Assembly: GCA_903837345.1 (NCBI GenBank)
Contig: CAILUG010000037.1
Span: forward strand, 1 to 64,000
Source of the DNA: an uncultured Gammaproteobacteria bacterium
GTDB taxonomy: Bacteria; Pseudomonadota; Gammaproteobacteria; Pseudomonadales; Pseudohongiellaceae
Direction of reading: 5' to 3'
Length of the DNA stretch: 64,000 bases
Below are positions 1 to 64,000 of the stretch, in pieces. A program made the position numbers and the translations under genes. How positions within the stretch are numbered: position 1 is the first letter of the stretch; every line of letters begins with the position of its first letter. Under the pieces are notes generated by a model. That model was not told the DNA's origin, did not search any database, and saw only the letters and a list, made by a program, of their open reading frames with translations.

Positions 1-87
1 ATTACCCATCATTGCGACATCCTGGAAACCGGCAATGACTCTTACCGCTTCAAACACCATAAAAGTGGTGCCAAGAAAGGTCGCTAG
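1..87 (+). CDS. istB: IstB-like ATP-binding protein of IS21 family, C-terminal fragment
   Basis: This is the last 28 codons of an open frame entering from the left edge, ending in TAG at 85-87. The translation contains HHCDILETGNDSYRFK, which matches the conserved IstB C-terminus (HHC-I-ETG-SWRFK). IstB is the AAA+ helper that works with the IstA transposase in IS21 transposition. The stop lies immediately before the terminal repeats, as expected for this family. Only the C-terminal tail is visible, so whether the gene is intact cannot be judged. Confidence 0.7.
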   Translation: MTHHCDILETGNDSYRFKHHKSGAKKGR

Positions 88-139
88 ACTGGAAAGTTTT
101 GGACGCTGACAGGTGGAAAGTTTTGGGCGCTGATTGACA
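1..139 (+). mobile_element. Right end of an IS21-family insertion sequence (partial)
   Basis: The window opens inside an insertion sequence. Bases 1-87 encode the C-terminus of an IstB-type helper ATPase. They are followed by two copies of a TGGAAAGTTTTGGRCGCTGAY unit (90-110 and 114-134, 24 bp apart), the multiple terminal repeats typical of IS21-family ends. The outer end reads ATTGACA, the complement of the usual TGTCAAT terminus, which puts the border near base 139. The element has landed in the integrase gene that follows. Its left part, istA and the target duplication lie outside the window. Confidence 0.75.
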
Positions 140-602
140 CTTCTCGTGCCTTGATGGCATGAATTGGTAATGCGCCGAGCTTGGGGAACAGGTGCAGAAC
201 CAAGGACCGCAGTGTGTCTTCGGCATGCTGCTCGGTGATCTTGCTGCTTTTGACCTCGTGCCATCTCCTAGCCACCACCTCCAGCGTGTTAGTCATGGCT
301 TCTGCATTTTGGCGATGCTGATCTTTGCGATGGGTCAGAGGGTCGATGTCCTGAGCCAGCAGTTCAAGATTCTCCTGCCGCTTCTGTCGGGCTATCGCGA
401 GTGACAGGGCAGGGTATTGGCCAAAGCTGAGGTTTGCCCGTTTTCGGGTGTAGGGGCGGCTGTAATTGAAGAGCCAGAGTTTGGTGCCGTTGGGCTTAAC
501 TCTAAGGTAAAGGCCATGTCCGTCTGCCAGGTTGTATTCCTTGGCCTTGGGCTTTGCCTGTTTGATCTCTGTATCGGTAAGGGGTTTGGTGGTTCTGCCC
601 AT
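84..602 (-). pseudogene. P4-type tyrosine integrase, N-terminal part, disrupted by an IS21-family element
   Basis: The gene begins at 602 with an Arm-type DNA-binding domain (DUF4102) typical of P4-like integrases: residues about 5-100, with the motif LADGHGLYLRVKPNGTKLW and the following SFGQYPALSLAIAR. The start of the core-binding region (about 110-154) follows. At codon 154-155 the frame runs into the IS end (base 139) and stops after 18 foreign residues. A full integrase has about 400 residues and a catalytic R-H-R-Y domain, which is missing here, so the product should be inactive. It lies 166 bp from the 3' end of ssrA, a standard position for an integrase whose island inserted into the tmRNA gene. 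Confidence 0.85.
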
Positions 603-768
603 TTTGTAACACCGTGAAAATCGCCCCTAGGGGGCGTGTTACAAGTGATGTTACTTAAATTTTAGGATGCTGCAAACCGCCATCGGACGCTAATGGACAG
701 ATATTCGTTGATTTATAAGGGGATTTATTTGTTTTTCGTCCGTCCCTGGACGCTATTGATGTTCAAGT
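603..768. other. Integrase upstream region and presumed island junction at ssrA 3' end
   Basis: This 166-bp stretch between the integrase start and the tmRNA 3' end holds no gene. In islands of this type the att core is the 3' end of the RNA gene, so one copy should overlap about 769-800. The second copy would be at the far end of the island, outside the window. A small inverted repeat (CGTCC-AG-GGACG) sits near 740-751 but lacks the T-run needed for a terminator of ssrA. Confidence 0.4.
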
Positions 769-1125
769 TGGTGGAGGCGGGGGGATTTGAACCCCCGTCC
801 GTCAGTACGCGTCCATTGGATCTACATGTTTAGCTTCGTCTACTTTTTGACCTCGCACCGCCCGACGGGCAGGGTGTGAAAGGCGAGTCCAGTGTGTTTT
901 AGCGGATTGGCCCCGGACATGCCGCACCGCGATCCTGTTCTATATGACGATTGCGATCACTGGTTTACAGGCATCCCGGTGGCAATCGTTAGCGGCCCTT
1001 AGGCTGCTAAAGCGTACGTTTCGTCGTTGGCAACTATTAAGTTGCATAGATTGATTTACGAGAGTCCATACCCTCTCGACATGCACCGCAGGCTTTGTGA
1101 CCGGCGTCGAATCCAGAACGCCCCC
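769..1125 (-). ncRNA. ssrA: tmRNA (transfer-messenger RNA)
   Basis: tmRNA rescues stalled ribosomes together with SmpB. The 3' end reads TTCAAATCCCCCCGCCTCCACCA on the minus strand, ending in encoded CCA at 769. The 5' end GGGGGCGTTCTGGATTCGAC at 1125 pairs with it as a seven-base-pair acceptor stem including one G-U pair. The tag frame (999-1031) encodes ANDETYALAA followed by TAA; the resume codon is GCC. The length of 357 nt is normal for gammaproteobacteria. A TATCAT -10 candidate lies at 1140-1145, about eight bases before a likely precursor start. I found no convincing -35. The partner smpB is 6.8 kb away, separated by an accessory block. Confidence 0.95.
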
Positions 1126-1192
1126 TGTTGTGAACAAGCATGATACCACGCCTGGGTAGGGGCGTTTTGGCAAACATCAAGGGGTGACAGCT

Positions 1193-1214
1193 GCGGTTCA
1201 GCTACGTGAACCGC
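1193..1214. other. Perfect 8-bp hairpin downstream of the secreted-protein operon
   Basis: GCGGTTCA (1193-1200) and TGAACCGC (1207-1214) form an eight-base-pair stem with a six-base loop, nine bases beyond the stop of the gene at 1223. There is no T-run on either side, so it is not a classical intrinsic terminator. It may protect the mRNA 3' end. Confidence 0.4.
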
Positions 1215-1222
1215 GTGGCTGG

Positions 1223-1996
1223 TCAGAAGGCGGCCTGGGTCTGGCCGTTGGCGTCGATCGGGTGCCGGTTATTTTCTTCGCACACGTATTCCAGAATGTC
1301 CCAGCCGCGGTCACGGCGGAAGGTGTGGGTGCGGTGCCAGGGTTGGCCCAGCACTTCCGGATCAACAAAGGTGAAGTCGAGATGCAGCAGGTCCTTGTTG
1401 TCCTTGTCCAGATAGATGCGTTCGTTGATCTTGAGTTTGTCGCTGTTGGTGATGCCCACTTCGCCCAGGCGTTGGCCTGCCCTTGTGCCCACGGTATCAA
1501 CCACCAGCGTCTGGCCTTCCCAGTGGCCCACTGAGTAACCGAAATAGTTGGGATCGAGTTCGTCGGCAGTCGGCAGCTTGCGGCCATCGGTATAGATGCG
1601 GCGCACCATCATCAGCGCTTCCTGGTTCACCACGATCTTGCCGGGGGTAAACAGGAATTCGAGACTGTAGGGCATCACCATCATGTAAGGCATGCCCACC
1701 GGTTCGCAGTTGTTGAGCTTCTCGGGAATTTCGTAATGGGGGTTGGCCGCTACTTTGGCTTTTTCTTCGTCATAGTGTTTTTTGTATTTGCCGAGCAGCA
1801 CCGGTTGGTCACCGCCGATTCTGCCGATATTGGGCTGCCAGATGCCGCGCCAGTCAGGCAGTTGGTCGAGTTCGGCATAACTCACATGGTCGGAGCTGGC
1901 CGGATAGATGGTGCGCGCAGGTTTCGGCTGGGCCAGCAACGTGGTTGCCGCCAGGGCCAGGGTCAGTGCGGAAATTCCCAGCAGGATTTTTTTCAT
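1223..1996 (-). CDS. Secreted protein of an uncharacterised family with GHWEG motif (DUF6152 partner)
   Basis: The 257-residue product has a Sec signal peptide (residues 1-22, cleavage after LLA). Two paralogues are encoded at 20450 and 21357. Shared marks are a Cys followed by P-x-G (C97), a YTDGR motif (about 136-140), the block YSVGHWEGQTLVVDTVG (about 154-170), a DP..PW motif (about 212-220) and a C-terminal Cys in [YFH]xC[EQ] (C239). The two conserved cysteines suggest a periplasmic disulfide; this is inference. The start at 1996 is preceded by GGGAG. Its neighbour, the DUF6152 gene, ends 26 bp upstream on the same strand, so the two are likely co-transcribed. No function is established for the family, and I do not propose a reaction. 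Confidence 0.8.
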   Translation of the reverse strand: MKKILLGISALTLALAATTLLAQPKPARTIYPASSDHVSYAELDQLPDWRGIWQPNIGRIGGDQPVLLGKYKKHYDEEKAKVAANPHYEIPEKLNNCEPVGMPYMMVMPYSLEFLFTPGKIVVNQEALMMVRRIYTDGRKLPTADELDPNYFGYSVGHWEGQTLVVDTVGTRAGQRLGEVGITNSDKLKINERIYLDKDNKDLLHLDFTFVDPEVLGQPWHRTHTFRRDRGWDILEYVCEENNRHPIDANGQTQAAF

Positions 1997-2022
1997 GGTT
2001 TGCTCCCGGCGAAGTCCGCAGT

Positions 2023-2433
2023 TCATTTCTTGTTGTCGGCACAGAAGGCTTGGCCGGCACCGACGTCGCAATAATATTGGCCGTTGGCCATTTTGATCGC
2101 GACAAAGCGCCCGCCGTTTTTGCCATTGGCATAGGGATTTATCGTGATTTCCACCTGATCGCCGGCTTTCACCATGCCTTCAGCGAAGCCGCGGCGGGTC
2201 AGATGCACCTTGCTGGTGAATTCAACACCCCAGCGCTCGGTGCCGCCCTTGGGATTGGCTACATCGAGAAAAATCCACACGTGCGGGTTGGTCCACTGCA
2301 CTTCGTTTACTTTGCCGGCGATGGTGACCTGTTTGTTCTGGTCGAACATCGAAAAGCTGTGGTGGGCCAGCACCAGACTGGAAAAGCTGCCTAACAGGCC
2401 TATGAGCAGAAAGCGTGTAATTGTCTTGATCAT
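2023..2433 (-). CDS. DUF6152 family secreted protein
   Basis: The 136-residue product has a clear signal peptide (residues 1-23). Cleavage after VLA would leave a mature N-terminus of His-His-Ser. The remaining body of about 110 residues contains the family pattern EVQWTNPHVWIFLDV (about 44-58), and two cysteines (in YYCDVGAGQAFC) near the C-terminus. The family is of unknown function. A relative is fused to the N-terminus of the protein at 21357. Translation probably starts at 2433, with GAGGG nine bases upstream. It is the first gene of a two-gene operon and diverges from the ankyrin gene across 112 bp. An exposed N-terminal His could in principle bind metal; that is speculation. Confidence 0.8.
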   Translation of the reverse strand: MIKTITRFLLIGLLGSFSSLVLAHHSFSMFDQNKQVTIAGKVNEVQWTNPHVWIFLDVANPKGGTERWGVEFTSKVHLTRRGFAEGMVKAGDQVEITINPYANGKNGGRFVAIKMANGQYYCDVGAGQAFCADNKK

Positions 2434-2545
2434 GGTGAAGTTCCCTCTGAGTGACCGGCGGAGGATAGCGGAAATCCGGGGCGCACGTCATTATCAAATA
2501 GCCAGCGGCGGGTGTTCGGCTATACTTCTGCCCCTGAGGTGGCAC

Positions 2546-4132
2546 ATGTCCCTTTATGGTAAGAGAACATTGATGTTGGTGCTGGGCCTGGCACTGTCAC
2601 TTGACTGTGCAGCCGCAGGCACTACTCCATTGAATGAGGCTGCTGCTGCCGGCAACCTCAAGCAACTGCGTTCCCTTTTAGGCAAAAGCATAACGGTCGA
2701 CAGCCCCGGGGTCGATGGCAGCACAGCCTTGCTGGTGGCAGTGGAAAACGAGCAGCTGGATGCAGTAAAACTGCTGCTGCAAAGCCATGCCAATCCCAAT
2801 GCTGCCAATCGTTACAAGGTGGTGCCGCTTTATCTCGCCGCTCTCAATGGCAACACTCCCATCCTGTCGGCGCTGCTGACGGCCGGTGCCGATCCGAATG
2901 GTTCGGCACCCTCGGGTGAAACCTTGCTGATGACAGCGGCCCGCACCGGCAAGGCCAAGGCCATGCAGGCCCTGCTGGATGCCGGCGCCAAAGTGGATGC
3001 ACGCGATGCCGAATTCGGCCAGAGCGCGCTGATGCTGGCTGCACGTGGCAACAATGCCGAGGCCATCAGTCTGTTGCTCGACCGTGGCGCCGACATCAAT
3101 GCCGCCACCCGCATCGGCGAACCCCCGGCGTTTGTGCCGCCTTGCAAGGGCACTGGTTGTGGTTCGGAGGGAGTGGGCATCAATCGCGGCGGCTTGCCCG
3201 ATCGTGGTCGCCGCGACATGACCAAGGGTGGTATGACGCCACTCTTGTATGCAGCCCGTGAAGGTTTGACCGCGGCCGCAGCCGTGCTGATCAAGCGCGG
3301 CGCCAATATTGAACAGGCTGAAGCCAACGGCATCAAGCCGCTGTTGATGGCGCTGCTGAGCAACCAGTTGGCCGTGGCTGATCTGCTGCTGGATGCGCAC
3401 GCCAATGTAAATGTCGATGATTTCTGGGGGCGCACGCCACTGTGGGCCGCTATAGAGCAGCGCGATCTCGACATGAGCAGCCGGCTGGAAGACGCTCCCA
3501 CCAGCAACCACATTGATCGCGATGCGGTGCTGCCGGTGATCAAGCGTTTGCTGGCAGCCGGCGCCAACGTGAATGCGCGCACCCGCGAAGTGCCGCCGCC
3601 CCGCAAATGGCTGTATGTGCTCAATGATGTGTCGTGGGTGGATTTCACCGGGCAGACCGCGTTTCTGCGCGCGGCATTTTCCGGCGATACCACGGTGATG
3701 AATCTGCTTTTGCAGTATGGCGCTGATCCCAATCTGCCCACCCAGGGCGGCACCACGCCGTTGATGGCAGCTTCGGGTGTAGGTTGGGTGGTGGCACAAA
3801 CCTACACCGAATCCACCGCAAGTTTGCTGGAAGCGATCCGTATCTGTCTCGCACACGGCGCTGATGTGAATGCCGTCAATTCCATGGGCTTGACCGCAGT
3901 GCTCGGTGCCGCCAACAAAGGCGGTGACGACATCATCCGCCTGCTGGCTGCCAATGGCGCCAAGCTGAATGCAGTGGATGTGCAAGGCCGCGATGCCTAT
4001 CGCTGGGCCGGCGGAGTATTCCTGGCAGCAGTCGGTGCCGAGCTGAAAGCCCATACCATATTGGTGCTGGACGAGCTAAATGGTCGTGCGCCTTCCAGGC
4101 CGCCCAGTGCCGAAACACCGGTGAAACCATAA
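2546..4132 (+). CDS. Exported ankyrin-repeat protein
   Basis: The 528-residue product begins with a signal peptide (MLVLGLALSLDCAAAG, about residues 10-25) and then consists of ankyrin repeats. Repeat signatures such as GETLLMTAARTGKAKAMQAL, GMTPLLYAAREG and TALLVAVEN with LL-AGA-PN ends recur about ten times. A cysteine-bearing insert (PPCKGTGCGSEG, about residues 198-209) interrupts the array. Ankyrin repeats mediate protein binding; here that would occur in the periplasm. The frame is open further upstream, but the ATG at 2546 is preceded by GAGGTGG and gives the signal peptide, so it is preferred. The stop at 4132 abuts the ATG of the DUF1592-type gene, implying co-transcription and a shared role with it. 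Confidence 0.85.
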   Translation: MSLYGKRTLMLVLGLALSLDCAAAGTTPLNEAAAAGNLKQLRSLLGKSITVDSPGVDGSTALLVAVENEQLDAVKLLLQSHANPNAANRYKVVPLYLAALNGNTPILSALLTAGADPNGSAPSGETLLMTAARTGKAKAMQALLDAGAKVDARDAEFGQSALMLAARGNNAEAISLLLDRGADINAATRIGEPPAFVPPCKGTGCGSEGVGINRGGLPDRGRRDMTKGGMTPLLYAAREGLTAAAAVLIKRGANIEQAEANGIKPLLMALLSNQLAVADLLLDAHANVNVDDFWGRTPLWAAIEQRDLDMSSRLEDAPTSNHIDRDAVLPVIKRLLAAGANVNARTREVPPPRKWLYVLNDVSWVDFTGQTAFLRAAFSGDTTVMNLLLQYGADPNLPTQGGTTPLMAASGVGWVVAQTYTESTASLLEAIRICLAHGADVNAVNSMGLTAVLGAANKGGDDIIRLLAANGAKLNAVDVQGRDAYRWAGGVFLAAVGAELKAHTILVLDELNGRAPSRPPSAETPVKP

Positions 4133-6592
4133 ATGACTGAATTTGCACAGCAGTACAAAAGCCGTCGGCCAGCAGAGTTTTCTGCGACCGTTTGCCGCCT
4201 GGACGGCGGCAACCGAGCCCCCATGGACGGGTTTACGGCGTGTCGCAGAAGACTCTGCTGGCCGACGGCTCTGCTCTGTATCTTTTCAGCTGTAATTTTG
4301 TTGTTGGCCCCATTAAGCAATGCCCAGCAACTCAGCAGCGCACAGTGGGACACCTTGCAGACATACTGCACCAAATGCCACAACCTCGATGATTTCTTCG
4401 GCGGCTTTGCGATCGACACGCTGACGCCGGCGGATGTACACAAGGACGCCGAGTTGTGGGAAAAAATCGTTCGCAAATTGCGCGGCGGCATGATGCCGCC
4501 ACCCGAGAATCCGCGGCCGCCGCAACGCGAGCTCACCGCGCTGGTGGGCAATCTTGAAACAGCGCTCGACAAAGCTGCTGCACAGCATCCCAATCCTGGT
4601 GCGGTGCTGCTGCACCGGATGAATCGCAACGAATATGCCAATGCCGTGCGTGATTTGCTGGCGCTGCCGGTGCGTGGTGCCGACCTGATGCCGTCGGATG
4701 ATTCCGCCGCGGGTTTTGACAACATCGCCAGCGCGTTGAGTTTGTCGCCGGCCTTGATGCAATCCTATGTCACTGCCGCTGCCAAGATCAGCCGACTGGC
4801 GATAGGGGATGTTGCTGCCAGTTCCACCGTTACCGGCTTCCAGCCACCGAGCGGCGTCTCGCAGTCAGTGAATGTGCAGGGTTTGCCGCTGGGAACCCGC
4901 GGCGGCATGGCGGTGAAATATGTGTTTCCGCTGGATGCCGACTATGAGTTCAACATTCGCCGTCAGGGTGTCAACAATTTCAATTTGCCGGCGGTGGGGC
5001 TGAAGGATCCGCTGGAAGTTTCCGTCGACGGTGAGCGGGTGGCTCTGTTGCCGGCCGACAAACCGCCGCGCGTGAAAGTGCATGTGAGTGCCGGCGCCAG
5101 AACCATCCGGATCGCGTTCTTGCACACGGCGCCCGAGCAGGAAGTGGATGACATGTATGCGATCCATGCCAACAGCGCCAGCATTGGCGGTTTTGATCTG
5201 ACCGGTCCGCTCAATGTCACCGGCCTTGGCAATACCGACAGCCGCAAAAAAATATTTGTGTGCATGCCGCATGAAACTGCCGAAGAACCGGTGTGTGCGC
5301 GGCAAATTCTCACCACGCTGGCGGCGCGCGCGTGGCGCGCACCGGTGGGTGAGGCGGCGGTGGATGACCTGATGGGTTTCTATCAGCAAGGCCAGAAAGT
5401 GCGAGGCTTTGAATCCGGCGTGCAATACGCGCTGGCGCGCATCCTGGTGGATCCGCGTTTTGTCTATCGGTTCGAAAAGGAACCCGAAAACATCGCGGCG
5501 GGCCAGAGTTATGCGCTGGATGATTTCGAGCTGGCTTCACGGTTGTCGTTCTTTTTGTGGAGCAGCATTCCCGATGATGCCTTGCTGCAAGCTGCCGGCA
5601 ACCACCAGCTGATTCAGCCGGCCCAACTGCAAGCGCAGACCAACCGCATGCTGGCCGATCCGCGTGCGGCGGCGCTGGTGGAAAACTTTGCCGCGCAATG
5701 GTTGTCATTGCGCACGCTCGACACCATCAACCCCACTTCCACTGACTATGACGGCACTTTGCGGGAGTCGATGAAGCGTGAGACGGAACTGCTGTTCACC
5801 AGCATCCTGCGTGAAGATCGCAGCGTGCTCGATCTGCTCGATGCCGACTACACGTTCGTGGATGAAAGACTGGCGCGGCACTATGGGATTCCCAATATCC
5901 AGGGCAGCCGTTTCCGCAAGGTGAAAATCACCGATGTGAATCGCCGCGGCCTGCTCGGGCAAGCCAGCATCCTGACGCTGACCTCAGCGCCCAACCGCAC
6001 GTCACCGGTCAAACGCGGGCAGTGGATACTCGACAATATTCTGGGCACGCCGCCACCACCACCACCGCCGGGTGTGGAAATCAAACTCGACCAGCCGGCC
6101 GCGCCGGGCGCTGCGCCCACCACCATGCGGCAGAGGATGGAACAGCATCGCGCCAATCCTTCCTGTGCTGCCTGCCATGGCATGATTGATCCGATTGGTT
6201 TTGCACTGGAAAATTTTGATGCGGTTGGCAAATGGCGTGACAGCACCGCCGGCCAGCCGGTCAATGCCGCATCAAAACTGTGGGATGGCACGCCGGTCAA
6301 CGGCGCTGCCAGCCTGCGCAACATTCTGATGGCAAAAAGTGAAAACTTCGTTGAAGTAGTGACCGAAAAATTGCTGGCCTACGGGCTGGGACGCAAAGTC
6401 GAGTATTATGATATGCCAACGGTGCGTGCCATCGTGCGGGCAGCCAAGCGCGACAATTACAAGTTGAGCAGTCTGGTAAAAGGCGTGGTTGCCAGCCAGG
6501 CTTTCCAGCAGCGCGTCAAGCTTGCAGCCACACCCAATACTGCAGTGGCTGTTGGTGGAGTTGCCAGCATTGAAGCGGCCAAGGAGAACTGA
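4133..6592 (+). CDS. DUF1592-type secreted multi-domain protein with two CxxCH motifs
   Basis: The 819-residue frame has an N-terminal cytochrome-like motif CTKCH (79-83), the DUF1587/1595/1592/1588/1585 order typical of this family, the GTPPPPPPPGVE proline run and a second CAACH motif (678-682), followed by DPIGFALENFD. Such proteins are predicted to be extracytoplasmic c-type haem proteins; their reaction is unknown. They almost always sit beside a DUF1552 gene, as here (4 bp away). The start is uncertain. ATG 4133 abuts the upstream stop, but the first 30 codons are encoded by a structured repeat (4160-4270). An ATG at 4223 would give a good signal peptide with n-region RRR, hydrophobic ALLCIFSAVILLLAPL and cleavage after SNA, but it lacks a ribosome-binding site. 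Confidence 0.85.
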   Translation: MTEFAQQYKSRRPAEFSATVCRLDGGNRAPMDGFTACRRRLCWPTALLCIFSAVILLLAPLSNAQQLSSAQWDTLQTYCTKCHNLDDFFGGFAIDTLTPADVHKDAELWEKIVRKLRGGMMPPPENPRPPQRELTALVGNLETALDKAAAQHPNPGAVLLHRMNRNEYANAVRDLLALPVRGADLMPSDDSAAGFDNIASALSLSPALMQSYVTAAAKISRLAIGDVAASSTVTGFQPPSGVSQSVNVQGLPLGTRGGMAVKYVFPLDADYEFNIRRQGVNNFNLPAVGLKDPLEVSVDGERVALLPADKPPRVKVHVSAGARTIRIAFLHTAPEQEVDDMYAIHANSASIGGFDLTGPLNVTGLGNTDSRKKIFVCMPHETAEEPVCARQILTTLAARAWRAPVGEAAVDDLMGFYQQGQKVRGFESGVQYALARILVDPRFVYRFEKEPENIAAGQSYALDDFELASRLSFFLWSSIPDDALLQAAGNHQLIQPAQLQAQTNRMLADPRAAALVENFAAQWLSLRTLDTINPTSTDYDGTLRESMKRETELLFTSILREDRSVLDLLDADYTFVDERLARHYGIPNIQGSRFRKVKITDVNRRGLLGQASILTLTSAPNRTSPVKRGQWILDNILGTPPPPPPPGVEIKLDQPAAPGAAPTTMRQRMEQHRANPSCAACHGMIDPIGFALENFDAVGKWRDSTAGQPVNAASKLWDGTPVNGAASLRNILMAKSENFVEVVTEKLLAYGLGRKVEYYDMPTVRAIVRAAKRDNYKLSSLVKGVVASQAFQQRVKLAATPNTAVAVGGVASIEAAKEN
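4160..4270. repeat. Structured repeat element copy 1: 29-bp inverted arms around a hairpin core
   Basis: Left arm 4160-4188 and right arm 4242-4270 are inverted copies over 29 bp with one mismatch. Next to the left arm is an inner perfect hairpin, TTGCCGCC/GGCGGCAA (4192-4199 and 4205-4212). The inner ends TCTGCGACCG and GGCGTGTCGCAGA are shared with copy 2 (14849-15026), whereas the outer 17-20 bp of the arms are not. The element lies inside the 5' part of the DUF1592-type gene and encodes in-frame residues. The middle segment (about 4213-4240) resembles repeat sequences I associate with other gammaproteobacterial genomes, but I cannot verify this. Confidence 0.75.
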
Positions 6593-6595
6593 TCG

Positions 6596-7930
6596 ATGTT
6601 CCTGAGCAAGAAACATTTGTCCCGGCGCACACTGTTGCGCGGACTCGGCACGACCATAGCGTTGCCCTTGCTGGATGCGATGATTCCGGCGGCGACGGCA
6701 CTGGCGCAGACAGCTGCAGTGTCGCGTCCACGTCTCACCTGCATCTACATTCCGCACGGCGCCACCATGGATTTGTGGACACCTGCCACCACCGGCAAGG
6801 ATTTCGCGTTTTCGCAGATACTCAAACCGCTCGAACCGTTCCGGCAAAGCCTGAATGTCATCAGCAAACTGGCGCACAAGCAGGTAGCGCCATGGGTGGG
6901 TGAAGACAGCGGTGGCGCCGAAAATCACGGGCGCGCAGTGGCGGCATTCCTGACCGGAGCGCATCCGGTAAAAGGTGATATCGCCAAAGTCGGTGTGTCG
7001 ATGGATCAACTGGCAGCGAAGACCATAGGCCAGGACACGCCCTTGCCATCGATGGAATTGACGATAGAGCCGGCCGGGCTGTCCTGTGACAGTAATCTGA
7101 CCTGTGCCTATCGCAACACCATGTCATGGAAATCCGAGTCGTCGCCGTTGCCGATGGAAAACAATCCACAGCTGGTGTTTGAACGCCTGTTTGGCGATGG
7201 CAGCACCGAAACCCAGCGCCGTGAGCGGCGCGCACAATCATCCAGCCTGCTCGATTCCATTGGCAGCCAGGTATCGCAACTGCAGCGTGGCATATCGGTG
7301 GCCGACCGCGCCCGCCTCGATGACTACTTGCAGGAAGTGCGTGAAATCGAACGGCGCGTGCAGCGGGTGGCAGCCAAGCTGAAACCTGACATGGTGTTGC
7401 CGGATGCGCCTTCCGGCATTCCGGCCAATTTCGAAACGCATCTGGAATTGATGTTTGATCTGCAGGTGCTGGCGTTCAAGACCGAGATCACCCGCATCTC
7501 CACCATGATGATGGCGCGCGAAGGTTCCAACACGCGTTATCCCGGCAGCAATGTGGCGGAAGGTTTCCACAACGCCTCCCATCACAGCAACGACCGCAAG
7601 AACATGGAGCAGTTTGCGCTGATCAATCATTACCACATCGTACAAATCGCCAAATTCCTCGGCAAATTGCAGGCCACGCCGGACGGTGACAGCAATCTGT
7701 TGCACAACTCGATGGTGCTGTACGGCAGCAGCCTCAGCGATGCCAACGAACACAACTTTGATCCGCTGCCGGTGATTGTGGCGGGCAATGCCGGTGGCCG
7801 GCTGCAAGGCAATCGCCATCTGGAATTTGCCCAGCACACGCCGATGGCGAATCTGATGCTGGCCATGCTGCACAAACTGGATGTGCCGGTCGACAGCATC
7901 GGCGATTCCACCGAGCCGCTGACAATCTGA
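6596..7930 (+). CDS. DUF1552 domain protein, Tat-exported
   Basis: The 444-residue product opens with a twin-arginine signal, SRRTLLRG (residues 9-16), a hydrophobic stretch and an AxA cleavage region (ATALA), so it is predicted to leave the cytoplasm folded. The rest is a DUF1552 domain, with marks such as CIYIPHGATMDLWTP near the start, HHSNDRKN and the C-terminal YGSSLSDANEHNFDPLPVIV. The fold resembles sulfatase or alkaline-phosphatase-like secreted proteins in length and in its late His-Asn rich block, but no activity is known. It starts three bases after the DUF1592-type stop. These two families occur together in many genomes, so they probably act as one system with the ankyrin protein. 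Confidence 0.88.
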   Translation: MFLSKKHLSRRTLLRGLGTTIALPLLDAMIPAATALAQTAAVSRPRLTCIYIPHGATMDLWTPATTGKDFAFSQILKPLEPFRQSLNVISKLAHKQVAPWVGEDSGGAENHGRAVAAFLTGAHPVKGDIAKVGVSMDQLAAKTIGQDTPLPSMELTIEPAGLSCDSNLTCAYRNTMSWKSESSPLPMENNPQLVFERLFGDGSTETQRRERRAQSSSLLDSIGSQVSQLQRGISVADRARLDDYLQEVREIERRVQRVAAKLKPDMVLPDAPSGIPANFETHLELMFDLQVLAFKTEITRISTMMMAREGSNTRYPGSNVAEGFHNASHHSNDRKNMEQFALINHYHIVQIAKFLGKLQATPDGDSNLLHNSMVLYGSSLSDANEHNFDPLPVIVAGNAGGRLQGNRHLEFAQHTPMANLMLAMLHKLDVPVDSIGDSTEPLTI

Positions 7931-7936
7931 AAACTG

Positions 7937-8416
7937 TCAGCGTTTCACGTCATGTGACAAGGTGCGGCGCTTGTCGATATTCCATTCGCGCTCTTTCTCT
8001 GCATGCCGCTTGTCGAATTCGTGTTTGCCCTTGGCCAGCGCAATCTGCGCCTTGATCAGATGTCCCTTCCAGTACAGCTTGGTGCAGATACAGGTATAAC
8101 CCTTCTGTTGCACACCGCTGAAGATGCGTGACAGCTCTTTTTGCTTGAGCAGCAGTTTGCGGCTGCGGGTGGGATCCGCCACGCTGTGGGTGTTGGTGCT
8201 GTTGAGCGGCACGATGTTGGCGCCAAACAGGAAGGCTTCGCCGTTCTTGATGACGATGTGGCTGTCCACCAGCTGTATTTTCTTTTGTCGCAGGCTTTTG
8301 ACTTCCCAGCCGAGCAGCGCCAGACCGGCTTCAACGCGGTCTTCAATGAAGTAATCGTGGGTGGCTTTCTTGTTGATGACAATGGTGCTGTCATCATTTT
8401 TGTTGTGCTTGCTCAT
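7937..8416 (-). CDS. smpB: SsrA-binding protein SmpB
   Basis: SmpB binds the tRNA-like domain of tmRNA and carries it to stalled ribosomes. The 159-residue product covers the full family: NKKATHDYFIEDRVEAGLAL near the start, GWEVKSLR, then LLLKQKEL and the basic C-terminal tail KRHAEKEREWNIDKRR needed for decoding-centre contact. The frame remains open upstream, but the ATG at 8416 gives the family length and start (MSKHNK). The gene converges on the DUF1552 gene six bases away. In many relatives smpB and ssrA are direct neighbours; here they are 6.8 kb apart. Confidence 0.97.
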   Translation of the reverse strand: MSKHNKNDDSTIVINKKATHDYFIEDRVEAGLALLGWEVKSLRQKKIQLVDSHIVIKNGEAFLFGANIVPLNSTNTHSVADPTRSRKLLLKQKELSRIFSGVQQKGYTCICTKLYWKGHLIKAQIALAKGKHEFDKRHAEKEREWNIDKRRTLSHDVKR

Positions 8417-8519
8417 GCGCGCTGCGGGGGAATTTCGGGCTGGCGGCATTATAGGCATGTATTGTGGGGCTGTCGTGTTGTCTAATTGCCGGAGTCCGTT
8501 TCGCGCCGCATGATTACAG

Positions 8520-8957
8520 ATGGTCCATATATCCCGCTCGGCCCTGCTGCCATATTCCGCCCCGCGTATTTTTGCGCTGGTGGATGACATCGCCCGGTAC
8601 CCGCAATTCATGCAGGGTTGCGTGGGTGCCGACATCCTGGAACGCGAGCCTGACAGTGTCACGGCCCGCCTCACGCTGGGCAAGGCCGGCTTGCGCTACG
8701 CTTTCACCACCCGCAATCTGCTGGAGCCGCCACTACGCATGCAGATGCAGCTGGTCGAGGGTCCGTTTCGCCATTTCAAGGCCGAGTGGCGTTTCACTGC
8801 TTTGTCGGATGCTGCCTGCAAGGCCAGTTTCGATATCGAGTTTGAATTCAGCGCCAAACTGGTGGATGCGGTGCTGTCGGGTTTGTTTGAAAGCACTGCC
8901 AGTGACATGGTCAACGCCATCGCCAGACGTGCGGAGCAGGTTTATGGCCCCCAGTGA
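8520..8957 (+). CDS. ratA: RatA / COQ10-like START-domain protein
   Basis: The 145-residue product is a polyketide-cyclase/START-type protein (Coq10 family): RSALLPYSAPRIFALVDDI at the start, YPQFMQGC, and the closing helix region LFESTASDMVNAIARRAEQV. In Escherichia coli the homologue has been described as a ribosome-association inhibitor, while yeast Coq10 binds ubiquinone; which applies here is open. It diverges from smpB and its last 14 bases overlap rnfH, a standard gammaproteobacterial pairing. Confidence 0.9.
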   Translation: MVHISRSALLPYSAPRIFALVDDIARYPQFMQGCVGADILEREPDSVTARLTLGKAGLRYAFTTRNLLEPPLRMQMQLVEGPFRHFKAEWRFTALSDAACKASFDIEFEFSAKLVDAVLSGLFESTASDMVNAIARRAEQVYGPQ

Positions 8958-9312
8958 TCCCGGCCTGACCGCGAAGGAAGCAGCCGGCAGCAATCAAATC
9001 ACGGTAGAAGTGGCCTATGCATTGCCGCAGCGTCAGTGCATCAAGTCGCTGCAAGTACGTGCCGGCTGCACGGCGCTGGAGGCGGTGCTCGCTTCCGGCA
9101 TCGTGCAGGAATTTCCGGAGATCGATGTTGCCACTGTTCCGATGGGAATCTTCGCGAAGCTGCTGGATGGCAAGACCTTGCCGCTGCCTTCGGTATATGA
9201 ACTCAAGGCGGGCGACCGGGTGGAACTCTATCGGCCGTTGATCGCGGATCCCAAAGCCATACGCCAGCAGCGGGCCGCCAAGGCCAGGCAGTTGCGCACC
9301 AATCAGGATTGA
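8944..9312 (+). CDS. rnfH: RnfH family ubiquitin-like protein
   Basis: The 122-residue product has the RnfH core: ITVEVAYALPQRQCIKSLQV (about residues 18-37), VPMGIFAKLLDGKTLPLPS, then LKAGDRVELYRPLIADPK. The fold is beta-grasp and the function is not settled; it is also called RatB. The ATG at 8944 lies inside ratA, so the two are translationally coupled. The N-terminus is about 17 residues longer than the domain needs, so a later start cannot be excluded. Confidence 0.88.
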   Translation: MAPSDPGLTAKEAAGSNQITVEVAYALPQRQCIKSLQVRAGCTALEAVLASGIVQEFPEIDVATVPMGIFAKLLDGKTLPLPSVYELKAGDRVELYRPLIADPKAIRQQRAAKARQLRTNQD

Positions 9313-9774
9313 TTACTGGGTTTTGGTGGCTGGCGCAGAGACAGCAGAGCCGGCTTTGGCCGCGGTAGCGGGAAACTGCAGGTTTTCCGGCGTTTGCTGG
9401 AAGTCACCGTCAATGTGGTCCAGTTTGTCATCCTTGAAATACACGGTCAGTCTTTCCTGCACGCGCTCACCACCGCCATGCTGGAAGCCGTAGACATAGT
9501 CCCAGCGGTTCTGGTTGAAGGTATCGCGCACCAGCGGTGTGCCCAGGATGAAAGTCACCTGGCGTTTGTTGAGGCCGGGACGCAACTGGTCAACCTGCTT
9601 CTGGGTGATGATGTTGCCTTGCGCAATATCGATGCGATAGACGCCGGGAAATCTCAATGAATTGGTTGAGCCGCAGCCGCCGACCAGGCAGGCGCCACTC
9701 AGCACCAGCAACAGGGTGGCCCCTCTGGCAGTTGTGAAAAAGGTTCTGGCAAAAGCAACAGTGGTCAAAAGCAT
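9313..9774 (-). CDS. bamE: Outer-membrane assembly lipoprotein BamE (SmpA/OmlA)
   Basis: BamE is a small outer-membrane lipoprotein that supports the Bam complex in inserting beta-barrel proteins. The product (153 residues from 9774) has a lipoprotein signal ending in VGGC, then RFPGVYRIDIAQGNIITQ, DQLRPGLNKRQVTFILGTPL and RWDYVYGF, the conserved SmpA/OmlA block, and an Ala/Pro-rich tail. The start is uncertain: an in-frame ATG at 9825 would add 17 residues with positive charges, and neither has a clear ribosome-binding site. It is transcribed divergently from fur, a common arrangement. Confidence 0.93.
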   Translation of the reverse strand: MLLTTVAFARTFFTTARGATLLLVLSGACLVGGCGSTNSLRFPGVYRIDIAQGNIITQKQVDQLRPGLNKRQVTFILGTPLVRDTFNQNRWDYVYGFQHGGGERVQERLTVYFKDDKLDHIDGDFQQTPENLQFPATAAKAGSAVSAPATKTQ

Positions 9775-9845
9775 GTGTGAGGTCTTGGTGTAAGCCTTGA
9801 TGGCAGCCTTGATCGAAACAGGCATGTGAAACTGCGGTTGTGGCT

Positions 9846-9873
9846 TTGTGGTGTGGCGATGTGCGGGCATAAT
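9846..9873 (+). promoter_or_regulatory. Candidate fur promoter
   Basis: TTGTGG (9846-9851) and CATAAT (9868-9873) are separated by 16 bp and lie about 75 bp before the fur ATG. Both hexamers match four or five of six consensus bases. There is no clear Fur box around it that I can see. Confidence 0.4.
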
Positions 9874-9946
9874 ACTCGAAAGCTTTGCCTGGTGTCAGCC
9901 ACGCAGCAAAGTCGTGAACCCGCCATCCCCAGGATTTGAGGTAACT

Positions 9947-10363
9947 ATGCCCGGAGAAAGCCAGGAACTGCGCAAGGCCGGCCTCAAGGTCACCCTGCCC
10001 CGCGTCAAGATCATGCAGATACTGGAAAGTGCCCCTGATCGCCACATGAGTGCCGAAGATGTGTACAAGGCCTTGCGGGATGCCGATGAGGATGTGGGGC
10101 TTGCCACCGTCTATCGCGTGTTGACGCAGTTTGAGACGGCGGGCCTGGTGATGCGCCATCACTTCGAAGGTGGCCACAGTGTGTTTGAGATGACTTCAGA
10201 CCATCATCACGATCATATCGTCTGCACCAAGTGCGGCAGGGTGGAAGAGTTCCTGGACGAGCTTATCGAAGAACGCCAGCAACTGGTGGCGAAGCAGAAG
10301 GGCTTCACCGTCAGTGACCATTCGCTGTATATCTACGGGTTGTGCAAGAACTGCCAGTCCTGA
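9947..10363 (+). CDS. fur: Ferric uptake regulator Fur
   Basis: Fur is the iron-responsive transcriptional repressor. The 138-residue product has the winged-helix DNA-binding half (LKVTLPRVKIMQILE to LATVYRVLTQFETAGLV) and the metal-binding half with SDHHHDHIVCTKCGRVEEF and the C-terminal CKNC, giving both structural-zinc cysteine pairs and the regulatory histidine cluster. The frame is open 33 codons upstream, but the ATG at 9947 with GAGG six bases before it gives the usual length and start. Confidence 0.97.
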   Translation: MPGESQELRKAGLKVTLPRVKIMQILESAPDRHMSAEDVYKALRDADEDVGLATVYRVLTQFETAGLVMRHHFEGGHSVFEMTSDHHHDHIVCTKCGRVEEFLDELIEERQQLVAKQKGFTVSDHSLYIYGLCKNCQS

Positions 10364-10385
10364 GCATTTTTGTTGGGCAGAAAGT

Positions 10386-12053
10386 TCAGCTGGCCAGCAG
10401 TTCCTCGGCATGCGCCAGTGAATTTTCTGTCAGGGCATCACCCCCCAGCATGCGGGCGATTTCCCTGATACGTTGCGGTTTGGCAAGCTCCACCAGCGAT
10501 GTAGTGGTGTTCTGCTTCACGGTCATCTTGCTTACCAGCAAGTGCTGATGGGCTTGTGCGGCCACCTGCGCCTGGTGCGTCACACACAACACCTGTCCGC
10601 GTTTGCCGAGTTGCTGCAACAGCTCACCCACGGCCTTGGCAGTGCTGCCACCAATGCCCACGTCCACTTCGTCAAACACCAGCGTGGGTATCGTGGTGGT
10701 CTGTGCGATGACCACCTGGATTGACAGGCTGATACGTGACAGCTCACCACCCGAGGCGATTTTGATCAGCGGTTTGGGCGGCTGGCCCGGATTGGTGCTC
10801 ACCAGAAATTCGGTGGATTCATTGCCGCCGGCTGCCGGCGCGCGTTTCGGATCGCTGTTGAGGGCAACCTGGAATTTTGCGCTGCCCATGCCCAGTTTCG
10901 CCAATTGGCCATTGATGGCTTTTTCCAGCTGTAAAGCGGCTTTTGCGCGTTTGGTGCTCAGCTCGCCGGCCTGTTGCCGATAGTTGTCCTGCATGGCTTT
11001 GAGTTGTTGCTCACGCACGGCGATCTCTTCATCACTGACATTGAGCAGCTTGAGTTTGGCAGCCAGTGCCTGCGCGTGCAGATGCAGCTCGGCCGGCGGC
11101 ACCCGGTGCTTGCGGGCCAGATTGTGGATGGCCCCCAGCCGTTGATCGATTTCTTCCAGCCGCGCCGGATCGGCTTCAATGCGGGAAGCCGCCTTGTGGA
11201 TCACGGAGCCGGCTTCTTCCACCTGGATCAGGGCGGCCTGCAGCAAGGTCAGCGCTTCCTGCAATTGCGGATTTTCGAATGGCAATGCTTCCAGCACGCT
11301 GCAGGCGCGGCGCAGCGACTGTTCGAGATTGAAATCATCATTGTCGGTACACAGCCCCGTCACTTCCTGCAGCGACGCCAGCGCGGCATCGGCGTGACTG
11401 AGCAAGCTGTGTTCATTTTCCAGTTGCGCCAGTTCGCCGGCGGCCAGATTCAATTCACTGAGTTCCTTCACCTGATAGCCCAGCAGCTCCACTTGCGCGG
11501 CATCATCGGCGCTGCGGTTTTTCAGCGCTGCCAGGTCGGTGGAAAATTGCCGGATGGCCTGTGCTGCTGTTTGTACAGAGGCAGCCAGCGCCTGCAGGCC
11601 GCCAAAGCCGTCGAGCAGCCGTTGGTGGGTGGCGACCTTCAGCAAGGACTGGTGTTCATGCTGGCTGTGGATGTCGATCAACAGCTCGCCCAGCAACTTC
11701 AGTTCGGCCAGGCTGGCGCTTTGGCCGTTGATGTAGGCACGGGAACGGCCGTCGCGGGTCAGCACCCGCCGCAGGATGCATTCACTGCCTTCGAGCGGGA
11801 AGTCGTGCTCCTGTAGCCAGGTGTGGGCGTCGTCATCGGCAGCAATGCTGAAGGTGGCACTGATGTCGGCCCGTTCCATACCGGCACGGATTACATCCTG
11901 GTCAGCCCGGTCGCCCAGCGTAAGGCCGAGCGCATCCAGCATGATCGACTTGCCGGCGCCGGTCTCGCCAGTAATGGCGGTCATGCCGCTTTGCAATTCG
12001 AGGTCGAGCTGTTGGACCAGGGCAAAATTCTGGATGGCGAGATGGCTGAGCAT
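10386..12053 (-). CDS. recN: DNA repair protein RecN
   Basis: RecN is an SMC-like ATPase in recombinational double-strand-break repair. The 555-residue product has the Walker A GETGAGKS (29-36), a long central coiled-coil region rich in Ala, Leu, Glu and Gln (about 150-370), the ABC signature ASGGELSRISLSIQVV and Walker B PTLVFDEVDVGIGG near the C-terminus. It is divergent from grpE. RecN is SOS-controlled in many bacteria, but I see no proper LexA box in its upstream region. Confidence 0.97.
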   Translation of the reverse strand: MLSHLAIQNFALVQQLDLELQSGMTAITGETGAGKSIMLDALGLTLGDRADQDVIRAGMERADISATFSIAADDDAHTWLQEHDFPLEGSECILRRVLTRDGRSRAYINGQSASLAELKLLGELLIDIHSQHEHQSLLKVATHQRLLDGFGGLQALAASVQTAAQAIRQFSTDLAALKNRSADDAAQVELLGYQVKELSELNLAAGELAQLENEHSLLSHADAALASLQEVTGLCTDNDDFNLEQSLRRACSVLEALPFENPQLQEALTLLQAALIQVEEAGSVIHKAASRIEADPARLEEIDQRLGAIHNLARKHRVPPAELHLHAQALAAKLKLLNVSDEEIAVREQQLKAMQDNYRQQAGELSTKRAKAALQLEKAINGQLAKLGMGSAKFQVALNSDPKRAPAAGGNESTEFLVSTNPGQPPKPLIKIASGGELSRISLSIQVVIAQTTTIPTLVFDEVDVGIGGSTAKAVGELLQQLGKRGQVLCVTHQAQVAAQAHQHLLVSKMTVKQNTTTSLVELAKPQRIREIARMLGGDALTENSLAHAEELLAS

Positions 12054-12126
12054 GGACTCTGGGGCTGAATGGGTAGATCTGTCCGGATTGTAGTACAGAA
12101 AATTGCAGGCAGGGATTGAATCAGAG

Positions 12127-12155
12127 CTTGAATCCGGGCTGCCTCACCCCCATAT
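12127..12155 (+). promoter_or_regulatory. Sigma-32 (RpoH) type heat-shock promoter of grpE-dnaK-dnaJ
   Basis: CTTGAA (12127-12132), a 15-bp spacer and CCCCATAT (12148-12155) closely match the RpoH consensus CTTGAAA / CCCCATNT. It lies about 40 bp upstream of the grpE start. A weaker CTTGAAT is seen at 12759-12765 before dnaK, but without a good -10. Confidence 0.8.
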
Positions 12156-12193
12156 CGCGGCAAATCCTGCAAGTGTGAAGGAGCTGTACCCTG

Positions 12194-12748
12194 ATGACCG
12201 ACCAACAAAACCAGAATCCAGACCAGGAACATTCAGGCTCCGGGCCGGCCTCCACCGCCAATCAGCCCGGTGTCGACGATCTGGCCGAAAAAATCCAGGA
12301 AGCGGTAAATGCCGCATTGGCAGAGCAGCGCGACAGCGTGCTGCGAGCCCAGGCAGAGGTGCAGAACATGCGCCGCCGCTGTGAGGCAGACATCGAAAAA
12401 GCCCACAAATTCGCGCTGGAGAAATTCAGCAATGAACTGTTGCCGGTACTCGACAACCTGGAGCGCGCGCTCGGTGCCGTGCCCGAGGCCCAGAAAGACC
12501 AGGTCAAGGCCCTGTATGAGGGGGTGGAGCTGACCATGAAGGGTTTTCTGGAAAGTCTGGCCAAGTTCAACATCAAGCCAGTGAATCCGCGCGGTGAGCC
12601 GTTCGACCCCCAGTTCCACCAGGCCATTGCCCAGTTGCCCAACTCCTCAGTCGCGCCCAATACCGTGATGGAGGTGATGCAGAAGGGCTACACGCTGCAT
12701 GGACGGGTGCTGCGGCCGGCGATGGTGGTGGTTTCCAAGGCGGGTTGA
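12194..12748 (+). CDS. grpE: Nucleotide exchange factor GrpE
   Basis: GrpE releases ADP from DnaK. The 184-residue product has an acidic, disordered N-terminus, a long helical dimerisation stalk ([20 protein letters not shown] onward, residues about 55-105), and the beta-domain with [32 protein letters not shown] at the C-terminus. It starts the heat-shock operon behind the sigma-32 promoter and is 124 bp from dnaK. Confidence 0.97.
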
Positions 12749-12872
12749 ACGATTTTCACTTGAATTTGTAAAGACCGCACCAACATAAGGGGCAAGCAAG
12801 GCTTAACTGGCGGGATCAGGCAGCCGAAACTCACCTTTCAACCAGAATTGCAGTAACCGGAGCAGAGACATT

Positions 12873-14813
12873 ATGGGCAGAATCATTGGCATAGACTTGG
12901 GCACCACCAACTCCTGTGTGGCCATCATGGAGGGCGGCAAAGCCAAGGTTATCGAGAACGCGGAAGGGGATCGTACGACCCCGTCCATCATCGCCTATAC
13001 CGAAGAAGGCGAAATCCTGGTGGGCCAGTCGGCCAAGCGCCAGGCAGTTACCAACCCGAAAAACACGCTGTTTGCGGTCAAGCGCCTGATCGGTCGCCAG
13101 TTCAAGGACGATGTTGTCCAGAAAGACATCAGCATGGTGCCCTACAAAATTTCCAAGGCTGACAATGGCGATGCCTGGGTGGAAGTGCGTGGCGACAAGA
13201 TGGCACCACCGCAGATCTCTGCCGAAGTGCTGAAAAAAATGAAGAAGACCGCCGAAGATTACCTCGGTGAAAGCGTCACTGAAGCCGTGGTTACGGTGCC
13301 GGCCTATTTCAACGACGCCCAGCGTCAGGCCACCAAGGATGCCGGCAGAATCGCCGGTCTTGACGTCAAGCGCATCATCAACGAACCGACAGCCGCGGCG
13401 CTGGCGTTCGGCATGGACAAGCAGGAAGGCGACCGCACCATCGCGGTCTATGACCTGGGTGGCGGTACCTTCGATATTTCCATCATCGAGATTGCCGAAA
13501 CCGACGGTGAGCACAGCTTTGAAGTGCTGTCGACCAACGGCGATACCTTCCTTGGCGGCGAAGACTTTGACCTGCGCCTGATCGATTTCCTGTCGGAAGA
13601 TTTCAAGAAAGCCACCGGTATCGACCTGCACAACGATCCGCTGGCATTGCAGCGCCTGAAAGAGGCGGCTGAAAAAGCCAAGATTGAACTGTCGTCTGCG
13701 CAGCAGACCGAAGTGAACCTGCCATACATCACTGCCGATGCTTCCGGTCCGAAACATCTGGTGGTCAAGCTGACCCGCGCCAAACTGGAAGCATTGGTGG
13801 AAGACCTGATCAACCGCACCATTGAGCCGCTGAAGATTGCACTCAAGGATGCCAAGCTGAGCGTTGGCGAAATCAGCGACGTCATCCTGGTGGGTGGTCA
13901 GACCCGCATGCCGATGGTGCAGCGCAAAGTGGCCGAATTCTTCGGCAAAGAAGCGCGCAAAGACGTCAACCCGGATGAAGCCGTGGCGTTGGGTGCGTGC
14001 ATCCAGGCTGCAGTACTCTCCGGCGAAGTCACCGACGTATTGCTGCTCGACGTTACTCCGTTGTCACTGGGCATCGAAACCCTCGGCGGTGTGGCCACCA
14101 CGCTGATCGAGAAGAACACAACGATTCCTTGCAACAAGAAACAGACTTTCTCCACTGCCGACGACAACCAGCGCGCCGTGACCATTCACGTGGTGCAAGG
14201 CGAACGCAAACAGGCTGCGCAGAACAAGTCACTCGGCCGTTTCGACCTCAGCGACATTCCGCCGGCTCCGCGCGGCATGCCGCAGATCGAAGTAAGCTTT
14301 GATCTTAACGCTGACGGCATCCTGAACGTGTCAGCCAAAGACGTGGCCACCGGCAAGCAGCAGAGCATCGTGATCAAGGCCTCCAGCGGTCTCACCGAAG
14401 AAGAGATTGCCAAGATGGTGCGCGATGCCGAATCGCATGCGGCCGATGACAAGAAATTTGAAGAACTGGTCACCACCCGCAACCAGGCGGATGGTTTGAT
14501 CCATGCCACCAAAAAAACCCTGACCGAAGCCAAAGACAAGGTTGAAGCCGGCGAGAAAGAAAAAATCGAAGCCGCGATCACAGCCCTCGAAGCCGTTGCC
14601 AAAGGCGACGACATGCAGGCGATCAAGGACAAAACCGAAGCATTGACGCAAGCTGCCTCGGGCCTGGCCCAGCGCATGTATGAAGAAGCCGCCAAACAGG
14701 GCGGTGCCGGCCCCGGCGCTGCTGCCGGTGCTGCAGGCGGCGCAACCGGCGGCAAGAAAGCCGGCGATGACGCCGTCGATGCCGAGTTCGAAGAAGTAAA
14801 AGAAGACAAATAA
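12873..14813 (+). CDS. dnaK: Molecular chaperone DnaK (Hsp70)
   Basis: The 646-residue ATP-dependent chaperone has the full Hsp70 layout: nucleotide-binding domain starting [20 protein letters not shown], the phosphate loop [17 protein letters not shown] (about 190-206), linker with [13 protein letters not shown] (about 391-403), substrate-binding domain and helical lid. The C-terminus ends in the conserved [11 protein letters not shown] after a Gly/Ala-rich stretch. Partners GrpE and DnaJ flank it. Confidence 0.98.
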
Positions 14814-14848
14814 ATTTCAGACCTGTCGAAACTGACGCTGAAATTGAG

Positions 14849-15026
14849 AGCTGAAGGCAGGTAGAAGGTTTGTGCGACCGTCGGAGGCCATGGGTGAAGC
14901 TGAGCGTTTGTAAAGCGCAGCTTTACGCGAGGCTGAACGACACTCGGCAGAGCCGAGTGGCTGGAGGGAAGTAGGTATTTTCCACTAGCTTAGCGTGTCG
15001 CAGAAACCTTCTACCTGCCTTCGGCT
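14849..15026. repeat. Structured repeat element copy 2: 30-bp inverted arms, inner hairpins
   Basis: Left arm 14849-14878 and right arm 14997-15026 are inverted copies over 30 bp with two mismatches. The 118-bp interior holds two smaller hairpins: TAAAGC/GCTTTA (14911-14925) and the perfect CACTCGGC/GCCGAGTG (14941-14959). The inner arm ends (TGCGACCG and GCGTGTCGCAG) equal those of copy 1 at 4160-4270, but the outer 22 bp differ completely. It fills most of the 259-bp dnaK-dnaJ gap, so the operon mRNA would carry a large hairpin there, possibly lowering dnaJ expression or protecting dnaK mRNA. Confidence 0.75.
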
Positions 15027-15072
15027 GTGCGCTATTTTGTAGTTATAAAAATTTGAAGAAGGTTGGTGATCC

Positions 15073-17017
<1,945 letters not shown>

Positions 17018-17150
17018 ACCGCAAATACGTGGCTGTCCCTGTCAGCAGGCTGAGGGTGACAGTCATCGGCGTCTTGAACACAGGAAATACTCAGCTTCGC
17101 AGGAAGGTGATAGCCTTGTGCTTTCTGGACCGAAGCGATGGAAGCGCCAA

Positions 17151-18887
17151 ATGAGGCCTGCTCGAAAATCCGGTTTGAACTTTCTGGTGATGCTGACCTA
17201 CGTCAATGCCTCACTGGCCCAGAATGGCACCTTCACGCCAGTGGGCAGCGTGGTGAATTACGATGCCGGCTTCCGCTGTGCAGTGCCGTTCTGGAGGACG
17301 ACCGACCTCAATCTGGACAATCGTCGGGATATAGTGCTCGGCATGACTCCCACCACCACGTTCACCAGCGTATCGACACCTGGCGAGCTGACGATCTGGA
17401 CCGGGCAGCAGGATGGCACGCTACGCGAGAGCACAGCCAGTATGTTCTCAGGCAAGATCACGGCGGCCTATAACTTCACCCAGGTGAACGTGGCGGATTT
17501 CAATGGCGATGGCCGGCCGGATATTTTCGTGGCCGACAGCGGCGTCGATACCTATGCCAATGGCGTGCCGGTGGGACCGTGGCTGGGATCGACTCCCAAG
17601 CTGGCGCTCAGCAGCGGCAGTACGCTGGTGGATACCAGTGCCACGCTGAGCAATCTACCTTCCGTGTTCCTGCATACCAGTACGCTGGCCGACATCAATG
17701 GCGATGGTTTCGTCGATGTCTATGCCGGCTCGATTTCGGCGGGCACCAACAACACGCCTTATCTGTTGATCAACGATGGTCACGGCAATTTCACGCGCAA
17801 CCAGTCGCGGTTGCCGACTATCGTCACCGTATCGGGTTCCACCGGCACCGTTACCCAACCCGATGGCAGCAAGATTGGCGCGGGTGAAGCTTTCACCGGC
17901 TCACTGTTCATGGACTACAACAACGACAAGGCGCCGGACCTAGTGCTGATGCCGCAAAACGCGGCACCGAACGGCCTGTTGCTCACCAACGATGGCACTG
18001 GTGATTTCAGCAAGATTGCGCCGATCAATCTTCCTGCGGGGCTTTATGGTGGTGGTTACGTCAAGTACGTGACGAACTCCGATGGTTCCACCGCGATAAG
18101 CCAGGGCAAAGGTACCGTGGGGCTGGACACCCAGGCCGTCGATCTCAACAACGACGGCTACCTGGATCTGGTGGCGATCGAAACGGTGGTCGATCCTGCG
18201 AATAACGTCTATTACAAAGGCGGCAAGCTGCAGATCCTGATCAACCAGCAGGGCAAGGGTTTCGTTGACGAAACGGCCAGCCGTGGCGCACCGGGCTTCG
18301 ATGCCACCATCAACTACGACAGCTACCACGGCACGCTGACGGTGTTCGACATCAATGGTGACGGCGCACCCGATCTGATCGCCGTGCGCGTGGCGCCCAC
18401 ATTCTACGAGTACCATGTGTTCCTGAATGATGGCAGCGGACACTTCACGCGTGCCACTCTCGCCGGTTTGCCGCAGCAGGGCTTCATCGTGCCGCTCTCG
18501 ACCAAGCCGGACGAACCGGTCCGCGTTGCAGCCTTCAATACCGTCAACAAGAAGCTGGTGCAGACAGCGGGCGGCTCGGTGTCCAGTTGTACGTTGAGCG
18601 AGCAGGTCTATCAGTCGTCGGTCATCCCGATCCAGCATGTGAACAAGTCCAGGGACGAGTGTTTGTTCACATGGGGTGAACTGCATTATCCCGCCTACGT
18701 TGCGCCTGCCGGCAGCCAGACTACCTCAGCCGCCGCCTACAATTACCGCTACTACACGCAAAGCCATTCTTACCTTGGCACTTCGTCGGCAGACAATCAT
18801 CTCTACTACATGGGACCATTGACCAACAATGTATTGAAGGACCTCGGGCTTGCGTACGACTGGTATGTTTCCGCCGGATGCAGTTAA
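17151..18887 (+). CDS. Secreted FG-GAP/VCBS repeat protein
   Basis: The 578-residue product has a signal peptide (cleavage after ASLA, about residue 26) and at least five calcium-loop motifs of DxNxDGxxD type: DFNGDGRPD, DINGDGFVD, DYNNDKAPD, DLNNDGYLD and DINGDGAPD, which mark beta-propeller FG-GAP/VCBS repeats. These usually form seven-bladed extracellular propellers that bind ligands or cell surfaces. The C-terminal 100 residues (from about VNKKLVQTAGG) are not propeller-like and contain three cysteines. The frame is open upstream, but the ATG at 17151 is the only one that places a signal peptide at the N-terminus. The ribosome-binding site is weak. The glucoamylase gene starts 19 bp downstream. 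Confidence 0.82.
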   Translation: MRPARKSGLNFLVMLTYVNASLAQNGTFTPVGSVVNYDAGFRCAVPFWRTTDLNLDNRRDIVLGMTPTTTFTSVSTPGELTIWTGQQDGTLRESTASMFSGKITAAYNFTQVNVADFNGDGRPDIFVADSGVDTYANGVPVGPWLGSTPKLALSSGSTLVDTSATLSNLPSVFLHTSTLADINGDGFVDVYAGSISAGTNNTPYLLINDGHGNFTRNQSRLPTIVTVSGSTGTVTQPDGSKIGAGEAFTGSLFMDYNNDKAPDLVLMPQNAAPNGLLLTNDGTGDFSKIAPINLPAGLYGGGYVKYVTNSDGSTAISQGKGTVGLDTQAVDLNNDGYLDLVAIETVVDPANNVYYKGGKLQILINQQGKGFVDETASRGAPGFDATINYDSYHGTLTVFDINGDGAPDLIAVRVAPTFYEYHVFLNDGSGHFTRATLAGLPQQGFIVPLSTKPDEPVRVAAFNTVNKKLVQTAGGSVSSCTLSEQVYQSSVIPIQHVNKSRDECLFTWGELHYPAYVAPAGSQTTSAAAYNYRYYTQSHSYLGTSSADNHLYYMGPLTNNVLKDLGLAYDWYVSAGCS

Positions 18888-18906
18888 CCCACTGTAGAAG
18901 GGTCTC

Positions 18907-20310
18907 TTGGCCTGGCATGACTCTGGCACCAGCCATAAACCTTCTTTCTCGCGGGTAGAGCAATTGGAACTCGGTACCTGGATAACAAGACAAACCACTA
19001 TCAGCGCGCATCATCTTTCGCGTGCCATTTCCGCCAGCGGGCTTTGCCGCGAACGCGTTGAGTTCGGTCAGCGCGTGATACCTGCGCGCGGCTCGGTGCT
19101 GGCTTCACGCGTCATTGCCAACTGGGATCCCGAGCCGGACTACTTTTTCCATTGGGTGCGTGATGCAGCGGTGGCGATGCGCGCGGTAGCCGATCTGGTG
19201 AAGATGGTTGAGGATCCGGCTGAACAGCAAGCCTGGCACCAATGCTTTCACGACATGGTGGAATTCAGTCTGGCGATTTCACGCGAGCAACTGGTCAAGC
19301 AGCCACCGGCTGATTACCGCCAACGCACCCAGCGCAATTGCCGCCGCTTCCTGCGCACGCAGACCCGGCTCAACAGCCTGCATGGCGACAAATTGCTGGC
19401 TGAGCCGCGCTTCAATCCCGATGGCAGCATCGATTTCCTGAAATGGTCGCGACCGCAACTGGATGGTCCGGCGTTGCGGGCCTTGGCCTGTCTCGCGTAC
19501 CTGGCCGATGGTGGCACGCGGACGCCGCAGTTGTTGTCACTCTTGCAAGGCGATCTTGAATTCACGCTGCGGCAGGCTGGCCGCCGCAGCATAGGGCCGT
19601 GGGAGGAGCCGCACGAGTATTCCCATCACTACCATGTCGCGCTCGTACAGCTGGGTGCATTGGTGCATGGCCGTCAGTTCGCCGGTGCCAACGCAATGCA
19701 ATGGCAACGTGCCGAACGCAAGTTGCGCGCCGGACTTGAGCTACATTGGTCAGCGCAGCAGCAGGTGTTCACCGCGATCCGCACCACAAAGAGGAATAAC
19801 GAAAGCAACAAGATGGAGTTGGAGGCAGTCGGCGCAGAGCAACTGGTCGATGCTGCCATCCTGCTGGCGATCATGGAAGCTGATCTGCCGGAGCTGCCGC
19901 ACAGTGTGCTGGATCCACGCGCCGCTTCAACGCTGGCTGCACTGGAGCACGCGTTCTCTGCGGCCTTTCCCATCAACCACAACCGGCCGCAGGGACTCGC
20001 GCCTGCACTCGGTCGTTCACTGGCGGACAACTATTTTGGTGGCGGCGCGTGGTATGCCACTACGCTGGGCGCAGCGGCATTCTGTTATCGCCATGCCGTG
20101 GCCGAACCTGGTACTGCCGCGCACTGGCTTGCGCGCGGAGATGCGTGGATGGCGACCGTCAGATGGATGACGCCGGCCGACGGCTCTATGTCGGAACAAG
20201 TGGATCGCGCGACGAAGCAGCCACGCTCGGCGCAGCATTTGACCTGGAGTTATGCTGCGTTCGTGTCGGCAGCGCGGCTGCGCACTATTGCTATCGAAAG
20301 TGGAACTTGA
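18907..20310 (+). CDS. Glycoside hydrolase family 15 glucoamylase (fungal-like layout), no signal peptide
   Basis: GH15 enzymes release glucose from the non-reducing ends of alpha-glucans. The 467-residue product has PDYFFHWVRDAAVAMRAVAD (about 78-97), QLDGPALRALACLAYLADGG, GPWEEPHEYSHHYHVALVQL (about 224-243, with the presumed general acid Glu in WEE) and the late MSEQVDRATKQPRSAQHLTW (about 430-449, general base Glu). The N-terminal beta-sandwich domain of many bacterial GH15s is missing, so the order resembles fungal-type glucoamylases. No export signal is visible, implying a cytoplasmic enzyme. Translation likely begins at TTG 18907, with AGAAGGG (18896-18902) at ideal spacing. No ATG is available nearby. 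Confidence 0.82.
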   Translation: MAWHDSGTSHKPSFSRVEQLELGTWITRQTTISAHHLSRAISASGLCRERVEFGQRVIPARGSVLASRVIANWDPEPDYFFHWVRDAAVAMRAVADLVKMVEDPAEQQAWHQCFHDMVEFSLAISREQLVKQPPADYRQRTQRNCRRFLRTQTRLNSLHGDKLLAEPRFNPDGSIDFLKWSRPQLDGPALRALACLAYLADGGTRTPQLLSLLQGDLEFTLRQAGRRSIGPWEEPHEYSHHYHVALVQLGALVHGRQFAGANAMQWQRAERKLRAGLELHWSAQQQVFTAIRTTKRNNESNKMELEAVGAEQLVDAAILLAIMEADLPELPHSVLDPRAASTLAALEHAFSAAFPINHNRPQGLAPALGRSLADNYFGGGAWYATTLGAAAFCYRHAVAEPGTAAHWLARGDAWMATVRWMTPADGSMSEQVDRATKQPRSAQHLTWSYAAFVSAARLRTIAIESGT

Positions 20311-20449
20311 CTGCACCGGTGGTCTTGCCAAAAGGAAGGCCAGGTTGGAACCGCTGATGACCAGGCTCAAATAATAAGCTGACAATGCGGCAGGAAGTTG
20401 GTTACCGTTGGTGCAGGGACTTTCAAACCACCACGCACCGTATTTGAAT

Positions 20450-21334
20450 ATGGGACACCTGCAACCACCACGACTGCCCGTACGGGCGCTGGCGCTGTTT
20501 CTTGGCTTGACGCTGGCCGGCATGGCCAGTGCGCAACCGCCACGCGGGCCTGCGCCGCAAACACCGCCGCCGCGCAATGCCGAAGGCCGCGTCATTCTCG
20601 GGTCGGTACCGGGCAAGGTCGGCGCGTGGGAAGGCTTCGGCACCCGGCCCATGCTCACCTTTTTCGACAAGGTGCCGGAAGGATCGCTGATATCGATCAC
20701 TCCCTATATCGACGTGCTGAAGATGAAGGACATCTTCCCCAAGATCAACGTGAGCGAGGTGCCGTTCCAGCCGTGGGCGCGCGCCTTGTTCGAAGCGCGT
20801 TCACGCACCCGCTTCGAACCTTACACCCGCTGCAAACCCTCACCGGGACCGCGTGCAGTGGCCACTGCCTATGGTACCCAGTTCGTGGAATTCCCCGCGA
20901 TGAACAAGATCTACATGTTTCCGGTCGGTGGTCCGCGTCACTATCGGGAAATCTGGATGGATGGCCGCCAGCATCCTGATTCGCCCAAACCCACCTACCA
21001 CGGCCACTCCATCGGTCATTGGGAAGGCGATACGCTGGTGGTGGATTCGGTGGGCTTCAACGAGAAGATGTGGTTCGACGCCGAGGGCTCGCCGCATACC
21101 AACCAGTTGCACTTGATCGAGCGCTTCACCCGTCTCTCGCAGCAACGGCTCAAGTACGAAGTGACCATCGACGATCCGGGTGCCTACACCAGGCCGTGGT
21201 CGAGTGGCTTCTACATGGATTGGACCGACGGCGAAAGTTTCCAGTTTGTCTGTCAGGACGACAACCAGGCCAGTGAATTGATGGTCGGTACCAAGTACGA
21301 CGCCATCGATCGCCGTCAGGACATCTTTCCATGA
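20450..21334 (+). CDS. Secreted protein of the uncharacterised GHWEGDT family
   Basis: The 294-residue product has a signal peptide (cleavage after ASA, residue 28) followed by a Pro-rich linker and a domain shared with the proteins at 1223 and 21357. It contains C128 in TRCKPSPGP, WMDGRQHP, GHSIGHWEGDTLVVDSVGFN (about 185-204), PHTNQLHLIERF, TIDDPGAYTRPW and C268 in FVCQDD. I recognise the pattern from many uncharacterised secreted proteins of Proteobacteria and Acidobacteria, but I know no function. The ATG at 20450 is chosen for the signal peptide; it lacks a clear ribosome-binding site, and a TTG at 20408 is possible. The next gene, 22 bp downstream, carries the same domain fused to DUF6152. 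Confidence 0.8.
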   Translation: MGHLQPPRLPVRALALFLGLTLAGMASAQPPRGPAPQTPPPRNAEGRVILGSVPGKVGAWEGFGTRPMLTFFDKVPEGSLISITPYIDVLKMKDIFPKINVSEVPFQPWARALFEARSRTRFEPYTRCKPSPGPRAVATAYGTQFVEFPAMNKIYMFPVGGPRHYREIWMDGRQHPDSPKPTYHGHSIGHWEGDTLVVDSVGFNEKMWFDAEGSPHTNQLHLIERFTRLSQQRLKYEVTIDDPGAYTRPWSSGFYMDWTDGESFQFVCQDDNQASELMVGTKYDAIDRRQDIFP

Positions 21335-21356
21335 AACTCCGTTGCAGGGCTGACTG

Positions 21357-22487
21357 ATGTTGTTGCGACAACGCTTATTGCTGCAATGCTTGCTGGGGAT
21401 TTGTGCTTCGTTGACGGGCACGCTGGTATGGGCCCATCACGGCGTTACTGCCAAATTCGATCCTGCCCGCCAGCAACATGTGCAGGGCACTGTCATTCGC
21501 ATCGACTGGGCCAACCCGCACGTGCACTTGTTCCTGCGCGTCAACGATGCCGGCGTGGAACTGCCGTGGTACATAGAGCTGGAAAGTCCGCAGTTGCTGG
21601 AACTCAATGGCTGGAACGAGCAGAGCGTGAGTGTGGGCGAAGCCGTGGAAGTCACCGGGCCGCGCGCCCGCGATGGCAGCCGCCAACTGTGGGGAGAAAG
21701 CATTAAACAGGTCGGCAAACGCGATGCCTTGCTGACCACGACCCGCTATCCCACGCTGTTGAGCAGCATTCGGGATACTCCCGCGCAACCGACGCCGCGC
21801 TGGCCCGATCACACACCCATGCTCAGTGCGCCTGCCGGACATTCCGGCTACTGGGTCCCCACCCGCACCACGTTGTATGAAGATGGCGTCAGTGTGGCGA
21901 TGGCGGCCAACGGCCAATTGAACAACATTGCCGATGCCGCCAAGGTGGCACCACTGCAGCCGTGGGCCCTGGCGCTCTACCAGTTCCGCCAGCGCAACTT
22001 CCTGCGCAGCGATCCCACCTTTTTGCTGTGCCGCCCACCATCCGGGCCGCGCAATTTCCTCAATCCCTACGGTATCCAGCTGCTGGAAGACAAACCGCTA
22101 CAGCGCGTGTTCGTCATCGCCGGCGACGGCAACAATGACTGGTACCTTATTTACACCGATGGCCGCGCCCTCGACAGCGAAGCCTACCAGCTCGACGCCG
22201 GCAACCTGCTGTACAACGGCCGCAATACGGCACACTGGGACGGCGACACGTTTGTGGTCGAGGTGGAAGGTTACAACGAACGGTTCTGGTTGCCTGGCGG
22301 CTTGCCGCACAGCGAGCAAATGCACGCAACAGAAAAACTGACGCGCAGCGACTACAACACTCTCAAGCTGGAACTGACCATCAATGATCCTGCGACCTAC
22401 ACGCGGCCGTGGAAATCAAGCTGGTCGCTCAAATGGCTGGAAGGGCAGGATCCGCCCGAGCATTACTGCCAGGACAACCGGCTGTAG
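21357..22487 (+). CDS. Secreted fusion of a DUF6152 domain with the GHWEGDT-family domain
   Basis: The 376-residue product has a signal peptide (residues 1-26). The DUF6152-like domain follows at about 27-125, again starting His-His after predicted cleavage at VWA and containing RIDWANPHVHLFLRV. A linker leads to the partner domain (about 190-376) with C225 in LLCRPPSGPRN, YTDGR, AHWDGDTFVVEVEGYNE, PHSEQMHATEKL, TINDPATYTRPW and C371 in HYCQD. The same two domains are separate adjacent genes at 2023-2433 and 1223-1996. That is a gene-fusion link and strong evidence that the two domains work together in the periplasm. The activity is unknown. Confidence 0.82.
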   Translation: MLLRQRLLLQCLLGICASLTGTLVWAHHGVTAKFDPARQQHVQGTVIRIDWANPHVHLFLRVNDAGVELPWYIELESPQLLELNGWNEQSVSVGEAVEVTGPRARDGSRQLWGESIKQVGKRDALLTTTRYPTLLSSIRDTPAQPTPRWPDHTPMLSAPAGHSGYWVPTRTTLYEDGVSVAMAANGQLNNIADAAKVAPLQPWALALYQFRQRNFLRSDPTFLLCRPPSGPRNFLNPYGIQLLEDKPLQRVFVIAGDGNNDWYLIYTDGRALDSEAYQLDAGNLLYNGRNTAHWDGDTFVVEVEGYNERFWLPGGLPHSEQMHATEKLTRSDYNTLKLELTINDPATYTRPWKSSWSLKWLEGQDPPEHYCQDNRL

Positions 22488-22529
22488 TGCAGCAAGTTGT
22501 CCTGCCTTCGTCGATCCTGTCGCGTTGAA

Positions 22530-23165
22530 CTACGGACGCGCTGGCGCACCCGCACCACCGGCCGGCGGTGGACGCACGGCGTTGGTGTCATTGCGGAAGC
22601 GTCCGACATAAGCCGCCTTGGCGACCACCTTGCCCTTCATCGCTGCCAGCAAATCGGGACGATCGCCAGGCATGGCCGGCAGATCGAGCTGGGTATTCAG
22701 CGCGTAGAACTCGAACACGTAGTGGTGGTAGCGCGGACCATTCGGCGCGCCCATGCCGGTGTAACCACGGCCGCGGCCATTGACGGTGCCTTCCGGCAAT
22801 TTGCCTTCCTCGATCTGGATCATCGGCGGCGTCACCGCAATATTCCACGCCAGCCAGTGCAGGTTGTCATCGGGGTTGTTGTTACCCGCCACATCGAGGT
22901 CGTGCAGGATGACGGCGATGCTCTGGGCAGTGGGCGGGATGTTGCTGATCCTGAAGTCCGGCATGGTGTTGGTGCCGTACATCGAATACTTGAGCGGCAC
23001 GATGCCGCCGTCCTCGAACGCCTTGCTCTCGATCAGCAGCGGCACCAGCGGAGCACGTGCCGCGCCGCCTGCCGGCGGACCTCCTGCGGGTGGCTGCGCC
23101 AGTGCAGAGGTGGTCATTGCTGCAAACAGCAACAGTGCTGCGCCTTTGATGAATTTGCCGGGCAT
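22530..23165 (-). CDS. YbhB/YbcL-type PEBP family protein, exported
   Basis: The 211-residue product has a signal peptide (cleavage after SALA, about residue 23), Gly/Pro-rich stretches at both ends (PPAGG repeats) and a phosphatidylethanolamine-binding-protein core: IVPLKYSMYGTNTMPDFRIS, AVILHDLDVAG, LHWLAWNI and GPRYHHYVFEFYAL. Bacterial PEBPs of this group have no well-defined substrate. It is the last of four same-strand genes after the ABC transporter, GH3 and GH144 genes; a 45-bp gap separates it from GH144. It is convergent with the DUF6152 fusion gene. Confidence 0.88.
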   Translation of the reverse strand: MPGKFIKGAALLLFAAMTTSALAQPPAGGPPAGGAARAPLVPLLIESKAFEDGGIVPLKYSMYGTNTMPDFRISNIPPTAQSIAVILHDLDVAGNNNPDDNLHWLAWNIAVTPPMIQIEEGKLPEGTVNGRGRGYTGMGAPNGPRYHHYVFEFYALNTQLDLPAMPGDRPDLLAAMKGKVVAKAAYVGRFRNDTNAVRPPPAGGAGAPARP

Positions 23166-23210
23166 GTCAGTTCTCCTTTGATTTGCGCATTTAAGTACTA
23201 AACTCTCCGA

Positions 23211-24506
23211 TCAACTGCTGAAGTGCGGACTGAAGAATCCCAGCTTCTTCAACGACTCCTGCACTTCCGGTGCCTGCATGAAGAGCGACCACAGCAAACC
23301 TGAGCGATGGTTCTCGATCATCACCAGGATGGGGCCCTGATCGATGGCGAGTTGTCCTTCCGCCACCCAGCCGGTGACGGGGCTGAAGGAATCGCGGAAA
23401 CCCAGCGGCGTCCACAGCTCGGCACCACGCCTGAGCAAAAAGTGCCGCAGTGCGCGCATCGACTCTGCCGGTGCATAGGGCATGGAGCTGATGGCAGCGG
23501 TAAGCGCAATAGTGCCGTGATCGTTGTCGGGTGAGAAGGCGTCGTAACCTTGTTCGCAATCGCAGGCGCTAAGGCCCCAGCAGTCAGCGCTATAACCTTC
23601 GAAGGCGTTGGGATTGTTTACGCAATGAGTCCAGTTGATCAGCGTGTGCGCGCGATTCTGCGCGAAATAATCGGCGTAGCGGTCCTTGAGTCCGCGCGGG
23701 TCGAGGCCGAGAAACGAATAGTGCGAGAAAAACAGCGGGCCGCCGAAGGGCGGGCCCAGCGGCAGTTCGATGTCGTAGTAGCGTTTGCCATTGGGGAACG
23801 CAGGGCTTGCGGTCCAGCCCTGGTGATAACACTCGACAGGTACGGCATGGGTGGGCGACGCACACGCCAGCACATAGACTACCAGTGCTTCGTTCCAGCC
23901 GGTAATGGCGTGGTTCATCTTCCACTCGTGACGTGGGCTCCAATGCCAGTACAGCGGGCCCTGCGCGCCACGCGCATGCCAATCCCATTCGACGCCGCGC
24001 CACAGCTGGTCAATCGCTGCACGCAAACCGGTTTCTTGCGCAGAAGCTTCAGTGAAATATTCACGCGCGCACAACAGTCCCATCATCAGGAAGGCTGTCT
24101 CCACCAGATCGCCGCCATCGTCGAGGTCGGAAAAGGGAATGGTCTTGCCGCTGGTGCCGTGCAGAAAATGCGGGAACACGCCGTGATAACGCTCGGCTTT
24201 GCCGAGAAACGTGACGATACGGGCAATGTGTGCATGTACTTCAGTGCGCGACAGGAAGCCGCGTTCACTCGCAGCCAGCAACGCCATCACGCCGAAGCCG
24301 GTGCCGCCGGTGGTGACGGTTTCCAGATAATCGTAGTGGGCCTTGTTGCTGCGCTCGCGCGCCATGCCACTGACCGGATGCGCGAATTCCTGGAAATAGG
24401 CCAGCGTGCCGCGCTGCACCTGGTCCAGCAACAAATCATCGGCATTGGAGTGCGCTTGTCCCGGGAGGTCTTGCTGATTGCCGGCATGTGATTCAGTGCT
24501 GTGCAT
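23211..24506 (-). CDS. GH144-type glucanase (putative endo-beta-1,2-glucanase), cytoplasmic
   Basis: The 431-residue product belongs to the Glycoamylase (PF10091) group, whose characterised members in GH144 cleave beta-1,2-glucan. Marks are the early TLAYFQEFAHPVSGMARERS, TGGTGFGVMALL, VFPHFLHG, DDGGDLVETAFLMMGLLCAR, the central ITGWNEALVVYVLACASP, GGPLFFSHYSFLGLDPRG, WGLSACD and the late AIDQGPILVMIENHRSGLLW. No signal peptide is visible, unlike typical secreted GH144 enzymes. The ATG at 24506 is preceded by AGGGA with seven bases between them; the ATG at 24512 is too close to it. The start overlaps the GH3 stop by 14 bp. The linkage specificity is inferred from family and neighbour only. 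Confidence 0.82.
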   Translation of the reverse strand: MHSTESHAGNQQDLPGQAHSNADDLLLDQVQRGTLAYFQEFAHPVSGMARERSNKAHYDYLETVTTGGTGFGVMALLAASERGFLSRTEVHAHIARIVTFLGKAERYHGVFPHFLHGTSGKTIPFSDLDDGGDLVETAFLMMGLLCAREYFTEASAQETGLRAAIDQLWRGVEWDWHARGAQGPLYWHWSPRHEWKMNHAITGWNEALVVYVLACASPTHAVPVECYHQGWTASPAFPNGKRYYDIELPLGPPFGGPLFFSHYSFLGLDPRGLKDRYADYFAQNRAHTLINWTHCVNNPNAFEGYSADCWGLSACDCEQGYDAFSPDNDHGTIALTAAISSMPYAPAESMRALRHFLLRRGAELWTPLGFRDSFSPVTGWVAEGQLAIDQGPILVMIENHRSGLLWSLFMQAPEVQESLKKLGFFSPHFSS

Positions 24507-26805
24507 GGACATTCCCTGTAGTCGGTGAATCCAGCCATTCGATGGCAACTTCCAGTTGGGTCAGTGAACTGCCGCCCACACGCAGCGTGAAGGTGCCAGG
24601 TTCGAAAACCTCGTCGGGCTGGCACAATGAAGTGCCAAGGAAGTAGCGGAAAGCGTCGATACCAAGTTCGAAAAGCACGCTTTGCCGGGCGCCGGCTGCC
24701 AGTTCAACCCGCCGGAAATCCTTCAACAGCTGCACCGGTCGCGAACGGTGCGCCACCGGATCACTGACATAGAGCTGGACGATTTCAATGCCCGCGTGTT
24801 GGCCGCAATTTTGCAAATCGACGGTGAGTTGCAGCGTGTCGTCACTTCCCTGCAACTGGTTCTTGCTGACACGCAGGTTGGAATATTCGAAACGGCTGTA
24901 ACCCAGCCCGTGGCCAAACGGATACAGTGGAGTATGCGCACCTTCGATGCGGCAGGCCGTGGTGAATTTGCGAAACACATGCTGACCTTGCGCATCGACC
25001 TCACTGTCGCCGGCAACATCGACGCCGAGTCGATCGCGCGGGCGGCCGGTCGGTGCTTCGGCATAGTAAACGGGGCATTGGCCGGAATCGCGCGGGAAAC
25101 TCATCGCCAAACGCGCCGAGGGATTGACCACACCATAAAGCACGTCGGCAATGGCCGGTCCGGCTTCACTGCCTGCAAACCAGGTATGCAGCAGGGCATT
25201 GGCATGACCAGCTTCCCATTCCAGTGCCAGTGGACGCCCGCTCATGGTGACGATCACCAGCGGCTTGCCGGTGGCATGCAAGGCTGCCAGCAAACGCTGC
25301 TGGTTGTCGGGCAGCGTCAATTGCGTACGTGTCGATGATTCGCCCGTGTGTTCTTTCGCTTCACCGACACAGGCCACTACTACATCGGCGCTGGCGGCCA
25401 GCGCCACTGCTTCGGCAATCAATGCGGCAGGAGCGCGCGGATCAATGAAGAAAGTCGGGCCGAACACATTCAGGCGAGCTGCGATGTCGGCATCATCGAC
25501 GATGTTGGCACCTGCGGCATGCGTCACATTGCGCTTGGCCGCCACGAATCCTTCCAGCACCGTGATGCTGTCGGCGCTGCGCGCTGCCACGGCCCAGGTG
25601 CCCTGCAAATTTTCACGATTGTTGGCCAGCGGACCGATCAATGCGACTTTGGTAGCGGGTGACAATGGCAGCACGCCGTCGTTTTTCAACAGTACACAGC
25701 AATGCGCCGCAGCTTTGCGCGCGAGTTGGCGATGGGCAGGTGCGCCGGATACGCGCGTGCGAAGCTGTGGGTCGAGTCCGCGATACGGATTGTCAAACAG
25801 GCCCAGTTTCATTTTCGCCTGCAGCACGCGCCGGCAGGCGTCATCAATCGCTTTCACACTGATGCGGCCGGCGTTGACCAGCGCCGGCAAATGCCGGAAA
25901 TACGCCTCGCTGACCAGATCGATATCGACGCCGGCAGTGAACGCCAGCAGCGCGGCCCCGGCAAGGTCGGCTGCCACGCCGTGATGAATCAATTCCAGGA
26001 TCGCGGTGTAGTCGGATACCAACAGTCCCTTGTACCCCCACTGCTGACGCAAGAGTCCATTCAATAGTTCGCTGTGCGCGGTGCAGGGAATGCCGGCCAG
26101 ATCATGAAAGCCTACCATGATGGCGGCGACACCGGCTTGTACTGCTGCCTTGAACGGCGGCAGTACCACGTTATGCAGACGGTAAGGAGTCATGTCCACG
26201 GCGTTGTAATCACGGCCACCCTCGGCAAATCCGTAAGCTGCAAAATGCTTGGCACAGCTGAGCAGGTGGTCTGTCTGCGCGGGATCGTTGCCCTGGAAGC
26301 CTTCCACCATGGCGCGTGCATAGATGCTGCCCAGCAGCGGATCTTCTCCGGGACTTTCGGCGCAGCGGCCCCAGCGTGCATCACGCGATACATCCAGCAT
26401 GGGTGCCCAGGTCAACGTAATGCCTTCTGCCGTCGCTTCGGTGGCGGCCACGCGTGCGGTGGTGCGAATCAGGTCTGCATCGAAGCTGCCGGCCAATGCC
26501 AGCGGTAACGGGAAAATGGTGCGATGGCCGTGGATGACGTCCATGGTAAACAACAGCGGAATCTTCGTGGCCGACTGCTCACAGGCGATTTCCTGCCAGC
26601 TGCGCAATTGTTCAAGCGCCGCGCCGCCAGCCAGGCCGCCCACTTGTCCGAGGGCGATGCGCTGTTCAATGTTGCCAACGCCGGTACCGGCACCCGTGGT
26701 GTCGCCACCGCCAGCCAACGGATGGTTGAACTGGCCGATCTTCTGCAGCAGCGTCATGCTGGCCAGAAGTTGCTCAATGAATACATCGGGCTGCTGCTGT
26801 GTCAT
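24493..26805 (-). CDS. Glycoside hydrolase family 3 beta-glucosidase (BglX-like), cytoplasmic
   Basis: The 770-residue product has the GH3 layout: N-terminal TIM barrel with LLFTMDVIHGHRTIFPLPLA and TWAPMLDVSRDARWGRCAES, the nucleophile Asp in GLLVSDYTAI, a second alpha/beta domain with VVVACVGEAKEHTGESSTR containing candidate acid/base Glu, and a C-terminal fibronectin-III-like domain. It probably releases glucose from beta-linked gluco-oligosaccharides; GH3 enzymes acting on sophorose are known, and the GH144 neighbour points the same way. No signal peptide is present. The ATG at 26805 is one base after the ABC gene stop and has GGAAAG upstream; an ATG at 26823 is an alternative. Confidence 0.9.
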   Translation of the reverse strand: MTQQQPDVFIEQLLASMTLLQKIGQFNHPLAGGGDTTGAGTGVGNIEQRIALGQVGGLAGGAALEQLRSWQEIACEQSATKIPLLFTMDVIHGHRTIFPLPLALAGSFDADLIRTTARVAATEATAEGITLTWAPMLDVSRDARWGRCAESPGEDPLLGSIYARAMVEGFQGNDPAQTDHLLSCAKHFAAYGFAEGGRDYNAVDMTPYRLHNVVLPPFKAAVQAGVAAIMVGFHDLAGIPCTAHSELLNGLLRQQWGYKGLLVSDYTAILELIHHGVAADLAGAALLAFTAGVDIDLVSEAYFRHLPALVNAGRISVKAIDDACRRVLQAKMKLGLFDNPYRGLDPQLRTRVSGAPAHRQLARKAAAHCCVLLKNDGVLPLSPATKVALIGPLANNRENLQGTWAVAARSADSITVLEGFVAAKRNVTHAAGANIVDDADIAARLNVFGPTFFIDPRAPAALIAEAVALAASADVVVACVGEAKEHTGESSTRTQLTLPDNQQRLLAALHATGKPLVIVTMSGRPLALEWEAGHANALLHTWFAGSEAGPAIADVLYGVVNPSARLAMSFPRDSGQCPVYYAEAPTGRPRDRLGVDVAGDSEVDAQGQHVFRKFTTACRIEGAHTPLYPFGHGLGYSRFEYSNLRVSKNQLQGSDDTLQLTVDLQNCGQHAGIEIVQLYVSDPVAHRSRPVQLLKDFRRVELAAGARQSVLFELGIDAFRYFLGTSLCQPDEVFEPGTFTLRVGGSSLTQLEVAIEWLDSPTTGNVHAQH

Positions 26806-26806
26806 G

Positions 26807-28762
26807 TCACTTTCCGTTGTCATGGTCAGTGCCGGCAGGCGCTTTGGGTCTCGGCACGAAGAAGGCAGTAAAGGCGCGGCCAAACCAGCTATTCAACTTG
26901 TTCTGCAGACTGGCTGACGGATAGTCTTGCTGTCGATCGCCCAGGTGTGCTCCGGCAGGCGATATCTTGAGTTGCAGTTGCCGGTTGTGAAATTGCAAAA
27001 GACTGGAGCGATGTCCGATGCTGACCAGCGTGGACTCTTTGAGCTCCTGCTCAAACAGGCTCATCACCCGCGCCTGGCTTTCGCGATCCAGTGCGCTGGT
27101 GGCTTCATCCAGAAACACCCATTTGGGCTTTTGCAACAACAGCCGTGCAAATGCCAACTGTTGCTGCTGGCCCTGCGAAAGCAGCCGGTCCCAGCGCTCG
27201 TCCATTCCCAGCGATTCCACCAGTTCGTGCAGGCCAACGCGGTCAAGCGCAATGCCGGCTTCCTCCAGTGTGAACTGTTGGGGTGGATCGGGATAACACA
27301 CCGCTGCTTGCAGCGTGCCAAGCGGAAGATAGGGGTTTTGTGGCATGAACATCATCTGCTCACGCGGTGGCAGCAGGATGGTGCCATGGCCCCAGTGCCA
27401 AAGCCCTGCGATGGCACGCAACAGCGTGCTCTTGCCGACTCCGGCGTCGCCGATAATCATGACCCGCTCGCCTGCGCTGATTTCCGTGCTGGCATCGTCA
27501 ATCACGACTTTGCCGAATGCACCAAGCACAGTCACATGTTCGAAGGAAAGATTGCCGGCAGGATGCAAGCCCAGCGTGATTTTTTCCAGACCGGCATGGA
27601 CTTGATCAATTTCGTTCAAGGCCCGGTCAAACACCGCAACCCGGTACAAGGTGGCGCGCCAATCTGAAATGGAGGCGGCATTGTCGACAAACCAGCGCAA
27701 ACCTCCCTGTACCTGGTTGAAGGCGCCGATCACCATCATCAAGCCGCCAATGGTGAGCTGGCCTTGCAGGTAGCCAGGCATCGCCACGATGGTAGGAACC
27801 ACGATGGCCAGCCAGCCATAGCCGGAAGTGATCCAGGTCAGTCTTGACAATGCAAAGATATATTCACGGGTGATTTGCAATACGTCGTCCAGTGCCCGGT
27901 CGAGATTGCGGCGCTCACCGGCTTCGCCACGGGAAAAAGCCACTGCTTCGGCACGCTCATTGACCCTTACCAGCCGGTAGCGCAGCTCGGCTTCGCGGGC
28001 ATAGCGGGTGGCGTCGAGTCCGATCAGGCGGCGGCCCACCAGCCAGGTCAAAAACGAACCCAGCAGTGCGTAAATCACTGCGCACCACACCATGTAACCG
28101 GGAATTGCGACATGCACACCGGCAATATCAAACGCAACATTGCGCGACAATTGCCACAACACGCCGATAAAGGTCACCAGCAACAAAACGTTTTGCACAA
28201 ATCCGATGCCGAGATTGGTGGCAAGCTCGCTGAGATGGCGGGCGTCCTCCTGCATGCGCTGATCGGGATTGGCGGCTACCTCGCTGGTGGCTTCCAGCCG
28301 GAACGGGCGGCCATTGGTCAGCCAGGCGTCGAACAAGTGGTGGGTGAGCCATTCGCGCCCGCGCAATTTGATGGTTTCCTGCAGCCAGGTTTGTGCAACC
28401 ACCAGCACCAGCAGGACCGCGACAATGCCAAGAAACACGAGGAGCTCTTGATGAATGCCGGGGATATTGCGTTGCTGGATGGCATCAAAGAATGCGCCAT
28501 TCCAGCGATTCAGCCCGACTTGCCCGAACATGATGCCAATGATCACCAGCAGGATTGTGCCAAACAAAACGGCAATGGCCTTGCCTTGGGGTGAGGACAA
28601 AAGTCCAGTGCTGACATCCAGCAAATCCTTCAGTACGGAGCTGGAGAAAGGTGCAGCCGCCAAGGCATGCGGTTCCAGTGGAGCAGCCGGGATCTGTGGC
28701 CTGGTATCTGCAATCAGGGGCTGGTTGATCTTGCTGGATGCAGGCCCGGTACCAAGCGCCAT
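26807..28762 (-). CDS. YddA/SbmA-like ABC transporter, fused permease and ATPase
   Basis: The 651-residue product has an N-terminal ABC_membrane_2-type permease with about six transmembrane segments (first near residue 62-84) and the family block RWNGAFFDAIQQRN. A C-terminal ATPase carries Walker A GDAGVGKST, an LSQGQQQQLAFARLLL signature and Walker B KWVFLDEATSALD. This family includes YddA, Rv1819c-like and SbmA/BacA-related proteins, several of which import diverse hydrophilic molecules. It is the first gene of an operon with GH3 and GH144 enzymes that lack signal peptides, so import of a glucan or oligosaccharide is an attractive inference. The ATG at 28762 has AAGGA nine to ten bases upstream. 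Confidence 0.87.
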   Translation of the reverse strand: MALGTGPASSKINQPLIADTRPQIPAAPLEPHALAAAPFSSSVLKDLLDVSTGLLSSPQGKAIAVLFGTILLVIIGIMFGQVGLNRWNGAFFDAIQQRNIPGIHQELLVFLGIVAVLLVLVVAQTWLQETIKLRGREWLTHHLFDAWLTNGRPFRLEATSEVAANPDQRMQEDARHLSELATNLGIGFVQNVLLLVTFIGVLWQLSRNVAFDIAGVHVAIPGYMVWCAVIYALLGSFLTWLVGRRLIGLDATRYAREAELRYRLVRVNERAEAVAFSRGEAGERRNLDRALDDVLQITREYIFALSRLTWITSGYGWLAIVVPTIVAMPGYLQGQLTIGGLMMVIGAFNQVQGGLRWFVDNAASISDWRATLYRVAVFDRALNEIDQVHAGLEKITLGLHPAGNLSFEHVTVLGAFGKVVIDDASTEISAGERVMIIGDAGVGKSTLLRAIAGLWHWGHGTILLPPREQMMFMPQNPYLPLGTLQAAVCYPDPPQQFTLEEAGIALDRVGLHELVESLGMDERWDRLLSQGQQQQLAFARLLLQKPKWVFLDEATSALDRESQARVMSLFEQELKESTLVSIGHRSSLLQFHNRQLQLKISPAGAHLGDRQQDYPSASLQNKLNSWFGRAFTAFFVPRPKAPAGTDHDNGK

Positions 28763-28867
28763 GTGACAATTTCCTTTGGACAGTTTAGTGTTGCGAGACC
28801 CGTTTGATGCCAGGCAAACCGCATCCTATGTTTGTCAATCCGGCAATGCAAACCCCGATGGATACTT

Positions 28868-29785
28868 ATGAAAACCATTTACATGACAGGGAAACAGACT
28901 GGCTGGATGCGCTTGCTATGCGCAGCGCTCTTCAGTTTGGCGACACTTGCCGCACAGGCCGCAGAAAAGATCATCATTACCGGTGCATCCGGCGGTTTCG
29001 CGACTGAAACCATTGAGGCGTTGCTGGCGCGCGGCGTCAAACCTGCGGATCTCATCCTGGTGACGCGTACGCCCGAAAAAACGCCGGAGCTGCAGCAGCT
29101 GGCGGCCAAAGGCGCTGCGGTACGCAAAGGCGATTTCAACGATCCCGCTTCGCTGCCGGCGGCATTTGCCGGTGGCAATCGTATTCTGGTGATCAGCACC
29201 AGCGGCGGCGGTGATCGGGTGGCACAGCACACCAATGCCTTTGTTGCTGCGAAGAAGGCGGGTGTGCGGCAGGCGTTGTACACCTCTTACGTCAATGCCG
29301 ATGACCCAACGCCGTTGTCGCGGGATCACAAACTGACCGAAGAAGCGCTCAAGCAGAGCGGCCTGCAATACACCATTTTACGCAATGAGATTTATGCCGA
29401 CCGCATGGTGGAAGAGGGTGCACGCGCCATCGCAGCGGGTGAACTGGCAAGCAGTTCGCCCGACCGCCACGGGGCACCGTTTGTCCGCAAGGATGGAGCA
29501 GCGGCCGCCGCAGCCATCCTGACCACAGCTGGTCATGAGAATCTTACTTATGACATCACCGGGCCTGAACTGGTTTCCGACCGCGATTTTGCTGCCATCC
29601 TCACCGAGATTACCGGCAAACCGGTAAAGGTCATCGTGCGGCCGGTCAATCCCGCCTTCGGCTCACCCAAAGAGGGGCATGTGAGCGGCGTAATTGAGCA
29701 GCTGACCGGCAAAAAGCCCACCTCTGTGCGCGAATTATTGACAGCCAACAAGGACAAGTTGCTCAGTGGTGCCCCGCCGCGTTAA
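28868..29785 (+). CDS. NmrA-like NAD(P)-binding SDR protein with a predicted signal peptide
   Basis: The 305-residue product is an atypical short-chain dehydrogenase related to NmrA/QorB quinone reductases: EKIIITGASGGFATETIEAL (about 33-52), LVTRTPEK, GDFNDPASLPAAFAG, LYTSYVNAD and HKLTEEALKQSGLQYTILRN. Before this domain is a 31-residue extension with a hydrophobic core (LLCAALFSLATLAAQAA) that looks like a Sec signal. That is odd for a cofactor-dependent enzyme, because nicotinamide cofactors are cytoplasmic. The start at 28868 is the second in-frame option; translation may start elsewhere, but the hydrophobic segment would remain. It converges on the next gene 27 bp away. Confidence 0.82.
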   Translation: MKTIYMTGKQTGWMRLLCAALFSLATLAAQAAEKIIITGASGGFATETIEALLARGVKPADLILVTRTPEKTPELQQLAAKGAAVRKGDFNDPASLPAAFAGGNRILVISTSGGGDRVAQHTNAFVAAKKAGVRQALYTSYVNADDPTPLSRDHKLTEEALKQSGLQYTILRNEIYADRMVEEGARAIAAGELASSSPDRHGAPFVRKDGAAAAAAILTTAGHENLTYDITGPELVSDRDFAAILTEITGKPVKVIVRPVNPAFGSPKEGHVSGVIEQLTGKKPTSVRELLTANKDKLLSGAPPR

Positions 29786-29812
29786 TGCAGCGGGAGACAC
29801 TGGCCGCAATCG

Positions 29813-30553
29813 TTATTTCAGCGTCGCAGCAATCTGCCTGATCTCGGCAGCAGTATGGTTGCCCGAAAGCGGCATGTCGGCACCGGGAATGAGATGTTTG
29901 CCCATGGCAAGGCCGCCCACCACCACCGGCTCAAAGCCGATCTCACGCACCAGCATTGACGCCAGCGCAACCGCACCAGCATCGTCACCGCACATGGGTA
30001 CGCCCAGCAGGTCGCCAGTCCGGTTGGCGTTGGGCGCCAGGCTGGTGTAGCCGATGGCATTGAAGGCGCGCACGATTTTGGCGCCCGGCATCAGGCTCGC
30101 GAGATAAAGTCCTGCGCCCATGGCGCGCGCTTGCGTGCCCACTTCCCCGTCGCGCGGCACGATGGGATTGGAAACGTCCAGCACCAGTGCTTTCGCAGCC
30201 AGTGCTTTGCCGTGTTCCTTGACGAGGTCGGGGATTGCGCCATAGGGCACCAGCAGCACCACCACGTCACCAAATGCCACCGCTTGTGCCACAGTGCCGG
30301 CACTGGCGTTGGCGCCGACACCGGCTACCAGGTCCTTGAGCTCTTCGGGATGGCGGGTGGAGAACATGATTTTGTGGCCGGCCTTGGCCCACAATTTGCC
30401 AAGTTCACTGCCCATTTTGCCGGCGCCGACAGTGGCGATCCTGAGCGGCGCCGCGGCGGCATTAACCGAAAACGGCAGGGCCGCAACCAGCGCAGCAGCT
30501 CCGCCCATCATCAGCACTTCGCGACGTGATCGCGACTGAAAACGCTTGTTCAT
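29813..30553 (-). CDS. F420-reductase-like NAD(P)-binding protein with Tat signal
   Basis: The 246-residue product starts with a twin-arginine signal, SRREVLMMGG (residues 9-18), a hydrophobic segment and an AxA site, then a Rossmann fold, IATVGAGKMGSELGKLW (about 39-55). It resembles NADPH-dependent F420 reductase/NADP oxidoreductase proteins (NPIVPRDGE, VRAFNAIGYTSL, MCGDDAGAVALA). Tat export would allow the protein to leave with bound cofactor. The ATG at 30553 has GGGGGAG six bases upstream. The opposite gene at 28868 also encodes a putatively exported nucleotide-binding protein. The substrate is unknown. Confidence 0.85.
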   Translation of the reverse strand: MNKRFQSRSRREVLMMGGAAALVAALPFSVNAAAAPLRIATVGAGKMGSELGKLWAKAGHKIMFSTRHPEELKDLVAGVGANASAGTVAQAVAFGDVVVLLVPYGAIPDLVKEHGKALAAKALVLDVSNPIVPRDGEVGTQARAMGAGLYLASLMPGAKIVRAFNAIGYTSLAPNANRTGDLLGVPMCGDDAGAVALASMLVREIGFEPVVVGGLAMGKHLIPGADMPLSGNHTAAEIRQIAATLK

Positions 30554-30661
30554 GGTGTCTCCCCCAATCCGGATGTGCCGCCCCGTTGACGGCGTTGCGC
30601 CTCGATTGTATGCAATCCCGCACGCCATAACCATGTTCCGCAAAAACAGTACAACTTTGCA

Positions 30662-30691
30662 TGGACAAGCCACGAAATTTTTACATAGAAT
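30662..30691 (+). promoter_or_regulatory. Candidate carAB promoter
   Basis: TGGACA (30662-30667) and TAGAAT (30686-30691) are separated by 18 bp and match the sigma-70 consensus at five of six bases each. Transcription would start near 30698, giving a 220-base leader before carA that contains an intrinsic terminator. Confidence 0.6.
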
Positions 30692-30702
30692 GCCCGCTCA
30701 GT

Positions 30703-30759
30703 ATGAAAGACACTGAGACAACAACCCAAAGCGGCAGAATCCATAAAAAAGCGGAATGA
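30703..30759 (+). CDS. Possible carA leader peptide (18 residues)
   Basis: ATG at 30703 opens an 18-codon frame (MKDTETTTQSGRIHKKAE) whose TGA at 30757-30759 ends exactly at the top of the left arm of the terminator at 30745-30783. This geometry is what translation-coupled attenuators show. No ribosome-binding site is visible, and the predicted transcript start is only about five bases upstream, so translation would be near-leaderless. The peptide itself has no run of Arg codons, so if it acts it may respond to RNA polymerase pausing rather than aminoacyl-tRNA. Evidence is limited to geometry. Confidence 0.3.
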   Translation: MKDTETTTQSGRIHKKAE

Positions 30760-30783
30760 GCGACAAGCATTCCGCTTTTTTTT
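30745..30783 (+). terminator. Intrinsic terminator/attenuator in the carA leader
   Basis: AAAAAAGCGGAATG (30745-30758) and CATTCCGC with eight T (30768-30783) form a strong stem with a nine-base loop followed by a T-run. It lies between the candidate promoter and carA, so full-length transcription of carAB needs readthrough. A second hairpin, GGCCGC-AGATTCA-GCGGCC (30784-30802), follows immediately. Confidence 0.8.
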
Positions 30784-30920
30784 AGGCCGCAGATTCAGCG
30801 GCCTGCCACCCTGCCTGCAGGCGGTTGTTCCAGGAAGTCTTCAACTCTTTTTATCCTTGTGTCCCGTGACCTTCCGCTTTGTAGTGGCGGTTGCTTGCGG
30901 CCCTTAAAGAGGAGCAGATC

Positions 30921-32099
30921 TTGGCAACCCGTGCACAACCTCCTGTCCCCACAGCAGCCCTGCTGGTATTGGCTGACGGATCCACTTTTACCGGCAAGGC
31001 CGTGGGGCAGAGCGGCCTCAGTGTCGGCGAGGTGGTGTTCAACACCTCAATGACCGGCTACCAGGAAATTCTCACCGATCCTTCCTATGCCGGCCAGATC
31101 ATCACACTTACCTACCCGCATATCGGCAACACCGGCACCACGCCGGAAGATGACGAATCCGGCAAGGTGTGGGCCGCAGGCCTGGTAATCCGCAACCTGC
31201 CGCTGATGGCAAGCAACTTTCGCAACCAGCAGGATCTCGACAGCTGGCTGAAAGAGCGCAATGTGGTGGGCATCCACGACATCGACACGCGTCGCCTGAC
31301 CCGCATCCTGCGTGACAAGGGCGCCACCAATGGCTGCATCTATGTCAGTGAGGAAGTCGCCACCAATCCGGAAGCTGCCAAAGCCAGGGCACTGGCAGCG
31401 GCTCGCGCCTTCCCCGGGCTGGTCGGCATGGATCTGGCGCAGAAGGTCACTTGTGCCAAAGCCTACGAATGGAAAGAAGGCACCTGGCAACTGGGCAAAG
31501 GCCACAGCACACCCCCAACCGGCAAGCATCATGTGGTGGCCTATGATTTCGGCATGAAGATCAACATCCTGCGCATGCTGGTGGATCGCGGTTGTCGCGT
31601 CACCGTGGTGCCTGCCAAAACCTCTGCCAGCGAAGTGCTGGCGATGCAACCCGACGGTGTGTTTCTCTCCAACGGCCCGGGCGACCCGCAACCTTGCGAT
31701 TATGCGATCAGGGCCATCCAGGAATTCCTGCAAACCGATCTGCCGATTTTCGGCATTTGTCTGGGCCATCAGTTGCTGGGCCTGGCCTGTGGTGCCACCA
31801 CCGCGCAAATGAAACTCGGCCATCACGGTGCCAACCATCCGGTGCAAGAGCTCGCTACCGGCAAAGTGTTCATCACCAGCCAGAACCACGGCTTTGCCGT
31901 GTACGAGAACACCTTGCCCGCCAATGTGAAGGCGACCCACAAATCACTGTTCGACGGCTCGCTGCAAGGCATCCACCTCACCGACAAGCCGGCTTTTGGC
32001 TTTCAGGGTCATCCGGAAGCCAGCCCGGGGCCGCAGGACATCGCGCCGATATTTGATCACTTCATAGAACTTGTAGAGCAACGCAAAGCCGCACGCTGA
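30921..32099 (+). CDS. carA: Carbamoyl-phosphate synthase small subunit CarA
   Basis: CarA is the glutaminase subunit that supplies ammonia to CarB for carbamoyl phosphate, the precursor of arginine and pyrimidines. The 392-residue product has the N-terminal small-subunit domain ([27 protein letters not shown]) and a class I amidotransferase domain with nucleophile C280 ([11 protein letters not shown]) and the H364/E366 dyad ([12 protein letters not shown]). The start is TTG at 30921, with AAAGAGGAG six bases upstream; a TTG at 30891 has no such site. carB follows after 16 bp. Confidence 0.96.
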
Positions 32100-32115
32100 T
32101 TAACCGGACAACGCC

Positions 32116-35100
32116 ATGCCAAAACGCACAGACATCAAAAGCATTCTCATCATTGGTGCCGGCCCCATCGTGATCGGCCAGGCCTGTGAATTCGATTATT
32201 CCGGCGCCCAGGCCTGCCAGGCACTGCGGGAAGAGGGTTATCGCATCATCCTGGTCAATTCCAATCCGGCCACCATCATGACCGATCCCGACATGGCGGA
32301 TGCGACCTACATTGAAGAAGTGAACTGGCAGACCATCGCCAAGATCATCGAGAAGGAACGTCCGGATGCAATCCTGCCGACCATGGGCGGACAGACTGCG
32401 CTCAACTGTGCGCTGGCACTGGATCGTGAAGGCATACTCGCCAAATACAATGTGGAGCTGATCGGCGCCAAGAAAGACGCGATCAACAAAGCCGAAGACC
32501 GCATGCTGTTCGACCAATGCATGGTGGAAATCGGTCTCGAAACGCCGCGCCATGAACTGGCACATTCCATCGAAGAAGCATTCGCGGTCCAGAAAAAACT
32601 CGGGTTTCCCTGCATCATCCGTCCGTCCTTCACGCTCGGTGGCAGTGGCGGCGGTATTGCCTACAACCTGGAAGAGTTCGAGGAAATCTGCCGGCGCGGG
32701 CTGGATCTGTCACCCACCAATGAGCTGTTGATCGATGAATCACTGATCGGCTGGAAGGAATACGAGCTGGAAGTGGTGCGCGACACCAAGGACAACTGCA
32801 TCATCATCTGCTCGATTGAAAACCTCGACCCGATGGGCATTCATACCGGCGATTCGATCACGGTGGCGCCGGCGCAGACACTGACTGACAAGGAATACCA
32901 GATCATGCGCAACGCCTCGATTGCGATCCTGCGCAAGATCGGTGTCGAGACCGGCGGTTCCAATGTGCAGTTCGGGGTGGATCCGGCCAACGGCCGCATG
33001 GTCGTGATCGAAATGAATCCGCGCGTGTCACGTTCATCGGCGCTGGCGTCCAAAGCCACCGGTTTCCCGATTGCCCGCGTTGCCGCCAAACTGGCGATAG
33101 GCTTCACGCTGGACGAGCTGCGCAATGAAATTACCGGCGGCATCACGCCGGCTTCATTCGAGCCGAGCATCGATTACGTTGTGACCAAGATCCCGCGTTT
33201 CACGTTCGAAAAGTTTCCGCAGGCACAGAACCGTCTCACCACGCAGATGAAATCAGTGGGTGAGGTGATGGCGATTGGCCGTACATTCCAGGAGTCGATG
33301 CAGAAGGCCTTGCGTGGTCTGGAGATCGGCATTTGCGGTTTCGACCCGATTCTCGATTTTGAAACCAGCGATGCCGACAAGCGTCTGCGCTGGGAATTGA
33401 AAGATGCGGGTGCTGACCGCATTCGTTATGTCGGTGATGCCTTCCGCCATGGCTTGAGTGTGGATGAAGTGCACGAGCTGACCCGCATCGATCCGTGGTT
33501 CCTGATCCAGATCGAAGACATCATCATGGAAGAGCAGGCGCTGTCGCAACTGACACTGAGCCAGCTCAATCGTGACCTGATGTGGAAGCTGAAACGCAAA
33601 GGATTCTCCGACCAGCGGCTGGCCAAGGTGCTGGGAGTGAAAGAACAGGCCGTGCGCGAACTGCGCCATGCCATGGACATCCGTCCCGTCTACAAGCGGG
33701 TGGATACCTGCGCTGGCGAATTCCGCTCCAGCACTGCCTACATGTATTCCTGCTATGAAGAGGAATGCGAAGCCAATGTCAGCAACCGCGAAAAAATCAT
33801 CGTGCTGGGCGGCGGTCCCAACCGTATTGGTCAGGGCATTGAATTCGATTATTGCTGTGTACATGCGGCGCTGGCAGTGCGGGAAGAAGGCTATGAAGCC
33901 ATCATGATCAACTGCAATCCGGAAACAGTATCCACCGATTTCAATATTTCCGACCGGTTGTATTTCGAACCGGTGACGCTGGAAGATGTGCTGGAAATTG
34001 TCCACCTCGAAAAGCCGAAAGGCGTGATCGTGCAGTTTGGTGGTCAGACTCCGCTCAAGCTGGCGACCAGTCTGCACAAACTGGGTGTGCCCATCATCGG
34101 CACCTCTGCTGATGCCATTGACCGTGCCGAAGACAGGGAGCGTTTCCAGCATCTGATCCAGAAGCTTGGCCTGAAACAACCGCCGAACAGCACAGTGCGC
34201 AGCCTGGAACAGGCGCTGACCGAAGCCATCAAGATCGGCTATCCGCTGGTAGTGCGTCCGTCCTACGTGCTGGGCGGCCGGGCCATGGAAATTGTCTACA
34301 ACGAAGCCGAACTCAAGAAATACATCAATGAGGCAGTGCAGGTATCGAATGACAGTCCGGTATTGCTCGACTATTACCTGAATGCCGCAATTGAGATCGA
34401 TGTCGATGTCGTCAGTGACGGTACTGATGTGATCGTGGGCGGCATCATGCAGCATATCGAACAAGCTGGCGTGCATTCAGGCGATTCCGCCTGCTCGCTG
34501 CCTCCCTACAGCCTGCCGAAGGAAGTGCAGGACAAAATCCGTCATCAATGCGTGCAGCTGGCCCGTGAACTCAACGTCATCGGCCTGATGAATTCACAGC
34601 TGGCATACCAGGATGGCGAGGTCTACATCATCGAGGTGAATCCGCGCGCATCCCGCACGGTGCCGTTTGTTTCCAAATGCATCGGCACTTCGCTCGCCAA
34701 AATTGCGGCCAAGTGCATGGCGGGCATCAGCCTGAAATCGCAGGGTTTCACCAAGGAAATCATTCCTACTTTTTATTCAGTGAAGGAAGCTATTTTCCCG
34801 TTCAACAAATTCCCCGGCGTCGATCCGATCCTGGGGCCGGAGATGAAATCCACCGGCGAAGTGATGGGCACCGGTGCAACGTTCGCCGAGGCTTACTACA
34901 AATCGCAGAGTTTTGGTGACCTGAACATCAACCAGCATGGTACTGTCTTCATCAGCGTGCGCGATGCCGACAAGGCTGCGTTGCCGGAAGTGGCGCGCAG
35001 TTTCCGCAATCTCGGGTTCCGGCTGGTGGCTACCAGGGGCACGGCCAAAATCATTGCTGATGCCGGGATTCCGGTCGAAGCTGTCTATAAAGTGATGGAA

Positions 35101-35337
35101 GGCCGTCCGCACATCGTGGACATGTTGAAAAACGACGAGATTGATCTTATCGTCAACACCACCGAGGGCCGACAAGCCATCGCCGATTCCGCTACGATAC
35201 GCAGTACTGCATTAAGGCACCGCGTTTATTGCACCACCACGATAGCCAGTGCCCGTGCCGTATGCGAGGCGATGGCGTTTGGTGGAGCGATTTCCGTCAA
35301 CAGCCTACAGGATCTGCACAAACTGCCGTGTGCCTGA
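32116..35337 (+). CDS. carB: Carbamoyl-phosphate synthase large subunit CarB
   Basis: The 1073-residue CarB makes carbamoyl phosphate from bicarbonate, ammonia and two ATP. The two homologous ATP-grasp halves are visible: first [20 protein letters not shown] with [17 protein letters not shown], second [20 protein letters not shown] with [17 protein letters not shown], then a C-terminal allosteric MGS-like domain from about residue 935 ([20 protein letters not shown]), where UMP and ornithine act in E. coli. It is co-transcribed with carA and followed by greA after 72 bp. Confidence 0.98.
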
Positions 35338-35409
35338 AGCTGTATTTGAAAACAGGCATCGGTATCCGGATTTGACCCACACCAGCAAAACGACAAGACG
35401 GGATGAAGG

Positions 35410-35886
35410 ATGCGCAGGGTTCCATTGACAGTAGGTGGTGAAGCACGTTTGCGTGCAGAACTGAATGACCTCAAGCTGGTGCAGCGTCCGCGCATCATCC
35501 AGGCCATCGCAGAAGCGCGTGCGCATGGCGACTTGAAGGAAAATGCCGAATATCACGCTGCCCGTGAACAGCAGAGTTTCTGTGAAGGCCGTATCCAGGA
35601 AATCGAGGGCAAGCTGGCCGATTCCGAAATCATCGACATCACCAGAATCAAGAGTACCGGCAAGGTGATGTTTGGCACCACCGTGAGGTTGCTGGTGGCT
35701 GGTGGCGATCGCAAGGTGGTGTACCAGATCGTCGGTGAAGACGAGGCCGACGTGAAGCTGGGCAAGATTTCCTACACCTCACCGGTGGCCCGCGCGATGA
35801 TGGGCAAGGAAGAAGGTGACGAAATTGTAGTGAAAGCCCCCAGCGGCGACATCGCCTACGAGATCGACAAGGTTGAACATCTGTAG
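35410..35886 (+). CDS. greA: Transcription elongation factor GreA
   Basis: GreA rescues backtracked RNA polymerase by stimulating transcript cleavage. The 158-residue product has the N-terminal coiled coil with the acidic tip ([20 protein letters not shown], about residues 35-54) and the C-terminal globular domain ending in YEIDKVEHL. Length and start (MRRVPLT) match the family. It lies at the end of the car operon in the usual position. Confidence 0.97.
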
Positions 35887-35910
35887 GGGCTGCATTGGCC
35901 CCGTTCTGTG

Positions 35911-36237
35911 CTATTTGACCAAAGCTGCGAAACGCACCAGATTGGACAGTTCCTTTTTCTGTTTCAGCGCAGCACGGTACAACAGTGCGATGTGGCCGGT
36001 CAGCTGGATCAATTCAGCCTGATGTGTCTTGCAGATGGCGTCGAGAATTTCCTGCTTCTCTGTCCGGTCTGTCGCATTGACGCGGATTTTTATCAGCTCA
36101 TGGTCAGCCAGTGCCCGTTCCAGTTCGGCGGCGATGTTGTCGGACAGGCCATTGCTGATAATCAGCACCGGATTCAGTTTGTGGCCGATGGCGCGGAATT
36201 GCTTGCGGCTTTGGTTGTCGGATTTCATGGGTTGCAT
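35911..36237 (-). CDS. yhbY: YhbY-type CRM-domain RNA-binding protein
   Basis: The 108-residue product is a single CRM domain (RKQFRAIGHKLNPVLIISNG near the start, ADHELIKIRVN, then GHIALLYRAA). YhbY associates with pre-50S ribosomal particles. An in-frame ORF extends to 36318, but the ATG at 36237 (MQPMKSD) has GGAG just upstream and fits the family length; ATG 36228 is an alternative. It diverges from rlmE, as in many gammaproteobacteria. Confidence 0.93.
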   Translation of the reverse strand: MQPMKSDNQSRKQFRAIGHKLNPVLIISNGLSDNIAAELERALADHELIKIRVNATDRTEKQEILDAICKTHQAELIQLTGHIALLYRAALKQKKELSNLVRFAALVK

Positions 36238-36295
36238 TGGCTCCAGGGTGGGCGTGCATTCTACTGCACTAGCCAGGGTACTGGCAGGTTGAGCT

Positions 36296-36916
36296 ATGGC
36301 CAAATCGAGTAGCAGCAAGCAATGGCTGCAAGAACATTTTGATGATCAGTGGGTCAAGAAGGCGCGTGACGCGGGCTATCGCTCGCGCGCCAGCTTCAAA
36401 CTGCTGGAAATCCACCAAAAAGACAAACTGCTCAAGCCGGGCATGAGAGTGGTCGATCTGGGTTGTGCACCCGGCGGTTGGGCGCAGATTGCCAGTCGTC
36501 TGGTCAAGCCGGGCGGAATGGTGGTGGCTTCGGACATTCTCGACATGGAGCCGGTGGAAGGAGTCCACTTTATCCAGGGCGACTTTACCGAAGAAACCTG
36601 CTTCAACCAGATCCTGGAAACGCTGAATGGGCAAGCCGTTGATCTTGTAATTTCGGATATGGCCCCCAACTTGAGTGGTATGAACGATATAGATCAACCC
36701 AAAGCCATGTATCTGGTTGATCTTGCAGTGGATTTTGCAGATAAAACGCTGCGCGAAGGCGGCGTTTTGCTGATGAAGGTGTTCCAGGGAGAGGGATTCA
36801 ATGAATTATTGCAGCGATTGCGGCAGCAATATGCATCGGTTGCCAGCCGCAAACCGGAGGCCTCGCGTGCCCGCTCACGTGAGGTCTATCTGCTCGCAAA
36901 AGGGAAAAAAACATAA
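36296..36916 (+). CDS. rlmE: 23S rRNA 2'-O-methyltransferase RlmE (FtsJ/RrmJ)
   Basis: RlmE methylates U2552 of 23S rRNA using S-adenosylmethionine. The 206-residue product has RSRASFKLLEIHQKDKLLKP, the SAM-binding VVDLGCAPGGWAQIAS (about 53-68), the catalytic-type VISDMAPNLSG (about 119-129) and LMKVFQGEG with the catalytic Lys. It is followed by ftsH, the classical ftsJ-ftsH pair. Confidence 0.97.
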   Translation: MAKSSSSKQWLQEHFDDQWVKKARDAGYRSRASFKLLEIHQKDKLLKPGMRVVDLGCAPGGWAQIASRLVKPGGMVVASDILDMEPVEGVHFIQGDFTEETCFNQILETLNGQAVDLVISDMAPNLSGMNDIDQPKAMYLVDLAVDFADKTLREGGVLLMKVFQGEGFNELLQRLRQQYASVASRKPEASRARSREVYLLAKGKKT

Positions 36917-37121
36917 GCGATTGAGTGATTCAGCACACTTTCAGCTGACAGGGAGTTTGATAGGGTGAGCGTATTGCCGGAGTTGGTCGCAAAGCGGGGC
37001 GGACGGGCAATTTGTATGGGTTCGTGCCAGAATGTTGGCAATAACTCGCACGAGAGGCGGTCTGTGGTACGTATCACGGGTTTGGCGATGTTCGCACCGC
37101 ATTGATATCGAGGTACAAGTC

Positions 37122-39056
37122 TTGAACAACATGGTAAAAAATTTGCTGCTTTGGGTGATTATCGCCGGCGTGCTGATGTTCGTGTTCCAGAACTTCAATC
37201 AGCCCACCCGCACCGATCAGTTGATCTATTCGGATTTCCTCCATCAGGTGCAGGATGGACATGTCAATGAAGTCACCATCAGCGGCCTCAATATCACCGG
37301 CACCCGCAGCGATGGGGCTGCGTTCACTACCTTGCGCCCCTATATCGAGGATCCCAAGCTTATTGATGACCTGTTGTCCCACAACGTCAAAATCCAGGGT
37401 GCCGAGCCTGAGAAGGAAAGCATCTGGATGCAACTGCTGGTAGGGGCCTTCCCGATCATCATCATTATTGTGGTGTTCATGTTCTTCATGCGCCAGATGC
37501 AGGGCGGCGTGGGTGGCAAGGGCGGACCGATGGCGTTTGGCAAAAGCAAAGCCAAGATGCTGAGTGAAGACCAGGTGAAAGTGACTTTTGCGGATGTCGC
37601 CGGGGTCGATGAGGCCAAGGAGGATGTCAAGGAACTGGTGGACTTCCTGCGGGAGCCTGACAAATTCCAGCGTCTGGGCGGACGTATTCCGCGCGGGGTG
37701 TTGATGGTTGGCCAGCCCGGTACCGGCAAAACCTTGCTGGCAAAAGCCATCGCCGGTGAAGCCAAGGTGCCTTTCTTCTCGATTTCGGGTTCCGACTTCG
37801 TCGAAATGTTCGTCGGTGTGGGTGCCTCGCGCGTGCGCGACATGTTTGACCAGGCCAAAAAACAATCACCATGCATCATATTCATCGACGAAATCGATGC
37901 AGTCGGTCGCCATCGTGGTGCCGGTGTTGGCGGCGGGCATGATGAGCGCGAACAGACTCTCAACCAGCTGCTGGTCGAAATGGATGGTTTTGAAGGCAAT
38001 GATGGCGTCATCGTGATTGCCGCTACCAACCGTCCCGACGTGCTGGACCCGGCCTTGTTGCGGCCAGGCCGCTTCGATCGCCAGGTTGTAGTCGGCTTGC
38101 CGGATATCCGCGGTCGTGAACAGATCCTGAAAGTGCACATGCGCAAAGTGCCGATCTCCGAAGGTGTCATCGAATCGGTGATTGCGCGTGCCACCCCCGG
38201 ATTCTCCGGTGCTGATCTGGCCAACCTGGTCAACGAAGCCGCCCTGTTTGCGGCGAGATCAGGAAAAAACCGTGTCACGATGGAAGAGTTCGAGAAAGCC
38301 AAAGACAAGATCATGATGGGTGCCGAGCGCAAATCCATGGTCATGTCCGACAAGGAAAAACTCAACACCGCCTATCATGAAGCCGGTCATGCCATAGTCG
38401 GCAGGCTGGTGCCAGAGCATGATCCGGTCTACAAGGTCAGCATCATTCCGCGCGGACGGGCGCTGGGCGTCACGATGTTCCTGCCGGAAGAAGACCGCTA
38501 CAGCCACAGCAAACAGAGCATCCTCAGCAAGATCTGCAGCATGTATGGCGGGCGCATTGCCGAAGAGCTCACACTGGGATCGGAAGGTGTGACCACTGGG
38601 GCTTCCAATGACATCCAGCGGGCAACGCAGATGGCACAGAACATGGTAAAAAAATGGGGCCTGTCCGAACGCATGGGGCCGCTGCAATATGATGATGACC
38701 AGGATGAGCTTTTTCTGAGTCGTGGCGGCATGGGAGCGAGCGGCAAGACGCTGTCCTCGGAAACCACACGCATGATTGATGAGGAAATCCGCAAGATCAT
38801 TGATACCTGCTATGGTCGTGCCAAGAAGATTCTTGAAGACAACCGCGACAAGCTTGAAGCGATGAAGGATGCATTGATCGAGTATGAAACCATTGATGCC
38901 GGACAGATTGATGACATCATGAATGGGCGCATACCGCGCAAACCGGCAGACTGGAATGACGATGTCCAGCGGCCTGGCAGGCCGGCAGGTTCTGACACTG
39001 CGGCACCCACGGTCGGCCCCAAGCCCACGCTGGGCAATCCGGCCTCCGAGCATTGA
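37122..39056 (+). CDS. ftsH: ATP-dependent zinc metalloprotease FtsH
   Basis: FtsH is the membrane-anchored AAA+ protease that degrades damaged membrane proteins and regulators. The 644-residue product has an N-terminal transmembrane segment ([15 protein letters not shown]), a periplasmic domain, a second membrane segment ([12 protein letters not shown]), Walker A GQPGTGKT (about 197-204; the second residue is Gln where Pro is common), Walker [12 protein letters not shown], and the zinc-binding HEAGH (419-423). The TTG at 37122 has GAGG eight bases upstream; the ATG at 37131 is possible but its ribosome-binding site would be too distant. The 205 bp before it hold no gene. Confidence 0.97.
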
Positions 39057-39124
39057 TGGCGCTGGCAAGAGTTCTGACCAAATAGTCGGGAAATACAGCG
39101 TTTTTCGGAACTGATGGAATTTTC

Positions 39125-39148
39125 AGGAGCTCTGCGGAGCTCCTTTTC
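39125..39148 (+). terminator. Small hairpin with T-run after ftsH
   Basis: AGGAGCTC (39125-39132), a TGCG loop and GAGCTCCT (39137-39144), followed by TTTTC, resemble an intrinsic terminator between ftsH and folP. The T-run is short, so termination is probably partial. Confidence 0.65.
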
Positions 39149-39183
39149 ATTTGCAAGTCTTGAATACGAGTACATGGCTACCC

Positions 39184-40056
39184 ATGCAATTCGGCAGCAG
39201 AACACTGGATGTCACAACCCCGCAGGTGATGGGCATCCTCAATATCACACCTGATTCCTTTTCGGATGGCGGCGAACTGTTCAGTGCAGGTCAGCTGCAG
39301 TTGCAGGCAGTGATTGACCGCGCCAGCGCCATGGTCAATGCAGGTGCCACCATGCTGGATATCGGTGGTGAATCCACCAGGCCGGGAGCCGTGCCTGTTT
39401 CTAGCCAACAGGAACTGGATCGTGTTTTGCCGGTATTGAGTGCGCTTGCCTCCCGCTTCGATGTCGTCTTGTCAGTCGATACCAGCTCTGCGCTGCTGAT
39501 AACAGAAGCGGCCAGTGTCGGCGCCGGTTTGATCAATGACGTGCGGGCCCTGACGGGGCCTGGAGCGCTGGCTGCGGCGGCAGCCACCGGACTGCCCGTG
39601 TGTTTGATGCACATGCAAGGCTCTCCCGCCACTATGCAACAGCAGCCTGGTTACCGTGATGTAGTCCAGGAAGTCATCAGATTCCTGCAAGCCCGCGTCG
39701 ATGTTTGCATACGAGGCGGAGTAACCGGCTTGCTGGTTGATCCGGGGTTCGGGTTTGGCAAAACCCTGCAGCATAATCTTGTCTTGCTGGCCCGGTTGCA
39801 GGAACTGCAGGTGCTGGAGCTGCCGATACTGGTTGGCATGTCACGCAAACGCATGTTGGGAGACATTGCCGGCAAGCCGGAAAAAGCGCGTGAAGCGGCC
39901 GGCATTGCTGCGGCTGTGCTTGCGATGCAGAATGGAGCGCGCATTGTAAGAACCCATGATGTTGCCGGCATGGTCGATGCAGCCAGGGTCTGCCAGGCAG
40001 TCAATTCGGCAGCGCAGCGCAACTGGCCGCCAGACGGTTGGAAGGAAAGCACATGA
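39184..40056 (+). CDS. folP: Dihydropteroate synthase FolP
   Basis: FolP condenses p-aminobenzoate with dihydropterin pyrophosphate in folate synthesis and is the sulfonamide target. The 290-residue product has [18 protein letters not shown] near the start (pterin-site signature), [13 protein letters not shown], then VSVDTS-like [10 protein letters not shown], and [10 protein letters not shown] near the C-terminus. ATG 39184 aligns with other FolP N-termini, but no ribosome-binding site stands out; TTG codons at 39151 and 39160 are alternatives. Its stop overlaps the glmM start as ATGA. Confidence 0.96.
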
Positions 40057-41387
40057 AAAAATATTTCGGTACGGATGGCATACGCGGCACGGTCGGTGAA
40101 TATCCGATTACGGCTGATTTCATGCTCAAACTGGGTTGGGCCACCGGCAAGGTGTTCGCGGAGAAGGGCAAGGGCAAGGTGCTGATCGGCAAGGATACCC
40201 GTATCTCGGGTTACATGTTTGAGGCGGCATTGGAGGCAGGACTCAGTTCAGCAGGCATCGATATCAACATGCTGGGCCCTATGCCCACACCAGCCATTGC
40301 CTATCTCACGCGAACTTTCGGTGCGCAGGCCGGCATCGTGATCAGTGCCTCGCACAATCCTTATCAGGACAACGGCATCAAATTCTTTTCTGCTGATGGT
40401 GCCAAGCTGGATGACGAGATCGAGTCTTCCATTGAGAAAACACTTGAGCTTGATTTTGCGACCGTGCAGTCAAGTGCAATCGGCAAAGTGGTGCGCATCA
40501 ATGATGCAGCCGGTCGTTACATAGAGTTCTGCAAAAGTACCTACAAGTCCGCTCACAAGCTCAAAGGGCTCAAGATCGTTGTCGATTGTGCAAACGGTGC
40601 TACGTACCACATTGCGCCCAATGTGTTCCAGGAATTGGGTGCGAAGGTAATTGCCATCAGCAACAAGCCTGATGGTTTGAACATAAACGAGAAATGTGGT
40701 TCCACCCATCCGCAGAATCTGGTTGCCGAAGTGGTTGCCCAGCAGGCTGACCTGGGCATTGCCTTCGATGGCGATGGTGACAGGGTGGTCATGGTGGATC
40801 ATACCGGTGCGGTAGTGGACGGTGACGAGCTGCTCTACATCATTGCCAGCAGCAAATTTTCTCCTGCATCTGCCTGGCGGGGAGTGGTGGGAACCCAGAT
40901 GAGCAATCTGGGTCTGGAGCTGGCACTGAGGGACAAGGGAATAGACATCGTACGTGCCAAGGTTGGTGACAGGTATGTCATGGCGGAATTGCAGTCAAAA
41001 GGGTGGATATATGGTGGTGAGTCTTCAGGCCACATCATTTGTCTGGACATGACAACTACCGGCGACGGAATTGTTGCGGTGCTGCAGGTACTGGCAGCCA
41101 TGCAAAACCAGGGCAAATCGCTGGCTGAGATCAAGCGGGGCATGACCAAATTCCCGCAAGTCATGATCAATGTAAAAATGCCGAAACGTGAGCTGTTGGC
41201 GCACAGCTCTGCGATTGCTGCGGCCCTGAAGGATGCAGAGTCACGTTTGGGCAGTCGTGGTCGCGTGTTGCTGAGACCTTCCGGCACCGAACCGTTGGTG
41301 CGTGTGATGGTGGAGGGGGAAGACGCCGCGCTGGTTGCCATACTGGCCAACCAGCTGGCAGACGTGGTCAGGCAGCAAGTTGGCTGA
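40053..41387 (+). CDS. glmM: Phosphoglucosamine mutase GlmM
   Basis: GlmM converts glucosamine-6-phosphate to glucosamine-1-phosphate for cell-wall precursor synthesis. The 444-residue product begins [11 protein letters not shown], has the phosphorylated serine in [12 protein letters not shown] (S100), the metal loop [12 protein letters not shown] and the C-terminal phosphate-binding [18 protein letters not shown] 40053 overlaps the folP stop and has GGAAAG upstream. Confidence 0.97.
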
Positions 41388-41480
41388 GACCATGCCGGCG
41401 CTGCGTTCCTTGCTTGTACAGGTCTTCTTGGTTAGACTTGCCGGCCTTTTTACAGGCACAAATTGCGAATCAGTGAACTC

Positions 41481-42239
41481 ATGAAGCGCACTCCTTTGGT
41501 GGTCGCCAACTGGAAGATGCATGGCCAGAGTGAATGGATAAAACATTACATCCATGAGTTCGTAAAGGCCGTTGGCAAGCCAGGACAGTGTGAAATTGTG
41601 CTGTGTCCGCCATTCGTGTATCTCTCCCAGCTTCAAGTCCTATTGCGGGAAACCGGATTGGGAATGGGGGCGCAGAATCTGCATGATTCGGAGCAGGGGG
41701 CCTTTACGGGTGAAGTATCCGGCCCCATGTTGAAAGAGATTGGCTGCTCTTATGTAGTGGTTGGACATTCAGAGCGTCGCAGGTTGTTTGGCGAGACAGA
41801 CGCACAGGTGGCGGCCAAATTTGCGGCTGCCCGGCTTTACTCGCTGGTGCCCATACTTTGTGTGGGCGAGAATGAGGCGGAACGTGCAGCTGGCACCACT
41901 GAGCGTATAGTGCAACGCCAACTGGATGCAGTGCTGCATGTTTGCGGAATTGATGCTTTTGCAGGTGCGGTGATTGCCTACGAACCGGTATGGGCAATAG
42001 GAACCGGGGTCACGGCGACTCCGGCGCAGGCGCAGGCAGCACACGGGTTTATTCGCAATTATATTGCGAGCCACAGTGAGGCAAGCGCCGGCAGCATGAG
42101 AATACTGTATGGCGGCAGTGTGAGAGCGGGCAATGCTGCCGAACTTGCACAGCAGCAGGACGTTGACGGTGCACTGGTTGGCGGCGCCTCGTTGGCAGCA
42201 AAAGAATTTCTGGCGATTTGCGCCGGATTCACGGGTTAA
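41481..42239 (+). CDS. tpiA: Triose-phosphate isomerase TpiA
   Basis: TpiA interconverts dihydroxyacetone phosphate and glyceraldehyde-3-phosphate. The 252-residue product has VVANWKMHG (catalytic Lys region), VVVGHSERRRLFGE (catalytic His) and IAYEPVWAIGTG (catalytic Glu), plus LYGGSVRAGNA and DGALVGGASL phosphate-binding loops. ATG 41481 is chosen over TTG 41463 because the protein then begins as in relatives; the ribosome-binding site is weak in both. Confidence 0.96.
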   Translation: MKRTPLVVANWKMHGQSEWIKHYIHEFVKAVGKPGQCEIVLCPPFVYLSQLQVLLRETGLGMGAQNLHDSEQGAFTGEVSGPMLKEIGCSYVVVGHSERRRLFGETDAQVAAKFAAARLYSLVPILCVGENEAERAAGTTERIVQRQLDAVLHVCGIDAFAGAVIAYEPVWAIGTGVTATPAQAQAAHGFIRNYIASHSEASAGSMRILYGGSVRAGNAAELAQQQDVDGALVGGASLAAKEFLAICAGFTG

Positions 42240-42265
42240 AGAGCAGGTAGCAGGTAAAAATCGTT

Positions 42266-42742
42266 ATGCAATCGTTGATTATCATCGTGCATGTGTTGTC
42301 AGCAGTAGCCATCATCGGGCTGGTGCTTATCCAGCATGGCAAAGGCGCGGACATGGGAGCGTCATTTGGCAGTGGTGCCTCGCAAACCATTTTCGGCAGT
42401 GCCGGTAGCGGTAATGCTTTGACCAAATCCACGACCTGGCTGGCCATGGTATTTTTTGCAACCAGTCTGGGACTCGCCGTGTTTGCCAAGCATCAGGCTG
42501 CTGAAGGCGTGCAGGTAGAATCATTGCTGGCCAATCCTGACGCAGCAACTGTAGCACCTGCTCCGGCAACCGCTTTGCCTGCGCCCGCAACAGACAAACC
42601 GGCAGAAGCTGCAGCCGCAGTGACTCAGCCGGCAACGAATCAGCCAGCAAACAGTGATACAGCAGCTCCTCAGCAAGCGGCCGAAACTCCGGCTGCAACG
42701 ACAAAAGCTGTTGAGCCTGCCAGGCAAACAAAGGAAAATTGA
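42266..42742 (+). CDS. secG: Preprotein translocase subunit SecG
   Basis: SecG is the small SecYEG subunit that assists protein export. The 158-residue product has two transmembrane segments (IIIVHVLSAVAIIGLVLIQ and WLAMVFFATSLGLAVF) separated by the conserved KGADMGASFGSGASQTIFGS loop. A long Ala/Pro/Thr-rich cytoplasmic-side tail (about residues 85-158) makes it longer than the 110-residue E. coli protein. tRNA-Leu starts six bases after its stop. Confidence 0.95.
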   Translation: MQSLIIIVHVLSAVAIIGLVLIQHGKGADMGASFGSGASQTIFGSAGSGNALTKSTTWLAMVFFATSLGLAVFAKHQAAEGVQVESLLANPDAATVAPAPATALPAPATDKPAEAAAAVTQPATNQPANSDTAAPQQAAETPAATTKAVEPARQTKEN

Positions 42743-42748
42743 GTTTTG

Positions 42749-42833
42749 GCCCAAGTGGTGAAATTGGTAGACACGCTATCTTGAGGGGGTAGTGACTTCG
42801 GTCATGCCGGTTCAAGTCCGGCCTTGGGCACCA
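42749..42833 (+). tRNA. tRNA-Leu (anticodon GAG)
   Basis: This is an 85-nt class II tRNA with a GCCCAAG/CTTGGGC acceptor stem, encoded CCA, a long variable arm (TGACTTCGGTCA) and TTCAAGT T-loop. The anticodon loop TTGAGGG gives GAG. It sits six bases after secG, like leuU in E. coli, and is probably cut from the secG transcript. Confidence 0.96.
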
Positions 42834-42880
42834 TTCATGGATTCTTTCCCGGAATTCATTCTTTTTAAAGTATCCTTTTA

Positions 42881-42909
42881 TTGACCTCACGGGGGACGCT
42901 ACATATAAT
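42881..42909 (+). promoter_or_regulatory. Strong sigma-70 promoter of tRNA-fMet and the rimP-nusA-infB operon
   Basis: TTGACC (42881-42886), a 17-bp spacer and a perfect TATAAT (42904-42909) lie just ahead of the initiator tRNA. The following CCGCGCCC is a G+C-rich discriminator, as in stable-RNA promoters under stringent control. Confidence 0.88.
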
Positions 42910-42939
42910 CCGCGCCCTTGCCGGATTAATCGGATTTAT

Positions 42940-43016
<77 letters not shown>

Positions 43017-43093
43017 ATACCATCCCCACTAGCAAGCAGGGTTGGAAAAGCAGGCAACTGCAAGCAGTGCTGGTCATGCAGCACTGATAATAG

Positions 43094-43116
43094 AAGGCCC
43101 CTACATGGGGCTTTTT
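43094..43116 (+). terminator. Intrinsic terminator after tRNA-fMet
   Basis: AAGGCCCC (43094-43101), loop TACAT and GGGGC followed by TTTTTGTTT form a standard terminator. Most transcripts from the strong promoter should end here; readthrough enters the rimP leader. Confidence 0.8.
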
Positions 43117-43139
43117 GTTTGGTGCTTCTTTTTTAGGCC

Positions 43140-43257
43140 TGAGCGCAGGGCGCTCAGGGGCTGAGGGCTCCGGGTTTGAGCGCAGGGCGCTCAGGGGCTG
43201 AGGGCTCCGGGCTTGAGCGAAGGACGCTCAGGGGCTTAGGGCTTAGGGCTCCGGGGT
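43140..43257 (+). repeat. Three tandem 37-bp hairpin repeats in the rimP leader
   Basis: Units start at 43140, 43177 and 43214. The first two are 37 bp and almost identical; the third is about 44 bp with a GCTTAGG duplication and point changes. Each starts with a small hairpin, TGAGCGC-AGG-GCGCTCA in units 1 and 2 and with changes in unit 3, and ends GGGCTCCGGG. There are no spacers of the CRISPR type. The array lies between two terminators ahead of rimP, so it is in the leader RNA of the nusA operon. Confidence 0.85.
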
Positions 43258-43292
43258 TGCAAGAGTTGTGCATGAAAGCAGTTGAATCGAAG

Positions 43293-43313
43293 TGGGCCTG
43301 GTGCCCATTTTTT
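43293..43313 (+). terminator. Candidate attenuator just before rimP
   Basis: TGGGC (43293-43297), loop CTGGT and GCCCA followed by six T form a small terminator-like hairpin ending 20 bases before the rimP ATG. In other bacteria the nusA operon is autoregulated by NusA-dependent termination in the leader; this site could serve that role. Confidence 0.6.
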
Positions 43314-43332
43314 GTTTGTACGGAATGGTGAT

Positions 43333-43812
43333 ATGGCGACAAAAGCCGAAGTCATCCAGAAGATGATAGAGCCGGTGATCAATGCACTTGGCTTGCAGTT
43401 GTGGGGTGTTGAATACCTTGGGCAAGGTAGGCATACCCTGTTGAGAATTTTTATCGACAAAACTGGCGGGGTCAATGTTGAAGACTGCGCAGAGGCCAGT
43501 CGCCAGATCAGCAGCATTCTTGATGTGGAAGATCCGATCAAGGATGAATATACACTGGAAGTAAGTTCGCCGGGCATGGACAGGATTCTGTTCCGCGCTG
43601 ATCAATACCGGATGTATGTGAATTCGAAACTGAAGATTCGTCTGGGCGGCAACGCCGGCGGACGCAGAAACTTTACCGGCACCCTGCAGGAAGTGGTCGG
43701 AGCTGGCGAGGATGTTGAAATAATTGTGAAGGTGGGTGAGAAGGCTGGAGAAGAGATTCTCAAATTTCCGCTCCATACCATCGAGAAAGCCAATCTGGTG
43801 ATTGAGGATTGA
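43333..43812 (+). CDS. rimP: Ribosome maturation factor RimP
   Basis: RimP helps 30S subunit maturation. The 159-residue product has the N-terminal alpha/beta domain (IEPVINALGLQLWGVEYLGQ, LLRIFIDKTGGVNVEDCAEA) and SSPGMDRILFRADQYRMYV followed by the SH3-like C-terminal domain. ATG 43333 gives the usual start (MATKAEV); the upstream in-frame extension to 43282 is within the leader hairpin and is rejected. It is the first protein gene of the rimP-nusA-infB-rbfA-truB operon. Confidence 0.96.
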   Translation: MATKAEVIQKMIEPVINALGLQLWGVEYLGQGRHTLLRIFIDKTGGVNVEDCAEASRQISSILDVEDPIKDEYTLEVSSPGMDRILFRADQYRMYVNSKLKIRLGGNAGGRRNFTGTLQEVVGAGEDVEIIVKVGEKAGEEILKFPLHTIEKANLVIED

Positions 43813-43867
43813 TCCAGACAGTAACCGGATAAAATATTTTTTGCGGGATTGATGCAGGTAAAAGCAT

Positions 43868-45358
43868 ATGAACAACAAAGAAATTCTTTTGGTGGCAGAT
43901 GCCGTATCCAACGAGAAAGGCGTGTCTCGTGAAGTCATTTTCAAGGCGCTGGAGTCGGCATTGGCATCCGCGACCAAGAAACGATATCCGGAAGAAGAGA
44001 CCATAGATTGCGAAGTGATCATTGATCGCAATACCGGCAATTACGAGACCTTCCGCAAATGGACTGTTGTAGCCGATGACCAGATGGCAACCCTGGGCTC
44101 CGAATTCACGATTGAAGAAGCGCTTGAAGTTGATCCCGGCCTGAAGGTTGGTGACGTGCACAGGATCAAAATCGAAAATGTCGAGTTCGGCAGGATTTCG
44201 GCACAGACAGCCAAACAGGTCATTGTGCAGAAGGTCAGGGAAGCGGAACGCGAAATCGTCGTAAATGAATATATAGGCAAGATCGGCAAACTGGTGGCGG
44301 GTACTGTCAAGAAAGTCACCAGGGACAATGTCATTGTCGATCTGGGCAACAATGCCGAAGGCTTGCTGCCGCGCGAAAACCTGATTCCGCGCGAATCATT
44401 CCGCATCAATGACCGTGTGCGTGCGCTGTTGACGGAAGTGCGGTCGGAAGCACGTGGTCCGCAATTGCTGCTGAGTCGCACTTCTCCGCAGATGCTGATT
44501 GAACTGTTCAAGATTGAAGTGCCGGAAATTTCCGAAGAAATCATCGAGATCAAGGCTGCGGCCCGCGATCCTGGCTCACGCGCCAAAATCGCGGTGAAAA
44601 CCAATGACAAGCGGATTGATCCGGTTGGAGCCTGCGTTGGCATGCGTGGTTCCCGTGTGCAGGTTGTATCCGGCGAGCTGGCCAATGAACGTATCGATAT
44701 CATCCTGTGGGATGACAATCCGGCCCAACTGGTGATCAACGCGATGTCGCCTGCTGAAGTGGCCTCCATTGTGGTCGATGAAGATTCGCACACGATGGAT
44801 GTGGCAGTTGCCGAAGAAAACCTGGCGCAGGCCATTGGTCGCAACGGCCAGAACGTGAAACTGAGTGCAGAGTTGACCGGCTGGGCCATCAATGTGATGA
44901 GCGAAGAAAAGGCAGCCGACAAGCTGCAGGCAGAAAGCTCAACCATCATCCAGACCTTCATGCAGGCTCTGGACGTGGATGAAGAAGTGGCAGACATATT
45001 GGTGCAGGAAGGTTTCACCAATCTGGAAGAAATTGCCTATGTGCCGATAGAAGAGCTCGCAGAGATACAGGATTTCGACGAAGAAATTGCCAATGAATTG
45101 AGAAACCGGGCCAAGGATGCACTGTTGACCCGCGCCATTGCTTCGGAAGAAGAGATCAGCAAGGCTGGTATTGCCGATGATCTGCTCAATATGGAAGGCA
45201 TGGACAACAAGCTGGCGCTGGCCATGGCCGGCATGGGTATCAAGACCATGGAAGATCTCGCTGAACAGGCAGTCGATGACCTGATGGTGATAAAAGGCAT
45301 GGATGAGGTAAAAGCAGGGCAGTTGATCCTGACTGCCAGGGCGCCCTGGTTTGCCTGA
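43868..45358 (+). CDS. nusA: Transcription termination/antitermination factor NusA
   Basis: NusA binds RNA polymerase and modulates pausing and termination. The 496-residue product has the N-terminal polymerase-binding domain, S1 domain (about 135-200, [20 protein letters not shown]), two KH domains ([19 protein letters not shown] and [18 protein letters not shown]) and two C-terminal acidic helix-hairpin repeats as in E. coli, ending near LTARAPWFA. Confidence 0.97.
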
Positions 45359-45433
45359 AATGAATCATCGCAACAACTGATGGCGACGACTGGTCGGGAT
45401 CATGGTAAGTGCAGGAGTGGCAGAGGAAAATAG

Positions 45434-47959
45434 ATGGCTGATTTAACCATACAAGACTTGGCCAAGATGGTTGGGGTACCGGTTGAGCGCTTGCTTGAGC
45501 AAATCAAGGAGGCGGGTCTTCCGCAAACTGCCGCTGCCGATCCGATCAACAATGACCAGCGCACCAAGCTGCTCGTGTTCCTTAAAAGTCGCCATGGCGA
45601 CAATTCGGGTGCAGAAACAGCTCCTGGCAAAATCACGCTTAAACGCAAAACCGTAGAAACACTCAAAACTTCCGACAATCAGGGACGCAGCAAAACTGTC
45701 AGCGTGGAAGTGCGCAAAAAACGCACTTACGTGAAGCGCAGTGTCGAGGAAGCGCAGAAAGAAGCAGCAGAAAAAGAAAAACTGCTGGCAGAACAGAAAA
45801 TCCAGGAAGAAGCCGATCGCAAAGTCAGGGAAGCGGCCGAAGCCAAACAGAAACTCGAAGAAGCTGCACGCCCAAGTACCGGTGCTGCCTCGCGAGAGCG
45901 ACCCAAGCCTGGTGCGGAAACCAAGACTGATGCGAAGCCGGAAGCGCGTACTGACGTCAAAGGTGACTTCAAGAAAGGCACTCTGCGCAAAGAATCCAAA
46001 GCTGGCGATGATGATGACGGCAAAGGCCGCAAACCCATCTCCAAAAAGAAAGACAAGGTCCAGGATCCGAAGAAATTCACCAAAGTCCGTTCCAGTGACG
46101 ATTTCGTTCTTGATGCTGACGAGCTCGAAGGCGGCGCACGCTGGCGCGCCAGAAAGAAAATCAACCAGCCCAAGCAGCACCAGTTCGAAATGCCTGCCGA
46201 ATTCATAGCGCGCGAAATAGAAGTGCCGGAGGCAATTACCCTGTCCGACCTGGCCATTCGCATGTCGATCAAATCAGGCGAACTGATAAAAGCCTTGATG
46301 AAAATGGGTGTAATGGCTACCTTGAATCAGGTGCTGGATCAGGATACTTCAGTGCTCTTGGTAGAAGAGCTCGGCCACAAAGCCAAACCCATATCCGCAA
46401 CAGCGCTGGAGGATGATCTGGCCATATCCGTCAAACATGAAGGTATGGAAGTTCCCCGCGCACCGGTGGTGACCGTGATGGGCCACGTGGATCACGGCAA
46501 GACCTCATTGCTTGATCGCATCCGCAAAGCATCGGTTGCTGCGGGTGAGGCTGGCGGCATTACCCAGCACATCGGCGCCTATCATGTGCAAACTCCGCGC
46601 GGCATGGTCACTTTCCTCGATACCCCGGGCCACGCTGCATTCAGCGCGATGCGCTCACGCGGTGCCAAAGCCACCGATATCGTGATCCTGGTGGTTGCGG
46701 CCGATGACGGTGTGATGCCGCAGACTGAAGAAGCCATTCAGCATGCGAAAGCAGCCAATGTCCCGATTGTGGTCGCCATCAACAAGATCGACAAGGAATC
46801 AGCCGATCCCGAGCGTGTAAAAAGCGAACTGGCGAGCAAAGGTGTGCTTCCCGATTCGTGGGGTGGCGATACCCAGTTTATCGAGGTGTCAGCCCATACC
46901 GGCAAAGGCATTGATGAATTGCTCGAAGCAATTTTGCTGCAGGCAGAATTGCTGGAACTGAAAGCAATCATCGACTGCCCGGCCAAAGGTGTGGTGATCG
47001 AATCCAGTCTCGACAAAGGCAGGGGTTCGGTTGCAACCGTACTGGTGCAGAGTGGTTCCCTGAAATTGGGAGACATCGTGCTGGTCGGCCACGAATACGG
47101 CCGCGTCAGGGCCATGCTGGATGAAAATGGCAAACAGATAAGCCAGGCCGGCCCGTCCATTCCGGTCGAAATTCTCGGCTTGAACGGCGCACCGGAAGCC
47201 GGCGACGAATTCCTGGTGGTAGAGAGCGAGAAAAAAGCGCGGGAAGTGGCAGAGTTCCGTCTGCACCGCTTCCGGGAAATCCAGTTGGCGAAACAGCAGG
47301 CAGCCAAAACCGAGTCCATGTTTGCCACCATGGGCATAAGCAACAAGAAAATTCTCAATGTGGTGCTGAAGGCGGATGTACGCGGCTCGCTGGAAGCCAT
47401 CATGTCGACACTGGCCGGACTCGGCAACGAGGAAGTATCCGTCAATGTTGTGGGTTATGGCGTTGGCGGCATTTCCGAAACCGACGTGCAACTGGCGGAA
47501 ACTTCCAAAGCCACCATCATCGGCTTCAATGTGCGTGCCGACAAGGCAGCCAAGGCACTCATTGAGTCGGCTGGTTTGCAGTTGCGTTACTACAGCATCA
47601 TTTACAACCTGATCGATGACATCAAGGCGGTACTTGGTGGCATGCTGTCGCCGGAAGTCAGGGAAGAAATTCTCGGCGTGGCCGAAGTCAGGGACATCTT
47701 CAATTCACCGAAATACGGCGCAATTGCCGGCTCGATGGTGGTTGAAGGTACCATCTATCGCAACAAACCCATTCGCGTGCTGCGTGACAACGTGGTCATC
47801 TATGAAGGTGAGCTTGAGTCACTGCGCCGCTTCAAGGATGAAGCTTCCGAAGTGCGAAGCGGCATGGAATGCGGCATTGGTGTGAAAAACTATACCGATG
47901 TGCGTGTGGGTGACAAGATCGAAGTCTACAACCGTACCAAGGTTGCCCGAACCCTCTAA
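45434..47959 (+). CDS. infB: Translation initiation factor IF-2
   Basis: IF-2 is the GTPase that brings fMet-tRNA to the 30S subunit. The 841-residue product has an N-terminal IF2-N domain, a long charged Lys/Glu/Ala-rich linker (about 95-215), a second IF2-N domain (about 265-315), and the G domain with [15 protein letters not shown] (about 354), DTPGHAAF and NKIDK, then the beta-barrel and tRNA-binding C2 domains ending [15 protein letters not shown]. It is 75 bp after nusA. Confidence 0.98.
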
Positions 47960-48012
47960 TGTCGGTCCATAGTCCGGACTCCGGTCCGGCTTGACTGCAG
48001 GTTGCTCTCCCC

Positions 48013-48375
48013 ATGCGAAAAGTATCCAATCGTATCGACAGGATCGGAGATGTGATCAAGCAGGATCTGGCGCGGTTGATCCAGACCGAATTGCGTGATC
48101 CACGCCTTGGCATGGTCTCGGTCACCGGTGTGGAGGTGAGTCGTGATCTTGCCCATGCCGATGTGTTTGTCACCGTGCTGGGAGCAGAACCGAAAGCTGC
48201 AGTTGCAGTGCTGGAGAAGGCCAGCGGTTTGCTGCGCAGTTTCCTGGCCAAGCAACTACAGTTGCGCGCCACGCCAAAACTCAAATTCCATTACGATGAA
48301 TCGGTTGAAAAAGGCCGGCATCTGTCGTCTTTGATCGATCAGGCTCTGGAAGCCGACAGCCATTTCGAAAAATGA
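48013..48375 (+). CDS. rbfA: Ribosome-binding factor RbfA
   Basis: RbfA is a KH-type assembly factor that acts on the 30S subunit and cold-shock adaptation. The 120-residue product has RIGDVIKQDLARLIQTELRD near the N-terminus, DLAHADVFVTVLG, and TPKLKFHYDESVEKGRHLSS near the C-terminus, all standard. It is followed by truB. Confidence 0.96.
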   Translation: MRKVSNRIDRIGDVIKQDLARLIQTELRDPRLGMVSVTGVEVSRDLAHADVFVTVLGAEPKAAVAVLEKASGLLRSFLAKQLQLRATPKLKFHYDESVEKGRHLSSLIDQALEADSHFEK

Positions 48376-48419
48376 ACGGCGCCCGGACATGCGGGCGGTG
48401 AAATCAGGAAAGTTTGGCA

Positions 48420-49331
48420 ATGACTTCAAAATTCCCGGTAAACGGCGTACTCATTGTAAACAAGCCTGCCGGGATTTCCTCGAACAAGTGTTTGCAAATT
48501 GCCAAGCGTCTGCTCAATGCTGACAAGGCCGGGCATACCGGCAGCCTGGATCCCCTCGCCTGCGGTGTATTGCCGCTGTGTTTCGGGGAAGCCACCAAAG
48601 TGGCGCAATATCTGCTCGATTCCGACAAGACCTACCGCACGATTGTGCAGCTGGGTATCAAAACCGTCTCGGGTGACCGCGATGGCGCAGTAACGCAAAC
48701 ACGGGAAGTGCCGGAATTTTCAAAGGACAGCATTCTGGCGGTACTGGATGAATTCAAGGGCACCATCACGCAACAACCATCGATCTATTCGGCGCTGAAA
48801 CAGAACGGGGTTCCGCTTTACAAACTGGCAAGAGCCGGCAAGGAAATCATCCCCAAATTCCGCGAAATAAGCATTCATGAACTGGATCTGTTGCGCTGGG
48901 AAAGGCCGGAACTGGAACTGCGTGTCCGCTGCAGCAAAGGCAGCTATATCCGCACTCTTGCCGAAGACATTGGAGAGAAGCTTGGTACCGGTGCCCATGT
49001 AATATTTCTGCAAAGGGAAGCGGCGGGTCCGTTTGACCTGTCCAACAGCATCACACTGGAACAGCTTGAATCGATAGTGACAACCGGAGCAGCCTTGCCC
49101 GCCAATGTACTGCTGCCTGTCGATTTGCCATTGCAGCATTTGCCGGCCTTGCATTTGAACCAGGCAGAAACACGACGCTTGCAACAGGGACAAGTGGTCA
49201 TCCTGGTTACACCTGAGGCTGACGGCATCAAACGGGTATATTGCGACTCTGTCTTCATCGGGATCGGTGAAGTGAAGGCAAACAACGGACTCAGCGCCAA
49301 ACGCCTGCTCAGTTACACAACAACCGTGTGA
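48420..49331 (+). CDS. truB: tRNA pseudouridine-55 synthase TruB
   Basis: TruB makes pseudouridine 55 in the T-loop of tRNAs. The 303-residue product has GVLIVNKPAGISSNKCLQ, the catalytic Asp in GHTGSLDPLACGVLPLCFGE, then TYRTIVQLGIKT and CSKGSYIRTLAEDIG, with a C-terminal PUA-like region. ATG 48420 has AGGAAAG seven bases upstream. In most relatives rpsO follows; here a 9.3-kb block intervenes. Confidence 0.96.
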   Translation: MTSKFPVNGVLIVNKPAGISSNKCLQIAKRLLNADKAGHTGSLDPLACGVLPLCFGEATKVAQYLLDSDKTYRTIVQLGIKTVSGDRDGAVTQTREVPEFSKDSILAVLDEFKGTITQQPSIYSALKQNGVPLYKLARAGKEIIPKFREISIHELDLLRWERPELELRVRCSKGSYIRTLAEDIGEKLGTGAHVIFLQREAAGPFDLSNSITLEQLESIVTTGAALPANVLLPVDLPLQHLPALHLNQAETRRLQQGQVVILVTPEADGIKRVYCDSVFIGIGEVKANNGLSAKRLLSYTTTV

Positions 49332-49337
49332 TCCCCG

Positions 49338-52199
49338 TCATCCGTGTTTTGCCTGCTTGTTTGCATGCAAAGGCGGGTGCATGACTTTTTTCAAATACTG
49401 CCCTGTATACGAGTGTGGCATTTCTATGAGTTGCTCAGGCGTGCCTTTTGCAATGATTTCGCCACCACCATCTCCACCTTCGGGGCCCAGATCCACGATC
49501 CAGTCGGCAGTTTTTATGACATCAAGATTGTGTTCGATGACCACGATGGTGTTGCCTTCATCGCGCAACTTGTGAAGTACGCCCAGCAACTGTTTGATGT
49601 CGTGAAAATGCAGACCGGTAGTGGGTTCATCAAGAATGTAGAGAGTCTGGCCGGTGTCACGTTTGGACAGCTCGCGCGCCAGCTTGACGCGTTGTGCTTC
49701 GCCACCAGACAAGGTGGTGGCTGATTGTCCCAGTTTGATATAGGTGAGTCCTACATCGATCAGCGTCTGCAATTTGCGGGCAATGGCCGGCACTGCATCG
49801 AAAAATTCACGGGCGTCCTCAATTGTCATGTCGAGCACTTCGCAGATGTTCTTGCCCTTGTATTTCACTTCCAGTGTTTCGCGGTTGTAGCGTTTGCTTT
49901 TGCAGACATCGCAGGCCACATAGACATCAGGCAGGAAATGCATCTCGACCTTGACCACGCCATCGCCCTGGCAGGCTTCACAGCGTCCGCCCTTGACGTT
50001 GAAACTGAAACGGCCGGGCTGGTAGCCGCGGGTGCGGGCCTCCTGGGTGCCTGCATAGATATCGCGGATGGGCGTGAAAATGCCGGTATAAGTGGCCGGA
50101 TTGGAACGGGGTGTGCGACCGATCGGGCTCTGGTCTATGTCGACTACCTTGTCGAGCTGTTTCAGGCCGGTCAGATCATCATGGGGAGCAGCATCAAGCG
50201 TGGTAGCACCATTGAGTTCAGTGGCGGCCAGCGGATACAGGGTGTTGTTGATGAGTGTTGATTTGCCGGACCCGGAAACCCCGGTGATGCAGGTCATCAG
50301 GCCAAGCGGAATTTCCAGCGTGACATTTTTCAGGTTGTTGCCGCGTGCGCCACGCAGTACCAGCAACTTTTTCGGGTCGGCCGCATGTCGCTGGTCCGGG
50401 ATTGCAATGAATTCCTTGCCGGCCAGGTAGCGGCCTGTAAGCGAGGCAGGGTTGTTGATGATGTCCATGGGTTTGCCCTGCGCCACGATCCGGCCACCAT
50501 GCACGCCTGCACCTGGGCCGATGTCCAATACATGATCGGCGCTGCGTATGGCATCTTCATCATGTTCAACAACGATCACCGTGTTGCCAATGTCGCGCAG
50601 GTGACGCAAGGTTTTAAGCAACCGGTCATTGTCACGCTGGTGCAGACCGATCGAGGGCTCATCAAGAATATACATGACCCCTACCAGTCCGGCGCCAATC
50701 TGGCTTGCCAGCCGGATACGCTGGGCTTCGCCGCCTGACAGGGTTTCGGCACTGCGGCTGAGCGTCAGATAGTTGAGCCCTACATCCACCAGGAAACGCA
50801 GACGATCCTCGATTTCCTTCAGGATTTTCTCGGCGATGGTGGCTTTGTTGCCGTTGAATTTCAGATTGGCAAAATATCGTGCAGACTCACCGATGGTGAG
50901 ATTGGTGATGGTCGGCAGATTCCTGTTGTCAATCAGCACATGGCGCGCGTCACGGCGCAACCTGGTGCCATTGCAATCGGGGCAGTTGTGCGAACTGAGA
51001 TATTTGGCCAGATCTTCGCGCACCATCTGGGAATCGGTCTCGCGATAACGTCGCTCCATGTTGGGCAGGATGCCTTCAAACGGATGTTTGCGTTTGAAGT
51101 TGTCGCCACGCTCATTGACGAAGCTGAATGCGATCTCCTCAGTGCCGCTGCCATGCAGAATCGCTTTCCGGTGTTTGGCATTCAGCTTCCTGAACGGAGT
51201 TTCAACAGTGAATCCGTAATGTTCAGCCAGGGCGGTGAGCATCTGGAAATAATAGATGTTGCGCCGGTCCCAGCCGCGAATGGCACCTTCGGCCAGTGAC
51301 AGACTGTCGTCGACAATGACGCGTTTCTCGTCAAAAAACTGTTTGAGGCCGAGTCCATCGCAGTTCTCGCAGGCACCGGCCGGATTGTTGAATGAAAACA
51401 GCCGCGGTTCGAGTTCGGCAATGCTGTGCCCGCATTCAGGACAGGCAAACAGGGATGAAAAGATTATTTCCGCGCCATCGCCTGGCTCAAGCGGCGCTAC
51501 CACGGCAATGCCACTGGCTATGTTGAGAGCGGTTTCAAAGGACTCGGCCAGGCGTTGACCCTGGTCAGGCCTTACCTTGAACCTGTCCACCACCACTTCA
51601 ATAGTGTGCTTCTTGTTTTTCTCCAGTTCCGGCGGGTAATCAAGTTCCACCACGATGCCGTTTACGCGGGCCCGTACGAAGCCGTGACTCTTGAGCTCAT
51701 GGAATATATGCAGATGCTCGCCTTTGCGTTCGCGTATCACCGGCGCCAGCAACATCAGGGCTGTGCCTTCCGGCAATGCCAGCACCTGATCCACCATCTG
51801 GCTGACGGTTTGCGCCTGCAGTTTCAGGTTGTGGTCGGGGCAATAGGGATCGCCGACCCTGGCAAACAGCAACCGCAAGTAATCATAGATTTCGGTGATT
51901 GTCCCCACCGTTGAGCGGGGGTTGTGCGAAGTTGATTTCTGCTCGATGGAGATGGCGGGTGACAGGCCGGAAATCTGGTCAACATCCGGCTTTTCCATCA
52001 TGGACAGAAACTGGCGCGCATAGGTGGAAAGTGATTCCACATAGCGGCGCTGACCTTCGGCATACAGCGTGTCGAAGGCCAGGGACGATTTGCCGGACCC
52101 TGACAAACCGGTAATGACCACCAGCTTGTCACGGGGGATCGTGACATCAATGTTTTTGAGGTTGTGGGTGCGGGCACCCCGGACGGTTATCGTATCCAT
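49338..52199 (-). CDS. uvrA: Excinuclease ABC subunit UvrA
   Basis: UvrA is the damage-recognition ATPase of nucleotide excision repair. The 953-residue product has two ABC modules: Walker [10 protein letters not shown] near residue 32 and GVSGSGKST near 650, the signatures [16 protein letters not shown] and [16 protein letters not shown], and zinc-finger cysteines ([13 protein letters not shown] and [13 protein letters not shown]...[10 protein letters not shown]). It is oriented against truB with six bases between stops. It is SOS-controlled in E. coli; I see no clear LexA box upstream. Confidence 0.98.
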
Positions 52200-52274
52200 C
52201 AGGCATCAATCAGTCGCAAAAAAGCAGCCAAACATTATATGCCTGTCCCCTAAATAAAATCGTATTTTTCGGGT

Positions 52275-52302
52275 TTGATGCTAGACTTGTGGACAATATA
52301 AA
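52275..52302 (+). promoter_or_regulatory. Candidate ssb promoter
   Basis: TTGATG (52275-52280), a 16-bp spacer and TATAAA (52297-52302) lie 20 bp before the ssb ATG in the uvrA-ssb divergent region. Confidence 0.5.
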
Positions 52303-52321
52303 AAGGCTGGTGGAGGCCACT

Positions 52322-52843
52322 ATGGCAAGCAGAGGCGTCAATAAAGTAATCCTGGTGGGTAATGTCGGGCAAGACCCGGAAACCCGCTATATGCCCAATG
52401 GCGGGGCAGTGACCAATCTCAGCATTGCCACCTCCGAAAGCTGGAAAGACAAGAATTCCGGCGAACAGCAGGAGCGCACCGAATGGCACCGTGTGGTGTT
52501 CTATCAGCGGCTGGCCGAGATCGTTGCCGAATATGTGAAAAAGGGTTCCAAACTCTATATTGAAGGCAGTCTGCGCACCCGTTCGTGGGAGCAGGACGGC
52601 GTCAAGCGTTACGCCACGGAAATTATTGCCAGTGAAATGCAAATGCTGGATGGTCGTGGTGAAGGCAAGGGCATGAGTGACGGTGAGGGCGGCCGTGCCA
52701 GTCAGGGTGATGGCGGTTCGCAGGGTGGAGCCTGGAAATCCGGTGGTGCCCGCAGTTCCGGTGCAGGTGGCTCGCGTCAGTCAGCGCCTCCCCCCCAGTC
52801 GGCACCGGAAGTGAACAGTTTCGACGACGATATTCCGTTCTAG
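52322..52843 (+). CDS. ssb: Single-stranded DNA-binding protein SSB
   Basis: SSB coats single-stranded DNA in replication and repair. The 173-residue product has an OB fold ([20 protein letters not shown] through [20 protein letters not shown]), a Gly/Ser-rich linker and the acidic protein-binding tip DDDIPF. ATG 52322 has GGAGG six bases upstream; the frame extends to 52289 but is not needed. It is next to uvrA as in many gammaproteobacteria. Confidence 0.97.
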
Positions 52844-52891
52844 TCGCTGATTACGCGGCCACATGTTGACTACGGCAGATACCAGGGTGCT

Positions 52892-53923
52892 TTGGCAGTG
52901 AAACTGCTCGTGGTGGGTGGCAACAGTGTTGTGGGGGCAGCCTTGCAGACACTGCTGGCAGAGCGGAAAGTCGAACACAAGATCCTGGCCGTCGATGACC
53001 TCCATTTTCCGAAAAAAATGGAACTTGCCAAAGTCGTCAGCCAGTATGCTCCAACACAGATAATCAATGTCGCCAGCTACAGCAATCTTGAACTTGCAGA
53101 AAAAGACGCTGACGCCGCCCGCCTGTGTGACGAACAAAATTCCCTGATACCGGCAGTGCTTGCAGAAGTATGCGCACATCTCGCATTGCCGTTGTTGCAT
53201 CATTCCAGCAGTTTCGTTTTTGACGGCCAGAAGCTGCATCCCTACAGTGAAGATGATCCGGTCAATCCGGTTTGCCGCTATGGCCGCAGCAAGTGGTATG
53301 GTGAACGCTCAATCAGGGATGCGCTGCCGACCCATATCATAGTGCGCACTGACTGGGCTTTCAGCGAGCAGGACGCCGGCTTTTTCCAGAAACATATCGA
53401 CAACTGCAAGGCACAACAGGGTCGACTGGAAATCATGAATCCCCGCTTCAGTCCCACGCCGGCGGCGGATGTGGCAAGGGTGCTGCTCTCCATTGCCCAG
53501 CAGCTGGATTGTGCCGCTGAAGTTTGGGGCACCTACCACTATTGTTCACAGCAGCCATTGACGCAGGAGGCCTTTGTTGAGCAATTCCTGCAGGAAGCAG
53601 GCAAATACGATCCCCAATTGCTGCAGGCCCTGACCAGTCTGCAAGTGGTAAAACTGCCCGTGCGACTGCCATATATCGCCAATACAGTTCTTAACGTGCA
53701 AAAAATATTCGAAACCTTCGGTATCAAGCCGCGAGTGCGCAATCCCGCCATTTCAGCACTGATGCGCCAGCTTTATCATCAACAGGATGCAGAGCCGGCA
53801 CATGAAAAAACAATGGATTTAACCGCAAGGGATGAAAGCCATGCCAGGCCGGCAGTCAATCCACGGAAGCCCAAAACCAGGCGCCGACCTTCCAGAAAAG
53901 TCGTAGTGCAAAAAGCGAAATAA
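52892..53923 (+). CDS. RmlD-like sugar-nucleotide reductase domain protein with basic C-terminal tail
   Basis: The 343-residue product resembles dTDP-4-dehydrorhamnose reductases: LLVVGGNSVVGAALQTLL (nucleotide binding), NVASYSNLELAEKDADAARL, HHSSSFVFDGQKLHPYSEDD and the catalytic-type YGRSKWYGE (Tyr-x-x-x-Lys). The C-terminal 40 residues are strongly basic (RKPKTRRRPSRKVVVQKAK) and not part of the fold. There are no other rhamnose genes nearby, so it may act on another substrate or be a non-catalytic regulator. The start is TTG 52892 or GTG 52898, behind AGGG. Confidence 0.8.
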   Translation: MAVKLLVVGGNSVVGAALQTLLAERKVEHKILAVDDLHFPKKMELAKVVSQYAPTQIINVASYSNLELAEKDADAARLCDEQNSLIPAVLAEVCAHLALPLLHHSSSFVFDGQKLHPYSEDDPVNPVCRYGRSKWYGERSIRDALPTHIIVRTDWAFSEQDAGFFQKHIDNCKAQQGRLEIMNPRFSPTPAADVARVLLSIAQQLDCAAEVWGTYHYCSQQPLTQEAFVEQFLQEAGKYDPQLLQALTSLQVVKLPVRLPYIANTVLNVQKIFETFGIKPRVRNPAISALMRQLYHQQDAEPAHEKTMDLTARDESHARPAVNPRKPKTRRRPSRKVVVQKAK

Positions 53924-54608
53924 TGGTTTTTACAATCAGCCTGAACCAGGTGTCAGGCAGTGAATCCAGGCATAGTTTCGCAAGTATCGTACCGATGATG
54001 CCCATGATCCAGCTCAGCGCAATTACCCCGATATAGGGTGTGTAATCGAAGCCGGCAACCAGATACCCGATTGATTTGAACAGTGCCATGAACAGCAAAG
54101 TGCCGGCAATGGTCGCAACGAATGCATCTTTCCCCAATTTCGAATTCACCATTACAGACTGGAACAATACCCCTGCTCCTGTCACCGTGGAGAGCAGGGT
54201 GTGCGCAAAACCAACCCAGAAAAACGGGTAGGGAATACGTGCGGCCAGATTGCGTGTGGATGCAGATGGGGGTACCCAGCAGAACCACAACAGCACGCAG
54301 CCGAGAATGAATGCGATGTATATTTCCGACAGTCCGAAATAAACATACGTGCCCAGCGCTGCCCCCAGCATTGAGCCCGGAATAAACGGGATCGTGATTT
54401 TCCAGTCGATGTGGCGATAGAACTGCGCTACCCGTGTGATCTGGCCGGCCAGAATCAGTACCCCGTTGAGGGGCACCACAATTGATATTGGCAAAAACAA
54501 TGAAGTGGTGGCCAGAACCAGCAGGCCTCCCCCCAGTCCAGCCAGCGTCGAGAAAAAGCCGCCGAAGAAGCAGATGACTGGGATCAGAAACAACTCGGTC
54601 AGAGACAC
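53856..54608 (-). CDS. TauE/SafE (TSUP) family membrane transporter
   Basis: The product (250 residues from GTG 54608) has about eight hydrophobic segments and the TSUP pattern VICFFGGFFSTLAGLGGGLLVL near the start and a second copy FFWVGFAHTLLSTVTGAGVL. Family members export sulfite, sulfoacetate or other organosulfur anions; the substrate here is unknown. An upstream TTG (54644) would overlap a TATAAT box on this strand, so the GTG is preferred, though its ribosome-binding site is poor. Its 3' end overlaps the RmlD-like gene by 68 bp on the opposite strand. Confidence 0.82.
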   Translation of the reverse strand: MSLTELFLIPVICFFGGFFSTLAGLGGGLLVLATTSLFLPISIVVPLNGVLILAGQITRVAQFYRHIDWKITIPFIPGSMLGAALGTYVYFGLSEIYIAFILGCVLLWFCWVPPSASTRNLAARIPYPFFWVGFAHTLLSTVTGAGVLFQSVMVNSKLGKDAFVATIAGTLLFMALFKSIGYLVAGFDYTPYIGVIALSWIMGIIGTILAKLCLDSLPDTWFRLIVKTIISLFALRLFWKVGAWFWASVD

Positions 54609-54676
54609 AGGAACGACATCATGGCGGTGGCGACTTCGGTACAATAGCGGGGATTATAAAGCAGAGCCGCTCCCCC

Positions 54677-55894
54677 ATGCCCAGCAGTCTTACTCCTGTT
54701 GCCGAAGCCTTGAGCCTTTTGTTGGCATCGGCCCAATGCAAAGCCCCAACCGAGAGAGTTGATTTGAACTCGGCACTCGGACGCGTGCTGGCCAGTGACA
54801 TCAACGCGGCCATGGCCGTGCCTGCGTTCGACAATTCGGCGATGGATGGTTTCGCAGTTGATCATGCCGACTGCAAGGAGCCTGGCATTTCACTGAAAGT
54901 CAGCCAGTACATAAAAGCCGGACATCCGGGACACAGGCTGGAGCAAGGCACTGCTGCGCGCATTTTTACCGGGGCGCCATTGCCGGCTGGCGCCACCGCA
55001 GTCGTGATGCAGGAAAATACCAGCAAGCTTGGCAATGCGGATGTTTGCATACTGCAGGTGCCACGCCCCGGAGAAAATGTCCGGCGAGCAGGGCATGATA
55101 TAGCGGCAGGCAGCCAGGTACTGGGCAGGGGCCACAAGTTGCAACCGCAGGATCTGGGATTGCTGGCCTCACTTGGCCTTGCCACACTCGAAGTGTACAA
55201 ACCGCTGACGGTTGCACTGCTCAATACCGGAGATGAGTTGAAGCAGCAGGGTCAATCCCTGTTGCCAGGCCAGTTGTATGACTCCAACAGTTACACGTTG
55301 TCTGCCTGCTTGCAGCAACTGGGCATGAAGGTAATCAAGGCAGGCATTGTTGGAGATGATTTGCAGGCCACCAAAGCAGCGTTGCAGCAGGCTGCACAGG
55401 GTGCTGACTGTGTGATATCCACAGGTGGCGTCTCTGTAGGGGAAGCCGACTATGTGCGTGAGGCGGTTGATGCGCTTGGCAAACTCAAGCTGTGGAAACT
55501 GGCCATCAAGCCCGGCAAACCCTTTTCATTCGGTCAGGTAGGCCGGGTGCCGTTCTTTGGTTTGCCAGGCAATCCGGTGGCGGTATTCATTACCTTTGCG
55601 ATTCTGGTGAAGCCGTATTTGCTGAAACTGCAAGGTGCCACAGCGAGGGAGCAGCCGTCACTGCGGGTGCGGGCCGGCTTCACGGTGGAAGAGGCCGGCT
55701 CACGCCAGGAATACCTGCGAGTACGATTGCAGCCGACAGTTGATGGTCTTCCAATAGCCCGTTTGTACACGGATCAAAGCTCCAGTGTCCTCACTTCGTT
55801 GTCATGGGCAGACGGGTTGGTTGTGGTACCAGTACGCACCGGGGTACAACCGGGGCAGGAGCTGGAATATCTGCCGTTTCAGGGGCTACTGTGA
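54677..55894 (+). CDS. moeA: Molybdopterin molybdenumtransferase MoeA
   Basis: MoeA inserts molybdate into adenylated molybdopterin. The 405-residue product has PAFDNSAMDGFAVDHAD near residue 50, ARIFTGAPLPAGATAVVMQE, VALLNTGDELKQQGQ, then the MoCF-type ISTGGVSVGEADYV and GLPGNPVAVFITF, with a C-terminal beta domain. No other molybdenum-cofactor gene is in the window. The stop overlaps the next start as GTGA. Confidence 0.95.
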   Translation: MPSSLTPVAEALSLLLASAQCKAPTERVDLNSALGRVLASDINAAMAVPAFDNSAMDGFAVDHADCKEPGISLKVSQYIKAGHPGHRLEQGTAARIFTGAPLPAGATAVVMQENTSKLGNADVCILQVPRPGENVRRAGHDIAAGSQVLGRGHKLQPQDLGLLASLGLATLEVYKPLTVALLNTGDELKQQGQSLLPGQLYDSNSYTLSACLQQLGMKVIKAGIVGDDLQATKAALQQAAQGADCVISTGGVSVGEADYVREAVDALGKLKLWKLAIKPGKPFSFGQVGRVPFFGLPGNPVAVFITFAILVKPYLLKLQGATAREQPSLRVRAGFTVEEAGSRQEYLRVRLQPTVDGLPIARLYTDQSSSVLTSLSWADGLVVVPVRTGVQPGQELEYLPFQGLL

Positions 55895-56637
55895 AATACG
55901 GCCAACGATGTCTGTTGGTGCTGGTACTGCTTTCGATGGCAGCGTGCCACACCGGTTCCAATGTGATTGTCTATGAAGGCAAGCAGGTAGCTGCGCCGGC
56001 GGAACCAGAGCCGGAACCAGTGTTTGTTGATGAGACCCAGTTGCAGAAGCAACGTGTACTGGCCGACATCCTGTTTGACGCCAGGATGGCCTTTGCCGAT
56101 AACAGGCTTATGCTGCCCGCCGGGCGGAATGCCTACGAGCTGTATCAGCAAGTGCTGCGTCTGGATCCGGAAAATACAGTGGCACTGGATGGAATACAGG
56201 AAATAGTACTGCGCTACCTCACCATGGCGGATACAGCAATCCAGCAAGCAGCATTTGAAGATGCTGAGCAGTATCTTGCGCGTGCTGCGCGTTTGAATCC
56301 GGACCGGCCGGAACTGGGTGACGTCAAAGCCAGGCTGGCTGCAGCCAGAAAAAACCGTATAAACGTGCATGAATTGAATCCGGCAGCTCTCCGCTCCAGG
56401 AGTCTGGCAATCATGAATGAGTTGGCAGAAATAGCGCGTCAGCTCCAGTCATCAGGGGGTACTTTTCTTATTCGTGCCCGCACAGACGAGGAGGGTCGCT
56501 GGATTTACAAAACCATGAGTGAGTCAGCAGGCGGAAAGCGCCTGCATGGCAATATCCAGATAGCTCCCACACCCGGCATCGTCATCAGTGTGCCAGCGGG
56601 AGAATCCAGGCCGGCAACCAGGCCACCAAGAGACTGA
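55891..56637 (+). CDS. Putative lipoprotein with TPR-like helical repeats
   Basis: The 248-residue product has a lipoprotein signal (LLSMAAC, Cys about residue 19), a Pro/Glu spacer (APAEPEPEPV) and helical repeats of TPR type (NAYELYQQVLRLDPENTVAL, AFEDAEQYLARAARLNPDRP). The C-terminal 60 residues contain FLIRARTDEEGRWIYKTMSE, reminiscent of OmpA-domain style peptidoglycan-interaction proteins, but no clear match. GTG 55891 overlaps the moeA stop and has AGGGG six bases upstream. Its function is unknown; outer-membrane attachment is predicted. Confidence 0.82.
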   Translation: MKYGQRCLLVLVLLSMAACHTGSNVIVYEGKQVAAPAEPEPEPVFVDETQLQKQRVLADILFDARMAFADNRLMLPAGRNAYELYQQVLRLDPENTVALDGIQEIVLRYLTMADTAIQQAAFEDAEQYLARAARLNPDRPELGDVKARLAAARKNRINVHELNPAALRSRSLAIMNELAEIARQLQSSGGTFLIRARTDEEGRWIYKTMSESAGGKRLHGNIQIAPTPGIVISVPAGESRPATRPPRD

Positions 56638-56648
56638 GAGGAGATTTT

Positions 56649-57089
56649 GTGGGCAATTCCAAAAAATTCATCGCAATGGTTGTTTTTGCCCTGGGTGCAG
56701 CCATCGCCAGGGCCGAACTTGTAGTGGAATCAGGATTCGTCAGGGCTTCACTGCCGGCCAGCAATTCCACTTCTGCATACATGACACTTAACAATACCGG
56801 AGATGCCGATATCCTCATCAGCGGTGTCACCACTGCTGCTGCCGGCAAAGTCAGTTTTCACGGCACGATGAACCATGAAGGCATGATGCACATGATGGAA
56901 ATGGAAAACCTGAAAATTGCCGCCCATAAATCACTGGTACTTGAATCCGGTGGCATGCACATGATGCTGGAAAACATGACAGTTGCGCTGACTGCCGGCA
57001 GCAAGGTTGAGCTTGTGCTGCAGTTTGCCGATGGCCGGAACAAGACCATTTCGTTGCCGGTACAGAGTGTGCTTGCAGACAACCACTGA
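56649..57089 (+). CDS. Periplasmic copper chaperone PCu(A)C
   Basis: The 146-residue product has a signal peptide (cleavage after ARA) and the PCu(A)C domain that binds Cu(I) and delivers it to cytochrome oxidase. Marks are VSFHGTMNHEGMMHMMEMEN, an unusually methionine/histidine-rich first motif, and LESGGMHMMLENM. GTG 56649 has GAGGAG five bases upstream. It lies 11 bp after the lipoprotein gene, so the two are probably co-transcribed. No Sco or oxidase genes are in the window. Confidence 0.9.
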   Translation: MGNSKKFIAMVVFALGAAIARAELVVESGFVRASLPASNSTSAYMTLNNTGDADILISGVTTAAAGKVSFHGTMNHEGMMHMMEMENLKIAAHKSLVLESGGMHMMLENMTVALTAGSKVELVLQFADGRNKTISLPVQSVLADNH

Positions 57090-57114
57090 GGTTGGCAGGA
57101 GCAATTATTGCCGA

Positions 57115-58452
57115 TTATTGCTGTAGCAGTTCCAGTTTGTTTGCACACCAGGGAGTGAGTGCAGGCAAGACCCCCAGAGTCCAGATCACTATCCACGCGG
57201 TCAGCGGCAACAGCAGAGTCAGTTGCGGTAATTGCACGGCTGTGATGACGGCCAACACAACAGGAATCACTCCGGTCTCCCGGATGATGCACATGAACCA
57301 CTTTTCCTGCAGTGTGATGCGTGTAGGCAACAGCGAAATGAACACTGCAACTGGTCTGGCAACCAGCATGAAGCCGAATGCCGCAATCAATCCCGGCCAG
57401 AAGGTATGAATCAAGGCATCAATGGACACAAACGGCCCTATCATCATGAAAATGACGGGTTTGCCGATGCTCTCTATCTTGATTTCCATCATATGCAAGG
57501 TGGTGTGAAAGCGTTCGGCGGCATGGTTGTAGTTGGACAGCAAGCCCGCAATGAATGCCGCCAGAAATCCGTTGCCGTGCATGCTCTGAGCGATCAGGAA
57601 GGTTGCCATCGGCACAGCAATTACAAACGCAAAATCATAGGAAGCTTCGCCAGACTTGCGGGCGTGGCTCCTGGTCTTCTGCAGCTCATAGGCATACATG
57701 AGGGCCCAGCCAGCAACGCCAGCGAAGGTTCCAAACAGGAACTGTTGCGCCAGCGACAACAAGTTGGCGGGCATGATCAATCCATGCAACAGGGCGCTGG
57801 CAGAGTCCATTGATGTGCCGGCAATCACCATGACTGTCAGAGCGGTAGTCACGATCGCACCAACCGCATCATTGACTGCGCTTTCGGCAACTGCCAGATC
57901 TTTGAGATGCCCGTGCCGGTTTTTGAAGGTCAGCGATTTAAGAGTAGGGATCAGCGCAGCGGGGTCTGTTGAACTTATAATGGCGGCCAACAACGCAGAA
58001 GTGAGTCCATCCAGACCGAGCAGGGACAGAATCAGGTACATCACCAGGAAGGTCAGCAGATAACCCGGTATGGCAAGCATCAGAGTGGGAAAAGCAATTC
58101 TGCCAAGATATTTGCGCTCAACTCCATCGCCACCCCCTTTGAGAATGATTGCAGCCAAGGCGGTGCAAATTACTACCGACAGACGCAACTCTGAGGCAAG
58201 GGGTGCGAACGCGTCGTGCAGCAATACGCCGACCAGCAATTGCAGGGTAAAGCCCGGGAAAACAGTATTTTCTGCCAGCTTGCTGCAGCCCCATCCAAAC
58301 CCCAGAAACAGGCACAGGCACCAGAGAGCAAGGGCAACTGTTGATTCCACTCCATGCAATGTACCAAGGTGGTTCAGCCATAACGGAGCCAGGGCATTTA
58401 CCAGGAAGGCGAACAGGAAGAGGCCGACAATAGGCAAATACCGGAAGATCAT
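57115..58452 (-). CDS. Cation/proton antiporter (Na+/H+ exchanger family)
   Basis: The 445-residue product has about twelve hydrophobic segments and the CPA motifs: ALLAAIISSTDPAALIPTLK (about 155-174) and AVAESAVNDAVGAIVTTAL, with acidic residues in membrane segments as in Na+/H+ exchangers. The cation is unknown. ATG 58452 is chosen over TTG 58470; both have weak ribosome-binding sites. It converges on the copper-chaperone gene. Confidence 0.88.
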   Translation of the reverse strand: MIFRYLPIVGLFLFAFLVNALAPLWLNHLGTLHGVESTVALALWCLCLFLGFGWGCSKLAENTVFPGFTLQLLVGVLLHDAFAPLASELRLSVVICTALAAIILKGGGDGVERKYLGRIAFPTLMLAIPGYLLTFLVMYLILSLLGLDGLTSALLAAIISSTDPAALIPTLKSLTFKNRHGHLKDLAVAESAVNDAVGAIVTTALTVMVIAGTSMDSASALLHGLIMPANLLSLAQQFLFGTFAGVAGWALMYAYELQKTRSHARKSGEASYDFAFVIAVPMATFLIAQSMHGNGFLAAFIAGLLSNYNHAAERFHTTLHMMEIKIESIGKPVIFMMIGPFVSIDALIHTFWPGLIAAFGFMLVARPVAVFISLLPTRITLQEKWFMCIIRETGVIPVVLAVITAVQLPQLTLLLPLTAWIVIWTLGVLPALTPWCANKLELLQQ

Positions 58453-58520
58453 TGGGGCTTCAGCTGGCAATTGAAAGGTTCACGGGGTCCCCGGAACAGG
58501 GCGGGCATGGCAAATTTAGG

Positions 58521-58549
58521 TTCATGGCTTCCCCGGACTGTGCTAGGAT
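58521..58549 (+). promoter_or_regulatory. Candidate rpsO promoter and leader
   Basis: TTCATG (58521-58526), a 17-bp spacer and TAGGAT (58544-58549), preceded by TGC as an extended -10, precede a leader of about 115 bases. The leader starts with a CCCC-GAAAT-GGGG hairpin (58556-58568). S15 represses its own mRNA in E. coli, and the leader could hold such a site. Confidence 0.5.
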
Positions 58550-58667
58550 TCGCCTCCCCGAAATGGGGCGCTTTATGCATGGACGAACCAGATAACTATC
58601 AATATGCGTGGTTAGGCTGGATGTAGACGGACTTTACCACTCAATTGCATATTTTTGGAGATAAATC

Positions 58668-58937
58668 ATGGCCTTATCAGCTATTCAAAAAGCGGACATT
58701 GTTCGCGAATACGCCCTTGCAGAAGGGGATACCGGTTCACCGGAAGTGCAGGTTGCTCTGCTGACCGGCAACATCAACCAACTGCAGGACCATTTCAAAG
58801 CCCATGATCATGACCACCACTCCCGTCGTGGCCTGATCCGCATGGTAAACACCCGTCGCAAGCTGCTGGACTACCTGAAAAGGAAGGACTCGGTTCGCTA
58901 CAACAATCTGATCCAACGCCTCGGTCTGCGTCGTTAA
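58668..58937 (+). CDS. rpsO: 30S ribosomal protein S15
   Basis: S15 is a primary 16S rRNA-binding protein. The 89-residue product is full length, with [40 protein letters not shown] and the C-terminal [20 protein letters not shown]. It is followed by pnp after 64 bp with a hairpin between them. Confidence 0.98.
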
Positions 58938-58954
58938 TCGCAACCACCCCTCTT

Positions 58955-58979
58955 CCTGGCCAGTATTGGGCTGGCCAGG
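58955..58979 (+). other. Hairpin between rpsO and pnp
   Basis: CCTGGCCAG (58955-58963) and CTGGCCAGG (58971-58979) form a perfect nine-base-pair stem with a seven-base loop. It lacks a T-run. In E. coli this interval holds the rpsO terminator and the RNase III site that controls pnp mRNA stability; this hairpin is in the same place. Confidence 0.6.
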
Positions 58980-59001
58980 CTCATACGCTTAGGAAAACTA
59001 C

Positions 59002-61101
59002 ATGCTGAAACCAATCAGGAAAGAATTCACATACGGCAACGACACGGTGGTGCTGGAAACCGGCCGGATTGCCCGCCAGGCTGATACAGTTCTGGTTACC
59101 ATCGGCAACACACAGGTGCTGGTGGCTGTGGTAGGAAAACGCACCGCAAAACCGGATCAAGGTTTCTTTCCGTTGACCGTCCATTACCAGGAAAAAACCT
59201 ACGCTATCGGCAAGATTCCCGGTGGTTTTTTCAAACGTGAAGGTCGCCCCACTGAAAAAGAAACGCTGACTTCGCGTTTGATTGATCGTCCGATCCGTCC
59301 CTTGTTCCCCAAGGGTTTTCTGAACGAAGTGCAGGTAGTTGCAACTGTGATGTCCGCTGAGAAAGGTATAGATCCGGATATTGCTGCGATGATAGGCGCT
59401 TCTGCGGCGCTGTCGATCTCAGGTATTCCGTTTGCTGGCCCGCTCGGCGCAGCCCGCGTTGGTTACAACGATACCGATGGTTATATCCTGAACCCGAACT
59501 ACAGCACGCTGGCTACGTCTGATCTGGACATGGTGGTAGCCGGGACTGAAAGCGCTGTGTTGATGGTGGAATCAGAAGCCAAAGAACTGAGCGAAGATCT
59601 GATGCTGGGTGCCGTATTGTTTGCGCACCTTGAAATGCAGGTGGTAGTCAAAGCCATCAATGAATTCAAGGCAATGGCCGGCAAGCCAGCCTGGGATTGG
59701 GTGCCTGCTGTCAAGAATGAAGCTCTGGCCCTGGCTCTTGCTGACGCCTTCAAGACAGACCTCGGCGCTGCTTACCAGATATCCGACAAAATGCAGCGGC
59801 AGGACCGTGTTGCCCAGTTGCAGGCAGAAGCAGTTGCCCGCCTGGGAAACAGCGATACGGTTTCCGCCAGCGAAGTGCAAAATGCCTTCGGTTCGCTTGA
59901 GAAGAAAATCGTGCGTGGCCGCATCATCGATGGCTTCCCGCGCATAGATGGTCGTGACAACCACACCGTGCGTCCAATCAATGTACAGGTTGGTGTGCTC
60001 GGCAAGACCCATGGTTCGGCCCTGTTTACGCGTGGCGAAACCCAGGCCTTGGTAGTAGCTACCCTGGGTGCCATCCGTGACTCGCAGGTGATTGAAGATC
60101 TGTCAGGCTCGAGGAAAGATCCTTTCATGCTGCACTACAACTTCCCTCCCTACAGCGTTGGCGAAACCGGCATGATGAGTGGCCCGAAACGTCGCGAAAT
60201 CGGCCATGGCCGACTGGCGCGCCGCGGTGTGGCGGCTGTATTGCCGAGTGAAACAGCTTTCCCTTATGCAATACGTGTAGTCTCTGAAATCACCGAATCC
60301 AACGGTTCCAGCTCCATGGCCAGCGTATGCGGTTCCTCACTGGCGCTGATGGATGCAGGTGTGCCGTTGAAAGCGCCCGTCGCCGGTGTGGCTATGGGTT
60401 TGATAAAGGAAGATCGCGGTTTTGCTGTTCTCACTGACATCCTGGGTGATGAAGATCATCTTGGCGACATGGATTTCAAAGTGGCTGGTTCAGCCAATGG
60501 CGTAACTGCCTTGCAGATGGATATCAAGATCCAGGGCATTACCGAAGAGATCATGGAAAATGCACTGCAGCAGGCCAACAAGGCCCGTCTGCACATCCTC
60601 GGCGAAATGAACAAGATCCTGGCAATGCCACGTGACAAGATTTCCGAGAATGCTCCCAGCATGGCTACCATGAAAGTGCCGGTAGACAAGATTCGCGAAG
60701 TCATCGGCAAAGGTGGCGCCACCATCCGTGGCATTACCGAAGAAACCGGTGCGTCGATCGACATTGATGATGATGGCAACATCCGTATTTATGGTGAAGA
60801 TGCCGCCTCGCGCGATGCAGCCCTGCTGCGCATCCAGTCCATCACGGCTGAAGCAGAAATCGGCAAGACCTATCGTGGCAAGGTTTCCAAGATTGTCGAC
60901 TTTGGCGCCTTTGTCACAATCATTCCTGGCAAGGATGGGCTGGTACATATCTCGCAGATATCCAATGAGCGCGTTGATAAAGTCACCAGCTACCTGAATG
61001 AAGGCCAGGAAATCTTTGTGAAGGTTCTCAAGATTGATGACCGTGGCAAGATCAGCCTCAGCATGAAAGAAGTGACAGAAGAAGATAAAGCCAGCGCATA
61101 A
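59002..61101 (+). CDS. pnp: Polyribonucleotide nucleotidyltransferase (PNPase)
   Basis: PNPase degrades RNA phosphorolytically from the 3' end and works in the degradosome. The 699-residue product has two RNase PH domains (first [20 protein letters not shown] with [20 protein letters not shown], second [18 protein letters not shown] with SDMD-type active-site loop [16 protein letters not shown]), a KH domain ([18 protein letters not shown]) and an S1 domain ([20 protein letters not shown]). Confidence 0.98.
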
Positions 61102-61122
61102 AAAATCTTCTCTGGACAAAAC

Positions 61123-61153
61123 AAAAAAGGCAGCCCAAGGGCTGCCTTTTTTT
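61123..61153. terminator. Bidirectional terminator between pnp and adenosine kinase
   Basis: AAAAAAGGCAGCCC, a two-base AA loop and GGGCTGCCTTTTTTT form a strong symmetric hairpin with A-run and T-run on its two sides. It can therefore terminate both pnp and the convergent adenosine-kinase operon. Confidence 0.88.
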
Positions 61154-61170
61154 AATCGCATTTTTCAGTC

Positions 61171-62172
61171 TCAATCCATCAGGATTTTCTGCAGGATTTC
61201 ATGATGTGCGGCTGGCGGCAGTCGCGGACCGAAGTGTGTGACTGTCCTGGATGCCGCGTAGCTGGCAAGTTTGCCGGCGGTGGCGAAATCCTTGCCGGCA
61301 GTAATCGCATAGAGAAACGCACCCGCGAACATGTCTCCGGCGCCATTGGTGTCCACCGGTTTTACCGGAAAGGAGTCGATGGAAATGTTTTTCTTGCCAT
61401 CAAACAGCAGCGCACCTTTCGATCCCAGCGTAAGTACGATGGTTTTGGCAATTTTCTTCAGTTCGTTCATGCTCTCCGGAATCGAATCCTTGCCGGTCCA
61501 TGCCTTGGCCTCTGTTTCGTTGGCGAAAATAAGGTCAACTCCATTGCCCACCATGTCTTCAAGACCTCCCCGGCAAAACTGCACCATGGCGGCGTCCGAG
61601 AGTGACAGCGCAGTTGCAACACCGTTGGCTTCAGCAGCTTTGCGGGCATCAACGCAAGCATCTTTGCCGGTTGGCGAGGCTGCCAGATAACCTTCCAGAT
61701 ACACGTATTGGGAACTTTTAAGAGCTTCAAGATTGAGGTCTTTGCTGGAAATATCAGCAGAAATTCCCAGGAATGTGAGCATTGTGCGCTCAGCGTCCGG
61801 GCTGACCATTACCAGGCATTTGCCGGTATCGCCGTATTCACGCTGTTTGGAAAGATTGGTATGGATGTTGTGATCACCAAGCTGTTGTACATAAAAATCG
61901 CCTGGCTCATCGCTGGCAACTTTGCAGGTGTAGAACGCCGAACCACCGAACTGGGATATGGCATACATGGTATTGGCGGCTGAGCCTCCCCCGGCACGTT
62001 TTTTCAGGCCACATTTGACTATAAGTCTGTCGTACAGCACTTTCTGGGCTTCTCCATCAACCAGCGTCATCAAGCCCTTCTGGATGTTTTCGTGTTTCAG
62101 AAACTCATCAGTGACTTCAAACTCGGCATCCACCAATGCATTGCCAATACCGTATACGTTGTATTTCTTCAT
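61171..62172 (-). CDS. PfkB-family adenosine kinase
   Basis: The 333-residue product is a ribokinase-type sugar kinase: VYGIGNALVDAEFEV at the start, AGGGSAANTMYAISQFGG (substrate-site motif), VVLTLGSKGALLF-type TIVLTLGSKGALLFDGKK and the catalytic PfkB signature DTNGAGDMFAGAFLYA (about 277-292, Asp as base). Sequences of this type in gammaproteobacteria are annotated as adenosine kinase, phosphorylating adenosine to AMP; I infer the substrate from overall pattern. It follows hemL by 23 bp on the same strand. Confidence 0.9.
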   Translation of the reverse strand: MKKYNVYGIGNALVDAEFEVTDEFLKHENIQKGLMTLVDGEAQKVLYDRLIVKCGLKKRAGGGSAANTMYAISQFGGSAFYTCKVASDEPGDFYVQQLGDHNIHTNLSKQREYGDTGKCLVMVSPDAERTMLTFLGISADISSKDLNLEALKSSQYVYLEGYLAASPTGKDACVDARKAAEANGVATALSLSDAAMVQFCRGGLEDMVGNGVDLIFANETEAKAWTGKDSIPESMNELKKIAKTIVLTLGSKGALLFDGKKNISIDSFPVKPVDTNGAGDMFAGAFLYAITAGKDFATAGKLASYAASRTVTHFGPRLPPAAHHEILQKILMD

Positions 62173-62195
62173 GAGTTCCCCTTGTGTGTTGGTTT

Positions 62196-63509
62196 TTACT
62201 GGTGATTCTTTTTCAAAACAGCAAAACTTTTTTCAGCAGCTGAAAGTGTAAGATCAATTTCCTTGCTGCCGTGTGCGCTGGAAACAAATCCTGCTTCAAA
62301 GGCGGATGGTGCAAGATAAATGCCTTCTGCAAGCATTGAATGGAAATAGGGTTTGAACAGGCTGACATTGCTCTGCATCACTTGTTCAAAAGTTGAAATA
62401 TTTTTGAACTTGCTGAAGTAACAGCCGAACATTCCGCCAACCTGGGTAGTGGTAAATTCTATGCCGGAATTGTCCGCCAGGGATTGCAGGCCTTGCAGCA
62501 GTGTGGTCGCAGTTCGGGTCAGTGATTCAAAAAAACCTGGCTTGCTGATTTCATCCAGTACAACCATCCCGGCAGTGACTGCCAACGGATTGCCGGACAA
62601 AGTACCAGCCTGGTAAACAGGACCAACAGGGGAGAGCATATCCATGATCGCTTTCCTGCCCCCGAAAGCACCAACAGGCAAGCCGCCACCGATGACTTTG
62701 CCCAACGTGGTCAGATCAGGCTTGATATTGAAGAGTTGTTGGGCACCACCGAGTGCAACCCGGAATCCGGTCATTACTTCGTCAAAAATCAGCAGTGCAC
62801 CGTATTTTTCAGTAATTTCCCTGACCAGCTGCAGATAGCCGGGCAAAGGTGGTACACAATTCATGTTGCCCGCGACAGGTTCAATGATAACGGCAGCAAT
62901 GTCATTACCCGATTCTGAAAAAAGTTTTTCGAGCGCATCTGCATCGTTGTAGGGCAATACGAAAGTCTGACGTGCGGTTTCAGCAGGGATGCCTGAGGAA
63001 TCCGGAGTGCCCATGGTCAAGGCACCGGATCCCGCCTTCACGAGCAGCGAGTCCACATGTCCGTGATAGCAGCCTTCGAATTTCACTATTTTTTCGCGAC
63101 CCGTAAAGCCGCGGGCAAGACGGATGGCGCTCATGGTGGCTTCGGTGCCTGAGTTTACAAGGCGCACTGATTCTATCGCCGGCATCAGTTGGCAAATACG
63201 TTCAGCCAACAGTACTTCCAGCTCAGTCGGAGCTCCAAAAGCCGTTCCCAAATCAAGCTGGCTGTGCAGCGCTGCTTTTACGCGGGGATGGCTGTGCCCG
63301 AGAATCAAAGGGCCCCATGCGCCTACATAATCTATATAACGGTTGCCATCGACATCCGTGATCCAGGCCCCGTCACCGCTTGCGAAGAAAACCGGATTGC
63401 CTCCAACACCACGAAAGGCGCGGACGGGGGAATTGACGCCCCCGGGAATGCAGGCTTGCGCACGCGTGAACAAACGTGCTGACTTGGCTAATTCTGAATT
63501 ATGTGTCAT
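62196..63509 (-). CDS. hemL: Glutamate-1-semialdehyde 2,1-aminomutase HemL
   Basis: HemL makes 5-aminolevulinate from glutamate-1-semialdehyde in haem synthesis. The 437-residue class III aminotransferase has [20 protein letters not shown] near the start, [35 protein letters not shown] and the PLP lysine in [18 protein letters not shown]. It diverges from argC across 111 bp, in which AT-rich segments (63547-63556) probably hold overlapping promoters. Confidence 0.97.
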
Positions 63510-63620
63510 GGCGAAGGAATATTGCTTTATATGGCGAATGTCGGGATTTATTATAGAAAGCGGGCCAGTCGTTGCATATGGCCATTTTCGAATGAAAAAT
63601 TGTGCAAGTGAGGTTTTGAT

Positions 63621-64000
63621 GTGATCAAAGCGGGAATTGTCGGGGGCACAGGGTACTCAGGTGCGGAATTGCTGCGTTTTCTGGCGTTGCACCCGCAAGT
63701 CAAAGTCACGACTGTAACATCCCGGACCGATGCCGGCAGCCTGGTGTCATCCATGTTTCCGAATATGCGGAAGCATGTCGATCTCAGGTTTGTCCAGCCA
63801 GAGGTGGCCACGCTTGCAGCATGTGATGTGGTATTTTTTGCGACCCCGCACGGAACCGCGATGCAGATGGCGCCTGCCTTGCTGAAATCCGGGGTAAAAG
63901 TAATAGATCTGTCTGCCGATTTTCGTATCAAGGATGCTGCCACTTTCCGCAAATGGTACAAGATGGAGCACACTTGTCCCGAGTTGCTTGGCCAGGCTGT
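63621..64000 (+). CDS. argC: N-acetyl-gamma-glutamyl-phosphate reductase ArgC, N-terminal part
   Basis: ArgC reduces N-acetylglutamyl phosphate in arginine synthesis. The gene runs off the right edge after about 126 codons. The visible part has [20 protein letters not shown] (NADP-binding GxxGYxG), [31 protein letters not shown] and the beginning of the CPELL-Q-AVYG region. GTG 63621 has GAGG seven bases upstream. The catalytic Cys lies beyond the window. Confidence 0.95.

Follow-up and report, generated by a model that had tools for sequence, protein, structure and literature searches.

A recurrent cassette of a YddA-type ABC transporter and GH144, GH3 and GH15 enzymes that may import and degrade periplasmic beta-1,2-glucan

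Gene content of the locus

The window analysed here is a stretch of 64,000 nucleotides from an uncultured Gammaproteobacteria bacterium, in which a gene for a YddA-type ABC transporter is followed by genes for a GH3 beta-glucosidase and a predicted GH144 endo-beta-1,2-glucanase (Table 1). The original prediction had described these three genes as a tight operon and this description holds: all are on the minus strand, from 28762 to 23211, and are joined by one-base or overlapping junctions. The TGA stop of the transporter gene is separated by a single base from the ATG of the GH3 gene, which is preceded by a GGAAAG motif, and the GH144 start is located within the 3' end of the GH3 gene (overlap of 20 or 14 bases). 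A gene encoding a GH15 family enzyme is found 2.9 kb from GH144 on the opposite strand. The PEBP gene, 45 bases downstream of GH144, is possibly co-transcribed with the operon and its presence there is probably incidental.

Table 1. Position and main features of the genes discussed in this study
Gene product	Position	Strand	Features
YddA-type ABC transporter	26807..28762	-	651 aa; ABC_membrane_2 126 bits, SbmA_BacA 115, ABC_tran 69
GH3 beta-glucosidase, BglX-like	24493..26805	-	ATG at 26805, stop at 24493; three GH3 domains
GH144-type endo-beta-1,2-glucanase, predicted	23211..24512	-	ATG at 24512 (or 24506); PF10091 244 bits
GH15 family enzyme, proposed alpha-glucosidase	18907..20310	+	PF00723 118 bits; TTG start per ORF tool, uncertain
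PEBP (YbhB-like) protein	22530..23165	-	hydrophobic N-terminus; same strand as GH144

Recurrence of the cassette

Linkage was counted by profile search of all frames; rows that were copies of the window's genes or of those of L009 (L001, L082, L083 and L117) were dropped. In addition to the window, the transporter adjoins GH144 in 15 of the 80 fetched loci, from both Alpha- and Gammaproteobacteria and with variable gene order, so the pairing seen in the window recurs elsewhere beyond chance. In the other 65 loci, neither the transporter profile nor the GH15 profile gave a match above 60 bits, and 40 of them carry a TonB-receptor cluster instead. A true GH3 gene is present in 13 of the 15 cassette loci, 11 of which have it on the opposite strand, and was not found in the Kaistia locus (L016). 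Additional GH3-profile matches of 261-301 bits (in L004 and, as second matches, in L030 and L074) were rejected as artefacts, having no BLAST match to the window GH3; the GH3 profile had been built from a cluster containing some antisense frames. GH15 adjoins GH144 in 12 of the 15 loci and, of the 16 cassette genomes, only that of Kaistia lacks it. A glucokinase gene accompanies the cassette in L009 (Bosea) and L019 (Chelatococcus).

Genomes combining this type of transporter with GH144 (hereafter cassette-type genomes) number 17. Sixteen of them are the window's own genome or were found through GH144, so the presence of GH144 in those is not a test of the association. The only cassette-type genome drawn blindly, G478, carries GH144 and two transporters on three different contigs, which weakens the transporter group as a strict marker of a linked operon.

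Catalytic features of the three hydrolases

The window GH144 exceeds the PF10091 cut-off of 27 bits by far and matches CpSGL (5gzh) with an E value of 5e-137 over query residues 17-443, and 4gl3 with 4e-144. The counterparts of CpSGL D135, D139, E142, E211 and Y330 are identical in all 15 aligned cassette members; among them, E142 and E211, the catalytic acidic residues of CpSGL (PMC12102758), correspond to E138 and E208 in the window protein. The GH3 protein passes the BglX equivalog model (758 bits, cut-off 666) and its solved relatives include JMB19063 (3u48), the "Periplasmic beta-glucosidase" entries 5xxl-5xxo and Lin1840 (4zoa).

The GH15 protein lies well above the PF00723 cut-off of 22 bits, and among the 369 genomes of the class only the window's own genome gave a GH15 score above 200 bits. 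In the alignment, its two catalytic glutamates, E233 and E430, coincide with the WEE and SEQ motifs of the fungal enzymes; both glutamates and an Arg-Asp pair are invariant in the 12 aligned rows. The structure model fits GH15 glucoamylases (Z 36.8 to 3eqa), followed by isomaltose glucohydrolase (5z3a, Z 34.6) and glucodextranase (1ug9, Z 29.9); both alpha-1,4 and alpha-1,6 enzymes are among its fold matches. Since this family, which acts on alpha bonds, also holds trehalases and glucoamylases (PMC12446779), membership alone does not fix the bond cut by the cassette enzyme.

This alpha specificity, together with the existence of an exo-acting member of GH144 (PMC11842490), would fit a different reading, in which GH144 has drifted to another linkage and the substrate, judging from GH3 plus GH15, would be a glucan or glucoside with mixed alpha/beta bonds. 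We regard this as very unlikely in view of the conserved catalytic residues, the strong similarity to CpSGL and the occurrence of OpgG/OpgD in every cassette-type genome (see below).

Cellular location of the hydrolases

The absence of a signal peptide from GH3 and GH144, claimed in the original prediction, was confirmed by a hydropathy scan, a crude stand-in for SignalP, which considered every possible start within 120 residues ahead of the conserved core. In the window, neither protein has a 10-residue stretch with a mean hydropathy of at least 2.0, the maxima being 0.05 (GH144) and 1.27 (GH3). A missed export signal, on which an intracellular location could have foundered, was looked for in all three cassette hydrolases and not found: a hydrophobic N-terminus occurs in 0/15 GH144, 0/14 GH3 and 0/12 GH15 proteins of the cassette loci, versus 41/42 GH3 frames and at least 54/91 GH144 frames outside them, the last count being a lower bound because the scan undercounts signals in relatives with long N-terminal domains. 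Four frames offered no scorable stretch (the L014 GH3 frame, the L008 and L010 GH144 frames and one L066 GH3 frame), and frames whose domain scored less than 300 bits, including the truncated L074 GH144 and L004 GH15, were set aside. The window GH144 had also been presented as different from known GH144 enzymes in this respect. This is correct for the many relatives that are exported but too general, since loci of Phyllobacterium, Mesorhizobium and Neorhizobium contain single GH144 genes that lack a signal, and PgSGL1, of the sister family GH192, is listed without a signal peptide in Table 3 of PMC12102758.

A distinct group of YddA-type transporters

The window transporter combines an SbmA/BacA-like membrane domain with an ATPase domain on one chain (PF06472, PF05992 and PF00005). 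It is thus not an SbmA/BacA protein proper (SLiPT, proton-driven and devoid of an ATPase domain), and its Walker A, signature, Walker B and H-loop motifs are all intact. Its nearest solved structure is Rv1819c (6tqe), by sequence as well as by fold; in the fold search, made with a modest monomer model (mean pLDDT 73, pTM 0.56), Rv1819c and the ABCD group fill the first 28 of 50 matches, so that the absence of a sugar transporter there is not evidence. Most of the aligned cassette transporters have damaged ATPase motifs. Indeed, the H-loop histidine is kept in 4 and missing in 11 of 15, which makes ATP-driven import doubtful for the latter, and Walker A is damaged in one L011 copy and in the L074 and L016 proteins, the last of which, from Kaistia, has also lost residues of Walker B and of the H-loop (the motif table leaves aside the fragments of L004 and L007, and G478).

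The cassette transporters form a group of their own, apart from other YddA-type proteins, with a support of 100/100 in a first tree and an SH-aLRT of 100 against 55 other YddA-type proteins in a second one, computed without the long branches L108-L111. Both trees cover 16 of the 17 cassette-type genomes, the L007 protein being a fragment. The transporter profile gives 940 bits in the window's own genome and 569 for the next best among the 369 genomes of the class; in 220 alphaproteobacteria the scores are 960, 902 and 825 bits, then 640. Among these 369 and 220 genomes we found no member of the group without GH144, two of the three positive genomes (G000 and G374) being sample centres.

Proteins of the YddA family, which are full-length ABC transporters, are described as "of unknown function" in a 2026 paper (PMC13316013), while their relatives SbmA, BclA and Rv1819c carry cobalamin, bleomycin or peptides (PMC13316013, PMC3603451). 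The cassette protein could accordingly have another cargo, such as peptides, vitamins or antibiotics, and stand beside GH144 by chance or co-regulation, sugar oligomers entering the cell otherwise. The transporters away from GH144 in G478 and the degenerate ATPase motifs of several members are in line with this, but a linkage found in 15 of 80 loci, in two classes and with shifting gene order, and the separation of the group from 55 other YddA-type proteins would be hard to get by chance, and we consider such a cargo quite unlikely.

OPG synthesis and the source of the glucan

OpgG/OpgD proteins, which act on osmoregulated periplasmic glucans (OPGs), are encoded in 17/17 cassette-type genomes versus 24/226 background genomes (Fisher p 3e-15, or 5e-8 when only about 8 lineages are counted, both p-values being inflated by kinship, genome size and ecology). 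The window's own genome contains opgG followed by an adjacent gene for a PF13632 glycosyltransferase, which resembles opgH in position and size, and thus the genes for OPG synthesis. A cyclic-glucan synthase as the cytosolic source of the glucan was rejected for this genome: such synthases appear under PF10091 as frames of about 2700-3000 aa and the genome has a single PF10091 gene, which indicates that it encodes none.

The Xanthomonas OpgD that makes alpha-1,6-cyclized glucan has the residues W76, D343 and R477, W or Y being accepted at position 76 (PMC11228985). The sole OpgG/OpgD-type protein of the window's own genome has Y, L and A at these positions (the third aligned weakly), which suggests that this genome may not make alpha-1,6-cyclized glucan; such a glucan as its own product is not supported by these residues. 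The full set was found in 2 of the 22 OpgG/OpgD proteins from 11 cassette-type genomes, those of loci L051 and L005 (G372 and G382), and one G380 protein has Y76 and D343 but no R477; this count leaves out G370, G373, G375, G376, G377 and G383, and one protein each of G372 and G381.

The lack of cyclization residues in the window's own genome means that GH15 may serve foreign cyclized glucans, and the cassette would then import beta-1,2-glucans or alpha-1,6-cyclized forms from other bacteria as food. Such scavenging needs the same genes and biochemistry as recycling, and Bacteroidota relatives of GH144 do lie in loci with TonB-receptor and SusD genes. However, TonB-receptor/SusD clusters are missing from the cassette loci (Pfam on selected neighbours, so that some other route across the outer membrane may exist) and the use of foreign glucan does not need OpgG/OpgD, which is nevertheless present in all 17 genomes; a purely foreign source is therefore unlikely in our view.

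Proposed function

We propose, with somewhat better than even confidence, that the cassette imports periplasmic beta-1,2-glucan and degrades it to glucose in the cytoplasm, with GH15 taking alpha-linked glucose and the cell's own OPG as the likeliest source. The direction of transport, the substrate, the enzyme specificities and a role in recycling are what we infer from the gene content and its distribution. The YddA-type ABC protein would take up the glucan from the periplasm without a binding protein, and GH144 would cut the beta-1,2 chain in the cytoplasm, opening a ring as well; GH3 would trim glucose from the chain ends, and GH15 would remove the alpha-linked glucose left over from glucans with an alpha-1,6 bond, such as alpha-1,6-cyclized OPGs. 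Import is favoured over cytosolic supply because no cyclic-glucan synthase was found in the window's own genome, glucose is suggested as the end product by the glucokinase genes of L009 and L019, and the alpha-1,6 link is suggested by the OpgD proteins with W76, D343 and R477 in the L051 and L005 genomes. The glucan would most likely be the product of the cell's own OpgG/OpgH, and the cassette would then recycle OPG. The intracellular beta-1,2-glucan breakdown put forward in the original prediction is thus partly supported, by the recurring cassette, the distinct transporter clade, the hydrolases without export signals and the co-occurring glucan-synthesis genes, the GH15 partner and OPGs as the likely substrate source having been overlooked.

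A more specific version of this proposal is tentative and, on balance, somewhat doubtful. In this version, the cassette is dedicated to OPG recycling: the one-chain transporter would retrieve whole, possibly ring-shaped own glucans without a binding protein, cytoplasmic GH144, GH3 and GH15, the last cutting a single alpha-1,6 bond, would dismantle them, and the ATPase would be decaying in some lineages, as expected en route to an SbmA-like proton-driven carrier.

Comparison with known systems

ABC transporter and beta-glucosidase genes are also combined in the beta-1,2-oligoglucan clusters Lin1839-1841 of Listeria innocua (where the glucosidase is GH3) and SGR_2423-2427 of Streptomyces griseus (PMC12369401). 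Their importer is of the conventional type and includes a Sop-binding subunit; the Listeria cluster also has a phosphorylase, and that of S. griseus has GH1 and GH193 (PMC12369401). The cassette, by contrast, has a one-chain YddA-type protein, GH144 and GH15. In the cycloisomaltooligosaccharide system (TdCIBP), a cyclic glucan is likewise proposed to be imported whole and cut intracellularly, but the ring is alpha-1,6-linked and the importer depends on a binding protein (PMC13084667). The TonB-receptor/SusD loci of Bacteroidota share with the cassette the presence of GH3 and GH144 homologues in one locus; their hydrolases are mostly exported, they contain outer-membrane receptor genes, and no YddA-type ABC or GH15 gene was found in the stretches examined.

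Rv1819c, YddA, BclA and SbmA belong to the same sequence family and fold as the cassette transporter, and our literature search found no glycan link for them. The ABC transporter Cgt of Brucella shares the type IV ABC fold, and the glucan that it exports is the product of a cyclic-glucan synthase. The earlier claim that no glucan transporter of this kind is known is therefore correct within the YddA/SbmA branch, to the extent of that search, and not for ABC transporters in general, Cgt being an exporter of cyclic beta-1,2-glucan (PMC11842490); the cassette instead has hydrolases, in a genome without a cyclic-glucan synthase. In the open-access PMC literature, at the level of listings and abstracts, we found no report of a cell taking up its own periplasmic glucans and degrading them in the cytoplasm, and, at the level of listings, nothing on the cassette itself or on OPG uptake.

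Significance

If the proposed function is correct, it would give a job to one group of YddA-family ABC transporters, with a testable cargo deduced from recurring enzyme neighbours, and this cargo would be the first glycan in the SbmA/YddA branch, as far as the literature search reached. Action of GH15 on the alpha-1,6 closure would add a new role to this family and provide a tool for the analysis of cyclized glucans. Finally, the series from intact to decayed ATPases within one group provides natural material on the origin of SbmA from an ABC transporter.

Gene organisation in the window

The original prediction placed genes for an SbmA/YddA-type ABC protein, a GH3 and a GH144 protein in one tightly packed operon, and all three were found at those places, with a single base between ABC and GH3 and with the GH144 start lying inside the GH3 end. 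In sequence searches the closest solved relatives were Rv1819c for the transporter, and a set including JMB19063, the 5xxl group and Lin1840 for GH3; those of GH144 were 4gl3 and CpSGL, the family's founding member. The GH144 residues at CpSGL D135, D139, E142, E211 and Y330 are identical in 15/15 aligned cassette members.

Genes of the cassette and transporters with decaying ATPase motifs
Feature	Position	Strand	Remark
ABC transporter gene	window 28762-26807	minus	domains unambiguous
GH3 gene	window 26805-24493	minus	domains unambiguous
GH144 gene	window 24512-23211	minus	domains unambiguous
GH15 gene	window 18907-20310	plus	2.9 kb from GH144 stop
Cassette transporters, decaying motifs	L011:4973-8947		two tandem copies
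Cassette transporter, decaying motifs	L016:7080-8993		
Cassette transporter, decaying motifs	L074:4689-6527		

Within window 12873-35337, the stretch holding GH15 and the cassette has dnaK, dnaJ and dapB to one side and carA and carB to the other; judged by the usual order of these housekeeping genes, the set looks inserted between them. An FG-GAP repeat protein gene (16827-18887; start uncertain and, as called, overlapping dapB) ends 19 bases before GH15 on the same strand and is possibly co-transcribed with it. Elsewhere in the window (2174-7930), genes for an ankyrin-repeat protein, a cytochrome-type protein (DUF1592/1588/1585) and an HXXSHH protein (DUF1552) follow one another at spacings of 0 and 3 bases and form a module.

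Recurrence of the cassette

GTDB contigs were scanned with the GH144 protein, giving 86 relatives. The 80 best-matching loci were retrieved together with flanks of up to 9 kb, and partner genes were sought by profile searches over every open frame. The original prediction had proposed to look for the operon in other genomes, and the transporter-GH144 pairing does recur: a YddA-type ABC gene adjoins GH144 in 15 of the 80 loci, the window not counted (L002, L003, L004, L005, L007, L009, L011, L012, L014, L016, L019, L028, L030, L051 and L074). By record title these belong to Bosea, Chelatococcus, Kaistia, Taklimakanibacter, Odyssella-like, Rhodospirillales and several gammaproteobacterial genomes including a Nevskia. 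A true GH3 is present in 13 of them (opposite strand in 11) and absent from L004, a 3.4 kb contig, and L016. Gene order varies (ABC-GH144-GH15 or GH144-GH15-ABC), so that a single recently shared stretch alone does not explain the linkage. The remaining 65 loci gave no transporter- or GH15-profile match above 60 bits; TonB-receptor clusters occur in 40 and SusD clusters in 39, each cluster having been identified through a Pfam match of one representative.

The GH15 protein immediately adjoins GH144 in 12/15 cassette loci and was found in 15/16 whole cassette genomes, Kaistia being the only exception; in the L074 genome it lies next to a GH144 piece on a different contig. Among 369 genomes of the window's class, the GH15 profile exceeded 200 bits in the window's own genome only (605), three others reaching 152-192. 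The two catalytic-motif glutamates and an Arg-Asp pair are invariant across 12 rows. A structure model (mean pLDDT 84) matched fungal glucoamylases best (Z 36.8), and also isomaltose glucohydrolase 5z3a (Z 34.6) and glucodextranase 1ug9 (Z 29.9), two enzymes described as acting on isomaltose and isomaltooligosaccharides, that is, on alpha-1,6 bonds (PMC12446779).

The transporter group

At E 1e-60 the transporter profile matched a protein in 34/369 class genomes (own genome 940 bits, next 569), and at E 1e-100 in 41/220 alphaproteobacteria, where the cassette genome G374 scored 960 bits, G478 902 and 825, and the next best 640. In a tree of 47 rows, a branch with support 100/100 sets the cassette transporters, together with both G478 proteins, apart from the rest; a second tree gave the same split (SH-aLRT 100; 73 rows, 18 vs 55, four long-branch rows left out). 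G478, the only blind-drawn genome of this transporter type, has a strong GH144 that does not adjoin its transporters. Nine further class genomes carry a GH144-like gene above 230 bits without a transporter of the cassette group; in one, G091, the YddA-type proteins lie outside it.

The transporters of the window, L002, L003 and L030 have intact ATPase motifs. The H-loop histidine is missing in 11/15 aligned cassette transporters, and Walker A features are lost in L016, L074 and one of the two L011 copies, which might pair as a heterodimer. SbmA has been proposed to derive from a YddA-like ABC protein by loss of the ATPase domain (PMC13316013), a path that the decay in cassette transporters recalls.

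Location of the hydrolases

As the original prediction had it for GH3 and GH144, the hydrolases show no signal peptide: a hydropathy scan over possible start codons (not SignalP) found a hydrophobic N-terminal stretch in 0/15 GH144, 0/14 GH3 and 0/12 GH15 of the cassettes. In non-cassette loci it was found in 41/42 GH3 and at least 54/91 GH144 frames. Cyclic-glucan synthases of class relatives are PF10091-matching frames of ~2700-3000 aa; the window's own genome has a single PF10091 gene, hence no cyclic-glucan synthase and no obvious supply of substrate within the cytoplasm. The simplest inference is that glucan is imported into the cell. One known beta-1,2-glucanase, GH192 PgSGL1, is listed without a signal (PMC12102758, Table 3).

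Separately, ten loci of Phyllobacterium, Mesorhizobium and Neorhizobium (L022, L024, L027, L031-L035, L039, L040) hold a lone signal-less GH144 gene, with no cassette partner detected by profile searches within the fetched stretch; it is perhaps a cytoplasmic check on the cell's own cyclic glucan. In three class relatives (G105:C21, G234:C27, G248:C1) two PF10091 matches are ~4-7 kb apart, one being a stand-alone gene and the other a very long frame (1771-2895 aa) of the cyclic-glucan-synthase type.

Association with OPG genes and the proposed substrate

GH15 hydrolases target terminal alpha-glucosidic bonds (PMC12446779), so a GH15 beside a beta-1,2-glucanase calls for a beta-1,2-glucan with an alpha bond. 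Osmoregulated periplasmic glucans (OPGs) of Ralstonia, Xanthomonas and Cereibacter include such alpha-1,6-cyclized beta-1,2-glucans, of 13, 16 and 18 glucose units (PMC11842490). OpgG/OpgD (PF04349, GH186) was present in 17/17 genomes that combine GH144 with a transporter of this type, against a background of 13/114 gammaproteobacteria and 14/115 alphaproteobacteria (24/226 without the sample centres G000 and G374 and without G478). Uncorrected for shared ancestry and ecology, Fisher p is 3e-15, or 5e-8 for a rough count of ~8 independent lineages, and 1e-4 when the background is limited to genomes of 3 Mb or more among those first listed (18, of which 3 are positive as counted in the rows listed). 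In the window's own genome the opgG product is closest to E. coli OpgG, and the gene that follows encodes a PF13632 glycosyltransferase of 703 aa whose position and size are OpgH-like.

Ring closure by Xanthomonas OpgD requires W76, D343 and R477 (PMC11228985). Read in 22 OpgG/OpgD proteins from 11 cassette-type genomes, these positions are all conserved in two, from the L005 and L051 genomes; the latter is the sole OpgG/OpgD found in its genome (714 bits vs Xanthomonas OpgD). An alpha-1,6 substrate is well founded for these two cassette bearers, because their OpgD has all three cyclization residues. The window's own OpgG/OpgD-type protein has Y, L and A there, the last aligning weakly, so that its product may not be closed by an alpha-1,6 bond. 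Five proteins of Bosea, Chelatococcus and G478 (L127, L164, L165, L170, L173) have a gap of one residue where D343 would align; their genomes carry three or four OpgG/OpgD paralogs, which suggests further OPG products.

Proposed mechanism and relation to known systems

The Rv1819c cavity is very large. This relative of the YddA-type protein is required for cobalamin uptake (PMC3603451). We infer that the YddA-type protein would admit glucan from the periplasm, GH144 would cleave within the chain or ring and GH3 would trim the beta-1,2 ends; once GH3 arrives at Glc-alpha-1,6-Glc, GH15 would take off that glucose, and glucokinase would trap the glucose. Two cassette loci, L009 (Bosea) and L019 (Chelatococcus), contain a glucokinase gene.

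Uptake of glucan oligomers with intracellular breakdown is as such of an already known kind, described for the Listeria and Streptomyces beta-1,2 clusters (PMC12369401) and for the cyclic isomaltooligosaccharide system (PMC13084667); the importers described in both use a binding protein. As far as literature searches reach, the novelty lies in the partnership with a YddA-type protein, in the presence of GH15 and in the link with OPG genes; a bolder reading is that the cassette would serve OPG recycling.
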